Positions 1-64,000 of a DNA stretch of 64,000 nt are shown here, piece by piece; position 1 is the first letter of the stretch; each line of letters starts with the position of its first letter. The notes under the pieces are model-generated. The model was not told where the DNA came from. It saw nothing but the letters and a program-made list of their open reading frames with translations, and searched no databases. Source of the stretch: Hydnum rufescens UP504 (lineage: Eukaryota; Basidiomycota; Agaricomycetes; Cantharellales; Hydnaceae); NCBI GenBank assembly GCA_014904985.1, contig MU129048.1, positions 40,659 to 104,658 of the forward strand. Direction: 5' to 3'. The position numbers and the translations under genes were made by a program.

Positions 1-1301
1 CTTCTGAATGTTTGAGACTGTATTGAAATTTCTTTGAGTTACTGAGTGGGCTTGGCATGAAAGAGCTACAAATCCACCATTTCTTGACATATTTTCTTGT
101 GGTTTGAGTGATATTGCTGTGTTATTTTGTCTGAATTCAATGATGTCTTCATATGGTTCCCTCTTAATCCTTGTAGCTGATAGTGTGGCTGCTGAGGATT
201 CATGCAGAGTCCAGTCTTCATATTCTTCTAGGGATTGTGGTCCAGGAATATAATTTCCTAGTTCATCTAGTTCATTCTCTGAATTTTCTGAATCATTTTT
301 ATGTCCTGAATGTTTTGACAATTCTTCTGGTTTTGTTTCTGAGACAAGGATCCAGTCTTCATATTCTTCATGAGGTCTTGGTCCAGTAATAAAATGGCTG
401 GTTCATCTGGCTCCAGTTCATCTTCTGATTCAACTGAGTCATTTTCATGTGCTGGGCACCTAGATAATCCATCTGGACCTTGGTGTTTTGTGGGCTCCTT
501 AAAGGACTGTGTGAGATCACTGATTTGTTCTGTTACATTGCGAAGTGATAGAATGATTGTTGGCTTTCATTTGGTTGATACTTTCTTAATGGATATAGGT
601 GATATGGCAACTGGTTCTTCTTCACTTTCACTATCAGAGTCGCTGCCTTCTTCTTCACTTTCTGAAACTTCTGATTCATCTGAGGAGTCACTGTATCTGC
701 CATGTGACCTGTAATAGCTGGGCTTTATTTTCGACTTTTTGGCCTTTGTAGTGGCTCACAGTCTTTCCTTATTAAGACATCTGAAGTTGTAATAACGATC
801 TTCTTTGAGTATGGTCTTCATTGTGTCATATGCGATGGTACAGTCCAATGGTTTTGTGTCATCAAATCCTGGAACATAGCAAAATAATGGGAGTATGATC
901 TTCTGGAGATGTTGTGGAATCCCTTGCCAGAAAAGGTCATCTCGGTCTTGCTCAGCTAGGACTTTCTTCTCATCAAGGCATTGTACCTGTGTAATGAATT
1001 CGCAATAGTAATCATCCAGATCTGCTTCATTGATAATCATTCTCTTTTGTTGGCAGAAGTCTGCTAGTTGTTCTTGTGTGTATCTTTGTCTTCTGTCTGT
1101 TTGTCTGTATAGTTTTCTGAGGTGGGTTGCTAGAGCTTCAAATGTAGTAGGAGTTTTAACTTCTAGGAGATTCTTCAGCAATTCAGCTTCCTTGTTGCTA
1201 CAGAATTGAATAATGTTCTTGCATTTCCTATGATCATCATAGAGAGCTTCATCGCAAATCACACCCACCCTTAGCACTGGCTTCAGGTGGGGGAGCTGCA
1301 A
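1..1301 (-). pseudogene. Retrotransposon Gag-like polyprotein relic
   Basis: The clearest part is a 181-codon open frame at 756-1301 on the minus strand. It reads as a retrotransposon capsid-like domain of the kind common in basidiomycetes: a DDHRKCKNII motif, then YCEFITQVQCL and a DRDDLFWQGIPQHLQ segment. After a TGA stop at 756-758 the same frame continues into a basic stretch (KAKKSKIKPSYYR) and an acidic Ser/Asp/Glu tract (about 590-690). Further down to base 1 an open stretch repeats an EEYEDW motif twice (about 195-385), with frame changes. The N-terminus upstream of about 1270 looks unrelated to the domain, so the methionine at 1301 is probably not the original start. No reverse transcriptase is in view because the element runs off the window edge. 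Family assignment is by motif recollection only. Confidence 0.6.
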
Positions 1302-1743
1302 ACAGGGCTAAGCACTGGCTTTGCCCTGGACCAGGAGAAAAGGTTGTGAAGGAGAGGAGGTCATGATGAAAGGCATAAAGAAGTAGTGACTGGCCAAGTG
1401 GCACAGTCACTACCTAAGGAGAGGAGGTGGGGTCAGTAAGAGGAAGGGTGATCCTGCTTACTGCTTTCCCTGCTAGAGTCCAAAGGTGTTGTTCCAGAGC
1501 CAGGGAAAGTCCTAGTAGTTAATGGCCACTAGATAAACAAGCCAGATATGCAGATAGAAGCAGAGGCAGGGGCAGAGTATCATGGTTTCCCACTAGGTGA
1601 TGAAGATCTGGGCAAAGGTTAACTATTGATTCCATGGAATCTGCCATATATACATGACTTTTGAGTCCTAACTTAATTATGTAATACACTATATTACAGG
1701 TACTGTGCATAGAAGTTTAAAAAAAAATCAAACTATATAGTAG
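1302..1743. other. Unassigned spacer
   Basis: I see no coding frame, terminal repeat or RNA gene here. The sequence is AT/purine-rich with few CpG dinucleotides and is probably eroded repeat DNA. Confidence 0.4.
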
Positions 1744-2067
1744 CACCACACACCTGCTTGGGCAGGTGTGTGGTACTAGGGGTGTGGCTTTGCACTTCAC
1801 CATTGTGGGTTGCTGTTGGGGTGGGTTGTTGTTTTGGGAGCCTTGATTTGAATCCTACAATGATAAAGTATGTTAGTAAAAAAAATTCAAAGTGACACAA
1901 AAGGAGCAGCTTGCACTTGTTGTACCACACACCACTGAAGTGGGTGTGTGGTACTTGTTTGTACTGTGGTTGCATGTTCATTTTGCATCTGGGGGTGGTC
2001 ATCATTTGGGTGGGTGGTTGGCTGTGTGGGTTTCTGTTCTCATGTGTTTCTTTGGTGGGGTTGCAGG
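1744..2067 (-). repeat. Orphan hairpin-intron module (A/B family)
   Basis: Two A-type palindromes, at 1744-1775 and 1923-1952, flank a half B palindrome (acacaaaaggagcagc, about 1893-1908). Read on the minus strand the order is: A hairpin, a stretch resembling an intron with the B half, an ACTAAC branch point, and a 3' splice site CATTGTAG at 1855. This is the order of units in the large array at 49-58 kb. The B right arm and a convincing 5' splice site are missing, so this copy is truncated. The FB1 foldback element abuts it at 2068. Confidence 0.7.
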
Positions 2068-2780
2068 TATGGTTGCTGAAGTTAGGCTACAAACCTGGAA
2101 AACCTGAGTTTGAACCTGAACCTGACCCAAGTCAGGTTCCATTGGGGTCAGGTTTCATGTAATTTTCCTCAGGTCAGGTTCACATTTTGGGCCCCCATGT
2201 TTTCAGGTTCAGGTTAGGTTCAGGTTTAACCCAGGTTCAAACCTGAAATCATGAGCCCCTTCAGACATGAGAAATATCTGAGCTCAACACTGATTTTAAC
2301 CATAATCCAGAATGAGTCATTAATTCTGGCAAGTTCCAGAATTATGTAAGCAGGTTTTTTGGTGGAGAAATAGGTTACTTTGAAGTGAAGTTAAACATAA
2401 AACCTCATACAACATTTATATTGACTATACATAGACTATGTATAGTCAATATAAACTGTTCATGAGGTTTTATGTTTAACTTTGCTTCAAGTAACCTATT
2501 TCTCCAGCAAGGAACCTGCTTACATAATTCTGGAACTTGCCAGAATTGATGACTCATTCTGGATTATGGTTAAAATCAGTGTTGAGCTCAGATATTTCTC
2601 CTGTCTGAAGGGGCTCATCATGTCAGGTTTGAACCTTGGTTAAACCTGACCCTAACCTAAGATAGGTTTTCTTCAGGTTAGGTTCAGGTTTTGCCAATTG
2701 AGGAGATTCAGGTTTTGGTTAAGTTCAGGTTTTGCCCAAATGGGGCAAAACCTGACCTGAACCTGACTTTGGCAACCATA
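2068..2780. mobile_element. Foldback MITE FB1, copy 1
   Basis: This 713-bp element begins TATGGTTGC and ends GCAACCATA, and its two halves are long inverted repeats around about 2425. The outer parts of each arm are made of CAGGTT/AACCTG sub-repeats; the inner parts match over more than 150 bp. A nearly identical copy lies at 27388-28112. No coding capacity is visible, so it must be mobilised in trans. The copy at 27 kb has a clean 8-bp target duplication, which suggests hAT-type transposition; here no matching duplication is visible. Confidence 0.85.
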
Positions 2781-3087
2781 GGTGGGAAGGTGGGATGGGG
2801 CTTGTCAGATTAGTGATTATGTGTGTCCCTTCAATTTTTGGTTTCTTCCCCTCCTATCCATCCACTATGTTGGCTGTTGCCTTAGCCTATGGGCATGCTA
2901 TTGTGCCCATGGGTGCATATGCCATTGGTGTGCTTGTGATCCAGCCAGTGCTGTGGTTTGGACATTGAGGCTTTCCTCTGTCTCTGTGTGGCAGGGCCAC
3001 CAGTTATTTCAATGCCATGGTAGTTTGTCAGCATTGGCTGATCTGGGTTGAGATAGATTTCAATTTGCCCTAGGGGCACACAGGTGG

Positions 3088-4294
3088 TGTAAGCAGGATG
3101 GTTAAGAACCAATCCAACTACTGTCCACAATGTTGAGCCAGGGACAAAAGAAGCGAGCCACAGGGACAATTCAAATATTCAGGTCTGGGGAAATGAAGGT
3201 CTTTTTGGATAATAGAAAATCCCAATGAACAGTAATTGCTCAAGGGAATAGATCAGTGTCACAAAATAAAGATGTCAAGGCCACACCCTGAAGGTGTCCT
3301 CTTGACTATTCAGTGGCTGTACACAGTCTTGACAAGTGGGAAATCTCCTCCAGACAGCAGCAGTACTTCAGTGCCTCAGACTGTGATAGGAGGAAAAACC
3401 AAATATTTCCATCCTCCCTCCCCTTTATATACATTCCAGACCACAATTCAAAATTCCGGAAGAAAAGCAGAGATAAGGAAAGCATAATGAAAAAGAAATG
3501 AAGCTAAAAGCTTCAAAATTGGTGGAGATATTCAAGAATCAAGTGAAAAAGGGACAAAAAACACTTTACAAGGCATTACTCCCTTGAAACTGGATATATT
3601 CCCTTATGGAAAGGTGGAATAGGTCACCCTGAGTTCCCTTTGCATTGGACTTAAGAGGGCCAGAACCAATTTGTCATTTGTGTTGGTGGAGCATGGGGGG
3701 AGTCATGGGGAGGGAGTTGTCTTGTGAAAAATGGAGTTCGCGTCCATTTGTTTTGCCCTTGGTACTGTTCGATGCGCATTTTTAACAGCCTTCAGGGTGT
3801 GGTACTCGCGAATGAATCCAATAAGAATTGGCTTCGAAAGCCAAGAAATACTCCTTCAGAGCATGAATCATGGAAAGATATTGTTACAGGGACTGCATTT
3901 TTGATCTTCTCATTGTGTGTTTGGTACCGTTCGATAGGTACAATTTGTATCTTTCTGGGCGCAGTCACTTTGAGTTGATCCGATCAAAACTGATGGAGAA
4001 ACTCGACAACTACTCCTTTAGAGTGCATAATCCCTTTTTGAATCATGTGACAGGTCTGCAGGTCCAGAACAAAGGCCAGGCACAGTCCGCATCATTACAT
4101 AATCACAATTCTTCACCCTTAAGGCAAAGGAATGATGTGGAATGATGGGTTTCAGACATGTAGAATTTGGATTGTTTCTCCAATGAATGAAGGGTGTGAA
4201 AATTAAGGATGGGATGGATGTTCAGTCCATTTGTTTGTTTGTAAAATTGGCCTCGGATGGGGTTTCTATGGTGTAGGGATTTATCCCTCCAACA
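3088..4294 (+). repeat. Solo LTR, copy 1 (inserted in DIRS reverse transcriptase)
   Basis: A 1207-bp sequence starts TGTAAGCAGG and ends TCCCTCCAACA, flanked by the 4-bp direct repeat GTGG (3084-3087 and 4295-4298). Related copies are at 43093-44475 (plus) and 59715-61089 (minus). TG...CA ends, a short target duplication and no coding content fit a solo LTR, although an internal domain was never seen. Compared with copy 2, many CpG sites are CpA or TpG here (for example ccacaatgttgagcc against ccacgatgttgagcc), so this copy is older or was more heavily mutated. Confidence 0.8.
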
Positions 4295-4840
4295 GTGGCT
4301 GGGGGTGACATTGATGCAGCCTACCAGCACTGTGCAGTTCATTTTTCTTCGAAGCCATTTATGGTCTGGTTGGACCTTCAGGGTGGGTTTTGGATCAACC
4401 ATAACATTATGTTTGGGGTTACATCAGGTGTGGGCATTTGTGGTGTGACCCTTGAGCCAGTGCATGCTATCCTCAAGGTGGCCAGTATGGGGCCAATTGG
4501 TGGTTGGGTCAATGATTTCATTTTCTTTGCTGAGCCTGTTTCCCCTCCTACTTCTGCATCTCAGAGGCAGCATACTGTTACCTTTCATGGTTCAGAGGTC
4601 CCTGTCACATGTATATCCTCTTCTGGAGTTGCTCAGTCAGTGATCCTGGTGGAGATTCCTCCTCAGAGTGCAGTTCCCATTCCCCAGGGGCACTCTGTGC
4701 ACTCCTGGACATATTCATATGACTTGGATGATGTGCAGTCACTCACAGTGGATTTGGGGGTTCCCTGGGCCTTGTCAAAGTGGCTACCATTTGCTTTCAC
4801 AACAGTTTACATTGGTTTCCTTTGGGATCTCTGGAATTGA
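4295..4840 (+). pseudogene. Reverse transcriptase domain of DIRS-like element (3' part)
   Basis: The open frame reads VAGGDIDAAYQHC, then FGVTSGVG and WVNDFIFF. These match the RT palm of DIRS-type fungal elements, where the second motif is normally a VDD-type metal-binding pair. Here the first Asp is Asn (codon AAT at 4511-4513 after GTC), which a CpG to CpA change would produce. The protein would copy element RNA into DNA; with this substitution it should be inactive. The domain ends at a TGA near 4838, and the next open block begins at 4865. Confidence 0.75.
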
Positions 4841-4864
4841 GTTTCACTCCCAGATGACAAGCAG

Positions 4865-5602
4865 TTGAAGTACTGGACCCACATTCATGACATTTTGGAT
4901 CTTGCTGCATCAGAATCTCCACAGGTTTCCCTTCTACCATTACAGAAGGTGCACAGCTTACTCATTCATATCTGTTTTGTGCACCAGGGTGGCCAGTCAC
5001 ATCTCAGGGCCCCTCAGCATTGTATTGCAGCCTTTAAGTTCCCACATGCACAATGGACACTCTTGAAGTCAGTTGTCTTATATTTGCAGTGGTGGGAGTC
5101 CCAACTCAGTTCCCCTGGGATTTTCCATGTCCTTGCCAACCATGGTGACCCTCTTGATCTTGGCATTTCAGTTGATGCATCCACAGACTTCAGTGTTGGT
5201 TTGTGGGTTCACAATGCATACAAGGCCTGGGCACTGTGGCCTGGGGAAGTTGGTAGGGAGGGTCAGGATATTGGCTGGCTCAAAAGCTTGGCCATTGAGT
5301 TTGCAATTCAGTACCTCAATGCCTGTGATATATGTGATGTCAATGTTTGCATGCTGGCAGATAACAAAGGATCTATTGGTGCTTATTTCCAGGGGCAGGG
5401 CTGGAATTGCTGGTCCAATGAGGCAATTCAGAGGTCCTTCTCAATCATGGCAGAGAAGAATTTTGATGTGGTGCCAACCTATGTGAAGTCAGTGGATAAC
5501 CCTGCTGATGTTGTGTTGCATGGCCTCTTTGGTGGGTTATCACATGTTCCAGTTCTGTTCACCATACCATTAGAGCTTCAGCAGTATCTCCTGGAAGTCT
5601 AA
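4865..5602 (+). pseudogene. RNase H domain of DIRS-like element
   Basis: A 245-codon frame carries the RNase H-like series of DIRS elements: SVDASTDFSVGLWV (first Asp), WLKSLAIEFAIQYL (Glu), CMLADNKGSIGAYF (Asp, with the ADNKGS signature) and SVDNPADVVLHG near the end. RNase H would remove RNA from the RNA/DNA hybrid during retrotransposition. The main acidic residues are still present and the frame is open across the domain. It is separated from the RT block by a stop and a short gap and from the recombinase by about 220 bp of broken frame. Confidence 0.75.
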
Positions 5603-5825
5603 TACATTTCTTGATCTTTCAGAGTCCAGTGGGCCCAAGTCCTTGGTCATCTCAGTGTACAGCACCAATGAGGTGTTTACCATTGTTCCAGTGCCTGTAT
5701 CACAGGGTTGTTACTTGCATGGCTGATGACCTAAGTTTCATCACAACATTTTCCACTCCCATGTCAAGGCATCTGATCACATTCTTTGCTGGACATCTCC
5801 TGCAGTTATTCTTGCACACACTAAG

Positions 5826-6914
5826 TTGCTTGAGTCATCCTCTGGTCTTAGCTTCAGTTTGGCTAGGGTTCAGCTTGTAGCTAGCAAGGCATGGGAAGAA
5901 TCCACTCATGCTAGCTATGGTGCTGGGCTTGCCCACTGGGCAGAGTGGTGTGACAATAATGAGATCCCTGAGGACAATTGGATGCCAATTGAGAAGAGGC
6001 ACCTTGCATGTTTCATTGCAGATGCTGCTGGAACAATTGGCCTCTCAGGCTTCAAAAATTGGCTTAGCAGTCTCAGTGCCTGGCATCACTTCCACCAGAT
6101 GCCCTGGTGTGGGGATGACCCTTTCATTCACCTCCTCTTGGAAGGGGCCAAGAAGCTTGTGCCTAAGTCATCCATTCAATAACCTTGTCCCCCAGTCACC
6201 TTGCAGCATCTCCATGCTGTCTATGATCATATGAATTTTCAGGATACTTATGATGCTGCTTGTTGGTCACTACTATGTGTTGCCTTTTGGGGTCTGGCAT
6301 GACTTGGAGAGGTCACCATGCCTTCTCAAGCTGGTTTCCTCCCCAGGCACCATGTATCTCATGGTGTGACTATTAAGTGGGAGGATGTTTTTGGGATTCA
6401 GTCAGTTACACTTTGGCTCCCATGGACAAAGACTGCATGCAATGATGAAAATATTGTGCTGACACAAGAGGAGGATTGCACTTGCCCTTATTGGGCCTTG
6501 CAGCAGCACTTCCTCACGAATCAGGGTCTACTGGACCAAGCTCATCTCTTTGCATTTCATACTGAAACTGGGTGGGAGCCTCTCATCAAGCAACACTTGG
6601 TTGATTGCTGTTGGCACATACAGTCCTCAGCAGGGTTTCAGGGTCTTCCATCAGGTCATAGTTTCCACATTGGTGGCACCACACATTTACTCAGTAGGGG
6701 AACCAATCCTCAGGTGGTTCAAAAACTTGGCCATTGGAGCTCAGATGCCTTCTTCCTTTACTGGTGCAACACACAGCTTATTATTCCTAAGCACATTCAT
6801 GATGCTGGGGTGGTGGCTCACATGAATTCCAAGATGGAGGATTACTTTGGTGATGTGTCTCCAGAGTGCAAGACAAAGGACGGTAGTGTGTGGATAGCAG
6901 TAGATAAGATTTAA
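5826..6914 (+). pseudogene. Tyrosine recombinase of DIRS-like element
   Basis: Two open blocks (5826-6182 and 6318-6914) read as one recombinase interrupted by stops and frame loss at about 6180-6320. The N-terminal block (KAWEESTHASYGAGLAHWAEW, core-binding like) is followed by a catalytic block with GLPSGHSFHIGGTTHLL and GHWSSDAFFLYW. In active relatives the HxxR box reads HSFRIGG; here the Arg codon has become CAC (6666-6668), a CpG to CpA change. The nucleophile Tyr (TAC, 6759-6761) is kept. The enzyme would have integrated the circular DNA intermediate; loss of the catalytic Arg makes it inactive. Confidence 0.75.
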
Positions 6915-7285
6915 ATAATTGTTTGAGTCCAGCCATCAGCAGGGTGTGGGGATAGTAGGTCATGGCTGGCCTGACACAACTATGGTTTGTGCCTCTGTCT
7001 GGGTGGGTGCATAGTCAGTTGGCCTCCTGTCTCACACACCAGCTTTTGCCTTTGGCAAAACCCCCCACACACCCACCAGTCTCAAATTGGTTTTCCCTTT
7101 GACCTCAGGCCAGACCTGATCAGACAAGAATCACTAGCAGGGTCATAAATACTATTCCTTCTGTGCAGCCACCCATCTTCCAGAGCCTTCCACCAACTTC
7201 CATAACCTTCCAGATCCTTCTAAAGTGCAACCTCAACAGCCTTCCTGACTAACCCTTACTAAGCTTACCCAGCTGCTTATCAATC
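6915..7285. other. Spacer with a TATA-like block shared with 14.44 kb
   Basis: No gene is seen. From about 7143 (gtcataaatactatt, then cttccagagcc) the sequence resembles 14440-14520, so this stretch belongs to the same duplicated unit as the F1 copies. The ataaata could be a TATA box of an LTR or gene, but nothing downstream confirms it. Confidence 0.4.
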
Positions 7286-7586
7286 ATGATCTGTCTACTG
7301 ACTAGCCCTTACTCATCCTGCATGCATCCCTCCACATTTCCCATGCCCAACTTCCAGGTAGCCCATGCATGGGTACACCAAAGGTGTCAAAGGACTGTAG
7401 TGATGGTGAGGGGTTGGGGAGTGGGATGGGTAATTATGATAGAAGAGGAGGAGGAGGAGGAGGAGTCTGGATTGGTAGCTGTAGGGACTCACATGGGGGG
7501 TGAGGCAATGAGGGATGCTGACATAGCCACAGGTGCTGCCAATGATTGATTACCCAACCCACAGCCTGCTGACCTATGCCTGATAG
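7286..7586 (-). pseudogene. F1-a, C-terminal proline-rich tail (split by copia)
   Basis: On the minus strand this reads a tail (QQAVGWVINHWQHLW, then a Pro-rich stretch and FDTFGVP) that matches the end of F1-b at 14653-14930 closely. It is the 3' end of the copy whose body lies at 12688-13798. The copia element and 266 bp of unexplained DNA (7587-12718) lie between the two parts, so the gene was cut inside or next to its predicted transmembrane segment. On the plus strand the same bases form a low-complexity gag-gag run at about 7441-7470. Confidence 0.6.
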
Positions 7587-7945
7587 TGTTGGAGTACAGC
7601 CAGATGTGGCAAGCTTGGCAGTGCAGACAGATATGGAAACCTCAGTGGTTGCCCCTATTTTGGTACCTCCGACTTATATCCCTTTTTCCTTTCTATGTCC
7701 ACCTCCCCATTTAGGCATGCAGTTACATTGTTCTTTAGTATATAGTACTTCTGAAACTCCTGTGCCCCCTCAGTTCTTTCTCCAAAGACTGAGGTTAGCT
7801 ACATTATCACTTCTTCTGTAGTATAGTTACTTACTGGGATCTCCTATAGTACCAACTGTTCTAGGTACTATTCTCAATCATAGTTCTTTCTCTGAAGACT
7901 GAGTACCGACTGTTCTAGTATAACCGAGTACTCCACCAATAGGTT
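7587..7945 (+). repeat. 5' LTR of copia element
   Basis: It starts TGTTGGAGTACAGCC and matches 12109-12452 along most of its length, including ttctctgaagactgagtacc near the end. The end is placed where the two copies diverge (gagtactcca here, gagtcacctcgg in the 3' copy), so it is uncertain by about 15 bp. The following ggttatgggcacattgg may include the primer-binding site. Confidence 0.8.
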
Positions 7946-8000
7946 ATGGGCACATTGGTCCTCTAATTGCTAGAACAAATATCAGCCTGCCAAACTCACC

Positions 8001-9187
8001 ATGTCCACATCCACTTCTGACAAGCCATCCTCCTGACTCTACGATATACCAAAGCTCCTTAATGACAGATCCAACTACACTCTGTGGAAGTTCCACATTA
8101 GCCAGGTTCTGGAGCTTGGGGCCTCTCCGAGTATGTAAGTGGAGCCAAGCCAAAGCCCAGTGTCTCTGATACCAAAGGCCTAGAGGAATGGACAGTCAAG
8201 GATTGTGACACTCACCTCCAAGTCACTCTTACTCTGGAGGATGATCCCTTACTTGGCATTCTTAACCTAACTGAGTCTAAGGCCATATGGGATGCCCTCT
8301 CATCACATTATGATGGAAAAGGTCTACAGAGTGTTGCTTACCTAACGGCCAAGGTCTTCCGAAGCCAGATGAGTGACTCTCAGGACCTCCAAATGCAAAT
8401 AAATTAGTTGCACACCTATGCAAGTAAACTCAACTTGCTTGGCCATCCACTGGATGATAAAATGTTCACAGTCACAATAATCCTATCACTCCCTCCATCA
8501 TACTCCACTCTCCAAACAGTCATTTCTGCTGCCTCTGGTGATAGGCTTGATTCCCAAGAAGTTATCAGCACTATTCTTGCCAAGGAACAGCACCAATGTG
8601 AAACTGGTGATAAAGCTCTAAAAGCACACACCAGAAAAACTGGCAACTCAAATAAGCCAAAAGGTGACTGACCAATGTGCTCAAATTGCAAAAAGCTCGG
8701 TCACACTAAGGAGAAGTGTTGGGCACCCAGTGGTGGCGCTGAGAAGGAGAAGGGGAAATTGACTGAAAAGGTGAAGGATGAGAAGGTGAAAGTTGCTAGC
8801 ACCCAAGATGATAGTGACACCCTCAAGATCTTCATTGCTGACATTAGTTCCCATGCCTATGAGGCATTTATGGAGAACAAACATCTGAATACTTGGATTG
8901 TCAACTCCAGTGCCTCAGCACACATGTCATCTCATCATGACTGGTTTGAAAGCTACAAAGCACTATCACCTTCCCAGAAAGTCTGGCTTGGTGACAATTG
9001 CTACATTGAAGCAGTTGGAGAAGGACAAATAAATGTCCAACTCACCATTGAGGGAACCCGAAAGGTCAACGGCCTATTCAAGCATGTGCTATATGTGCCA
9101 GACCTAAATGGAAGCCTCCTGTCTGTTCACAAGCTTGCCAATGACAGTCATATCACCAAATTCAAAGGCAGCCACTGCACCATCTGA
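8001..9187 (+). pseudogene. Copia Gag and protease
   Basis: Translation from the ATG at 8001 gives MSTSTSDKPSS, a TGA, then LYDIPKLL and YTLWKF, the usual start of copia Gag. Recognisable Gag continues across further breaks to 8671 (SLPPSYSTLQTVISA, TILAKEQ). The frame at 8675-9187 holds a CCHC zinc knuckle (CSNCKKLGHTKEKC, 8678-8719) and the protease core WIVNSSASAHM. The normal Asp-Ser-Gly is Asn-Ser-Ser here (AAC at 8903-8905); both replacements fit CpG to CpA. Gag would form the particle and the protease would process the polyprotein. Confidence 0.8.
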
Positions 9188-9283
9188 AATGGAGTCACTC
9201 AGTGAGTAATTGGACAAGCCATACTGGATGACACTCTATACATTCTAGGCATTACCATTCCGAACACCAAAAAGGCCAAAGTT

Positions 9284-9960
9284 TTGACCACTAGTGCCAA
9301 TGAGCATGGCAATGACTCAGTCACCAAAGCTGCTCTTGCTGCACAAATTTCCAAAGCCACCTTGAACCAATGGCACCACTGGCTCAGTCACATAAATGTT
9401 GACTATGTCTGGCACATGGTCCAGAATGGAATGGTAAATGGGATGTCACTTGTTCCCAATGCAAAGGACAAGGCCAAAGCACCTTGCTCAGCCTGCCTGT
9501 GAGGGAAACAGACCTGAAAGCCAATACCATCAGAGACTGAAACATGCACTACCAAGCCTCTTGGGTGCATCTTCTCAGAAATATGCAGTCTGATGTCCAC
9601 ACAAAGTTGTGAAGGATACCAGTACTACATGACTATCACTGACGACTTCTCCTGGTTCTCATGGATCCTTCTCTTGAAACACAAGAGTGATGCTTTCACT
9701 AGCTTCCAAGAGTGGCTTGCACATGCTGAGGACAAGACTGGCAAGCGGGTGAAGAACTTCCACAATGACAGAGGTGGCGAGTACATATCCTCAGAGTTCC
9801 TTAAACTCCTCAAGGATAAAGGCATCCTCTGGGAGAACACCAATGCCGGAACTCCACAGGAGAATGGCATCTCTGAATGACTTAATTGGACTCTCAACAA
9901 CACAGCCATGGCAATGCTTGAAGACACCAAGCCTCAACTTGGGAAGTCATTCTGGACCTA
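9284..9960 (+). pseudogene. Copia integrase
   Basis: A pre-integrase zinc-binding region (WHHWLSHINVDYVWHMV, CSACL) is followed by the catalytic core: YYMTITDDFSWF with the first Asp, NFHNDRGGEYISSEF with the second, and GTPQENGISE with the Glu at 9875-9877. The next codon is TGA (9878-9880) where relatives carry Arg, so CGA to TGA is the simplest explanation. Other breaks lie at about 9502-9593. The DDE triad is kept, but the protein cannot be made whole. Confidence 0.8.
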
Positions 9961-10548
9961 TGTGGTCAAGCATGCCACAGCCATTAAAAACTGAGTCCCC
10001 ACTTGAGCTCTACCTCCAGATCTCACCCTGTATGAGGCCTACTATGGCCAAAAACCATCTGTTGCTCTCCTCCGGATCTTTGGCTGCAAAGCCTGGGTCC
10101 ATATTCCTGAACATCTGCAATCCAAATTTGGCAGTAAATCAATGCCATGCCTGTATCTTGGACACTCTGAGAACAAAAAGGCATTTGTGCTGTACAATGC
10201 CAAATCATGAAAAATTGTGGAGTCATGTGACATGGATTTTGATGAAGGGGTCAGTGAGCAAGATCATGTGACAATAAAGGTCCCAGAAGGAAAACAGGAC
10301 AGTGGTGGAAATGATGAGGCAGTACTGGATTCAGGGGGGGAGAAGCCTCAGTCAACCAAGCAAGTCTGAATCCAGCAACCCCCTCAGTCAAAAAGAGTCA
10401 AGCCTCAGGACCCATTCCAGAGGCTATACCCCCATGTCACTCCAGTCATCAGACCCAAGCCCCAGTTCATGTTGATGAAGACCCACGGTTTGAGCTTACA
10501 TCATATAATCGGCAAGCAAAACCCAGTCTCAGTGGAAATGAGGATTCA

Positions 10549-11292
10549 GTGGGTGATGTTGCAAACATTGTAACTCATCTGGATGAGCCTACATCATATG
10601 AGGATGCTATGTCACGACCTGAAGCTGAGTTGTGGAAGCAAGCCTGTGCAAGAGAAATTGCCACCCTAAAAGGTCTCAGCACTTTTGACATCTCTGAAAG
10701 ACCAGCAGACTGGTGCATTGTCAGTTCATGATGGACCTTCAAATTGAAGTGCAGACCTGATGGTGAAATTGCACTCTATAAGGCTTGGCTCATGGCCAAA
10801 GGATACTTGGAAGTCCCTGGAATTGACTTTGATGAGACCTTTGCACCGGCTTTGAAGAAATCCTCCCTCCTTGCATTACTTGCATATGCTGCACAGCATG
10901 ACCTCAAAATTGAACAGATGGATGTGAAGTCCACATTCTTAAATGGAATCCTCAAAGAGGAAATCTATATGGAGGCTCCACCTGGCCTCTCTATCCTGGA
11001 TGGAATGGTATTCTGTCTAAAGAAAACCATCTACAGTGTCTGACAGGCACCATGTGAGTGGCATGAGTGTATCTTGAAGATATTCTTGAAACTCAGCTAC
11101 AAACACAGGGATGTGGACCACTCAGTTTTCATCAAGAATCATGATGGGGTTATCAATATCATTGCCATGTATGTCAACAATTTACTCCTGTTCTCAAATG
11201 ACAAGAAACAGATAGCAAAGAGTAAAGCAGCCCTTGGAAGCAAATATGAAATGAAGGACCTCAGCAATGCTTGGTATGGAGATAATTCATGA
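10549..11292 (+). pseudogene. Copia reverse transcriptase
   Basis: Three open blocks carry RT: PTSYEDAMSRPEAELWKQA (10549-10731), then VPGIDFDETFAPALKKSSL and QMDVKSTFLNGILKEEIYM (10744-11043), then the palm at 11074-11292. The catalytic motif reads YVNN (11170-11181) in place of YVDD. Both Asp to Asn changes lie at GTC-GAC-GAT, that is at two CpG dinucleotides, and read as CpA now. TGA stops fall at 11041-11043 and elsewhere. The enzyme would copy element RNA; it cannot be active in this form. Confidence 0.85.
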
Positions 11293-12064
11293 CTGTCCTT
11301 CCTGCTCCCTCTCACTTTCTCAACATCAATATATTACAACTATTCTTGCTCAGTTCAGCATGGAGAATGCTAAACCAGTCAGTTCCCCAGTAGCTGCAGG
11401 GCTCAAACTCGAATGTCTGGAATCAGCAACCACCAACAGATCCCAATATCAATCTATGCTTGGCTCAGCAATGTATGCTATGGTCAGAACACATCCAGAC
11501 ATTGCATTTGCTATGTGCACCTTAAGCCAGCACTCCTCAGCCCCCAGTCCTGCCCATCTCTTGGCACTTAAGAGAGTCTATCACTATCTATCTGCAACAA
11601 AAGATGCCCTCCTTACCTTCAATGGAAAGGATAAATAAAAAGGACTTGTTGGATATGTCAACTCCAACTGGGCCTCTGATCCCATAGACTGAAAATCAGT
11701 CACTGGATATGTCTTCCTCCTATACAGAAGCACTATCAGCTGGGCCTCAAAGAAGCAGCCAATGGTTTCACTCTCTAGCACTGAAGGTGAATACATGGCT
11801 TTGACCCACAGCACTCATGAAGCCATGTGGCTACACCAACTTCTCTTGGACATCAGATACAACATCCCCTCTCTGACAAATCTGCATATTGATAATCAGT
11901 CAGCTATTACTATTGCATGAAATCCAGATCCAAACACATCGAGGTCTGACACCACTTTGTATGCAAAAAATTGGCAGACAATACTATTGACCTCATTTAC
12001 ACCCCAACTGAAGATCAAGTCATGGATATCCTTACAAAAGGGCTTCCCCTTGTGAAGCACGAGT
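11267..12064 (+). pseudogene. Copia RNase H
   Basis: The frame at 11267-11638 carries the connection region (MENAKPVSSPVAAGLKLE, SAMYAMVRTHPDIAFAM), followed by a decayed RNase [37 protein letters not shown], and LHIDNQSAI at about 11883-11909. TAA and TGA stops break it at about 11636, 11689 and 11918. The motifs and position just before the 3' LTR are diagnostic of copia elements. Confidence 0.75.
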
Positions 12065-12108
12065 GATTCCATGAAGCAATGGGAATTGGTGTTCCCACTG
12101 AGTGGGTG

Positions 12109-12452
12109 TGTTGGAGTACAGCTGGATGCAGCAAGCTTGGCAGTGCAGACAGATATGGAAACCTCAGCAGTTGCCCCTATTTCGGTACCTCTGACTTATA
12201 TCCCTGTTTCCTTTCTATGTCCACCTCCCCATTTAGGCATGCAGTTACATTGTTCTTTAGTATATAGTACTTCTGAAACTCCTGTGCCCCCTCAGTTCTT
12301 TCTCTGAAGACTGAGGTTAGCTACATTATCACTTCTTCTGTAGTATAGTTACTTACCTGGATCTCCTATAGGACTGACTGTTCTAGGTACTATTCTCAAT
12401 CATAGTTCTTTCTCTGAAGACTGAGTACCAACTGTTCTAGTATAACTGAGTC
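12109..12452 (+). repeat. 3' LTR of copia element
   Basis: It starts TGTTGGAGTACAGCTGG, directly after a purine-rich stretch (gagtgggtg) that serves as the polypurine tract. It matches the 5' LTR with scattered substitutions. The end is set at gagtca. If the true LTR were longer, part of 12453-12718 would belong to it and the 5' copy would carry a deletion. Confidence 0.75.
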
Positions 12453-12718
12453 ACCTCGGTCAGCCACTTGGGCTGACCTTAATAGGCAGGACAAATCCCT
12501 CATCTAGTCAACCTAAGAGGCCTATTTTTTCTTTGATGTCAATTGACAATCTTTGGATGTCAAATTGACATCTTTCTCAACACTTAGTGGACTATCCAGG
12601 GTTATTGGGCATTAGGATTATTGGCTTATTATTATTATACTATTATATGGAGTAGTACAGTCTGTAGGCCTACACCTATGCTAAAATCTAACACCTTGGA
12701 TTCACACACATCTGCGAG
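12453..12718. other. Unexplained 266-bp insert between copia LTR and F1-a
   Basis: These bases have no counterpart in F1-b, where the flanking sequences are continuous. They include an AT-rich tract (ttattattattatactatta) and a run of near-repeats tttgatgtcaattgacaa / ggatgtcaaattgacat. They could be the remainder of a longer LTR or a separate small insertion. Confidence 0.4.
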
Positions 12719-13798
12719 AGAGATAAGAGAAATGCCAATAATGGCAAGGATGACAATAACCCCCTTAGTGAATGGAGGGAGAGAGGAGACAAGAGCATTT
12801 GAAGAAGTAGGCACCATATGATAGAGTTGATGAAGAATGATACTCTGATGGGTAAGTCCTTAGGTGGAAGCAAATGTCAATTTGATCCTGACAGACACAG
12901 AAGACAGGGGTATCAGCCTTGAATGTTTCCACCAGCTTGTCAATGCAACAATACATCAGGTAGCTGGCATAGCCATTGAATTCATAGGCAGTGATGATAA
13001 AGCCATTGATGCAGAGTACATCCTTGTTCTGTGTTGGATATCTTTGAGTTCATCACATAGTGAGGGTGTAGCTGGCATGACTGGCACTTTTGGCCATTGT
13101 GACTCGTTCCCCAGCCAATCCTGAGCAACTTCCAGCCACCCTTGTACAGCACCTCGGACATTTGGAAGAATTTCCGGCACTTGTTGTAATAAGGATATGA
13201 GAGGCACCTTACGCCATTGACTCTATCACAGACAGAGTCACTGACAAAGGGAGGATTGGACTTCAAGTGCCTGATATAGGCATACCAAGGCTGAAATTGG
13301 TTAAACATATGGGGAACAATAGTGAGGTCTGTGGGGAAATCAAGGGTGGGGGCCGGCTCAAATGTTTTAGGCGAGTGTCCAGCCATGTTGTAAATGTCAT
13401 CAGGGCCATGCCAGTGACCTAAGAACTGAAAATTTCACATGAGTTGGTGTATACTGCCAACCATTCCAGAATGTTGTATATATTCACAACATTCGAGAAT
13501 CTAGATGATGTGTAAAGCCCTTAGTTCAATTCTTCTCTTCAGCAGAGTAAAGAGACATACCGATCCTCTCTTGTGCTTTTGGTTGGCCACTTTCCAGTCA
13601 CTGGGAGAGGGAAAACCTAGAAGATCCATCGACATTGGAAGTGGCATCTGGTCGTCAGATTCCAGACACACCTTCCTATTGAGAACATCAATCTGCAAAC
13701 TTGAGGGAACAAGTGCACCTCTCCGCTTGTGACAGAGCCAGGCTCCAACTCGCAATTCGGATTTGAACTTGATGAAGCAAGATTACCCCCCCCCCCCC
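12688..13798 (-). pseudogene. F1-a body: unrecognised Cys-containing membrane protein-like gene
   Basis: It is a close duplicate of F1-b (14925-16021). On the minus strand it reads a Ser-rich N-terminal part ([11 protein letters not shown]), a middle with WYAYIRHLKSNPPFVSDSVC and CLSYPYYNKC, a GGWKLLRIGWGTSHNGQKC segment, and the start of a hydrophobic stretch (GVIVILAIIGISLI). That stretch is cut by the copia-bearing insertion; the rest is at 7286-7586. Frames are shifted at several points relative to F1-b. This copy keeps CpG at sites where F1-b has TpG or CpA (for example ccggcac against tctggcac). It ends at a poly-C tract and an assembly gap. I do not recognise the family. Confidence 0.5.
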
Positions 13799-13799
13799 G

Positions 13800-13824
13800 N
13801 NNNNNNNNNNNNNNNNNNNNNNNN
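13800..13824. other. Assembly gap (25 N)
   Basis: A fixed-length run of 25 N follows a 13-base C tract (13786-13798). The homologous place in F1-b has a similar C tract followed by sequence, so polymerase or assembly failure at the homopolymer is likely. Confidence 0.95.
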
Positions 13825-13827
13825 ATT

Positions 13828-14003
13828 GCCACAGCAAGGTATGTGGGCCTTCAGTTTTCCCTTCACATGGGCCCTGGTTTGTGTGTTTGCATGCCTTCAT
13901 GGCTGCATGGGTTCTCATGTTGCCACAGTGGGTGTGTAGGCCTTCATTTTCCCCTTTGTGTGGGCCCCCAGTTCATGTGTTTGCATGCCTTCATGGCTGC
14001 ATG
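13828..14003. repeat. Two-copy 94-bp direct repeat
   Basis: Units beginning gccacag at 13828 and 13922 share tgtgggcc/tgtaggcc, cttca, and tttgcatgccttcatggctgcatg in the same order. No gene is apparent. Confidence 0.6.
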
Positions 14004-14262
14004 TGTTAGTGGTGTTGAAGTCCCTTAAGCCACTTCAGTAGACTTATGGATCAAGGGGTTGGCTCCCTAGTAGCTAGAACCCTTTTGTTCCCTTTCTCTC
14101 ATTTCCTATCCTAAACTGGTGGGAAGCTTCTCCCACAGGGAGTTTGGTGCTGCCCTGGGAATTGCCCCTCTTTTACATAGCTTCCCTTAGTCATACTTCC
14201 TGGAAAGAGCTGTGGCAATGCCTGGATAATGTATCTTTTCTACCACTATCATCTGTCCATGT
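14004..14262 (+). repeat. LTR-like repeat V, copy 1
   Basis: It begins TGTTAGTGGTGTT and shares a long block (ggagtttggtgctgccctgg, then gtatcttttctacca) with 17536-17770. At 17.5 kb the repeat is followed by a gag-like start, so both are best read as LTRs of the same family. The 3' end is not defined here. Confidence 0.5.
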
Positions 14263-14652
14263 CAGGGTGACACTGCCATCAAAGCCACAAACAGAAAGAG
14301 GAAAGAGATTAATTAACCACACACTATTGCAGTGGGAATCCTGAGTATACACCATACAACAAGGGACACACAAGTCTCACACCTATTGAAGTGGGAATCC
14401 TGAGAGATTGAAACTGGTGATCCCCCAACTGCAAAGGGCTATAAATACTATTTCCTGCACACAGCCACCAGCCTTCCAGAGCCTTCTGCTGTCTTCCATA
14501 ACCTTCCAGATCCACCTAGAGTGCCAGCTCCACAGCCCATCAGTCAGCCTCCACAGCCACCATCACTAAGCCTCACTAAGCTGACACAGCCATGTTATGA
14601 ATCCTGTGTGCACCTCCACATGGCTATGCCCCAACTTCCATATGTATCCCCC
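14263..14652. other. Spacer with TATA-like block
   Basis: No gene is seen. A ctataaatactattt box at about 14441 is followed by ccttccagagccttc, as at about 7147, so this belongs to the duplicated F1 unit. Two short repeats (agtgggaatcctgag at about 14331 and 14390) lie 59 bp apart. Confidence 0.4.
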
Positions 14653-16108
14653 TTAGTGTATGTACTTCCATAGCAGTGTATGCCTGGGTACTCCAAAGGT
14701 GTCCAAAGTGTTGAAGGACCGTAATGATGTGGATGGAGTATGGATTGGGACAGGTGGTGTGGATTCAGGGACTGGGGGTAGAGGAGGAGGAGGGGGAGTC
14801 TGGATTGGCAACTCCATGGACTCATGTGGGGAGCAAGGGAATGACAGGTGCTGACAAAGGTGCCAATGCTGCCACTGGTTGACTACCCAGCCCATAGCCT
14901 GCTGGCTGAGGCCCAATAGAATGAGGGCAATAATAATAAGAGAAATGCCAATAATGGCAAGGATGACAATAACCCCCTTAGTGAATGGAGGGAGAGAGGA
15001 GACAAGAGCATTTGAAGAAGTAGGCACCATATGATAGAGTTGATGAAGAATGATACTCTGATGGGTAAGTCCTTAGGTGGAAGCAAATGTCAATTTGATC
15101 CTGACAGACACAGAAGACAGGGGTATCAGCCTTGAATGTTTCCACCAGCTTGTCAATGCAACAATACATCAGGTAGCTGGCATAGCCATTGAATTCATAG
15201 GCAGTGATGATAAAGCCATTGATGCAGAGTACATCCTTGTTCTGGTGTTGGATATCTTTGAGTTCATCACATAGTGAGGGTGTAGCTGGCATGACTAGGC
15301 ACTTTTGGCCATTGTGACTCGTTCCCCAGCCAATCCTGAGCAACTTCCAGCCACCCCTTGTACAGCACCTCGGACATTTGGAAGAATATTTCTGGCACTT
15401 GTTGTAATAAGGATATGAGAGGCACCTTACACCATTGACTCTATCACAGACAGAGTCACTGACAAAGGGAGGATTGGACTTCAAGTGCCTGATATAGGCA
15501 TACCATGGCTGAAATTGGTTAAACATATGGGGAACAATAGTGAGGTCTGTGGGGGAAATCAAGGGTGGGGGCTGGCTCAAATGTTTAGGTGAGTGTCCAG
15601 CCATGTTGTAAATGTCATCAGGGCCATGCCAGTGACTAAGAACTGAAAATTTCACAATGAGTTGGTGTATACTGCCAACCATTCCAGAATGTCGTATATA
15701 TTCACAACATTGATGAGAAATCTAGATGATGTGTAAAGACCCTTAGTTCAATTCTTCTCTTCAGCAGGAGTAAAGAGACATACTGATCCTCTCTTGTGCT
15801 TTTGGTTGGCCACTTTCCAGTCACTGGGAGAGGGAAACCTAGAAGATCCATTGACATTGGAAGTGGCATCTGGTCATCAGATTCCAGACACACCTTCCTA
15901 TTGAGAACATCAATCTGCAAACTTGAGGGAACAAGTGCACCCTCTCCACTTGTGACAGAGCCAGGCTCCAACTCACAATTCGGATTTGAACTTGATGAAG
16001 CAAGATTACCCCCCCCCCCCCGCTCAAAACAGCAGGGCTGGTACTCATCACAGACATCAACAATGTGCTTGAGGAAGGGATGCTGCTGCTCCCCCTGGAA
16101 GTAGGCAT
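14653..16108 (-). pseudogene. F1-b: unrecognised Cys-containing single-pass membrane protein-like gene
   Basis: This is the best copy of a local family. The longest frame (14978-15682, 234 codons) has WHGPDDIYNM, a WYAYIRHLKSNPPFVSDSVC block, YPYYNKC, GGWKLLRIGWGTSHNGQKC and several further Cys pairs. In an overlapping frame (14653-15030) it continues into SSLPPFTKG, a hydrophobic stretch of about 23 residues (GVIVILAIIGISLIIIALIL), and a Pro-rich tail. Upstream (15702-16108) are Ser-rich segments and a poly-Gly/poly-C tract. A Cys-rich outer domain, one membrane span and a Pro-rich tail is an inference from composition. Frame breaks imply introns or decay. The N-terminus is cut off by a foldback at 16149. 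No known family comes to mind. Confidence 0.5.
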
Positions 16109-16148
16109 GTGGTCAATTTACTTCTGCAGTCCTGGAAATTTTCATAAT

Positions 16149-16611
16149 AGTATGGATAATTCTATTTGCCACCCCCCTGGGTGTTATCACCCCTCTGTTG
16201 AGTGTTATTTGAGGCAGTGAAGGGGTGGAATTTCTGGGTGGTGCTGGAGACCACCCATCCATGCAACAAAATGCTGAGTCAACCTGCAGTATTAACAAAG
16301 ATATCATGTGACCTGAAATAATAAAAAATCTCTGCCTCCTGTGATGAACCAGTAAGTCCTTCTGGTTCACCACAGGAGGCAGAAGCCCAGCTTAATCAGA
16401 TTTTGTTTCCATTATTTCAGGTTACATGGTATCTTTAATTTAAGTTGATTATATACTGCAGGTTGACTCAGCATTTTTCTGCGCAGCAATTAAGGGTGGA
16501 TGATCCTCAGCACCACCCCACATGCCAGAAATTCTGCCCCTGCACTGCCTCAAGTAATGCTTGACAGAGGGGGTGATAACACTCAGGGGGGGTGGCAAAT
16601 AGAATTATACT
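16149..16611. mobile_element. Foldback MITE FB2
   Basis: The outer inverted repeats read agtatggataattctatttg at the left and the complement of agaattatact at the right, followed inward by ccacccccctg and gtgttatcacccc in both arms. The arms also share an 18-bp block around ctctgcctcctgtg / cacaggaggcagaag near the centre (about 16355). There is no coding capacity. It interrupts the 5' side of F1-b. Confidence 0.7.
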
Positions 16612-17535
16612 ATTTATAATAGTAGTATAAACAGTAGCATAAAATCCTGACTTTATCATGGCTGAAAATCTCCTTAGAATACTGTAGGTGCTCTAAGTCT
16701 AACAAAGTGTCACATCACAACTGGGAAAAAGTCACTAGAACCAATAGTGACCCTGTCACATCTAGCCAGCTCTAGGATGTTACATGACTTAACAATTGGC
16801 CAGGCACCTGATTATTAGTTCTGGGGTAACAGAAACCAAATTACCAGGCATGTTTTGAGTGAGAAAAGGATGCAAAAGCAGGTAAGGAATGAAGAAACAA
16901 AAGAATAAGGAGGGGGGGAAGAATCAGGCTGGTTTGAACTGCTGTATGACCTGTGACCACAAAGAACTGAGAATGCATCTGTGGCTGTGACCAAATGTCC
17001 CTTCTTCTATTGGGTTGTGCAGGATATTAATGATGAAACACCTTGCACTGCAGGCCATGAAGAAGAAAGGTGGCAGATTTTGGCAATGGTGGGATGGGGA
17101 TTAATAGTTTCACTTGATTATCTTGGTTTTATATACAAGTTTAGCTTCATACAAGTGAGGCACCACAGTGGCTATAAACCTCCTGAAAAAAATTCAGGAA
17201 AATATATTTTGAAGGGTGCCTTTTCATAGTTCGTCAGGGTCTGTGATGTGTGGGGGTTCAGTTCACAAGTCCCTGTGACCTGTGACCAACCCTATGGTTG
17301 AAATAGGACAGTACAGTATGTGCACATAATCTAGGTATTAATTTGGAATATTGCAGAACAATGCTAACAACCAAAACTAGCTACAAGAATATCTAAAAAA
17401 GAAGGTTCTATGTGTTCTCAAGGTGAGCTCAGAATGGCAAACCAATTTCTGTGGGCACAGCAATCCAGCATCATGGAAGCAAATCAACCAACTTCAAGTC
17501 TCCTCAACCATCTCAACTTACATGATGGCTACTAA
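16612..17535. other. Unassigned spacer
   Basis: An 82-codon plus-strand frame (16981-17229) exists, but it has no recognisable motif and no homologue elsewhere in the window. Nothing else is supported. The stretch has very few CpG dinucleotides. Confidence 0.35.
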
Positions 17536-17807
17536 TGTTAGTGGTGTTATAGATCCCTTAAGCCATGAGGCAACTTCATTCTTTTAAACAGGTTTACCAT
17601 AGCCTTCTAAATCCAAACCAGTGGAAAGCTTCTCCTCACAGAGGAGTTTGGTGCTGCCCTGGGAATTGCCCTTTCTTTACATAGCCTTCCTTAGTCATAC
17701 TGCCTGTATGGAAAGAGCCATGGCAATGCCCAGGTAATGTATCTTTTCTACCATCACCATCTGTCTGTCTCATGGAGTTGCAGACTTACAGATTACACAC
17801 TATACAC
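17536..17807 (+). repeat. LTR-like repeat V, copy 2
   Basis: It begins TGTTAGTGGTGTTATAG and parallels 14004-14262 over most of its length. A likely end is cagattacaca at about 17800. It is followed by ctatacactgtgtgacc and a gag-like ATG at 17831, the spacing expected between an LTR with its primer-binding site and a gag gene. Confidence 0.5.
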
Positions 17808-17830
17808 TGTGTGACCCCGGCCTAATGGCT

Positions 17831-18243
17831 AAACCTTCCTATTTTGCCCTTATGGGTATAGAGACATTAACCCTCCAGGAGCTACTGGCTTGCCAGGCAA
17901 GATGGAAGGGTCTTAGTCCTTCTAACTGGCCTAATCCATTAGAGCTGGAGCCTCCTCCACCTCTTGGCTCCACCCCACTCCTTAATTAAGATACTACCGA
18001 ATTAACAACTAACCCTGCCAGTTCCAGGGGGAGTAGCTTCACTTCCTCAAGCTTGCTAGCAACATCTGCAATGGCTGCCACCCCCACTGTTTTGAGTGGG
18101 GGGGTAGTCTTGCTTCATCAATTTCAAACCCAATTTGTGAGTTGGAACCTGGCTCTGTCACAAATGGAGAGGGTGCACTCACTTCCTCAAGCTCACAGAT
18201 TGATGATTTGGACTCTAGCCCTGCTGTCTACAGATTTCTACTA
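17831..18243 (+). pseudogene. Ser-rich gag-like N-terminal relic (F1-d)
   Basis: The ATG at 17831 opens MAKPSYFALMGIETL, LQELLACQARWKGL and LELEPPPPLGS before a TAA at about 17993; the frame then continues Ser-rich ([18 protein letters not shown]). The stretch 18021-18190 is homologous to 15890-16090 on the opposite strand, that is to the N-terminal side of F1-b ([29 protein letters not shown] after a frameshift). F1 genes may therefore be parts of retroelements that start with this leader. The sequence passes into a tandem array at 18250. Confidence 0.45.
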
Positions 18244-18249
18244 TGTGAC

Positions 18250-19380
18250 CATGTCAAAGTGAGTCCGCAACACAATGGCTCATACATTCTCGGTCATTGC
18301 ATCAGCTCTGGGCGTACCATCCTTCCATTCCTCAAAGCAATCTGCTGCAGTAAAAGATCATGGCAGGTCCGCCATACCGGCATCTGTATCACCCAGCAAA
18401 TCACTGCTATGATGGGATGCACAGTTCTTCCCCATCTGTGAACCCTTGTCAAGGTGATCACACATGACATGTCCTTAGGAAGCTACAATGGACCTGGCCA
18501 TACAATGGACCACTGTTCACCCATTCTCTGCATTCACTCTGAGGATTCCATCCTTCTGTTCATCAAAGTGGTCTGTTGCAGCAAGAAATCATGGCAGGCC
18601 CGCCATACTGGCATCCATATCGCCCAGCAAATCACTGCCATGATGGGATGCACAGCTCTCCCTCATCTGTGAAATCTCATTGAGGCGATTGCACATGATG
18701 TGTGCCTACAGGACTGCAATGGGCCTGGCCATGCGATGGACCACTGCTTGCGCATTCTCTGTCACTGCATCAGCTCTGGAGATTCCATCCTTCTGTTTGT
18801 CAAAGCAGTCTGCTGCAGCAAAAAATCATGGCAGGTCTGCCATACCAGCATCCATATCATCCAGCAAATTGCTGCCATGATGGGATGCACAGCTCTCCCT
18901 CATCTGTGAAATCTTGTTGAGGTGATCACACATACATGTGCTTATGGAGCTGCAATGGGTCTGGCCATGTGATGGACCACCACTCATGTGTTCTCTGTCA
19001 CTGCATCAGCTCTGGGGATTCCATCCTTCTGTTCATCAAAGTGGTCTGCTGCAGCAAAAAATCATGGCATGCCATACCAGCATCCATATCATCCAGCAAT
19101 TCACCACCATGATGGGATGGGCAGTTCTCCCTCATCTGTGAAACCTCGTCAAGGCAATCACACATGACATGTCCTTACAGGGCTGCAATGGGCCTGGCCA
19201 TGCAATGGACCACCACTCACACATTCTCTGTCACTGTATTAGCTCTGGGGATTCCATCCTTCTGTTTGTCAAAGTGGTCTGCCACAGCAAAAAATCATGG
19301 CATGCCATACTGGCATCTGTATCATCCAGCAATTCATCACCACAATGGGATGCACAGTTCTCCCTCATCTATAACTTATT
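18250..19380 (+). repeat. Tandem array, about five units of 231-237 bp
   Basis: Landmarks recur near 18300, 18531, 18768, 19003 and 19233 (gcatcagctctgg), each followed by gattccatccttctg, aaatcatggca, and gatgggatg. Plus-strand frames such as [12 protein letters not shown] and MGLAMRWTT recur in every unit but are broken by stops, so coding status is unclear. Confidence 0.8.
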
Positions 19381-19818
19381 GAAGGCTTACACTATGTCTT
19401 ACTGCCTTGGTGGAGGCCACACTACAACTAAGTCCTTTGCTCAAACTTAGGGGGAAATATTGTAATTGATACTACAAATGGACAGTCAAAATTAAGTACA
19501 GGTTATATATAAAATTGGGAGTGGTTGGTCACTGGTGCGATGCGCAGACATTGCTGAAACTCACCATTCTTTTTTTGTTTGACACTTAACCATGCTTCCA
19601 CTTCTTGTAGGATCCAGGCATGAGCATACACTCCATGCTGATGTCCACAAAGCCCTCAAGAAGCTTGCTTCTGGTGACTGGGCATCCCAAGCTTGAGCTC
19701 TGTGGCATCTTTCCCAGGTCATCAAAACTTGTTTGAGATTTAGCCCATCACTGTGGGATGTTTAGTGTGAGCTTGAGCTCCACACTAACCTCTCTAGTGC
19801 TTCAAAAATGCCTGCCAA
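19381..19818. other. Possible LTR start and spacer
   Basis: At about 19449 a purine run (agggggaaatat) precedes TGTAATTGATAC at 19461, and tatataaaattggg follows at about 19505. This resembles a polypurine tract, LTR start and TATA box, but no partner LTR is found in the window. Confidence 0.3.
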
Positions 19819-20781
19819 GTGAAAAGCACCCTCAACAAAACACCACAGGCTTATTTCTACCTCCACAGAATTCCTAACCTCAGTGATACCAAAGCTGAGG
19901 ACTTAGATTATCTGTGGGGCAATGCCACCACTTCCAAAGATGACATCAAACAGCTCCTTGTCAATGGTATTGGGAAGCTTCTCATTTGGTGCAACATCAT
20001 TGGTTTTCCAGTCAGGTACATCTTTCAAACCCCATTTAACAATTCTTTTAGCCTTGTGCTTCAGATTAGTGGGGACCTGACAACAGTTGTGAGGATTGAG
20101 AGGGAATTGGTGGGAGATCATGAAGACTGGGACAAAAAGGGTGTGTGCATGACTCTATTGTGTATGAAGTACAAGTATGAATCAGAGTTGGAGGCTGCTG
20201 GTAAGTGCTGGCATGGGTCAGATGAGGAGCCTTTGCTCACACATCCCTTGTTTTTGTTTTTAGGGTATTGACATATGCCTTGAGGTATCAGTTCTTGGGT
20301 GGTACTCAGTTCTGCCAAGAAACAAGGGTGTTCCTCTGTAATCCTCACCTGTGACTGGAGCAAGGGACTGTTCAAGTGCTCAAAGTCTGTGCAGACCAAG
20401 TTCCATTTGTATGCTGTGGATTGGGAATGGAATCCCACTCCTGCAGTTCTGGATCCAACAGTTCCTGGGGAATTACCATGTGATGCATACATATGGCCTG
20501 AACCCCGACCTGCCAGCTCCAAGATTCAAGTCAAAGAAGTCATTCCAGCCCCCAATCCTTCACCCATTTTACCTGCAACTGGAAAAATTCTACCTGCTGA
20601 CGAGCCCGTTAAGTGGTGTCATTTAGATATTCTGGCTGAATCTAATAAGCAGGGGGAAAGTGTGGATACAGAAATGGAAGAGATGGTCAAGGGATTTGCC
20701 TATGATTGGTTTGGTGATGATTACCCCAGCTGTCATCACTATTTCAATTCCAGTCATTGGAATGCCTTCCTTGAGTCCTAA
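19819..20781 (+). pseudogene. Hypothetical protein relic
   Basis: Two plus-strand frames, 19819-20271 (150 codons) and 20299-20781 (160 codons), lie end to end with a shift near 20270-20300. The first has YFYLHRIPNLSDTKAEDLDY; the second has HLYAVDWEWNPTPAVL, PCDAYIWPEP, and ends MVKGFAYDWFGDD. Their combined length and low stop density suggest a decayed gene of over 320 codons, probably transposon-borne given its neighbours. I do not recognise the family and assign no function. Confidence 0.4.
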
Positions 20782-21464
20782 AATTTCTCAGCATAGTCAT
20801 CTCCCCTCATTTTTATTTTTTTTACTTCACTGCTATATATCATTCTTCTCATCACTAATCCCTTACTATTTTTGTCTAATCATCACCATTGTGTATAGTT
20901 TATTTGTAGATAATGTATACACTGTGTAGTAAATATTGATATTCAACTAACTCTGCAATGTTGCCAACTCCAATCAACACTATGACCATTCAGTCACCAG
21001 TACCTGTGTGAAGTATAGCACTGCAATGCTGTTGTAGTGTTTATTTTCCAGCACCTTGCCACCTAGCTGTCCAGTTAAGCAAAACACTGTCACACTGCGA
21101 TATTGTTTGTTTTCTGGCACTCTCAAGCTTTCCCTTTGGTTTTCATTGGTTGGGTGGATCACTATGACTTGTCTGTAGTGCCTGCTTGCCAATTCTTCCA
21201 AAATCCTCTCACACCACATTTCTGGTGGAGTTGTGTGCTGTCATGTTGTGACAGTGCCATTTCCCAGTATGCTCAAAGCCTCACTCTTTGTTCTCTGGGT
21301 TAAGCAATGTGTTGTCATTACTTAACGTTTGTTGTTTTCCCAGCCATCAAGTTGTCATTCTTGAGGTTGTTTTAGATTCCTAAAGGGTGAGTGCATAAAG
21401 TAAGTTGTCTTCTTATTTCATTCTAAACTTCTCATAACTAATTTGTGTCTAGCTTCTTTCTAGA
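20782..21464. other. Unassigned AT-rich spacer
   Basis: No gene is supported. It may hold the terminal part of the KDZ element that follows, but no inverted terminus was identified. Confidence 0.3.
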
Positions 21465-24400
21465 ATGATCAGCAATGCTATGAGAAATGCCAGGAAAAGA
21501 AGTGCATGCAGGCCTGGCTCCTCAAATGGGGCTTCTGTGGTTGGTTGGGTACAGGTCCAGAACGCCATGTCTGCCGCTGATACAGGGTCAGCTACACATG
21601 TCCCCAGTGGGCACTCAACCAGTACTCGATCTCCCTCTTTCCCAGATCTCCTTGACTCTCAGAGTCCTGCAGCATCAGATTTCATTACTTTGGAGTACCT
21701 GGATGTTCAATATGACTCAATGGATGTCTTAATTTTGTTGAACATCCAAGTCATTGATGACCAATGTTCACAACATGCTTGTCAGAGGCATGTGCAGGCA
21801 CACCACTGGAGTACAAGTGTATTGCCCACTCTTATTCAACCATACATGAGATTCCAAAGAGAATGCTCTGGTGCTCACCAAGCTGAAGAGCAAAGTTGGT
21901 TTGTCTGCAAATGTGGCAGCCAACACCACTCACTTGAGGTGATCTGTGTGCATATGGAATGTGTTGAGGACATTATGCTGGACATTTGCAAATGCAGACC
22001 TGCCCCGGTTCAACTTGTGCAATGTGGTTTTTTCCCATGTTCTCTGGTTCATCCTACCCTAGGAGTCAGCCTCAATATGCTAGAATTCATTGTTGAGCTC
22101 TTCCTCCACATTGCACCCAATGAAAGAGGTTAGGCTGAAATGCTAGTCAAGTACCTGAAGGCCCATAGATACCACTTCGTGACTGCTGATTCATTTTGCT
22201 GTTGCTTTGCCAATGCACTTGCTCATTACCAGCAGCCTGTGAGACTCGTCAATGCAGAGGTTGAAAAATTGGTGGATTGTTTGTGAGCCCTTAGTGGTGA
22301 AGATTATGTGGCACCCCAGTTGGACAAGACTACCCCAGTCAATGGGTGAGAGTATTCAAATGCACAGAACACTGCAACCTTCCCAAGCGATCACAGTGTT
22401 CCTAGTACCTATCTGCAGACACAGTGTCCCTTATGTTTTGGTAGTAATAGCTTGGAGAATGGGGATTTGAAGGTTGATGCCATTGTGTGCCTCAATGCAA
22501 ACTTCCAATTGAAATGTCAGTGAGACTTGGACTGATGCACTGGTCATCAGGGTGAGACTGGGACCCAGGATCCCTTTGTTGTGTCACCAAGAACAATTGA
22601 GCTATCATGGAGAGATTTGGAACTGTGGGAGGCCAAAATCCTTGACCTTCGGCCAAAGAAGTCCTCAGCCCAAGCTGGGCAGAAGTGAAAAGCCAACAAG
22701 ACCATGGAAAGTGAGGCACATGGTGTAGAGGATGAAGACAAGGTGGAGGACAATCTTAAAATGCTGAATTTGATATATAGTGTGTGTGGAAAGTCCTTTA
22801 TTGCTGTGAATGGAGACTGTGTCAAGGCTTTGACTCAATATTTCAGTGATACTGGTGTTCTTGCCATGCTCTGCTGCCACAATATTCCCCTAGTTATTGC
22901 TAGCATGTGGACTGCTGGTGAAAAACAGTTCTACACATTCACTCTTCTTGATTTCCTTTTCAAGCATTTGCCTTGTTGCTGAAGAATTGGTGTTTTGTAC
23001 AATATTGGCTGCCAAATGGACCAGTCATTGAAGAAATGGAATTTCATGCCCAACTGGACTCCACATCTTGAGTGGGGCATCTCAATTTTCCATGCTTATG
23101 GCCACCGGTGGATGTGCCAACTCTGGTACCATCCAAGAAAGAGCACAATTTGGGGCCTCTCAGATGGAGAAGGGTGTGAATGTTTTTGGAGTGGACTCTG
23201 CTGACTTATTCCATGCCTTAGGGTAACAGGCTATCATCAACACCTTTTCATTCTCAATCTACAAGTGGAACACATTGATGAAGAGAAGTGGGGGGACTTT
23301 GGAAAATGGCTGTGGGTCCATGTTGATCGAGCTCAATCTTGGTTGGATGAGGCTAAAGAGAAGCTTGCTGAAAGTACATTTTCAATTGAGTACCTCCTCC
23401 ACCAATTCAAAGAGCAACATGCATATCATAGTAAACCTATCATGCAGCAGTCAAAAACCCAAGGGGCTTGTGCAATAGAGCACATCCTGTCCTTGCAGTC
23501 AACATTAGAGGCACAACAAGAGAACTTATGGGAACTGATTAGCAAAGGCAATGATGTGATCCCTGAAGACTCTGCTGGTGAAGCTGTACTTGTTGAGTGG
23601 CAGGAAAGAGTTCATTTGACCAAGCTGGCTATTAGTCAACTTCAGTCCAATATCAAGAAAAGGACAGAAGGGCTGAAATTAGGGGATCAGGTGGTGGCAT
23701 GGAGGCTAGAGCAACTGAAGAAGGATAGATGGATCACAATGCAGCTTAATCTTTGCATTCTTTGTGAGCAGCTTGTGCAGAAGTTACATGCCCACAAATT
23801 CAAACTTGCAACACTGGATCACACCCATTCTACATGAATATTGGACCAGAAGACAAAGGTGCATGTTGAGAAGGCAGTACACCATTGCTCATCTGGGATT
23901 GATGCAACAATGAAAAAATACAATGTGAAGATAAAGGAGATGGCAGAATATTGTCAGACATCAAGGACAATATCAAAAAGTGCATATATTCCTCCCTTGC
24001 TTTTAAAGGAGGGTTTGTACAAGATGGATGTGGATCAGGATATATGGGAGGATGCATGGGCTGATGTTGGAGACTTTCCTGATGGTGTTCTTCCTCAGTA
24101 GTTGGGGGATGCTTTGGTCAAAAAGGGTATTTTCATGGCACAAGAAGTGGTTAATTGTGAGCAAGAGTTGGAGAGGTGCAAGGTGGAGAGCAGTAACCTT
24201 TGAACATGGTTCTACATGGAATATCAGGCAGTCAAGAGACTAGTCAAAGAAGCAGATGATGAAGTATCATTCTTTGCACTTTGCCAACTCCATCAATTGT
24301 ATGAGTGGCTAGAACTCTGGAGGGTGAACATGATCCATGTTCCTATTCTGTCTACTGCCCCAAGCTGGGATGAGTTTCTTCCCCCTCTGACACTGGAACA

Positions 24401-24565
24401 TCATGCATCATGCATATGAGTCCATGCACCTAATGTAGATGGTGATGATGATGATGATGCCATATCTTCAGATGATGATCAAGATGGAGAAGTAGAGGAA
24501 GATATAGAGACTGAGGATCTTGGATTTATCACATTAATAGACAATGTAATAGGAGACTTTCAGTA
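21465..24565 (+). pseudogene. KDZ-family transposase relic with CxC cysteine cluster
   Basis: The frame at 21465-22133 holds the cysteine cluster typical of Kyakuja-Dileera-Zisupton transposases: WFVCKCGSQHHSLEVICVHMEC and LDICKCRPAPVQLVQCGFFPC. After a broken stretch, the catalytic region appears at 22704-23204: AMLCCHNIPLVIASM, VLYNIGCQMDQSL, FHAYGHRWMCQLWYHPR and LSDGEGCECFW. The C-terminal coiled region follows (23265-24420), then an acidic tail (DGDDDDDAISSDDDQDGE). The Asp of the YDIGC motif is Asn (AAT, 23001-23003), matching CpG to CpA. Several in-frame stops (22981, 23202, 23835, 24099) confirm a pseudogene. KDZ enzymes move DNA transposons and are common in agaricomycetes. Confidence 0.85.
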
Positions 24566-24800
24566 ATACTATAGTCTTAACCCATATTCAGTTGATAGAC
24601 TGAGATTTTGCACAAGTCCCAATAAATGAGGTACTTGACAATGATTGATGTCAAAAGATTGTCAAATTGTAGTTTCCCATTGTCAAGATTCAGTTTTTTG
24701 ATCATCACTTGACATCAACCATGATTTCAGCCATTTAGGCATACATAAGTCATCAACATGTCCATCCTTTTAAGGCCCCTCTATGTGGCTGACCAGGCTG
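24566..24800 (-). repeat. Repeat W, copy 1 (downstream of KDZ relic)
   Basis: The sequence from gagattttgcacaag to ggcccctctatgtggctgac is the reverse complement of 51612-51826 with moderate divergence. It carries several near-repeats of ttgacatca / ttgtcaa. Its place right after the KDZ stop suggests a terminal region of such an element. Confidence 0.6.
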
Positions 24801-24809
24801 AACCAAGTA

Positions 24810-25690
24810 CTCCACCAATAGATAGTATGAGGGCAGTGATGACAATCAAAATGCTGATGATCATGGCAAGATGACAAGAACCCCATGACTGAGCTGGGGG
24901 AAAGAGGAGGTGAGGGTGTATGAGGATATGGGTGCCATGTGTATGTGTTAAGATTGATTTAGGATGAAAGTTTGCTGGCTAGCTCTGAGGGCAGAAGTAG
25001 ATGTCAGTTCACTCCTGACAATTTCTCTCTGGGATGCAGCTTCTGGGGGGCTAGCATCCTAATATCTTCCTGATTGAAGCCTGCAATACCATGGCAAATG
25101 TAAAACACACCCCAAAAGTGAGTTCCATACATGCAGAAGTTGAGGGATTGTGGGAATAATTAGTAGTGATGTTGGTGATTTGTAGGACAGTGTCAGCAGC
25201 ATTGAGCACCTCTTTACTCCTTGGTCTGATTTGAAGGAGGCAAAGCAGAAGAAACAATCAAGCCCTCCCTCAGGGGAGATTGAAAGAGAAGAAACAGTGG
25301 TGCTGATTGACAAGATTGTCAATATCTGCATTGGGTTTTTGGAGGCAGGTTCTGTGCATTCATGCACTATCACTAGGATCTGTTTCTCTGGTGTGACACA
25401 GTACCATCAACCACATCTTGGTTGTAAGCTGGGTAAACTTGGACATGGGCTTCCACCATCTTGGGATGGTATTGGATCCAAAATGGGTGCATCATACAGG
25501 CATGCAATGTTTCTGAGCAACACTGCCTGCACTTTATGTGTTTGCTCACCATACTTTTGGCCCAGGCACACTGAGCCATCCAGCTCCACATGATTGGCCC
25601 AGGCAAAAAACCCTTGATGTTGGGAATGGCATGCTAGGTGGTGCTTTTGCTCTATAGTGAGCACACAGGGCTTGTATTGTATGCTGTTAA
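24810..25690 (-). pseudogene. F1-c: divergent relative of the F1 family
   Basis: Read on the minus strand, 24810-24960 gives SSFPPAQSWG followed by a hydrophobic stretch (AMIISILIVITALIL). This corresponds to the SSLPPFTKG plus membrane span of F1-b, and the nucleotides align (for example ccaatag, atgagggca, aaagaggagg). Upstream frames (25059-25373 and 25373-25664) include Cys pairs and a WANHVELDGSVCLGQKYG segment. The pieces are in the same order as in F1-b, but divergence is high and frames are shifted. Confidence 0.4.
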
Positions 25691-25844
25691 AGCCATCTAG
25701 GAAGGTCCAAAGGCAGAGATGTGCTAATTCACCCAGGGCTGTTTAAATGAAATGCTTCAATCTGCAGCATTTCCTGCTGGGAACTTGTCAAATTGGATGA
25801 ACCTTTCTCTGATAGCAGTCTCCCTTGATGCCTGCCATGGATCC

Positions 25845-26560
25845 CAACAGTGCTGATGAAAGAGAAGTGGCTAAAAAATACTCCAGAGGCCAAGCCCTTT
25901 GTTCCAACCCACAGAAGCATGTTTTCCAAGCCATCACTTGGGATCCCCTCCTCTTCATTCCAACCTGCAGAAACAGATTTCTTCAGAGCCACCCTTAGAA
26001 TCCCCTCCCCATTGTTCCAACTCAAGGAAGCATGTCATTTCCAGGCTGCACTCAGAATCCCCTCCTGTTGGTTCCAACTCAAGGAACTGGCATGCTTTGG
26101 CAAGGCTTCACTTGGAATCTCCTCCCCTTTGTTCCAACTCATAGATGCAGGGCACTTTGTCAAGGCATCACTTGGAAACTCCTCCTATTCATTCCAACTC
26201 AGGGAAGCAGCACACTTTGTCAAGGCCTTGCTCAAGAACTCCCTTTTATTCCAACTCATGGATGCAGCACACTTTGTCAAGGCCTCACTCAAAACTCCCC
26301 TTTGTTTCAACTCATGGATGCTGCACACTTTGTCAAGGCCTTGCTCAAAAACTCCTCCCCTTCATTCCAACTCACAGATGCAGCACATGCTTTGTCAAGG
26401 TCTCACTTGGAACTCCTCCCCTTTGTTCCAACTCATGGAAGCAGCACTTGTCAAGGCCTCACTCAGAAACTCCTCCCCTTCATTCCAACTCATGGAAGCA
26501 GTGCACTTTGTTAAGGCCTCACTTGGAAACTCCTCCCCCTCATTCCAGCCAGGGCTCAGG
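25845..26560 (+). repeat. Minisatellite, about 12 units of 57-60 bp
   Basis: Units share ttccaactca, a variable dozen bases, cactttgtcaaggc, and cactt..aactcctcccc. Lengths are mostly multiples of three, so a 238-codon plus-strand frame (25850-26566) stays open, repeating FQLMDAAHFVKASL-like units. The minus strand also reads a repeat (SWNEGEEFPSEAL), so the coding strand is not certain. Confidence 0.8.
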
Positions 26561-26720
26561 CTATGAGAGTTCAGACTGCCAGCATGATAGTGATGGCAAG
26601 GGTTCAGACTACCAGGGTGATAGTGATGACAGGGGTTCAGACTGCAAGGGCAGTAGTAATTCTGAACCTGGGAGTGGCTCAGACTGGGGTGGGGGTGTTC
26701 AACAAGGACCCCCCCACTAG
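26545..26720 (+). pseudogene. Ser/Asp/Gly-rich tail after the minisatellite
   Basis: The plus-strand frame 26145-26720 ends in three near-repeats of a GSDxxxDSDxx pattern (GSDYQGDSDDRGSDC) and a stop at 26718. It could be the acidic end of a protein that contains the minisatellite. No family is recognised. Confidence 0.35.
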
Positions 26721-27379
26721 GCACATCAGGCCAACCACTTTCTGAACCACCTTAAGTAGGGTGTGTGCAGATGGTACACAGTACCTATGGTGGTCAAAAT
26801 AGAGATGTCATGTCATACATTATTAATGATGCATCACTGCTTTTTGGTACCATTGATTTCTAGCCACATACAGCAGGAAGCTGGGGAACAGTGCCACCTG
26901 AGATTTCTTGACACTTCTGCCTATCCAAGCCACTAGGAGGCATGCCTAAATTATGATTTTTCAGGCTCCTGTGATCAACAAAGTTTGGTCATGATGCATC
27001 ATAACCAAAATTAATCCTGAATGGCATGCCACTACCAAAATCTCAGATGCTCATTACAGTGTTACAGTATCTTTCAAGTGACTTAAAATCAACCCTATGC
27101 CTTGGATCATGTTCCCAAAAGGCCACACTATTTAAGAGCAACACTATTCAAGAGCAGAGGATTGAGAGGCTTTATAACAGCTATATCTTTCCAAGCTGTT
27201 CCTTCAATGGAATCAGGTACAAAGAGGGCACCACAATAATGGCATCTACAAATAAAAATAGACCCTATTGGAAAAATTACCATTAAACAAGGGGGGAGGG
27301 GATATACACAGTCTGAGATAGTGTTTATGACTATACCCTAGATACCTTAAATGGAGAAGAGGGCTTATTTGAAGAATTG
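26721..27379. other. Unassigned spacer
   Basis: No supported gene or repeat was found; an 86-codon plus-strand frame (27026-27286) has no recognisable feature. If FB1 copy 2 is removed, the minus-strand frame from 28346 would continue a few codons into this stretch. Confidence 0.35.
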
Positions 27380-28120
27380 TACATATTTATGGTTGCTGAA
27401 GTTAGGTTACAAACCTGGAAAACCTGAGTTTGAACCTGAACCTGACCCAAGTCAGGTTCCATTGGGGTCAGGTTTCATGTAATTTTCCTCAGGTCAGGTT
27501 CACATTTTGGGCCCCCATGTTTTCAGGTTCAGGTTAGGTTCAGGTTTAACCCAGGTTCAAACCTGAAATCATGAGCCCCTTCAGACATGAGAAATATCTG
27601 AGCTCAACACTGATTTTAACCATAATCCAGAATGAGTCATTAATTCTGGCAAGTTCCAAAATTATGTAAGCAGGTTTTTTGGTGGAGAAATAGGTTACTT
27701 TGAAGTGAAGTTAAACATAAAACCTCATACAAAGTTTATATTGACTATACATAAACTATGTATAGTCAATATAAACTGTTCATGAGGTTTTATGTTTAAC
27801 TTTGCTTCAAAGTAACCTATTTCTCCACCAAGGAACCTGCTTACATAATTCTGGAACTTGCCAGAATTAATGACTCATTCTGGATTATGGTTAAAATCAG
27901 TGTTGAGCTCAGATATTTCTCCTGTCTGAAGGGGCTCATCATGTCAGGTTTGAACCTTGGTTAAACCTGAACCTAACCTGAACCTAACCTAAGATAGGTT
28001 TTCTTCAGGTTAGGTTCAGGTTTTGCCAATTGAGGAGATTCAGGTTTTGGTTAAGTTCAGGTTTTGCCCAAATGGGGCAAAACCTGACCTGAACCTGACT
28101 TTGGCAACCATATACATATT
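27380..28120. mobile_element. Foldback MITE FB1, copy 2, with 8-bp target duplication
   Basis: The element is 27388-28112 (725 bp), with 9-bp inverted ends TATGGTTGC / GCAACCATA. It is flanked by the direct repeat TACATATT (27380-27387 and 28113-28120). The interior is two long inverted arms around about 27753. It differs from copy 1 at only a few positions plus one 12-bp length change in an AACCTG array. An 8-bp duplication is characteristic of hAT transposition; no transposase is encoded. Confidence 0.88.
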
Positions 28121-28690
28121 GCTCATTGGTACAAGGGTATGGAATCATAAGCAGGATTCCTAGGTTTTTGGCATATTCTACCAAGTAATGACAATATATC
28201 ATCATCCCCTGTGGTGTTGAGTCATGGCAGTTGCTGAATCTTTGGGGTGGTCTCCTGGTTCCAACACCACTTTTGACATTGAAGCCATCACCCAAGTTCA
28301 GGGTGACTAAGGCCTTTGTGGCCTTTGGGCTGGTATGTGACCCCATTTCAGCTAGTTTCCTTGGCTCCTGTCAAGGTTTGGGGGCTGGTCCCTTCTCCAG
28401 CACCTGGTTATAATGCTGACATATTCCTGTGATCCTCATAGGTGGTTCCCCTCTATTTTCCAATCAGCTCATCTATGTCCCAAATTTTGGTAACCACAAA
28501 GTTAGGAAGGTATGGGAGATGGCTATCTATTATGAAAGAGTGGCTCTTAGAATACTTTAATCATTTGCAGAGGTGCATGTGAATGGGCTTCTGGATGTCA
28601 CAGCCCTGTTCAGCTCTCTAGGCTTCATTTCCCATATTCAACATGTCATTGTCATTCCCAATGGGTCCCAGCACATAAAATCATGTAGAT
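28121..28690 (-). pseudogene. Hypothetical minus-strand relic interrupted by FB1
   Basis: From 28346 a frame reads MGSHTSPKATKAL, GDGFNVKSGVGTRRPP, STPQGMMIYCHYLVEYAKNLG and CTNEQY, where the FB1 target duplication starts. Upstream pieces (28560-28690) read YLHDFMCWDPLG in another frame. This may be the C-terminal part of a gene whose acidic N-terminal side is the minisatellite at 28690-30360. The family is not recognised. Confidence 0.3.
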
Positions 28691-30360
28691 ATTCATCCTC
28701 AGGAGGTTGTCCTCATCTTTACCAATCTCTCCAAGTCATGATGCTTCTTATCCCTTGGCCTCAGTGGTATCATCACCATATTCACCAATCTCTCATGTGT
28801 GGCCTATCCCTTGTCCTCTGCAGTGTCATCTTCATCTCCATCTTTACCAATCCCTCAAGGTTACCATGTATGGCTTATCCCTCATCCTTGGCAACATCAT
28901 CCTCATCTTTGCCAATCTCCTGAAGTTATGGTTATCCCTCATCCTCAGTGGTGTTGTCTTCATCTCCATCTTTACCAATCCCTCAAGGTTACCGTGTATG
29001 GCTCCTCCCTTGTCCTTGGTGATCTCATCTTCACCAATCTCTCCAAGTTACAATGCATCTTATCCCTCATCCTCAATGGCATCATCTTCATCTTCATGAA
29101 TCTCTCCAATTCATGATGCTTCTTATCCCTCATCCTCAGTGGTATTGTCTTCATCTTCACAGATCCCTCCAAGTAATGGTGCATGGCTTATCCTTGTCCT
29201 CAGTGACATTGTCCTCATCTTCATGAAACTCTCTGACTCACAATGCTTCTTATCCCTTGTCCCAGATGGTATTGTCTTCATCTTCAGGAGTCTCTCCAAG
29301 TTACAGTGCATGGCTTATCCCTTGTCATTGGTGACATCATCCTCATCTCCATGAAACTTTTTCACTCACAATGCTTGTTATCCCTTGTCCTAGGTGGTAT
29401 TGTCTTCATCTTCATGAATCTCTCCAAGTAATGGTGCATGGCTTATCCCTCATCCTTGGTGACAATGTCCTCATCTTCATGAATCTCTTTAACTCACAAT
29501 GCTTCTTATCCCTTGTCCTAGGTGGTATTGTCTTCATCTTCAGGAATCTCTCCAAGTTACAGTGCATGGCATATTCCTTGTCCTCAGTGATGTTGTCCTC
29601 ATCTGCATGAATCTCTCATAATGCTTCTTATCCCTCATCCTCAGTGTTATCATCTTCATCTTCACAAATATCTCCAAGCAATGGTGCATGGCTTATCCCT
29701 CATCCTTGGTGATGACATCCTCATCTTCATGAATCTCTCCAACTCATGATTCTTCTTATCCCTTATCCTAGGTGGTATTGTCTTCATCTTCACTGATCTC
29801 CAAGCAACAGTGCATGGCTTTCCCTCATCCACAGCAATGTCATACTCATCTCAATTAATCTCTCCAAGTTACAATCTGCCCCTGGCCCTCACAGCATCAT
29901 CTTCATCTTCACCAATCTCTCCAAGTTAGAATGCATCTCATCCCTTCATCCTCAATGGCATCATCTTCATCTATGCTGATCTCTTCAAGTTACAATGTGT
30001 CTTATCCCTTGTCCCTGGTGCCATTATCTTCATCATCACCTATCTTTCCATGGCTGGCTTATCCCACATCCTCAGCAGCATCATCCTCACCTTCACCAAT
30101 CTCTCCAAGTTACAATGTGCCCCTTGTCCTCATGTCATTGTCTTCATCTTCACAAATCTCAAGCTACAATGTGACTCATCTCTCATCCTCAGCAGCATCA
30201 TCTTGATCTTTACCAATCTCCCCAAGTCACAATGTGCAGCTCATTGCTTTGTCCTCATGGCATCATTTTCATATCTGCCAATCTCTCCAGGTGATGATGT
30301 GACTCATCCCTTTCTCATGTTCTGCTTGTTACAACATGAATCTTCCCCCAGCAGTAGTAG
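28690..30360. repeat. Minisatellite, about 25 units of about 63 bp
   Basis: The unit contains aatctctccaagt, acaatgc, cttatccctcatcctc, and tcttcatcttcat, with a period of about 63 bp (21 codons). On the minus strand one frame reads an acidic EIHEDEDNTTEDEG repeat broken by TGA; another reads a basic ERFMKMRTMSLR repeat with fewer stops. The hydrophobic plus-strand frames are likely shadows. Which strand was coding cannot be decided here. Confidence 0.8.
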
Positions 30361-31300
30361 CTAGTAGGGTGCATTTCTCCTGATCCTTAGGATCATCAGT
30401 ATGGCAGTCATATAATGTAGTCACCATGTTCCAGAGTATGAAATATACATTGCTCAACACTAAAATGCAAGGTCATCATAGTCCCAGTCATTATCTGACT
30501 GGTCAGTGTTGATCAAGCTATCATCAGAGTCGCATATATCTATCCCTTGGCCACCAACTCCAATATCTATGCCACTGTCCATGACATCAATTACAGTCTT
30601 TCACCACTCAATGAGCCAGAATTTGTATTTCCAGTCTCCTTTGTGTAAATCTTGGAGATTTTGCCTCAAATTTTCACCAGCATGTAGAGGAGGTCCTTGT
30701 GCATTATTCTGTGTAGTTGCATAGTAATAGAGTGGGAATTGAGGGAGGATGAGAGAAATTACAAAGTAGGGGCTATTTCTGCCATTCCCAGTCCTTGAGC
30801 CACCTGGTTGTGTACCAACCTACTGTTCATCAATGTTGCTCTTGCCTTCTGAACTTGGGTCATAATGAGTAGGCAACTAGTTACAGAGCAGTGAGTGGGT
30901 GCAAGGCCAGTGGAGGCTCAGGGAGGGGAATTGACATGAAGAGATTGAGTGGTGATTATTACTGTGTTTATCCAACAACATGTTTTGTTATCATAACAGA
31001 TAATGAAGCTTCACATTAATAATAAAAATTCTTCCTTTATGTGCCCTTAAGGACTTCAATATGTTTTGGGGGCTTTGTAGGCTACAGGGAATAAGAAAAA
31101 CCTGTTGAGGAATTGCATCTTGTCCAAAAATGGCTCAATTCAGCCTTAATGCCTAGCATGCAGATTTTCTGTCCATCTGTTTCACTTCAAATTTGGCACA
31201 ATGATTCCTTACATGTGTCCCTCTAAGATGCAAAAAAAAAGTGAAAGGATATCTTTGAAATTGAGGGGAATATAGGGAGATGGCTCATTGACCAGTGTGG
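30361..31300. other. Unassigned spacer
   Basis: No gene or clear repeat is supported. The sequence is AT-rich and almost free of CpG. Confidence 0.35.
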
Positions 31301-31301
31301 C

Positions 31302-31790
31302 TCATTGAGTGGTGAAAGACTGTATGTTTACCTCTTCAGATTCAGTGGGCTCATTGTGTTGTGGGCAAATGAGATCCTCACCATCAGACCATTCTTCTCC
31401 CCCACCCATTTCAATATCCCTATCATATTCAATATCATGATCGACAAGCCACCACTGTGTCAAGTCACCAGGAGGCCATGGCAGCTCCATCCCAAGAGAG
31501 GGAAACATGCCCATGACCTTCTTCCAATGAATCCTGAGGGCACTCAGTTCCTTTCACCAATGTTCTAGATGGAAACAAAGACTCAAATCCTCTGCTATGT
31601 AATTGTATGTAGTTATTAGTGACCCTGCAAATGGCAATTGGAATGATAGTTACAAGCATCCTGAATTGCTTGAAGAATGGCCATGTATTCCTTGCAGAAC
31701 CACATTTGGAGAGTTGTCCATTCTTGGGCCAATATCTCAAGCTCATGGGTACATCCTTTCATATCAAGCTTCTTTTACACCTGTCCTTTG
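31302..31790 (-). pseudogene. Possible KDZ C-terminal fragment
   Basis: The minus strand reads LDMKGCTHELEILAQEW, TLQMWFCKEYMAILQAIQ, then after a shift a region ending DLTQWWLVDHDIEYD and an acidic EMGGGEEWSDGED. The first part resembles the C-terminal segment of the KDZ relic at 24.15-24.3 kb (CEQELERCKVESS, WFYMEYQAVKRL). The frames change at about 31600, where a GT-AG stretch of about 30 bp could be a decayed intron. The assignment is tentative. Confidence 0.35.
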
Positions 31791-32248
31791 ACATTTATCT
31801 GCTTTCCCAATTCATCACTTCTTCAACTGTTTGTCCAAGTTTTGTTGTCACAACTCATCCTTGTTTCTCCAGCTACTGTGCTCTCCATGACAAATAAGAT
31901 ATATGGAAGCACTAGATTACCTTGGCAGTTGAGTACCCCCAGACTTGAGTGAGTGCAAACCCATCTCAATGCACAAATTGAATGAGTAGCCACACCTAAC
32001 GAGCATCCCACTGTTGGCAGCATGTTGGGAACTCAAACTCACTTCAGAGGATTCCTGCTGCCTAGCTCCAGCAAGGATGAAAAGATGGAAATCACATCAT
32101 TCATGTATCAACCCCTTCCACCTCTTCAACACTTCTGTCCTCTGCCAGTGACCCCATGAACCCACATGCTTCATCTCACCACAAAGAGATTGAAGCAGCA
32201 TCCACTTCATTGGGCACTTGAAATTATTCACATTACCTGCCACTGAGT

Positions 32249-33364
32249 TTGCTTCCATTAAATATGTTACCTTCCACCTCATCAGCTCCCTCTACCCCAG
32301 GAACATGCCCAAAACTGCACAAAAAGCTGGGTACTAGTCACAGTCCTGGAACTCTATTGCCTTCCAACCCTTCAATTTTGGATGACTTTGCTCATTATAC
32401 ATTCCATTCATCCCTCCTGGATGTTCAGCCTCTGTGTCCTGAGGACACCAGGTCTATCTTGCCACCCAATCATACTTGACCTCACTGCAAGTGGCCATGC
32501 TGTTCTAGCAGTGTTGATATTGATGAATGACTTGAAGACCTTGATTTCAGTGCTTCATTCCTTCAGTCTATCAGTATCCCTGACCAACTCCCAGTTCCCT
32601 CTATCCCACCCAATACAGTTCCAGCTGACAGCATCTGGACTACCCCTATCATACCAAAAAAGGTGCAGCTGTACAAAAAATGTTGACTGCTGCAATGTGA
32701 AATCAATTCTGGGGAAGTCTGGTTGTATTGAATGAAGTGTACTGAGACTTGTTCTCCTATTGCCCCAGTACCCAATCCAACTGCAAATGAACTGGCTGAT
32801 GAAGCTTCTCCAATAAATCCTGACAATTTCAATCATGATGACATTTGAAGTTCAGTGGTTCATGATAAAGCTCACCATTGGAACCCAGTTGCTATGCTAG
32901 AGAATGATGAGATGCATCCTCCTGCCTACAGTGAACCCCTGTCAACCAAGCATCAAAAGTGGCATGGCTTGACATCCTGTGTGGCATTGGGGCAATGGTG
33001 GAATGAACTCATGGCTCAGCTTAGTGCTCTTTTTGCAAGGTGAGTCACTGCTATGAATTGGGATAGTGACACTGCCTTTGGGGACAAATTGCCATCTTGT
33101 CCAGGCAATAGGGGATGCTGTGCAAGGATATTGGCATTACCTGTATTCAATTCAAAATATGTATGCCAAAATACCATAAGGAGTAGATATCACCTCATAC
33201 TCCTTTTCCATCTAGGTATTCATGAAATTACCTTGGATGTTTGCAAATGTCAGCCTGCTACATTCCTCCTTCTCAAACTCAGTATTTTCCCCTGTGCCCT
33301 GTATATCCTACCCTTGCTATCAATCTCAATCTTCTCCACTTTACATCAACAGTCTTCAAAGTAG
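32249..33364 (+). pseudogene. KDZ N-terminal (CxC domain) fragment
   Basis: The plus strand holds Ser/Pro-rich pieces (32249-32735), then KWHGLTSCVALGQWWNEL (32855-33043). At about 33200-33330 comes IHEITLDVCKCQPATFLLLKL followed by IFPCALY, matching the LDICKCRPAPVQLVQCGFFPC block of the KDZ relic at 21.9-22.1 kb. No catalytic region follows, so this is a 5' fragment of a second KDZ element, broken by frame changes. Confidence 0.6.
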
Positions 33365-33737
33365 AACAGCCAAATATCCACAGCTGGACAATGTCATTAG
33401 AAATATTCTTGTGAAAGAGGGGGCACATCCTAGATGGTGATGTATGTATAGGTTCGGTGATTTGGAATACTTTAGACTGACTTGCAGTGTATCTGCTGAT
33501 AGGATACACTGAGACAACACTTTGGAAAAGCCCTTCAGTATCATGAGATCCTAGTTGATTCTATGGATGAGGTTGTACATAGTGCAGTTGTTGTCACAAA
33601 AAAAAGGGGGCAGAATATTGTATGTCTGAATCCAGAGCAAGCTCAATCAGTTACACATTGCCAATCCCCTCATTGCCCAATCCTTCATTGACCACACTGT
33701 CAATCAACCAAAATCTATCATCCAATCAATTGTCTGA
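33365..33737. other. Unassigned spacer with a purine tract
   Basis: A poly-A/G tract (caaaaaaaaagggggcag, about 33597-33613) precedes TGTATGTCTG. This resembles a polypurine tract and LTR start, but no second LTR is seen. Confidence 0.3.
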
Positions 33738-33842
33738 TCCATCATCTACCTCATTGTCCACTTCATTGTCCACTTCATCATCCACTTTGTTGTCCATTTT
33801 GTTGTCCACTTTGTTGTCCACTTTGTCATCCACTTCCACCTA
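33738..33842. repeat. 12-15 bp minisatellite
   Basis: Repeats of tcattgtccact / ttgttgtccact run for about 100 bp, giving a Ser/Thr/Leu-rich plus-strand frame (33622-33843) of low complexity. Confidence 0.75.
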
Positions 33843-33849
33843 ATGCACC

Positions 33850-34439
33850 CTCAAAAAGGTGCCTCTTAGGTGGGTTCTGGTTGCATTGGGATATGACCTA
33901 AGAGGTGGTTTTTATATAGGCACATCTAGGCAGCATCTAAAGGTGTTCAGAAGATGAAAAACTTTCAAGTCCCTATAATAGGTGTGCCTATCTGTGCCTG
34001 CCACAGGCACCACTCCCAGGCTTTTTAACTATTTGATAGGCATTCTGGGGTTGATTTAGGCATGCCTAAATCAGTTGTCTAATGATGTCTAGAGCTTAAT
34101 TATTGACTTTGAATTGAAGAGGCCTATCCAGGGTTGATTTAGACATGCCTAAATAAGTGATGTCTAGTGATGTGTAGAGTCAGGTACTGCTCCAGGGGTT
34201 TTACAATGACTTTATGGACATCTTGCAGTTGATTTAGGCATGCCTAAATCAGCTGTGTCTAGTCATGTCTAGAGCTTGCTATATCTCATTAGAGTTTCCT
34301 GGTGTGTCTGTGAGGGCTTAGTATGCAGTGTGTCTACTAGTGGATAAATTAAAACAGGTTGACCATTACCAGGAGGTGTCTAATTGTGTGCCTAAGCAAG
34401 TCTTGGCATGTCTAGGCAGGTAACTTGAGTCTGAGTTTA
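33850..34439. repeat. Degenerate repeats with 20-bp perfect palindromes
   Basis: Three loosely similar units at 34040-34290 each contain a palindrome. At 34053-34072 and 34231-34250 it is the perfect GATTTAGGCATGCCTAAATC; at 34136-34155 it has two changes. Each is followed by a gtctagtgatgtctagag-like tract. No gene is seen. Confidence 0.7.
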
Positions 34440-35850
34440 GTACAAATATTATGTAATTATTCCTAAATGGTATCCAGTCACATAATACATGTATCCTATC
34501 TTAAAAAAATGCCAAAATGCGGAAATTAAATGAAATACATCCAAACAATATTTAGGCATCCAGCCCAATGGGGGTTCAGGACCAGGGGGAGGTGCCTGGG
34601 ATGGATGGATGGACCCCTGGGGACCCTGATAAAGTGAAAAAATCAGGCCCAGGGCTAATGGTTAATCCCTGAAACAATGAGGGCAGGAAGAACAGCTCCA
34701 GAACCACCGGAAGTTGCTGGAATCTAAGCACTCAGTGGGTTGATCTGAATTTGGCACATGATTAGAGACTATCTGGCTGCAAACCATATTAAAATTTCAG
34801 CCAAATCCATTCATTAGTTATTGAGATATGAGGCAAACAAATTTAGATATTGAAAATTGATTTTCTCCTCCCATAGAATAGCTGGGGACTTGAAAATTTA
34901 CAGGGAGCATGAAAACATAGTGTACTAATTATGTGCCAAAAATTATCCTAATCCATCCAGGTTAAGGCAGTGAACTGGACAGGGGGTACCAGAACCACCA
35001 GAAATTTCCAAAAATGAACCACTGTGCAAATCACTCTGAAGATGGGCACATAATTAGAAGCTGCTTAGGCAAAAATCATATCAAAATTTCAGCCATACCC
35101 ATCCACTAGTTATGGAGGTATGGGCCAAACACATTTGAACATTGAAAATTAATTTACTCCCCCTACAGACAGGATATGAACTTGAAATTTTACATGGGGT
35201 ATGGCCATATGATGAACTACACATGTGCCAATAATCAGCTGTTTTTGTTTATGTTTAGGCATGCCACTCCCTTGGCAGGAAAAATGGGAACAAAACCCTA
35301 CTATGAATGTGAGCCACTCCACCTCAGGCCTAAACTAGGTGGAATAAGCTTTGATTAGTATGACCCTGACTATATCCAAAAGTAGAATGAATTGGATGCG
35401 TGGAAGTGCCTGAAATTGAGGGGGGGGGAGGAAGGTCAAAAGGAATTACATAAAATGTAGAGCAGGGGTGGCTCTGATATTATACCACTAGTCTAACACA
35501 TATATAGGGAGTACACATGCCAAATATCAGCCTAACTGGACTCCATTTAGGCACTGCTCCACAGCACACCCCCCAAAACAACAATTTCCTCCCCAGAGCC
35601 TTCCATCCATGCAATGGCCCTGAAAATTCACCCTTGGGTCATCCAAATACATTTATAACACCCCCCAAAATTTCAGATTCATGACTCCAGTGTGAGAGTT
35701 TCCATAATATTTTCAAGTTTCACTGACATACCCCCCCCCCAATTGGGGCACTTCCAGAGCTCCAATCACTCCCATTTTTTGTAGGCCACAGCCAGTCACC
35801 ATTTGAGCCTCAGGCCCAAAATTTGCACCCATTCTAAGCACTTTTGACAT
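34440..35850 (+). repeat. Foldback Y, single-arm copy
   Basis: From about 34505 (aaaaaaatgcc, aaatgcgg) the sequence follows the left arm of the giant foldback at 51864-53480: aggcatccagcccaatgggg, gtgcctgggat, a repeated catttcagcc-type theme, and the ctgaactggacaggg and ctccatttaggcac blocks. Similarity ends at about 35850. There is only one arm, so it is a half element or an internal derivative. A short plus-strand frame at 35176-35358 lies inside and is not a gene. Confidence 0.7.
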
Positions 35851-37303
35851 TGCTCAACTGCAGCAAGAGTCTTCTCCAACCACTGCCCAACTCCATCTGA
35901 CTGATCTTGCTTGCTGCAAGGCTTTATCCAATTCAACAAAGTTGAAGGATAAAGTGTCTTATATTTGTCACCTCCACAACCATTCTGAAGGAGGTTTACT
36001 GCTCAAGAGAGATGCCATTTGGAGTGAATCATGGCATCTGAGATAGCAGCCCAACATGTTGGGTGGAACCAGTTTGTACAGCAATGTCAAGTCCATGGTT
36101 TCTTCCCTTGGTGATGGTTGTCCATGATAGGGGACAACTGCTCCATTGCCCTTTGAGATTTCAGCTGAGGGACTGCCCACTATACAGTATAATGAAATGT
36201 CACAATTCTAGTACTAGATATAATGGACCTACAGCTTTAAGAAGCTTTCCCAACTTGTCCCTAAGGCCAAACTTGATTTGGTGCTGTACTTTCCTGTCAT
36301 GGTACCTTTTTTGTTGCTCCTGATTGTTTTTGATGCCAGTGCTAAGGTTCTGTGCTTGTTTCTGCAGTCTTTGAAGCAAGGATGGAGGAATTCAAGTGAA
36401 TGGTATCAAAGCCTTGAGATTTCATTTCATTGTATTCATCCTTGGATAAATGCTGAACAAATGCATCCATTGGGCCTTTGAATTCACCATCATTGCTTAA
36501 TCTCATTTTGGAAGGCAAGCAGTGGGAGAAAAATTTTCCAAAGTGTAGCTTTTTGGGGCTTTCCAGGGCCTTTGTTACCTCCCAGTTTTTGGCATAACAC
36601 ATAACAAAAATTTTTATTTTTGTTAGGGGCAAGTGGCATAATGTAACACTAAAATCACTTTCATACATATTGTGGGAGTACAGTATGTGGGGGTCAGCAA
36701 TGACCTGTAACACTTGTACCATCACATGATTGATTTATAATCATATTTCTGTCCACGCTGTCTGTTCCCCCTTTGTTACAAAATCTCAGCCACATCTTGT
36801 CAAAGAGGCTTCCTAAGGGCTCTAATGCATTTGTATGATGTATTGAGAGCATTATAAAACATTTTTCTCTAGTCTGGCCTAGTACATCCATGTATATTGA
36901 GGAAACATTTCGTTGGTGTGGACTGTACAGCCACCCTGAACCTTGGTTGCAACCATTCATGAAAACACGAATTGGAACAATCCTACGCATGGTATTTCTT
37001 TCACACAATAATGAAACATGGTTTGTTTTACATTTGGCAGGGAATGTTCAGGACACATTTTGGACAAAGTTCCCGTGTAACTCTGTAGGGTATTGATGGC
37101 TGCGTGATTACAAAATTTTAGAGAAATTTAAAAGATTCTGTCCCGAACAATCCTTAGCGACATGCTTAAATTAATGCCCCTCCTATTGGTCTGGACTCAT
37201 ATCTCCATTGTGTCAAGCACAATCCTGCATGCCGCATTTCGCAGAATCTCAGAGGGAGACCTGGGAACTGCCAATTATATGATATTGCCAACCCCCACAG
37301 TAT
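35851..37303 (-). pseudogene. Unrecognised minus-strand relic
   Basis: Two overlapping minus-strand frames, 36694-37008 and 36342-36725, may be one decayed gene. The second reads ALESPKKLHFGKFFSHCLPS, FKGPMDAFVQHLSKDEYNEM and KSQGFDTIHLNSS, which looks like true protein, but no family is recognised. The flanks (35851-36180 and 37009-37303) show nothing supported. Confidence 0.3.
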
Positions 37304-38330
37304 GTGAAAGGGCCTGATGTTGCAAGCAAATCCAAATGGACAAGAAGTTGCTATGCAAGGTCAATCGCAGCTCAAGGGAATCTCAATAGTTTTATTTTGT
37401 CACCTGCTCTGTCTGAAAATGCCAAGGGTTCATTATCAATGCCTGTATCCATTCCATCCCACACTCCATCACCTGATCTGAGCAAGGAGACTATGGATCC
37501 TCCTCCTCCTATCTGGTGTTGCCTCACCACCCACCTACCCAGCCCTTCTCCATTGCTTTCCACTCTGGATGTTGCATGTGATACTGATGACAACAATACT
37601 GTGGCCAATGAGGTTGATGATGAGCTTGACAACCTTATTCATGGCAACTCACAGCCTCACATGTCAGAGATATGCTCTTGGTGACAATTAAGAAATGATA
37701 TTGATGGCATTTTTAAGAAACAGAACAAAAAGATGACCCTTCTGCTAAGCCATGTATGTGTTTAAACCATTAGGTTTGTGTGGCTATTAACTTTGTCAAT
37801 AACAGATAAATCAACTCCAGCTCATTTGAAATTTTGCCACACTGTGGATCAGGGGTATGAAAAGGATGTCTGCTAGTATTCATATTGCTCTGTCCCACCA
37901 TGATGGGGATGGGGCTTACTTTGCATGTCAGGTCTGAGCACTTGCTTGTTACTATCAAATATATGAGCAGCTCCCTATTGAGCATTGCAGGGGCAAGTGT
38001 GTTGGATCTTGTCATCTTGATGACAAAGATGTGTGGCAGGAGGCTCGTGCCTGGCTGGGAATGCAGAAAGTTGGCTCTGTGACCTCATCTGGGTTTTGCA
38101 GAGCACTCAATGCAACTATACTTCCTCAGCTTGACATTGCATTGAGGAAACCCCTTAGTAACTGCACAGCATGATGCTGGCTGCATAAACTGGGGTTTCA
38201 CCTCAAGGCTTTAATGAAAGGAGTCTATATGGATGGGCATGAGCACCCTGATGTTGTGGCATATCATGAGGTCTTCTTCCAGCAATGGAGAAATTTGAGT
38301 GGTGGATGGTCAATATGAATAAAACACAGG
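37304..38330 (+). pseudogene. DDE transposase relic, N-terminal half
   Basis: It starts SKSKWTRSCYARSIAAQ with a Pro/Ser-rich region and an acidic stretch (37304-37684). After frame changes it reads YYQIYEQLPIEHCRGKC, a stretch ending ALNATILPQLDIALRKPL, and then CWLHKLGFHLKALMKGVYMD followed by GHEHPDVVAYHEVFF (about 38170-38290). The last block is the helix-turn-helix exit preceding the catalytic core in a DDE endonuclease family widespread in agaricomycetes, with the same layout as 40183-40640. The catalytic core is missing and the sequence passes into a terminal copy of the hairpin C repeat. Confidence 0.6.
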
Positions 38331-38389
38331 ACTGCTGAACAAAACCCTGGGGTAAGCATATGTATAATAGTGATATAAAGAAATAATTA

Positions 38390-38614
38390 TAAATGGAACT
38401 ATCCCCAATATGCCCATATGGCCCACTGCAAGTCTGAGATTCTTTAAGTCCCAGTTTTGGCCAATTTTTGGCCTTTTTGGCCAATTCTGGGCCAGGAGGT
38501 GAAAACCATGAAAGACCAAATTGGCCAAAATAGTGATGGGACCTACTTAGGTACCATTATCTGCCCCAGAAGTGGTACCTAACTGGGTAGGCTTAGATGA
38601 CTGACCAAGGTGGA
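38390..38614 (-). repeat. Hairpin C terminal repeat (Z), isolated copy
   Basis: It matches 48640-48860 in inverse orientation: gcccatatggcccactgcaa, the ggccaa-rich stretch, then the hairpin ggtaccattatctgccccag...gtggtacct (38547-38592) and ggcttagatgactgaccaagg at the outer end. The hairpin stem is aggtacca / tggtacct. It is a relic of the end of a hairpin-intron element. Confidence 0.75.
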
Positions 38615-39153
38615 TCTAGGTCCCCGCACTGCACTCAGAGCCAAATAGTGTGAGCATGACTGACAATCATGGGTGAAGGGGAAGGGGAATGCACTGATGG
38701 AGATATTCTGGCATGGGATGGGAGACATTGAGTGAGATTATTATGATACCATAGAAAGGGAAGTGTCACAGCCTGATATAAGGTTGAGAGCATGCAAAAG
38801 TTACCACTTTCAGCAGTGACTGATGGCACTTAAGGATGGTGACACAGACAACCAAGGGGAAATCAGGCACCATGGATATTAATAAATGATGTGTAGCTAC
38901 ATTTCCTTGGTGGCAGATTTCCAAGAAATGGCCTGTAGCAGTCAGAATAAAGTTGCTAAATGACCCCAAGCAGGGTGTTTATTTCATCATTTCCAGCTGA
39001 CTTGGGGTGGGGCCACTTTACTTTTGAAATACCCAAAATGGGAATGGTGATTGCCATCTTCCCAATCAGGAAGGCAGCCAGTCCCTTTCTTTCTCCCTAT
39101 GTGATGCCACACTGCAGGCACTCTGACCATACTGGCAACCTGGGGGGGTATTC
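38615..39153. other. Unassigned spacer
   Basis: No gene or repeat is supported. CpG is rare. Confidence 0.35.
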
Positions 39154-41701
39154 ATGAAAAAGAGTATGTTTTGGTTTTTTTTTTCTGTGGGTGGCATACT
39201 GAATGTGATACTGTACTGCCAGCATCAACTGAATCCCTATCCAGAAGGCTCCTCATCCTTTTATCCTGACAACTCCTCACTCTCTGTGTCAACTCTGACT
39301 TATCCACTAGTTGACCCATATGAAAGTGCCTCAGACTCTGATGAAACTGCATTGTCTTTTGCTGTCTTGCCATCTTTTGCTGTCTCACCATCTTTTGCCA
39401 TCTTGCCAGACCTCCCACTTGGGCTCACCAGTGGTGGTGGCCAGGCCCAAATCTCTCCTGTTGATGGTCTGCTCTGTGGTGAGGCAGGTCTTGATCATTT
39501 GCTTGCTGAAGCACAAGCAAAATTAATTGAGGTGGGCAGTCTCAATCGTCATGGTGCCATCCCTGGTGTAAAAAGCACTTACTTGGCAACAAAACTTAAT
39601 GGACAGCCTTCACACACAACTGAATGGCAGTGGCAGAAGGATGCTCTAAGGGCAAAAGAGTTCATTATGGAGGCTGAGGTGCAGCATAAGTCAAGTGGCT
39701 CACCAGTGCTGCTTGAGCACTTTTTCAGTCAGCAGCATGCTGGCCAGGAGGTTGGAGACCTCTTTGAACAAGAGGATGGTGATTCCTATGGTAAAATTAT
39801 CTCATGCTGGGCATTGGTTTCAGAATCTGACTCTGATTCTGAAGACAATGAGTCTGGAACCAAAGTTGACAATGAGGCTGAGGCTGAGGGATTATTGAGT
39901 GGAGTGGCAAGCAACACTGAAGGCACAGGATTACTGAGTGGAGAGGTGAGTGAGGGCACCTGCCCTCTCTCTGCAATTGACCTGACACAAGAGGAGGATT
40001 CCCCACCTCAGGAGATGACACTGGCTGTCTGTGTGCATTCATGATCATATGTTCCACCACCAACCAAGCAGATGGCAATCTCTGCACTGTGTAAGCTCAC
40101 ACAAACCCTTCATCTTCCATGCTACACTGGGACTGGATATCAGGATCCCCAGTTAACATTATACACCTGAACACACATAGAGATGCTGATGCTCCTTCAA
40201 GTCATCACTGAGAAGGGTGGCTCATGCAGAGGGCTGTGGATGGAAGCATCAGAGTCAGTGGCTCATGTGTTTGGAAAGAAGGCCTCATATGGATGCCAGC
40301 TTTGGAAGTCATGTTGGACTTTCTTTTCAGACTTCAAATCTATACCAAAGAGTGCATGTGGAATGCAATCATCAATTATTCTCACCAATGAGGATCTCAA
40401 GATGGAAATTGTGGAGTACCTTCAGTCAAAGGGGAAATTCATGTCTGCCCAGGACATTGTCAACTGTACAAGCCAGCCAGAAATATTGCAGCACCTGCAC
40501 CACCAAAAGCCCATCTCAATTCACACAGCACAGCATTGGATGAAGCACATGGGTTATCACTGGCAGAAGGCCAAAAGGTCAATATGCGGATGGCCATGAA
40601 TGTGAGGACATTGTGGCACACCAGCAGAAGATCTTCCTGCCCTTTATGGAGGAATGTGAGAGGAGGACTAGGAAGTGGGATGGAGATGGGCAGCAAGTCA
40701 TGGAGGGAGGTGATGGTGCTTCATACCCACGCTGGTACCTCACTATCTGGTTCCATGATGAATGCATATTTTATGCTCATGACCACCATGTTCTTTGCTG
40801 GGTTCACTCATCAGAGACATCTAAGCCCTATGCAAAAGGTGAAGGACAATCTCTGATGATTGCCAACTTCATTTCAGCTGATTATGGTTGGCTCTCATCA
40901 GCAGATGGAAATGAATCTGTGCATGTCAAGCTGAAGCCTGGGAAGAACCACCATGGATATTTCAGCAATGATGAATTACTCATGCAGGTGGAAAAGGCAG
41001 CTCACTTGGTGCACAAGCTCTATCCCAATGATGACCATGTCTTCATCTTTGATAATGCTCACTCACACTCGAAGCATGCAGAGGATGCTCTCTCAGCTCA
41101 CTATTTGTCTAAAGGCACCTCTAAACCCAGTGCTGACTGGATGTTGAAGGTTAAGAAGTGGGATGAGGATGGAAAGATTGTGTATGGAGCTGATGGCAAG
41201 CCCATTGGGGTGCACATACCTATGGGTGATGCATGCTTTGCTGATGGCCACTCCCAGCCACTTTATTTCCCTCCAGGTCACCCCACACACCCTGGGTTAT
41301 TCAAGGGCATGGTGGTGATTCTGGAGGAATGAGGCTATGTTGGTGTGCATAACCTCTGAGCAGAGTGCACTGGCTTCAAGTGCCAGAAGAATTCCAATGG
41401 TGAATATGGTCCTTGGTGTTGCCAATGCATTCTATTTAATGAGCCTGACTTTGCAAATGTGCCCTCACTTCTTTCCACACTTTGCACTAAAAACAACATC
41501 CCAGCCATATTCCTCCCAAATTTCTCACCAGAACTCAATCCCATCGAACAATGTTGGGGATATGCAAAACAAATCTATTGTGAATTCCCCCCCTCATCAG
41601 CCATTAATGATGTCATTAAGAATGCTCAAAAGGCACTTGCTTCAGTCCCTCTTGAATGCATTCAAAAGTGTGGTTTTCATGGTTTTCATTTCTCTCTTTG
41701 A
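39154..41701 (+). pseudogene. DDE-family transposase, near-complete, frameshifted
   Basis: An N-terminal frame (39154-40044, 296 codons) holds an acidic Ser-rich region (SESDSDSEDNESG). A second (40183-40599) carries the DNA-binding side, ending STQ-type helix ISIHTAQHWMKHMGYHW. A third (40613-41332) carries the core: IWFHDECIFYAHD (Asp at 40757), YAKGEGQSLMIANFISADYG, and HVFIFDNAHSH (Asp at 41051). A fourth (41459-41701) has LPNFSPELNPIEQCWGYAK with the Glu at about 41546. The D-D-E triad is present, in the Tc1/mariner-like style. At least one frameshift near 40600 and stops at 41330-41360 disable it. No terminal inverted repeats were identified. Confidence 0.75.
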
Positions 41702-41765
41702 TATGTATCCTAACAATCTGTGCAGGTTATGGAACAGATCCCTTCACTATGAAGATTGTTACTGA

Positions 41766-42660
41766 AGAGGACTAGATGGTACTGAGGCAGCCTGGACAAG
41801 TCACCACTATCACAGTCACAGAGCACTCCCCCCTGAGGCAACCAAGGAGATGATTTCTGAGCTAATAGAGCATACCAGATAGCTATAGTTGCTTAAATAG
41901 GATAGTATAATAATTGTTCTAAGCATCCCCATGTGGTTTTTGGGCCTTCCAGTTCAAGTCAATTTGTGCCACAAATTTGAAACATCACATGACAGTAGCA
42001 CTTGTGCATGCTCCCAACCTTATGAGTTGAGGATTGAAAGATTGAACTTGGTTCAGACTGTTTCTGTCTCTGGCATTCAGTGTCTCTTATTCTTGTAATA
42101 TAGGGCCATACTATGTATGTACATAGTAGTCCGTCTCATATTGTATCTTACATAATAGCATGGCCATGAGGATTCTAAGTCCCGGTCATGCTGGAATCAA
42201 ATCATCTTCTTGCCCAGACCTCTTCACTCTCGGGAGACCTGTGAAACTAACACCACTGTGCCACTACCCTGCGACCAAGTCACATGACGATCTGACTGTA
42301 CCAAGGCACATGATCCATCACCATAGAGCACAGGGCAGAGACGGATACGGGAGAGTTGCATACAAGCGCAACTCTACTAGGTAAGTGCCCACTTCCAGTC
42401 AGTTAGCTAACCCACCACTTTGTCCTTAGATAGTAACTGAGCCCTTTGGCCAGTTACTACCACTTCCCCCTCCCCCATCCTCTCTTCTATTCACAGATCT
42501 GTCAAATCCACCTCATCTAATGACGATGAATACTGCAGCTTCTTGAAGTCCAGAGCTGCATTATTACATTGGTTCCCTCTAGCCAACGAGGCAGTCAAAC
42601 CAACTTCACCCATGACATCCCGCAACTCCCAGTCCACTCTCTGTCTCCCTCCCTTGTCTC
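41766..42660 (+). other. Possible 5' region of the gypsy element
   Basis: CpG becomes frequent after about 42120. The stretch has no gene but precedes the gypsy frame at 42664. A near-palindrome (tactatgtatgtacatagta) lies at about 42111-42130. A 5' LTR and primer-binding site are expected here; I could not delimit them because the element has no 3' LTR for comparison. Confidence 0.35.
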
Positions 42661-42663
42661 AAA

Positions 42664-44728
42664 ATGAGTAAACAGGCGAAGACTCCTAAGTTAAACCCAC
42701 ATATGGCGATCCCCCACCATGTCCCATCATCCCAGCACGATGATGTGCTCTATCACGCTACTACTCATGAATACATGGCTATCCCACCCCAGCTACACTC
42801 GATGGAGCACTATCGAGAGATCACGCAACAACTGGATGAGCCAGTGAACAAGTATACGGACCTGTTCTCGGCTGCTCCTGTCACCACGTACCAGTTCCTC
42901 ATGGTGTGGACGAAGTTTGCTCCAGCACAATATAACTCTACGTACTTCATGTATGACGAGGAGCTGCAGGAGTGGCATATGGATTGGGAACTCCTCATTA
43001 CAGTCCAAACAGGCATCAAGAGGCTACAGAACGTCATCTCAGACATTATAGCTATAGTAGGAAATGAAGACCATTGCTTTGTAATAGACCACTGTAAGCA
43101 GGATGGTTATTGAACCAATCCAACTACTGTCCACGATGTTGAGCCGGGGACGAAAGAGGGGATCACAGATCTAATCCGGATGTTCAGGTTTGAGTGGGGG
43201 AAGGTCTTTTGAACAGGGGAAATTGCAGTGAGCCAACAAAGCCCAAGCAATTAAGTGAGAATGTGTCTTTCAGTCAAATTACCACACCCTAAGAATCTCT
43301 TCTTGAGACCTTAGTCAAAGTGTAGTTAGAATTCACTTTTTGTAGTGAGAAATCACCCAGGGACCAGCAGCTGTTCAAGGAGCTTCAAACTGGAGGGAGG
43401 GGGAGAACTAATGAATTTGTGTGCTAGCTGCACCTAATATACAATCCAGACTTCGACTCAATAGAAAGTGAAGAAGTCGGACTTAAGGGACACACAGAGA
43501 AAAAGAAATGAAGTTAAAATCTTCAAAACTGATGGAGATATTCCAATTTCAAGATAAAAGGGGAGATTGACACATTACATGCTATTCCTCCTTCAAACCT
43601 GGACAAGTTCCCTTAAGGAAAAGTGGAATAGGTCGCCCTGAGGGTCTTCTCCATCGGACATAAGAGGGCCGGAAGTAATTCGCTATTTTGAATGGTGGAG
43701 CAAAGGGGGAGTCATGGGGAGGGAGTTGTCTTGTGAAAAATGGAGTTCGCGTCCGCTCGTTTTGCCCTTGGTACCGTTCGATGCGCATTTTTAACAGCTT
43801 TCAGGGCATGGTCATTTCGAGTCGATCCGATCAAAACTGACAGATAAATTCGAAAAATACTCCTTCAGAGTATGAATCATGGCAAGATATTGTTACAGGG
43901 ACCGCATTTTTGATCCGTTCGTTTCGTGTTTGGTACCGTTCGATAGGTACGATTCGTATCTTTCTGGGCGCGGTCGTTTCGAGTCGATCCGATCAAAAAT
44001 GACGGAGAAATTCGAAAAATACTCCTTCAGAGTAGTGCAGCCCCTATCTGGATCATGTGATGGATCTGCGAGTCCAGAATTGGAACTAGGCCCGGTCCGC
44101 ATCATTACATAATCACAATCTGTCGCCCTTAAGGCAGTAGGATGACTTGGAAGAGCAGGCAAGTCACCCAGTCTTGAAGAAAGATGGCAAGTTGAATTGC
44201 CTTGTCCAAAGAAAATGGACTTGAAGTAGGGCATAAACTGCCCCTTTTTGATGAGGACTGTTGAAGTCCGACGGATAGTCAATAAATTGACTGGTAGACA
44301 TGGTAAAGGAATGAGGCGATATTATGGGTTGGAAAGGGGTAGGAATCCAATTGATTTCTTGAATAAACAAATGGCGATAAAATTAAATGAACGTGGTGAC
44401 ATATAATTGATTCGTTCATAGGGAAAATGGCCTCGGATGAGGATTTCTATGGTGTAAGGATTTATCCCTCCAACACCACGAAGGGAAATTAGCAGAGCAG
44501 CTATGGATGTCCAAATGAATTGAAGAATTGAGAATGGCCAACAAGCTACTAAAGCTAAGGGTCGAGCTGATGTTCACTCGACTCTACAAACTAAGGAAGC
44601 TACATCAGGGTGAAAGCTTATCCACTCCAATGGCCTCTGAGGATTCCCTTCCTCCTACACCTGAATTAAGAGAGTGCCTGTATAAGGCCTGGCACGATCC
44701 TTGCCTCCCCACAAAAAGGGTGGCCTGA
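42664..44728 (+). pseudogene. Gypsy N-terminal leader frame, split by solo LTR
   Basis: The frame from ATG 42664 (MSKQAKTPKLNPHMAIP, YMAIPPQLHSMEHYREITQ) runs to Asp-His at 43087-43092, where the LTR enters. After the LTR and one CCAC repeat the same frame resumes at 44480 (EGKLAEQLWMSK), meets a TGA, and goes on to IEELRMANKLLKLRVELM and up to 44728. This is the N-terminal part of the gypsy Gag, of unknown role. Exact frame continuity across the insertion confirms the LTR boundaries. Confidence 0.65.
43089..44479 (+). repeat. Solo LTR, copy 2, with CCAC target duplication
   Basis: The LTR is 43093-44475 (1383 bp), from TGTAAGCAGG to CCTCCAACA, flanked by CCAC at 43089-43092 and 44476-44479. 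It contains a twice-repeated block including tcgagtcgatccgatcaaaa (about 43808 and 43978); copy 1 has only one. CpG sites are largely kept. Open frames inside it (43879-44112, for example) are not genes. Confidence 0.85.
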
Positions 44729-44740
44729 AGAGCACTAGCT

Positions 44741-46582
44741 TTGGGCTGGGAAGCAATCCAAGGCGATATCAATGGAACACACCCCATCATACAGGCGACG
44801 AGGCACCCATTCGCAGGCAACCAGGCCATGAAGTATGCAGAATACAACATGAGGCTAGAGGAAGCACTGGATGTGCAGCCACTCCCTAGAGTGGACACCG
44901 ACCCCCATGGCTTAGGTCTCTTCGCGCCAAGCTCAGATTTTGAGGAGCCTAGTGGAGATGCCAGCTTTGACCCCTCTCGCGGTCTGAAAGCAGGCCCCGG
45001 CTCTATTATAAATCTGCCAGCCTGGCCCACTCCTCCCTCTGATCAGACGAGACTGGGGAACTCATCCATGTATTGGGCCTCATCCATCAACCTTGACATG
45101 TCCCCATTGACGTGGCAGGACGTCCCCTCCATGACTCAACGCCCAGGGAGTCAGCCACCCCCATGCCGAACCCTCGTAATCAGCTTGCAGTCCTCTCGCA
45201 ATGGGTCTCCATGCTGGGGAAGGATTGAGGAACGTCCTTTGGACCCCTTTGAAGTCACAGGCTCCAATAGGAGAACCCATGGGATCTTGGGAGATGGGGC
45301 CCATAGTTGGATGCCCCATGGGGAGACATCCTAGTGGAGAATCCCCCACACTTTGACCTCCAGGCCCTTCTCATGCCCACTCACCCCTAACCAATTACCT
45401 GATCGGACAAGCAAACGCTGCGGGCGAAGGGATCGAGTACCCCAGTGGTGCTTGGGACTCAGTCACAGATACCCCCACCTTGCCAGCCCTGGGAGCCACA
45501 AGGGCCCGCGACTACTACACGAACCTAGTCAAGGCGGCCCCATTCTCCCTCTCCTGCACCCTCTTCCCTCGCAATCCTGTGAGCCTTGCTCCATCGGAAC
45601 TGGCGGGGCCCTCCGCCATCCCTATGTCCTCCCAAAGCTCCTCCCAGAAGGAAGGTCATGAACCTCCCACAGAGAACTCCAAGGGCAAGAGCCCCAGCCC
45701 CCTCCTCCTCCTCACTCAGCTAGCTCAAAGGAAGGCAGAGGCGGGCTGCCAGATGATGACAGCGGACCCAGGAAAGGAGGAGGAGGCCCAGGATGAGGAG
45801 GTCCAGACCCTAGGTCCCCTTCCAATGGAGGATCCCCAGGCCCAGGCAGTCCCCCTGGCCCTCCTGGCCCTCCTGGCCCCCTGGGACCCCCGGGACCACC
45901 TGGAGTGTCGTCCAATGCTCCCCCACCAGGCATGACCTGGGACAACCAGCTGAAATGGACAGCAGTGCCAGAATGGGATGGCGATCAGGAGACAGCAATC
46001 GATTGGCTCTACAAGTGTAGCAATCTCGTGAGTTTGGGCCCAGCTGTGGAAAGCCAGATAGCACAGATAGCCACCTTCTGGTTCAGAGGAGCCATTGCCA
46101 CTGCCTGGCAAGCTCATTTGGTTCCAGTCAAGCACTCCATCCTGCAGTCCTGGGATAATCTACGGGAATGGGTATTACACCATTATCTCGGAGAGGCTTG
46201 GTATACAGCCCAGTGACTCAAGTATAATGAGGGGACTTTCCGTAGTGGGGATCACCCCGATGAATCGCCTGCTGAATATATACAGTGGTGCATCCTCCTT
46301 TCCCACATCTTCCTGCGCTTCACCCCCAATAGCCCTGAGGAAACAGTGTCAGTAATGAACAACACCCCCGCAGAATGGGACGTCATACTGAGATGGAGTG
46401 ACAGACCCCCGATTGAATCAGTCCTAATGTACACCAAACAATTCGAGGCAACATTAGTAATGCAATGGAGGTCCTCGCAACACTATCGATGCCACCAGGA
46501 ATCAAAGAATTCCAAGAGAGCAAATTTCATCACGCAGGAGGATGCAGCAGAGAGGAGTGACCAGGAATCACTGCACTCTTAA
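44741..46582 (+). pseudogene. Gypsy Gag
   Basis: Two main frames: 44741-45334 (197 codons, LEEALDVQPLPRVDTDPHG) and the capsid part from 45905, joined by a Pro/Gly-rich linker. The linker around 45836-45915 reads a collagen-like GPPGPPGPPG run, common in basidiomycete gypsy Gag. The capsid reads MTWDNQLKWTAVPEWDGDQE, IDWLYKCSNL, ATFWFRGAIATAWQAHL and, after a TGA at 46214-46216, ESPAEYIQWCILLSHIFL. The TGA lies where CGA would be expected. Gag would build the particle shell. Confidence 0.7.
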
Positions 46583-46648
46583 TACAGCGATGATCTGGAG
46601 GGAGCTTTTTGGTACTCTAGCGAGGAAGCAGAAGGAGGAAAGGCTTCC

Positions 46649-47532
46649 TTGATGGCATTGAACATCGGGAAGCACCCAGGTGGTAAATCCTACCAATCAC
46701 CACGTCATGCCTATCCCCAGGAAAGAAGAGCAGACAATGCCAAAAAGACGTACCCTTATCCTCGGGATGACACAGTAGTCAGCCACCATAAACCTGGTCA
46801 GAAGTGTTCCATGTGTGGTAGTGAGAAACACTGGGTGAGGGACTGCAAACACTTTGGGGTGTATTCCAATTGTTTAGAAAGGAGAACACTTAAGAAGGAG
46901 CATAGACGCTACGAGATGCCCAGTTACAAAGCAGCCTACTCAGCTATGGTGGATGCTATGCAGAATTTTTAGATTCAGAGCAGATGAAGCCAGCTTCGCC
47001 GTCTTGCTCCCTTGTACCCTATAGAAGGTCCCCCTATATAACGACACATACAAACCTGTTGCATAATGTAAATGTGGCCATGGGTAATATACTACTTCCC
47101 CCTCCTGTAAGATCCTTCTTGGACCCACCAAGAAAGCCGCCCAATAGACAGCATTCTCATGACCCTGAGGCTGCGAATCAGCAATTCATAGCAGCAGCCA
47201 CGACGTCAGGGCCGGGGGAGAATGAACCCCCAGGATTACCTAAGGCACCAAATGATCTTCCAGTGAAGGTTATTTGTTGCCTCAAGGCTAGAACTACACC
47301 CCCAGGGAAATCGGCTCTCAGCATCATGGCACTCAGTGTGTATGGGGGCCATCTGGGGTCACTCTCGGGTCCGCAAGTGCAGCTACGACTGGATTCGGGT
47401 GTGGACATCACTCTGATATCGGAGGAATGCTATAAAGCCCTGGAACGCCGCCCAAAATTACAGAAAGGAATGAAACTCAGCCTTTTTGAGCTCACCAATC
47501 AAGCGAAAATCCTAGGCTATGTGAGTCTCTGA
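46649..47532 (+). pseudogene. Gypsy zinc knuckle and aspartic protease
   Basis: The frame at 46649-46972 contains a CX2CX4HX4C knuckle, CSMCGSEKHWVRDC (46805-46846). After a TAG at 46970 a new frame (46984-47532) leads to the protease: SIMALSVYGGHLGSL, then VQLRLDSGVDITLISEECY with Asp-Ser-Gly at 47392-47400, and a TGA at 47530. Protease cleaves the polyprotein in the particle. The active-site motif is intact. Confidence 0.75.
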
Positions 47533-47736
47533 GTCTTCATGCCCACAATGGACAGCTGAATGCTAGAGTTCGTCGAAGAAGCCTACGTGATACCGGGAAT
47601 GAACATTCCAGTGCTGCTAGGAGAGGACTTCCAGGTCAACTACGAGGTCTCCATACTGAGATCGGCGCAAGGAATGTGTCTGTCAATCAACCAGCCAGGG
47701 GAATGATTCAATGTCCCAGCTCACTCGACTCCCTCT

Positions 47737-48657
47737 TTGACCGAAGATTTTCAGGTCCAACCCCATCATCCCCCAGAAGTAAGAAATCGTGCCGCATACT
47801 TGGCTGCTTCCAGAAACCCCAGCGACACACAAAAAAGCAGGACTCCCACGACGTGTTTACTGCAAGCGACCGCAGACGTGAAGATTCATGCAGGGTGGGT
47901 CGCCAGGGTTCCCATGGAAGGCCCAACTGCAGGTTGTGATGAATGGTTCATGGAGAGAGTCATACTCCCCACCTGTGACAGAAGCTTCCTAGCTGCCCCT
48001 TCAACACTGGTCAAGTCAAAGGAACTCATACTAGCAGTAGCTAACATGTCCCCCTCCATGGAATGGATCTGGAAGGGTGACATATTAGGCATCTTACATG
48101 ACCCAGAGCAATACCTCAATAGCGCCAAGGATGATGAGCAAACACAGCATTTGAAGGCCTATGCCCAGGTAGTGCAGAAGATCGCCAGGGGATCGCTAGG
48201 AGATAGGGATTTGTCAGATCAAGCATTGGCAAAGTTGCGAGCACTGGAGATTCCTCCCAAACCTGATGAACCTGAGGAACTGTGGGGCCCTAAGACATCA
48301 GAGCCCACAGACCCAACTACGTATGACTCCAAGAGACTGGAGGAGCTCATCAACATAGCTCTGGATGCTCCCCCAGATATAAAGGTGAAGACCTTGAAAT
48401 TGATCAGGAAGCATATCCATGTGTTCAGGTTTGATGATCACCTGGGAACCCTCAAAACGATCGCCAAGATCCATATGAAAGAGGAAGCTCACCCAGTTTC
48501 CATGCCCATGTACAGGGCTTCGCCAGCAAAAAGGCAGGTGATTGATGAGCAGATGGACAAGTGGATTTGCCAGGAGGTGGTAGAACCTTTGAAAAGTCCC
48601 TGGGCTGCCCCTGTAGTTATAGCATACTGGAATGGGACACCTTGGTCAGTCATCTAA
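47737..48657 (+). pseudogene. Gypsy reverse transcriptase, N-terminal part only
   Basis: A 306-codon frame covers the protease-RT linker and the first RT motifs: ELINIALDAPPDIKVKTL, HVFRFDDHLGTLKTIAKIHM, VSMPMYRASPAKRQVIDEQM, EVVEPLKSPWAAPVVIAYWN. The last block is the start of the RT fingers, where relatives usually have YRNG; Trp for Arg fits CGG to TGG. The frame then enters the hairpin C repeat and stops at 48655. The catalytic YxDD region is missing. Confidence 0.8.
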
Positions 48658-48860
48658 GCCTACCTAGTTAGGTACCACTTTTGGGGCAGATAATGGTACC
48701 TAAGTAGGTCCCATCACTATTCCGGCTGAAATGGCCATTTTACAGTCTGCACCTTCTGGCCCAGAGTTGGCCGAAATGGCTGAAAATTGGCTGAATCTGG
48801 GACTTAGAGAACCTCAGACTTGCAGTGGGCCATATGGGCATATCGGGGATAGTTCCATTT
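48640..48860 (+). repeat. Hairpin C terminal repeat (Z), left end of array
   Basis: It starts caccttggtcagtcatc and contains the hairpin taggtaccactttt...ggtaccta (48659-48706), then ggctgaaatggcc, gccgaaatggctgaaa and gccatatgggcatatcgggg. Copies: 38390-38614 (minus), 55178-55400 (plus) and 61880-61957 (minus). It cuts off the gypsy RT, so it marks the end of the element that carries the hairpin-intron array. Confidence 0.75.
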
Positions 48861-48983
48861 ATAATTATTTATATTATACATCCCCAGGTCATTGACTTGT
48901 TTATTTATTGATTTATTTATTTAAAATTCAATATACACCTTGGGCCTATATGCATCCCTCAAAATGAAAAAAAAAAATTTAAG

Positions 48984-49240
48984 TAGCACCACACACCCAT
49001 CCTAGCAGGTGTGTGGTACTGTCTATACAAATCAAAAAGAAAATACATGGACTACTTAGCAGCACCACACCTGCTTGGGCAGGTGTGGTACCATCACTCA
49101 AAATTAAAAAAATTCAAAAAAAAAACTAAGTAGCACCACACACCCGCTTGGGTGGGTGTGTGGTACTGTTGCTCAAAATTAAAAAAATTAAAAAAAAACT
49201 AAGTAGCACCACACACCCGCTTGGGCGGGTGTGTGGTACA
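48984..49240 (-). repeat. Four tandem A hairpins without B
   Basis: A palindromes at 48986-49020, 49063-49092, 49134-49166 and 49206-49239 recur every 71-77 bp, separated by A/T-rich spacers with actaagtagcacc. B hairpins and intron signals are absent here. On the minus strand this is the last part of the left arm of the array. Confidence 0.8.
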
Positions 49241-50260
49241 GGGGGCTGGGCTCAACGATTCACTGTTGGGCAGGTCGTTTGGACAAGTCACGGGTCACAG
49301 GTCATCATTTCAGGGGCTTGAATTTGAATCCTAAAATAATAGCATACATTCATAAAAAAAATTTTCAAAGTGACACAAAGGAGCAGCTTAGGCTGCTCCT
49401 TCCACGCCACTGTAGATATAGAAAATACAATAAAAATACCTTGTAGTACCACACACCCACCGAAGCAGGTGTGTGGTACTCATTTTGGCTCGTGGTTGCA
49501 GGTTCTTGGATTGAGTTGCAGGTGGCTGCGCACATCGGTTTTCCATTAGTGTTCTTGTTGGGTGGGGTTTCGTGCATCGAGGGGAGACCTAGAATAATCA
49601 ATAAAACATTAGTTTGAAAAAAAAAAAACAGAGGCAGCACCCAAAGAGCAGCTACTGCTGCTCTTTGGGCACCATTGTACAAGAAACTCATGAGCTATTA
49701 CCACACACCCGCTGCAGCGGGTGTGTGGTACCATATTTCATCTGTCATTGCGTATGTGTGGGTGTTCGGGTGCTGGGCTCTTGGATCAGGTTGCTTGTGG
49801 GTGGCTGCGCACATCCCTTTTTTCTGTGGGGGGTTTTCATGCTGGGAGGTGGATTAATCAGTAAATAACACGTTAATTTTTTAAAAAAAAACAAAGGAAG
49901 CACCAAAAGAGCAGCTTCTGCTGCTCTTTTGGTGCTTTCCTACATCCTATAATTGAAAACTTACAAGGTATTACCACACACCTGCTGCAGCGGGTGTGTG
50001 GTATGTGATTTCATCAATCGTCATGTTCAGGGGGCGGGCACTCTGGGCTTGGGTGACTGCGCATACTGGAGGCTCATCCGTGTGCTTGTCGGGTGGGTTT
50101 TCACATAGAGAACAACAAATAATAATACATTAGTAAAAAAAAGAAAACAGAGGTGCCAAAAGAGCAGCTTCTGCTGCTCTTTTGGCACCAGTGGGATTAG
50201 AGACGTACCTAATACTACCACACACCCACCATAGTGGGTGTGTGGTTCACATGGCCACTC
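49240..50260 (-). repeat. Hairpin-intron array, minus-strand units, block 1
   Basis: A hairpins at 49446-49480, 49699-49730, 49972-50003 and 50216-50247 alternate with B hairpins at 49370-49410, 49633-49673, 49898-49937 and 50152-50190. On the minus strand each B lies in a predicted GT-AG intron: 49331-49439 (5' GTATTT, 3' ATTTTAG), about 49589-49687 (3' ATTCTAG) and 49842-49964 (5' GTAAGT, 3' CTCCCAG). The 50.15-kb unit has 5' GTACGT (at 50208) but a lost 3' site. Branch-like ACTAA or ATTAAC precedes the 3' sites. The exons are rich in A and C and carry no long frame on that strand. The A palindrome at 49699-49730 is perfect over 32 bp. Confidence 0.85.
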
Positions 50261-51611
50261 GGGTGGCATGTGGCCACCTCCCATGGTTTCGTTTGGCATT
50301 GTTTCATTGGGTATGGCGTCGTGCAGTTTGGCGCGGTTTTGTTTGGCTGGGTCTGTTTGGTTGGGTTTCATTTGGCATGTTCATGGTTCAAAAAGAAGAG
50401 AGAGATTATTCCTTAAAAGGTTCAGACTGTACTACGGGTTATTCAAGTATCGCATGACCAGGTCCCAATCTGGATGATTGGTTAATGCACTTCTATGAAT
50501 TGGGATCCTCGCCTCCTGCCTTCTTAAACTCTCAACCCCCACCAACCCAGAGGTCAATCCATCCAATCGCTGAGGTCTAGTTGAAGGATTTGGGATGGAT
50601 TTGACAAGATGAAGGTGAAGATGAGATGATGGATTATGATACAATGTCCTTATCGACAATACATTGCGCAGGGTGTGGCTTGAAGTGGATGATGACTTCC
50701 AGGCACATGTGACCAGGAAATTAGCAGGAAGGCAGAACAGGCAAAAGAGGAAGAAAGAAGGCTGATGCTTGTCGCAGCTGCGTATAGTGGATGACTTTAT
50801 GGGCTTATTGAAACCATCAAGCAGATTCTCAGTGAATGCTACAGGCAAGAGGGTTGGCAAATCACACAGAGGGAAGCGCCACAAAGTTTATCGTCGAGAT
50901 TTACTTGATAAGCATTGGATCCTTACCATGCTCCCAAGAGACTGACCTGGTCAAACAACGAAGAGGCTTGGCATATGCCAACAGGTTTGCTTACCCTCGA
51001 CAACTTTTCTCCCCCCATCATCCTCACCTCGTACAGTTCCTGAGCCTCCTGCCCCTACCCCTGCCAATCCTCCCTGTTTCCGTCATGCCTTTATGCTGTC
51101 ATTTCTTTGCCTGCCCCCGTCAATACTCCTGCCTTCTCGCCAGCCCCCACTGTGGCTGTGTTTACCCATCGTGCCTCCTGCCCCTGTGTGCCTCCTGCCC
51201 CGCGTGCCTTCTCCCTGCTCCCACTGTGCCTCCTGCTCCCGCTGTGCCTCCTGCTCGCTGTGCTGCACCCCGCTGTGCCATCCTGCTCACTGTGCCTACT
51301 GCTCCTACTGTCCCCTGCCATATCTCCAACTCCCTCTTGCCATCACGATGATGATGATGATTGATCTTGTGAGTTTGAAGACCTCGGATTAGGACAAGGA
51401 GAGAGATTTACTGGAACTGTTTGTCATTTTAACCAACTGACTGTAACCCCAGCGGTGGGAAACTCAGTTTGGTCCATTGCAGAGAAATGCATGATGAAGG
51501 TGCTGGCTGTCTCAAGGGGAATGGAATGGCTGGCTCTCACCCTCAATCCACCCATCCCAGGGAGGCACCAATTCATCTTGGGATCAAAGGCCCCAGAAGT
51601 CCAACAAGGCC
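50261..51611 (+). pseudogene. Low-complexity coding-like relic
   Basis: On the plus strand, 50720-50890 reads QEISRKAEQAKEEERRLMLV and LIETIKQILSECYRQEGWQI, a possible coiled coil broken by stops. At 51090-51360 comes a Pro/Cys/Leu-rich repeat built of tgcctcctgctcc-like units, ending in gat repeats (HDDDDD). At 51400-51650 follows TGTVCHFNQLTVTPAVGNS and FILGSKAPEVQQGPGG. These may be parts of one decayed gene. No family is recognised. Confidence 0.3.
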
Positions 51612-51826
51612 CAGGGGGCAGCCTGAGTCAGCCATATAGAGGGCCTTAAAAGGAGGGGACATGTTGATGACTTAGGTAGGCTAAATGGCTGAAATCAAGT
51701 TGATGTCAAGTGATGATCAAAAAGCTGAATTTGACCAACTGGCATTACAATTTGGACAATATTTTGACATCAAGCAATGTCAAGTGCCTCATTTATGGGC
51801 ACTTTGCAAAATCCCAGTCAACAAAA
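51612..51826 (+). repeat. Repeat W, copy 2
   Basis: It is the inverted counterpart of 24566-24800: gtcagccatatagagggcc, gttgatgtcaagtgatgatc and gtgcctcatttatgggc are recognisable in reverse complement there. It may be a transposon terminus next to the foldback that follows. Confidence 0.6.
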
Positions 51827-51863
51827 TTAATAATTAATATTACAACCAGATAATATGTATAAT

Positions 51864-54800
51864 AAAAATGCGCCTAAATGCGGTATCAGATAGCCCAATG
51901 GGATGGGTGCAATTAGGCAATATGCCCATTAATTATACAGTATTTCCTATTTTAAAAAAATGCCTAAATGCGAAATTGGATGAAGTGCATCCAAAGAATT
52001 TAGGCATCCAGCCCAATGGGGCCCAGGACCAAGGGGGGTGCCTGGGATAGATGGATGGCCTCTAAGGGACCCCAATAGAGTGAAAAATCAGGCCAGGGCC
52101 ATGATTTAGTGCCTGAAAATGAGAAGCATGTAAAAACATCACCAGAACCAGCCGGAATTGCGAGAAATAAGCGCTGGGCGGATCGCTCTTAAATTTGGCA
52201 TGTGATTAGAGATTCCGCACTCAAATCATATAAAATTTCAGCCAAATTCATGCATAGGTATGGAGATATGAAGGAAACAAGTCTGGACATTAAAAATTCA
52301 TTTCCTCCTCAGAAAATAGCTGGGGACTTGAAAATTGCACAGAGCATAAGGACACAATGTACCTCAATTATGTGCAAAACATCAGCCCAATCTAGCTACT
52401 TTAAGGGAGTGAACTGACAATAGGTACCAGAAGCACTGGAAACTTGCCAAAAATGTAAGGAGTGCAAGGATCACTCTGAAAATTTGGCATGTGATTAGAT
52501 ACTGTTTACAAAGACCATATCAAAATTTCAAGCCAGATCGTAACTCGAAGGTACAGAGATATGAGGGAAAACAGTTTAAACATTGAAAATCAATTTACTC
52601 CCCCACAGACAAGGTATGGACTTGAAATTAGACATGGGTTATGATCATATAATTAAATAGCCATGTGCCAAAAATCAGCATATTCTGTTTACTTCCTAGA
52701 CATTCACTCCCTTTCAGGCAACAAAGAACAACAAGCTACTATGAATTAATGTTAACACTTTAAATTACACCCAAAATAGGTGGAATAGGCTTATAATTTA
52801 TAGGCCCTGACTGTTATCCAAAAATGGAATCAATTGGATGTGTGAAGTACTTAAATTTGAGGGGGAGGGGGAGGAGATCAAAAGTGAATTACATAAAGAA
52901 TGTAGCAGGGGGTGGCTCTGATATTAAACCACTGAGTTAATACATATATGGGGAGTGTAACATGCCAGTATTCACCCCAACTGACTCCATTTAGGCAGTG
53001 TTCCACAGGCCTCCCCGCCTAAACACAATTTCTCCCCAGAGCCTTCCTATCCATGTAATTCCCTGAAATGCACACTTGGGTCCATCCAAACACATCTATA
53101 GCATTCCTCAAAATTTCAGGATTTATAATCCAGTGTTAGAGTCTCCATAATTTTTCAAGTTTCACTGAGATACACCCTCAGTTGGGACACTTTCCAGATG
53201 CTCCAATCAACTTTGAATTTTTGTAGGTTCACACCTGCTCATCATTTGAGGCTCATCCCACATTTTCAGCCCATTCTGAGCACTTTTGACATGGTCACAT
53301 GACCAAGATCTTCCCTCCCCCTGTTCACTTCAGTCATCCAATTTGTGTTGGACTTTGTTTCATCTGTAGTAGTAGTTGTGTGACAGTGCATGATTCAATT
53401 TCAAAGGAGATTCCATGCAAAATTGATTGAGTTATTCAGAAACATTCTAGATCAATTCAATTTGGGGGTCAGAAAGCAAGTATTTAGTGGAAATACTGGC
53501 TGTTCTGACCCCCAAATTGAATTGATCTTAGAATGTTTCTTGAATAAACTCAATCAATATTGCATGGAAATCTCCTGAAATTTGAATCATGCACTGTCAC
53601 ACACTACTTACTACAGATGGAAAAAAGTCCACACAAATTGGATGACTGAGTGAAGCAGGGGGGGAGGGGAAGATCTTGGTCATGTGACAACATGTCAAAA
53701 GTGCTCCAGAATGGCTGAAATGTGGGATGAGCCTCAATATGAATGAGCAGGTGTGACCTACAAAATTCAAAGTGATTGGAGCTCTGGAAGATGTCCCAAC
53801 TGGAGGGTGTACTCAAGTGAACTTGAAATATTATGGGATCTAACACTGGAGTTATAAATCTGAAATTTTGAGGAATGCTATAGTGTGTTTTGGATGACCC
53901 AAGTGTGCATTTTCAGGGGAATTACATGGATAGAAGGCTCTGGGGAGGAAATTGTTGTTTAGGGGGGAGGCCTGTGGAACACTGCCTAAATGGAGGTCCA
54001 GTTGGGGTGATTATCTGGCATGTACACTACCCATATATGTATTATATGGTGTAATATCAGAGCCACCCTGCTCTCATCTTATGTAATCACTTTGATCTTC
54101 CTTCCCCCCCTCCCTCATTTAAGCTACTTCCACACATCCAATTGATTCCATTTTGGATACAGATCAGGGCTATAATATTATAAGTATTCCCTATTTTGGT
54201 GTATTGTTAAAGTGTTTACATTCATAGTAGCTTGTTGTTCTCTTTTTGCTGAAAAGGGAGTTGAATGTCTAGAAGTAAACAGAATATGCTGATTTTTGGC
54301 ACATGGCTAGTTAATTATATGGTCATAACCCATGTCTAATTTCAAGTCCATTACCTTGTCTGTGGGGGGAGTAATTGATTTTCAATGTTTAACTTGTTTC
54401 CCTCATATTCTGTACCTTCTGAGTAGATCTGGCTGAAATTTTGATATGGTCTTTGCCTAAACAGTATCTAGATCACATGCCAAAATTTCAGATGATCCTT
54501 GCACTCCTTACATTTTGCAATTTTCCAGTGCTTCTGGTACCTATTGTCCAGTTCACCTCTTAAGTAGCTAGATTGGGTGATGGTTTTGCACATAATTAGT
54601 AAACATTGTGTCCTTATGCTCTGTGCAAATTTTCAAGTCCCCAGCTATTTTTCTTGAGGAGAAATGAATTTTTAATTCCAGACTTGTTTCCTTCATATCT
54701 CCATAACCTATGCATGAATTTGGCTGAGATTTTGATATAATCTGCATAGAAGTAGCAATTAATAATGTAAAAAATTTCAGAATGATCTGCCTCAGTGGGT

Positions 54801-54950
54801 ATTTGGATGTACCTCATCCAATTCTGCATTTAGGCTTTTTTTTTAAAGGAATCATTGTATATGTTATTGGCTATGTCCAAAGTTATTATGGGAGTATCAT
54901 CTAATCACCCTTTTATATTGGTCTATCTAGTTAGTGCATTTAGGCATTTT
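51864..54950. mobile_element. Giant foldback element Y (about 3.1 kb palindrome)
   Basis: Two arms of about 1.5 kb are reverse complements of each other around about 53475. The ends are aaaaatgcgcctaaatgc at the left and gcatttaggcattttt at the right. The innermost arms (53392-53470 and 53490-53570) match almost base for base (gattcaatttcaaaggag / ctcctgaaatttgaatc). About 150 bp of the left arm (about 52010-52170) is missing on the right. Frames inside it (53390-53578 and others) are not genes. It sits inside the hairpin-intron array and is therefore later than that array. Confidence 0.85.
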
Positions 54951-54954
54951 TCAT

Positions 54955-55177
54955 GCAGCAGGTGGCTTGCCTTTGGAAACTGGGCAACTGCCGGTGTTGA
55001 GTCCCAGGTTCAATTTACCAGCAATTGCAGAAATTTTTTCTGTTTGCGCGACATCCACCACCTCGATCTACAAGTGCCCAGGACAAGCCACCACACCCCA
55101 GTATAGACTGGGGGTGTGTGTTAAGGTTATGGTTATTATGATCTTAGCTTACTCTAGTGCAAAAAGGGCAAGCCATC
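54955..55177 (+). repeat. Plus-strand hairpin-intron module, divergent
   Basis: A 3' splice-like CATGCAG (ends 54958) opens an exon with gcaactgccggtgttga, resembling the start of the right arm at 58608 (ggcaattgccggcgttga). It ends in an A-type hairpin (caccacaccccagtat...ggggtgtgtg, 55089-55120) followed by aag|gttatgg. A B half (tgcaaaaagggcaagc) is at about 55157-55173. This is the only plus-strand unit left of the centre, so it may be the right arm of a second, truncated array. Confidence 0.6.
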
Positions 55178-55400
55178 TGCACCTTGGTCAAGTCATCAAA
55201 GCTACCTAGTTAGGTACCACTTTCGGGGCAGATAATGTACCATAAGAGGTCCCCATCACTATTCTCGGCCGAAATGGCCATTTTTAAATTTCGTCGCACT
55301 CTGGCCCAGAGGTTGGCCGAAATGGCTGAAAATTGGCAGAAACTTGGCCGAAACTGGGAACTTAGAGAGAATCTCAGACTTGCAGGACAGCAGGCCATGC
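55178..55400 (+). repeat. Hairpin C terminal repeat (Z), internal copy, ending at gap
   Basis: caccttggtcaagtcatc, then the hairpin ttaggtaccactttcggggcag...gtacc (about 55207-55245), then ggccgaaatggcc repeats, parallel to 48640-48860. It keeps CpG where other copies have TpG. It runs into the 25-N gap. It may be the true left end of the right-hand element (55178-61957). Confidence 0.75.
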
Positions 55401-55425
55401 NNNNNNNNNNNNNNNNNNNNNNNNN
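55401..55425. other. Assembly gap (25 N)
   Basis: A fixed-length gap inside the Z repeat. Sequence after it (cggtgctcaccaacc) does not match the expected continuation in the copy at 48.8 kb. Confidence 0.95.
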
Positions 55426-58150
55426 CGGTGCTCACCAACCAGGGCTTGCCACTGGGTTCTGGCTGTTGGGCTGTCATTTGGGGGGGGGTCTCTGTCTGGT
55501 GTAACTCGGCGGGTGGGGCGGGTTTGGGGCCCCCACTGCATGGAGTTTGTGCATTGGGTTTGGGACAGCTCTTGGCCTGAAAGAACTAGTTAAAATTCAA
55601 AGTTTGCACAAAAAGAGCAAAGCGACCTGCTTGCTCTATTTTTTGGGCGTGACTAAGCTTTATTCAAAATTTACATATCTTATATTCGGCCACACACAAC
55701 CTGCTGCCAGCGGTTGTCTGTGGCCCGGGCTTATTGGGGATAATCACCAGTATTTATTATTATATTCCCCCCTCTAGTGTTTCATTTATAGTTATTTATT
55801 TATTATCATTATCACTCACCCCAGGTGGGGGCTGTTTTCATTTGGCAGTCTCGTGTTTTGTTTTTGTTTTTATCAACTTATGTATTTATTTATTTAAAAA
55901 TTCAATTAAAAAAACATACCACACACCTGCTAGGGCAGGTGTGTGGTACCGTCTGTTGCTTCCTCAAGACTTTGGATGGGGGGTCGTCTGGTGTTCAGAT
56001 GCGGGTTCAGGGGGCATGTTGCTGGGGTGTCGGGTGGCAAAATATTAAGTTAGAAATTCAAAGCAGTGCAAAAAGAGCAGCTATTGCTGCTCTTTTTGCG
56101 CCACTTGCAAATAAAAATCAAAATCAAAAACAGACCTTTTGTACCACACCCCTGCTGAGGGGGGTATGTGGTACTGGGCATTGCTGCCTTGGGGCTTGGA
56201 TGGGGGCTCGCCCAGCTTGTCGGTGGCCATTTGGGCGTGTTTGGCTTGGCGGCTCACCATTGTGCGGGTCATTTGGGGGTCACGGCTGTCTGTTGTCGTC
56301 GTTTCGGGAGCTTCAAATTCAATCCTAGAATTGAATGATAACGAATGTTAGTAAAAAAATTTTGAAGTGACGCCAAAGGGGCAGCTTGTGCTGCTCCTTT
56401 GGTGTCACTGTAGATGTAGAAAGTTTTAAAAAAAATACCTTGTAGTACCACACACCCACATTGGCAGGTGTGTGGTACTCATTGTTGCCCGGGGTTGCAT
56501 ACCTTCGACTGCCGGTTTTCTGTACAGTTCTCAGGTGGGTTGGGGGGGTTTCGGGTACGTACTTGTTTGGGGGGAAGGAAGATCTAGAATACAAGAATTT
56601 AGATCAGGAAAAGTTAACACGACGCAAAAAGAGCTGCCTTCGCAGCTCTTTTTGCGCCGTTGGGGTGCGTTACATTACATACCTTGTATAGACCACACAC
56701 CCGCTACTGCGGGTGTGTGGTTCGTCTCTGTGTTTGGCGCGTCGTCGTTCATGGGGATGTTGTCATTCTGGTGGGGCTTCGCGGGTCTTCATTTGCGGTG
56801 ATACCTAGAATGAAAAATTATTAGTTAAAAAATTAAAAGCGACGCAAAAAGAGCAGCAAAAGCTGCTCTTTTTGTGCTGTTGGATACAGGAAAATCACCT
56901 GCCTTAAATAGCACCAGACACCCACCATGGCGGGTGTCTGGTTTGCATTGACTTTTCGTTTGGTGGGGTTTGGTGGTGCATTCGTCGGGTTTTCTTTTGG
57001 TGTGGCTTCAGTTGGACTCATGCGGGATGTTGGATCAAATTATGACCTAGATATTAAAATATGTGTTAGTTAAAAATTCGAAGCAGCGCAAAAGAGCAGC
57101 TTTCGCTGCTCTTTTTGCGCCACAGTATCTATTGAGGGGGGGGAACTCCCCTGAACTAGTACCACACCCCCGCCGAAGCGGGTGTGTGGTACTCCCTTTG
57201 CACCCTGGTCACGTACTTGGTTCTGTATGGGGGGCTGGTTGTCACTTGGGCGGGTGTTTTGTTTCGCAGGTCTCAGTCCAGATCCTAGAGTGAGAATGTT
57301 GATTAGTAAAAAAATTCAAAGTGACGCAAAGGGAGCAGCTTGCACTGCTCCTTTTGCATCGTTGTACATATAGAAATCAAATAAAAAAAATAAAAACCTT
57401 GTAGGACCACACCCACCGAAGTGGGTGTGGTCCTTGGTTTGTACTGCAGTCGTGCAGTTCGTACTCAGTACGGGGCTTGGTTGTCATGTTGGGGGTTTGA
57501 ACTCTCACGGGTTTCATTTGGCAGGTCCGTTGCCATTCTCGTGTGTTGCTTGGTGGGGTCATGGGTTCAGACAACCTAAAATAATGTATAATATGTTAGT
57601 AAAAAGGAAAAAGAAAAGCCACGCAAAAGGAGCAGCGTACGCTGCTCCTTTTGCATGGTTATATGCTCACCTTAAAATTACCACACACCCACTGAAGTGG
57701 TGTGTGGTTCGTCTCTTCGCGTGGCACGTTGTCATTCAGGGGTCCCTTCTGTGGGTGTGTTATCGTTGTGGGGGGGCTTGCTTCGTGGGTCTGTGGTCTT
57801 CATTTGTGACAATACTGTACCTAGAATAAAATATAATTAGTTACAAAATTAAAAGCGATGCAAAAAGAGCAGCTTTCACTGCTCTTTTTGCGTGGCTGCA
57901 TCTATTAGGGGGGGGAGACTCACCTTAAATAGTACCACACCCGCCGCAGCAGGTGTGGTTCCTGGGCTCACTCATTGGGCGGCCTGTCGTTTGTTGTTTT
58001 GGTTTTGATCTGGAGGAATACAGGCTACGTTAGTATAAAAATTCATGGCAGCGCAAAAAGAGTAGCTTGCACTACTCTTTTGCACTATTGTATTTACAGA
58101 GACAAAACTTACCTTATGACCACACACCCACATCAGCGGGTGTGTGGTCG
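55426..58150 (-). repeat. Hairpin-intron array, minus-strand units, block 2
   Basis: Around ten units. A hairpins: 55690-55730 (variant), 55917-55950, 56141-56175, 56446-56479, 56691-56722, 56911-56942, 57159-57192, 57405-57433, 57679-57709, 57932-57960, 58119-58149. B hairpins: 55601-55651 (weak), 56067-56103, 56367-56409, 56621-56660, 56841-56880, 57084-57122, 57322-57361, 57620-57658, 57857-57894, 58049-58088. Predicted minus-strand introns with both ends: 56325-56438, 56584-56682 (GTATGT), 56805-56898 (GTGATT), 57285-57397, 57576-57670 (GTGAGC), 57821-57923 (GTGAGT), 58010-58112 (GTAAGT). Their 3' ends read TTCTAG, CTCTAG, ATTTTAG or CTCCAG, often with ACTAAC or ACTAAT before. Exons of 110-180 bp are A/C-rich with caaatgaa and gaatgacaac motifs and show no conserved frame. 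Confidence 0.88.
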
Positions 58151-58182
58151 TGTGGTCGTGGTCATGCGGTCACGGTCGTGCA

Positions 58183-58283
58183 CTGTTGCTGCAGCTGTTG
58201 CAGCTGCTGCAGCTGCTGTTGCTGCTGTTGCTGCTGTTGCTGCTGTTGCTGCTGTTGTTGCTGTTGTTGCTGTTGCTGTTGTG
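58183..58283. repeat. Trinucleotide repeat (CTG/TTG)
   Basis: About 100 bp of gctgct-gttgctgctgtt. On the minus strand it is CAG/CAA, which fits the A/C-rich composition of minus-strand exons, so it probably belongs to the first exon of the left arm. Poly-amino-acid frames here are by-products. Confidence 0.9.
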
Positions 58284-58607
58284 GCATGGTTGTACAGTTG
58301 CTTGCTGGGTGTGGCTGTGTAGAGTTCGAAATTTAGGGAATTGAAGGCATGAAAAATTGAAAAATGCGAAAGTTGTCCAAGATAATTAATTGCCCATGTA
58401 GAGTGTATATATAACACTACTATATTCAAATTTGGGCCAATTCTGATGTGTAGAAGTGGCCCAATCCACTCTGTAATTAGCCATCTCATGCCTTATTGAG
58501 CTCTGACTCATTACCATCCTCTTCTTTGGTTTTCCTGGACATATTTTTATTATATAGTATTTATCTATAATATACATGCTTGGTATTATTGTGTACTGTG
58601 CTTGCAG
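58284..58607. promoter_or_regulatory. Candidate divergent promoter region at array centre
   Basis: The units to the left are on the minus strand and those to the right on the plus strand, so any transcripts would diverge from here. The stretch is AT-rich and has a TATA-like tatatataa at 58406-58414 and further tatatag and tataatata near 58550-58575. A 3' splice-like TTGCAG ends at 58607, just before the first plus-strand exon. Promoter function is inferred only from position and composition. Confidence 0.35.
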
Positions 58608-59714
58608 ATGCCAGCGCTTGGGCGCTTCTTGAGTATCGGCAATTGCCGGCGTTGAATCTGCATCTTGCTTCCTATCTCTGCAACACAACAAGCAACCACC
58701 GAAAAGCAACCTGCATCGACCATCGCACCCGCCACTGCGGGTGTGTGGTCACAAGGTGAGTGTTTTTTCTAGTAGATACAATGGCGCAAAAAGAGCAGTG
58801 AAAGCTGCTCTTTTTGCACTGCTTTGGAACATCTTACTAACGTCTCTTTATTTATTTTAGATTGAGGCCTCGTCCAATGCACGATGAGAGCCCAAACAGC
58901 CACTGCGACATGTACAGGAATGCGACACAGCAACACAACATCCAGCACTGCGACACAGAAATGTGACGCATGACAGCGCGACACGGCAATGCGCCAAATG
59001 AAGACATGCCAAACGAAGATGCGATACACAGTAATGCGACACACAGCAACACAACCTATGGCAACATGCCAAACAAGCACGCAGCTGCACCAAATGAGGC
59101 CCCCAGGAACCACACACCTGCCACAGTGGGTGTGGTACTATATAATGTGAGTCCCCCCCCCAGTAGCTACAGGCACCCAAAAAGAGCAGTGAAAGCTGCT
59201 CTTTTTGCATGGTCTTTGACTCTTAACTAACATATAATCTTATATTCTAGGTCACCACTTCCCATGCAAATGAATACCCATGCAAGAACCCCATAACCCC
59301 GCCTGTCGACACCTGAATGAGGGGACCCATACAAACTGCCGCACATGTGAGCTGGAGTATGGCTCCAGTACCCCACACCTGCTGCAGCAGGTGTGGGGTA
59401 CTACAAAGTAATATTTCTTTTCATTTTTTATTCTTGTGGCACAAAAAGAGCAGCATAAGCTGCTCTTTTTGTGCTGCTTTGGAATTTTTTTTTTACTGAT
59501 GTGCATTATTCTAGATTAGGGCCCATCCAACGCAGGACGATAACCCATGAAACGACAAAAGCCCCAACAGCGATGTGCCACACAGCAACGCGACACGGCA
59601 ACGCAATACACGGCAACACCAATACACCAATGTGACACAGCAATGGGCCAATGATGCAACCGCACCAAAGCCCAAGGCAGCGCACCAAATGAGGGCACGG
59701 AATCACACACCCGC
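58608..59714 (+). repeat. Hairpin-intron array, plus-strand units, block 3
   Basis: Exon 58608-58755 ends in an A hairpin (58725-58749). Intron 58756-58860 has 5' GTGAGT, B at 58784-58822, branch ACTAAC at 58836-58841 and 3' ATTTTAG. Exon 58861-59146 has A at 59107-59137. Intron 59147-59250 has GTGAGT, B at 59174-59211, ACTAAC at 59226-59231 and TTCTAG. Exon 59251-59407 has the perfect 34-bp A palindrome at 59368-59401. Intron 59408-59514 has GTAATA, B at 59438-59476, CTGAT and TTCTAG. Exon 59515-59714 ends inside an A hairpin, where a solo LTR enters. Exons 58861 and 59515 repeat gcgacac / cagcaa motifs and are poor in T. Confidence 0.88.
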
Positions 59715-61093
59715 TGTTGGAGGGATAAATCCCTACACCATAGATTCCTCATCTGAGGCCCATTTTCCCTATGAACAAATCAATTATATGTCACCACGCT
59801 CATTTAATTTTATTGCCATTCATTTATTCAAGAAATCAATTGGATTCCTACCCTTTCCAACCCATAATATCGCCTCATTCCTTTACCATGTCCACCAGTC
59901 AATTTATTGACTATCCATCGGACTTCAACAGTCCTCATCAAAAAGGGCAGTTTATGCCCTACTTCAAGTCCATTTTCTTTGGACAAGGCAATTCACTTGC
60001 CATCTTTCTTCAAGACTGGATGACTTGCCTGCTCTTCCAAACCATCCTATTGCCTTAAGGGCAATGAATTGTGATTATGTAATGATGCGGACTGGGCCTA
60101 GTTCCGATTCTGGACTCACAGATCCATCACATGATCCAGATAGGGGCTGCACTACTCTGAAGGAGTATTTTTCGAATTTCTCCGTCATTTTTGATCGGAT
60201 CGACTCGAAACGACCGCGCCCAGAAAGATACGAATCGTACCTATCGAATGGTACCAAACACGAAACAAACGGATCAAAAATGCCGTCCCTGTAACAATAT
60301 CTTGCCATGATTTATACTCTGAAGGAGTATTTCTTGATTTTCGAAGCCAATTCTTATCGGATTCATTCGCGAGTACCACGCCCTGAAAGCTGTTAAAAAT
60401 GCGCATCGAACGGTATCAAGGGCAAAACGAGCGGACGCGAATTCCATTTTTCACAAGACAACTCCCTCCCCATGACTCCCCCTTGCTCCACCATTCAAAA
60501 TAGCGAATTACTTCCGGCCCTCTTATGTCCGATGGAGAAGACCCTCAGGGCGACTATTCCACTTTTCCTTAAGGAACTTGTCCAGGTTTGAAGGAGGAAT
60601 AGCATGTAATGTGTCAATCTCCCCTTTTATCTTGAAATTGGAATATCTCCATCAGTTTTGAAGATTTTAACTTCATTTCTTTTTCTCTGTGTGTCCCTTA
60701 TGTCCGACTTTTTCACTTTATATTGAGTCGAAGTCTGGATTGTATATTAGGTGCAGCTAGCACACAAATTCATTAGTTCTCCCCCTCCCTCCAGTTTGAA
60801 GCTCCTTGAACAGCTGCTGGTTCCTGGGTGATTTCTCACTACAAAAGCGAATTCTAACTACACTTTGACTAAGGTCTCAAGAAGGGATTCTTAGGGTGTG
60901 GTAATTTGACTGAAACACACATTCTCACTTAATTGCTTGGGCTTTGCTGGCTCATTGCAATTCCCCCTGTTCAAAAGACCTTCCTCCACTCAAACCTAAA
61001 CAGCCAGATTAGATCTGTGATCCCCTCTTTCATCCCTGGCTCAACCTTGCGGACAGTGGTTGGATTGGTTCATAACCATCCTTCTTACACTGC
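59711..61093 (-). repeat. Solo LTR, copy 3, inserted in an A hairpin
   Basis: 59715-61089 (1375 bp) is the reverse complement of the LTR family, from TGTTGGAGGG to CTTCTTACA. The A hairpin is split: its left arm (cacacacccgc) ends at 59714 and the right arm (gtgggtgtgtgg) resumes at 61099. The flanking 4 bp are CCGC and CTGC; the one difference is a CpG to TpG change. Frames inside are not genes. Confidence 0.85.
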
Positions 61094-61700
61094 CCTGGTG
61101 GGTGTGTGGTTCTATATCAGGTAAGTCCCCGCCCCCTCAGTAGCTACAGCCACGCAAAAAGAGCAGCAAAAGCTGCTCTTTTGCATGGCCCTTATTTCCT
61201 AACTAATTTAAAAATAATATTTTGTAGGTTTCAACTGCCCTCACAAACAAATACTGACAAAGAACCCCCCATAACCCTGCCTATCGACCCCCGAACAACA
61301 GGGGACCCATACAAACTGCTGTGCGTACAAGCTGGCATATGGATGAGCCGGCGTGCACGGTCCCAGTACCCTACACCTGTGGGTGTGGGGTACAAGGTAT
61401 GTGTTATGTTTTTTTTTTATTTCTTAGTCTTGTGGCGCAAAAAGAGCAGCATAAGCTGCTCTTTTTGCATTGCATTAATGTTGTACTAACATTGAATCCC
61501 TTATTTCTATAGACCCTTGACCAGAACCTGCATGAACCCCCCTGAACCCGCCAAATGACACCTTGGGAACGAAAACTGCAAATGAGCCCTGCGAACAAAA
61601 ACCCACTCCCTCGAGGGAGCGCCCAAATGGAACCAGCCCCGACTGGGGCATATGAACCCCACCCGCTGTGGTGGGTGTGGTGGGTATATGCAGGTGCGTG
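61090..61700 (+). repeat. Hairpin-intron array, plus-strand units, block 4
   Basis: After the LTR the exon ends at 61120. Intron 61121-61227 has GTAAGT, B at 61150-61188, CTAAC at 61199-61203 and TTGTAG. Exon 61228-61396 resembles exon 59251-59407 (both have ggggacccatacaaactgc) and ends in a shortened A hairpin (about 61369-61392). Intron 61397-61512 has GTATGT, B at 61437-61473, ACTAAC at 61485-61490 and TCTATAG. A last exon (from 61513) ends in an A-like hairpin (61656-61680) and a potential 5' site ATGCAG|GTGCGT at 61693 with no intron after it. Confidence 0.85.
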
Positions 61701-61762
61701 ACCCGCAGGAACCACACCCCCCCCCCCCCTGTGGTGGCAGACCCTGGGGGGGATAATATGTA

Positions 61763-61804
61763 TATAATAATAGTAGTAATAATAATAATAATAATAATAA
61801 ATAA
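61763..61804. repeat. AAT microsatellite
   Basis: An ataataataata run of about 40 bp after a G/C tract, at the right end of the array. Confidence 0.9.
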
Positions 61805-61879
61805 TCTAGCACAGCCATGGATTGGCTGACAGATGGCCCAAAAACTGAATTGAAATCGCCTGATTTTGGCTGTAAGGTT

Positions 61880-61957
61880 TGGGGGACCTCTTAGGTACCA
61901 TTTTCTGCCCCAAAAGTGGTACCTAAATTAGGTCCCCCCCATGACTGACCAGCCTGC
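61880..61957 (-). repeat. Hairpin C terminal repeat (Z), right end of array
   Basis: The hairpin ttaggtaccattttctgccc...gtggtacctaa (61890-61935) lies in inverse orientation to those at 48659 and 55207, and atgactgaccagcc at the outer edge is the inverse of ggtcagtcat at the left ends. The MFS coding sequence begins immediately outside, so this is the boundary of the element. Confidence 0.75.
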
Positions 61958-63489
61958 CCCAGTCCTATCTGCATGCATCCCATTCAGCATCGTAACAGTG
62001 CAGCATAAGAGGTAAGGTGGTGCCATGAGCAGCAAGGTGATGTTTCGTGAATATCCCAGTGTGTTGACGACAGCTTTAGGGTTACGAAAATCGATATGAG
62101 TGTGAATACAAACAACTGAGCGAACTTACATGGGAAAAAATTGGTGATGGCAGCAGCCACAACTTGATAGAATCTGCATGATGACATCAGGCCCTTGCCC
62201 ATCATACACAAATCCTCACAGCTCACATGTAAAGAACAAGATCCCACACAGAAACCACGTCTTTGGGTCACAGACAGCAAGTCTGAAACCATCCAAACAG
62301 GATGTACTCAGGGTGAAGGGAGCATCACCGAAGTCCTCCCGTAGCCGCCAGATGGCTAGATCTCGCTCTTTGGGTGTGAGGTGTGTATCGGAGGAAGGAA
62401 GTCCAGGAAGGACAAGCGCACCCAAACCAGCAATGATAACAGTGGCCGAGCCTTCAACTGCATGAATCGATCAGATTAAACCAGGCCATGCTTATCATAC
62501 GTGCAAAGAAGTGTACTCAGGAAGAGCCATCTCCATCCCACAATTCCCAGATGTCCGTTGAGGTTCAAAATGTGATGAGACCACCAAATGCATTACCCAG
62601 TTGACTGCCGGCATAAAAGATGCTGGGATATCACTCAGATAAAATAGTATTATATATAGGAGAGAATACACATGCAGTATGAAGGGCCAATTCTCATTTT
62701 GTATACCAAGCAGAAATATAATACTGCGAGGCATGGTTTCCGTTTTGAGACAGCTATCAATTATCAAAAGTGATGAAGAGAGCTCATGGGGCTTACTACT
62801 GCACCTGGAAAAAATGCACTCTCGAAAAACCCCAGGAGAAAATGACAGACCAGCAAGCCATGGAAATTTTGCACAGTGCCTGTGCATGCAGAGATAGTCC
62901 CCCAAGCAGCCATGCATCTGCATAGATACCATCCTGGTCGCTTAATTTGGCCCAATATAAGATTTGATGGAACCTGCATTATAACTGGGAGGAGAAGCTG
63001 TAGAACCCAAATATGATATTGATTATCATACTCACTATAGCCTACAGACAAAATAGAAATGCTAATGGGTCTGATGAGCCCTGTAAAGAGAAATTTTTGC
63101 GTCCAAGTGGGCCCACCATGTTTGATATTGTGTTCCAATGAGAGAGAGGTCTCTCTCGATGTTGGCTAGTTGAGCTGAGGCAATGTTTTGCTGTAAGATT
63201 CTGGGTTCATACAATGGAAACACACAGGTAAGTGGAAAAGGAAGTTACTGATGCGATCCAAGAAGTTCAAGATGAAGAATAAGATGAGCAATGGCATGAG
63301 TCACAAGTCAAGGCTGGCAACAAGACTCCGTTCCAATAACGAGCGGTCTTCCTCAGTGAGGGAAGAGATTGGAGGGAAAGTTGAGTGGAGAAGGGTGACA
63401 TGCTCCACTTCAATATCAGTTGGGGAACCCTCTACTGAGGGGAACCGCTCAATGCGGCTCATGAGAGTGCAGTGGCACATGATCCACAC
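61958..63489 (-). pseudogene. MFS permease (allantoate/nicotinate-type), truncated pseudogene
   Basis: On the minus strand, exons read MSRIERFPSVEGSP, SLVASLDL, a TGA, LMPLLILFFILNFLDRI (membrane segment 1 with the LDR motif), NIASAQLANIERDLSHWN, ISILSVGY, MQVPSNLILGQIKRPGWYL, HFLLGFFESAFFPGA, WYTK-TGA-ELAL, GWRWLFL, EGSATVIIAGLGALVLPGLP, LTPKERDLAIWRLREDFGD and FRLAVCDPKTWFLCGILFF. These follow the fungal allantoate/nicotinic acid permease family. Introns fit GT-AG, for example 63191-63248 and 62985-63035. Stops at 63301-63303 and 62694-62696 replace Arg codons (CGA to TGA); a frameshift lies near 62565. The gene is cut at about 61957 by the Z repeat, so the C-terminal half is missing. It would have been an anion permease in the plasma membrane. 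Confidence 0.85.
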
Positions 63490-64000
63490 TCCTCAATCTG
63501 TCTATCTGCATTCTCGTCCCTGCTCTCATGAGCAATTATGTCCCCTATTGCTCTCACTTCTCGAGAATGAGCAGTCATTATTACATTGAAGGCCTTCAGA
63601 CTTATACTTGACAGGGCTCAGCTGTTAACAAAATGAACTTACATTCGGATATACTAACAGTACTTAGACACAAGGTGTATATACAGGCCAGGTGAGCCTT
63701 CCCATACTACTGAAGAGACCACAGATGGGCTAACCTCAGCCTTTAACAAAAGGAAATGAGGAGCGAAAGGATGTGGGAGATTAGTGCAAGGGACCAGTGC
63801 AGCCCATCGCCTAAAGGGGCAAGCAAAAAGAAAAAAACAAAAGTACGTATCTCTGAGAGACAAAGGTCCGAGGATGTCTCGCATCCCGGTGGTCTCCCAT
63901 ATTGGGGATAACCAATGCGATTGAATTGCCAATGGGTCAGATGCACTCATCACTGACCTTCAACCCACCTCGATCATCTGCAAGTTCTGCACAATCAGAT
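63490..64000. other. Unassigned right edge
   Basis: This lies upstream of the MFS start. Minus-strand frames up to 99 codons have no recognisable motif. It may hold the promoter of the MFS gene. Confidence 0.35.

Follow-up and report, generated by a model that had tools for sequence, protein, structure and literature searches.

An exon-closing hairpin centred some 23 bases before the splice site suggests a Hydnum rufescens transposon family shaped for splicing, not for protein

Between 48.6 and 62 kb of the 64,000-nucleotide stretch of Hydnum rufescens DNA analysed here (the window), A/C-rich segments closing on a hairpin (A) are followed by intron-like intervals that hold another hairpin (B), and the locus raises the question of what kind of element is built from such modules. 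The sequence-only reading had described modules that could be spliced, seemed not to code and carried two hairpins in a set order; the observation was confirmed as a whole, and as a reading it is supported in part. Its interpretation was right about the modules and the lack of a frame, and missed that the array is the interior of a high-copy DNA transposon family with terminal inverted repeats (TIRs), a two-sided plan and KDZ-like ends. The ends in the window are as follows.

48638..48652, + strand: left TIR end, CACCTTGGTCAGTCA, the start point of most scored matches to 48630-48860
61942..61956, - strand: right TIR end, CAGGCTGGTCAGTCA on the - strand

The left end was placed by match starts, scored in 40 of 665 candidates; of the 39 other scored matches to 48630-48860, 33 start at the eighth or ninth base of the query, which is where this end lies. 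A genome search with the TIR end gave 716 matches, against 3 for the reversed pattern. Copies are dispersed and bounded in the 63-Mb host genome, and paired copies measure 4.4-8.2 kb between ends. Target duplications of 7-8 bp flank the 16 paired A/B elements exactly in nine cases (7 bp in seven, 8 bp in two) and with one mismatch in two more, while five have none. Two marks of a non-autonomous TIR DNA transposon, the terminal inverted repeats and the target site duplication, are present in the family. One locus with a TIR pair and no A hairpins (L031) was rejected as a member; it holds Copia-like ORFs and is another element.

The probable source of movement is indicated by another element of the same window.

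12452..24800, + strand: decayed KDZ transposon whose ends, CACCTCGGTCAGCCA ... TGGCTGACCAGGCTG, are related to those of the family; a candidate relative of whatever supplies the transposase

The family ends match those of this transposon at 13 of 15 bases, and a KDZ (Kyakuja-like) transposase therefore probably acts on the family in trans, a functional link that is inferred. Kyakuja/KDZ elements of Agaricomycetes have 7 bp duplications and CA..TG termini according to Kojima (2025, PMC12730594), and the family shares both features, its duplications being of 8 bp in the two exceptions given above. It differs in its interior of hairpin modules, and none of the KDZ matches listed falls inside the 16 paired copies. 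The genome contains at least 154 KDZ matches. Six KDZ loci of 3.8 kb have no A hairpin, and B matches occur only in the one of them (L040) that also bears a family TIR end. The search for a copy joining a KDZ gene to exact family ends found none; at two sites, C97 and C158, a KDZ match lies about 7 kb inside a family TIR, and at C97 no second end was found within the 2 kb fetched. An origin from hAT elements, which have 90 hAT-dimer matches in the genome, was set aside, the KDZ link being stronger.

Each copy is two-sided: from a central dyad, divergent rows of modules run toward an AATAAA signal near each TIR. The signal was found in sense orientation within 450 nt of the TIR end at 23 of 23 ends (12 loci), against 5/23 in antisense, 2/23, 2/23 and 1/23 in interior control windows and 2/17 in outer flanks.

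58334..58606, no strand: central dyad, right half only, containing TATATATA, presumed two-way promoter; the window copy has no left half
61796..61801, + strand: AATAAA near the right end, read in sequence

In several other copies the stretch 58331-58657 occurs twice, once in each orientation, on either side of this point, and locus L017 has a palindrome of 660 bp. Modules lie on either strand, as had been stated, and their strand switch is the two-sided plan of the element around its dyad.

The array in the window is a composite of copies and insertions, with these features.

48985..49240, - strand: terminal A hairpins in tandem, lacking B and a clear donor, read in sequence
49842..49964, - strand: module intron from the scan, donor 49964, acceptor 49842, B at 49894-49941
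56584..56682, - strand: module intron from the scan, B at 56619-56660
57576..57670, - strand: module intron, read in sequence
57821..57923, - strand: module intron from the scan, A at 57934-57959, B at 57854-57897
58010..58112, - strand: module intron from the scan, B at 58056-58081
58607..58755, + strand: first + exon (start assumed), with hairpin A at its end, 58718-58749
58756..58860, + strand: intron 1, with GTGAGT, hairpin B at about 58781-58822, ACTAAC and TTTTAG
58861..59146, + strand: exon 2, A/C-rich, with hairpin A at its end, about 59108-59140
59147..59250, + strand: intron 2, hairpin B at about 59168-59212
59408..59514, + strand: intron 3, donor weak in the window copy
59713..61090, no strand: 1.38-kb insertion within the hairpin A of exon 4, 94% like window 43093-44475
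61121..61227, + strand: intron of the exon-4 module, read in sequence
61397..61512, + strand: last recognised + intron, from the scan, A at 61366-61393, B at 61431-61474

What had been taken for one array, 48960-61700, is interrupted by other sequence at about 50.3-55.7 kb, which includes a run of N at 55401-55426, and by the insertion at 59713-61090, probably a solo LTR and absent from copies such as L010-L015, where 59712 adjoins 61093. The five junctions named beforehand are present by eye, 58756/58860, 59147/59250 and 61121/61227 on the + strand and 57670/57576 and 57923/57821 on the - strand, and the scan adds 49964/49842, 56682/56584, 58112/58010 and 61397/61512; "at least ten" intervals with both splice sites had been claimed, and nine with recognised donor, branch point and acceptor were counted. 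The scan of the window called 13 A-B units, five of them with all three splice signals, and it misses units with decayed hairpins, such as 58756-58860. The A/B order, said to hold always, holds broadly, the exceptions being the tandem or terminal A hairpins without B at 48985-49240 and in L017, which has two terminal ones. In intron 1, GTGAGT, ACTAA and TTTTAG are invariant across 22 aligned rows. No known RNA family was recognised in 48600-62000: Rfam gave 24 matches at E values of 1 or less, all of them below the gathering score, and the best were to miRNA models, at an inverted repeat near 53.4 kb.

A module opens with an exon that closes on hairpin A; the 5' splice site, hairpin B, the branch point and the 3' splice site follow in turn. 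This order was examined by a hairpin scan of 27 loci, namely 26 fetched stretches and window 48601-62000, a non-random set in which 18 of 20 were the best matches to 58600-59300 and two were lower, six others being picked from TIR positions. The scan found 365 B hairpins, 301 with an A within 75 nt on exactly one side and 64 without A on either side. With A taken as upstream, strict signals (GTRAG, CTAAY and YAG) were complete in 133 of the 301 in sense and in none in antisense, and looser motifs in 213 against 9; the loose donor alone discriminates poorly (236 against 172), and branch point plus acceptor discriminate well (270 against 18). Across the genome, B-core sites number 6164 (up to two mismatches) and A-core sites 5386 (up to three), each against none for the reversed pattern. 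Three later loci agree broadly: A was followed by a donor in 8/8 units of L042, with branch point and acceptor in 7/8; in L043 the four units examined, from five B hairpins, were all complete (antisense 0/4), with the A centre at -25.5; and in L044 the three examined of five had branch point and acceptor in 3/3 (antisense 0/3) and a donor in 2/3. The idea of subfamilies without common exon sequence was dropped, as matches somewhere in L017 cover 1922 of the 2500 bases of L042. At non-CpG sites the divergence within copies is similar for exons (1.5-4.3%) and introns (1.9-4.1%), so that selection, if any, would act on source elements; an apparent higher conservation of introns disappeared once CpG sites were set aside.

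The hairpins themselves have a marked geometry. Across 17 module types the centre of A lies 23.5 nt before the exon end with a standard deviation of 1.6; no other spacing in the module is as tight, the standard deviations of the others being 5.6-7.6, and positions -22 to -29 fall within A in all 203 complete units. Of an intron of 104 nt, hairpin B takes up about 40 nt and leaves about 65 nt. Among all printed representatives (32 A and 25 B), 4/10 pairs of the A stem changed on both sides, a count reached by 7 of 500 shuffles, the covariation score being reached by none; the number of A-stem pair types is within the shuffle range (302/500 reach it). In the B stem 7/14 pairs changed on both sides, reached by 0/500 shuffles. 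The scan selected units by their hairpins, which in itself brings good pairing and some of these paired changes into the sample. In sense, 206 of 285 B loops are C(GNRA)G or differ from it by a single CpG transition, against 4 of 285 in antisense; this loop was rejected as a rule of B, other loops occurring in 13/32 module types and in L042-L044, and in either orientation 29 of 54 listed sites from the 6164 are within one CpG change of GNRA by hand count. A bias of A toward UNCG is weak (117/293 against 51/293; 12/35 module types).

Could these modules encode a protein? A low-complexity gene captured by the transposon would be in keeping with eight annotated hypothetical proteins of H. rufescens, which match the in-silico translation spliced at predicted junctions, and with ORFs of up to 253 aa, stop to stop; those proteins are the sole outside hint of transcription and splicing and may simply reflect gene prediction. 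The exons tell against such a gene: the lengths of 122 internal ones leave remainders 0, 1 and 2 evenly (41, 44, 37), few exon indels are multiples of three (2/17, 9/30, 0/18 and 1/64), and the longest ORF goes beyond shuffles at the 5% level in only 3 of 37 chains. The earlier statement that exons keep no conserved reading frame is borne out by all three measures, and the captured gene is very improbable; a frame in a living source is still conceivable, given the decay of the copies and of introns that some chains pass over. Slightly less improbable, yet unlikely, are repeats working at the DNA level, the palindromes being subterminal transposase-binding or cruciform sites on which splice motifs hitch-hike. 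The two-sided plan would suit them, DNA pairing would also explain compensating changes in palindromes, and mismatches in A are nearly as often A.C as G.U (162 vs 194), but donor, branch point, acceptor and terminal AATAAA are strand-specific, the tightest spacing runs from A centre to exon end, and B has sense-only GNRA loops and G.U over A.C (366 vs 233; copies not independent).

The best reading, judged from sequence, is a transposon selected for two-way transcription and splicing as non-coding RNA. Two divergent, intron-rich transcription units would run from the central dyad promoter to the poly(A) signals at the TIRs, with each module shaped at the RNA level and hairpin B folded out of the intron. 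Hairpin A would occupy the spot where the splicing machinery puts the exon junction complex (EJC), 20-24 nt upstream of junctions (PMC4509934), and may keep it off them; the proposal is that spliced RNA without a useful frame would thus escape nonsense-mediated decay, and that transcription, the spliced RNA or both would protect the element from silencing. EJC-linked decay exists in Neurospora (PMC6173133), and the H. rufescens genome has matches to Mago, Btz and UPF2. The position of A fits an EJC site; against this, terminal A hairpins guard no junction and the 64 B hairpins have no A nearby, and access to the splice site could also explain the position. That explanation, with the same transposon and the same splicing, has the A stem free the donor and define the exon end and B shorten the intron, with no part for the EJC. 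It would account for the intron length removed by B and for an A 3' end lying a median of 6 nt before the donor, but does not by itself explain why A is fixed by its centre and not by its edge: values for the 3' end run from -4 to 21 nt, a spread to which scan-called stem length adds noise. We consider it possible but rather unlikely, and give an even chance to the full account of a non-autonomous TIR family, probably moved by KDZ, whose divergent spliced non-coding units have A keeping the EJC off junctions. More doubtful than the splice-access explanation is an extension of that account in which a standard part (exon, EJC-site hairpin and hairpin intron) was multiplied and the spliced non-coding RNA, kept free of junction marks by EJC exclusion in cis, would evade RNA surveillance and with it host control.

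Known systems resemble the family in part. MITEs are well under 1 kb. With them and other non-autonomous TIR elements the family shares TIRs, target duplications and high copy number, and among the KDZ matches listed none lies inside its paired copies; unlike MITEs, its copies are of several kb, with a dyad that resembles a promoter, modules fit for splicing, and poly(A) signals. Satellites form long tandem arrays without ends, whereas these copies are dispersed and bounded. Introners are mobile and carry splice signals, many families having TIRs or target duplications (PMC9860276), but an introner is one intron in a host gene, whereas this element brings a whole series of exons and introns with it, with splice sites internal and repeated and with ends that are not splice sites. 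The SOLE of oskar (PMC4509934) is likewise an RNA hairpin at an exon junction tied to EJC function; it is built from both exons and works with the EJC, whereas hairpin A precedes each junction, covers the EJC site and is repeated in one module after another.

No transposon with a comparable interior turned up in searches of the open-licence literature. If the reading is true, the family offers one splicing module repeated naturally some thousands of times, already varied in hairpin, loop and spacing, as a system for testing the roles of exon-intron structure and of junction marking. It would also show which features of a mobile element selection may preserve where making protein is beside the point.

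The module is defined by a fixed order of splice signals around two hairpins. In 26 genomic stretches and window 48601-62000 (27 loci, mostly best matches to 58600-59300), 365 B hairpins were found, 301 of them with an A hairpin at most 75 nt away on exactly one side. When these 301 modules are scored in sense and antisense, with A taken as upstream, all strict splice motifs are present in 133 on the sense strand and in none on the antisense strand. Strict donors number 182 against 29, and strict branch points with acceptors 230 against 12; the donor is the weaker signal, since with looser motifs and judged by itself it is present in 236 sense and 172 antisense cases. Across the 203 units in which all three signals are present, the median intron is 104 nt long, or 65 nt with B left out. 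Inspection by eye of window 48400-64000 confirmed that the junctions named by the sequence-only reading (58756/58860, 59147/59250, 61121/61227, 57576/57670 and 57821/57923) are present in the sequence.

Hairpin A covers positions -22 to -29 from the exon end in 203 of 203 complete units. Its centre lies at -23.5, with a standard deviation of 2.8 over units and 1.6 over 17 module types. The search for donors ran from the last 5 bases of A through the gap and into B, which left room for A-donor distances of many tens of bases. Other spacings vary more (donor to B 5.6, B to branch point 7.6, branch point to acceptor 7.6). The later loci L042, L043 and L044 agree in module order and, less exactly, in spacing, the A centres lying at about -24 in five units and -16 in three of L042, at -25.5 in four units of L043 and at -25.5 in the single unit measured of L044. 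According to published splicing work, hairpins at the EJC site can disturb EJC loading. EJC deposition occurs 20-24 nt upstream of junctions (PMC4509934; also the title of a work cited in PMC4482076).

Good pairing is partly built in, because the units were detected as hairpins. Among all printed representatives (32 A and 25 B, chosen for complete signals and high CpG), stem pairs changed on both sides are 4 of 10 in A and 7 of 14 in B, against at most 2 and 3 when the partner is shifted by 1-3 columns. The loop of B is C(GNRA)G, or one CpG transition off, in 206/285 cases in sense and 4/285 in antisense (19/32 by module type), and that of A is C(UNCG)G at the same tolerance in 117/293 and 51/293 (12/35 by module type). 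G.U pairs exceed A.C pairs in A (194 vs 162) and in B (366 vs 233); folding energy is better on the sense strand in 137 A and 185 B hairpins and on the antisense strand in 82 and 103, of 301 each.

The modules belong to a large family. In the genome searched (63.2 Mb, 539 contigs) there are 6164 B and 5386 A core sites, and 36 further sites match a 701-base array piece over at least 570 bases at 82-91% identity; with 40 of 1522 candidates scored, this count is a minimum. The elements begin with CACCTTGGTCAGTCA on the left and end in TGACTGACCAGCCTG on the right; the TIR pattern CASSYTGGTCAGTCA has 357 + 359 genomic matches vs 1 + 2 for its reversed control. Paired elements measure 4.4-8.2 kb, and of 16 examined nine have exact target duplications (seven of 7 bp, two of 8 bp), two have duplications with one mismatch and five have none (L010, L015, L028, L032, L034). 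The flanks of the window TIR pair carry no target duplication, as expected of a composite. Window 54940-55130 has a degenerate motif resembling that of the first exon, together with an A-like hairpin, and a second left-TIR-like end follows at 55177; these are the remains of another copy. At 38612 lies a further family TIR end of CACC type, whose element extends left and has no recognised partner in the window.

In copy L017, inspected end to end, two arms of modules on opposite strands extend from a 660-bp central palindrome outward to the TIRs, and within them A and B alternate for the most part. The first exon of both arms opens with a motif around TTGGGCGCTT and GCCGGCGTTGAAT, and the first exons of both L042 arms start with a changed form of it. 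A sense AATAAA lies within 450 nt of 23/23 ends in 12 loci, compared with 5/23 in antisense, 2, 2 and 1 of 23 in interior sense windows and 2/17 in outer flanks.

Exon indels are multiples of three in 2/17, 9/30, 0/18 and 1/64 cases, the 122 internal exon lengths leave remainders 0, 1 and 2 in 41, 44 and 37, and in 3 of 37 chains the longest ORF is longer than shuffling gives at the 5% level. A translation spliced in silico at the predicted junctions matches eight annotated H. rufescens hypothetical proteins, between some of which the reading frames disagree. In 22 aligned rows, 1316 differing cells fall at 267 CpG-able columns vs 816 elsewhere, and non-CpG divergence is 1.5-4.3% in exons, 1.9-4.1% in introns and 7.1% in the centre. 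CpG decay is thus dominant, as after methylation, and the exon and intron values show no visible constraint after insertion.

A candidate relative of the transposase source lies in the same window.

Candidate relative of the mover, in the window
12452-24800, decayed KDZ transposon with related ends and KDZ-like ORFs

Each of its two ends shares 13 of 15 bases with the ends of the A/B elements, and 6 of 8 flanking bases agree. Its ORFs match KDZ transposase (E 2e-9 and 1.3e-22) and the CxC1 cluster of that transposase; a CxC1-like ORF of the window matches H. rufescens UP504 proteins at up to 92% identity, and KDZ matches number at least 154 genome-wide. According to Kojima 2025 (PMC12730594), Kyakuja elements make 7 bp target duplications and have CA..TG termini, and the two Laccaria families described there lack TIRs. 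We infer that a transposase of such KDZ kind moved the A/B elements.

Other repeats lie within or beside these copies. Window 59713-61090 and L023 2599-3985 each hold a probable solo LTR of 1.38 kb, in both cases within an A hairpin but not the same one, and a related stretch lies at window 43093-44475; palindrome tips may be preferred for insertion. An element at L031 101-8430 (C2:140418-148747) has the same TIRs as the A/B family, long inverted repeats and internal Copia-like ORFs; A hairpins are absent from it, and it is apparently inserted in an A/B element. Window 52331-54632 is a large imperfect inverted repeat, its arms up to 98% complementary, with sub-threshold Rfam matches to miRNA precursors.

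Intron removal reduces RNA levels in Cryptococcus (PMC3744415) and Neurospora has EJC-linked decay (PMC6173133). Matches to Mago, Btz and UPF2 were found in the genome. Spliced RNA without a long frame would be expected as a target of decay, and a stable hairpin A over each EJC site would hide such RNA from it. This proposed hiding of the EJC site by hairpin A is ranked first, above a pure splicing role.
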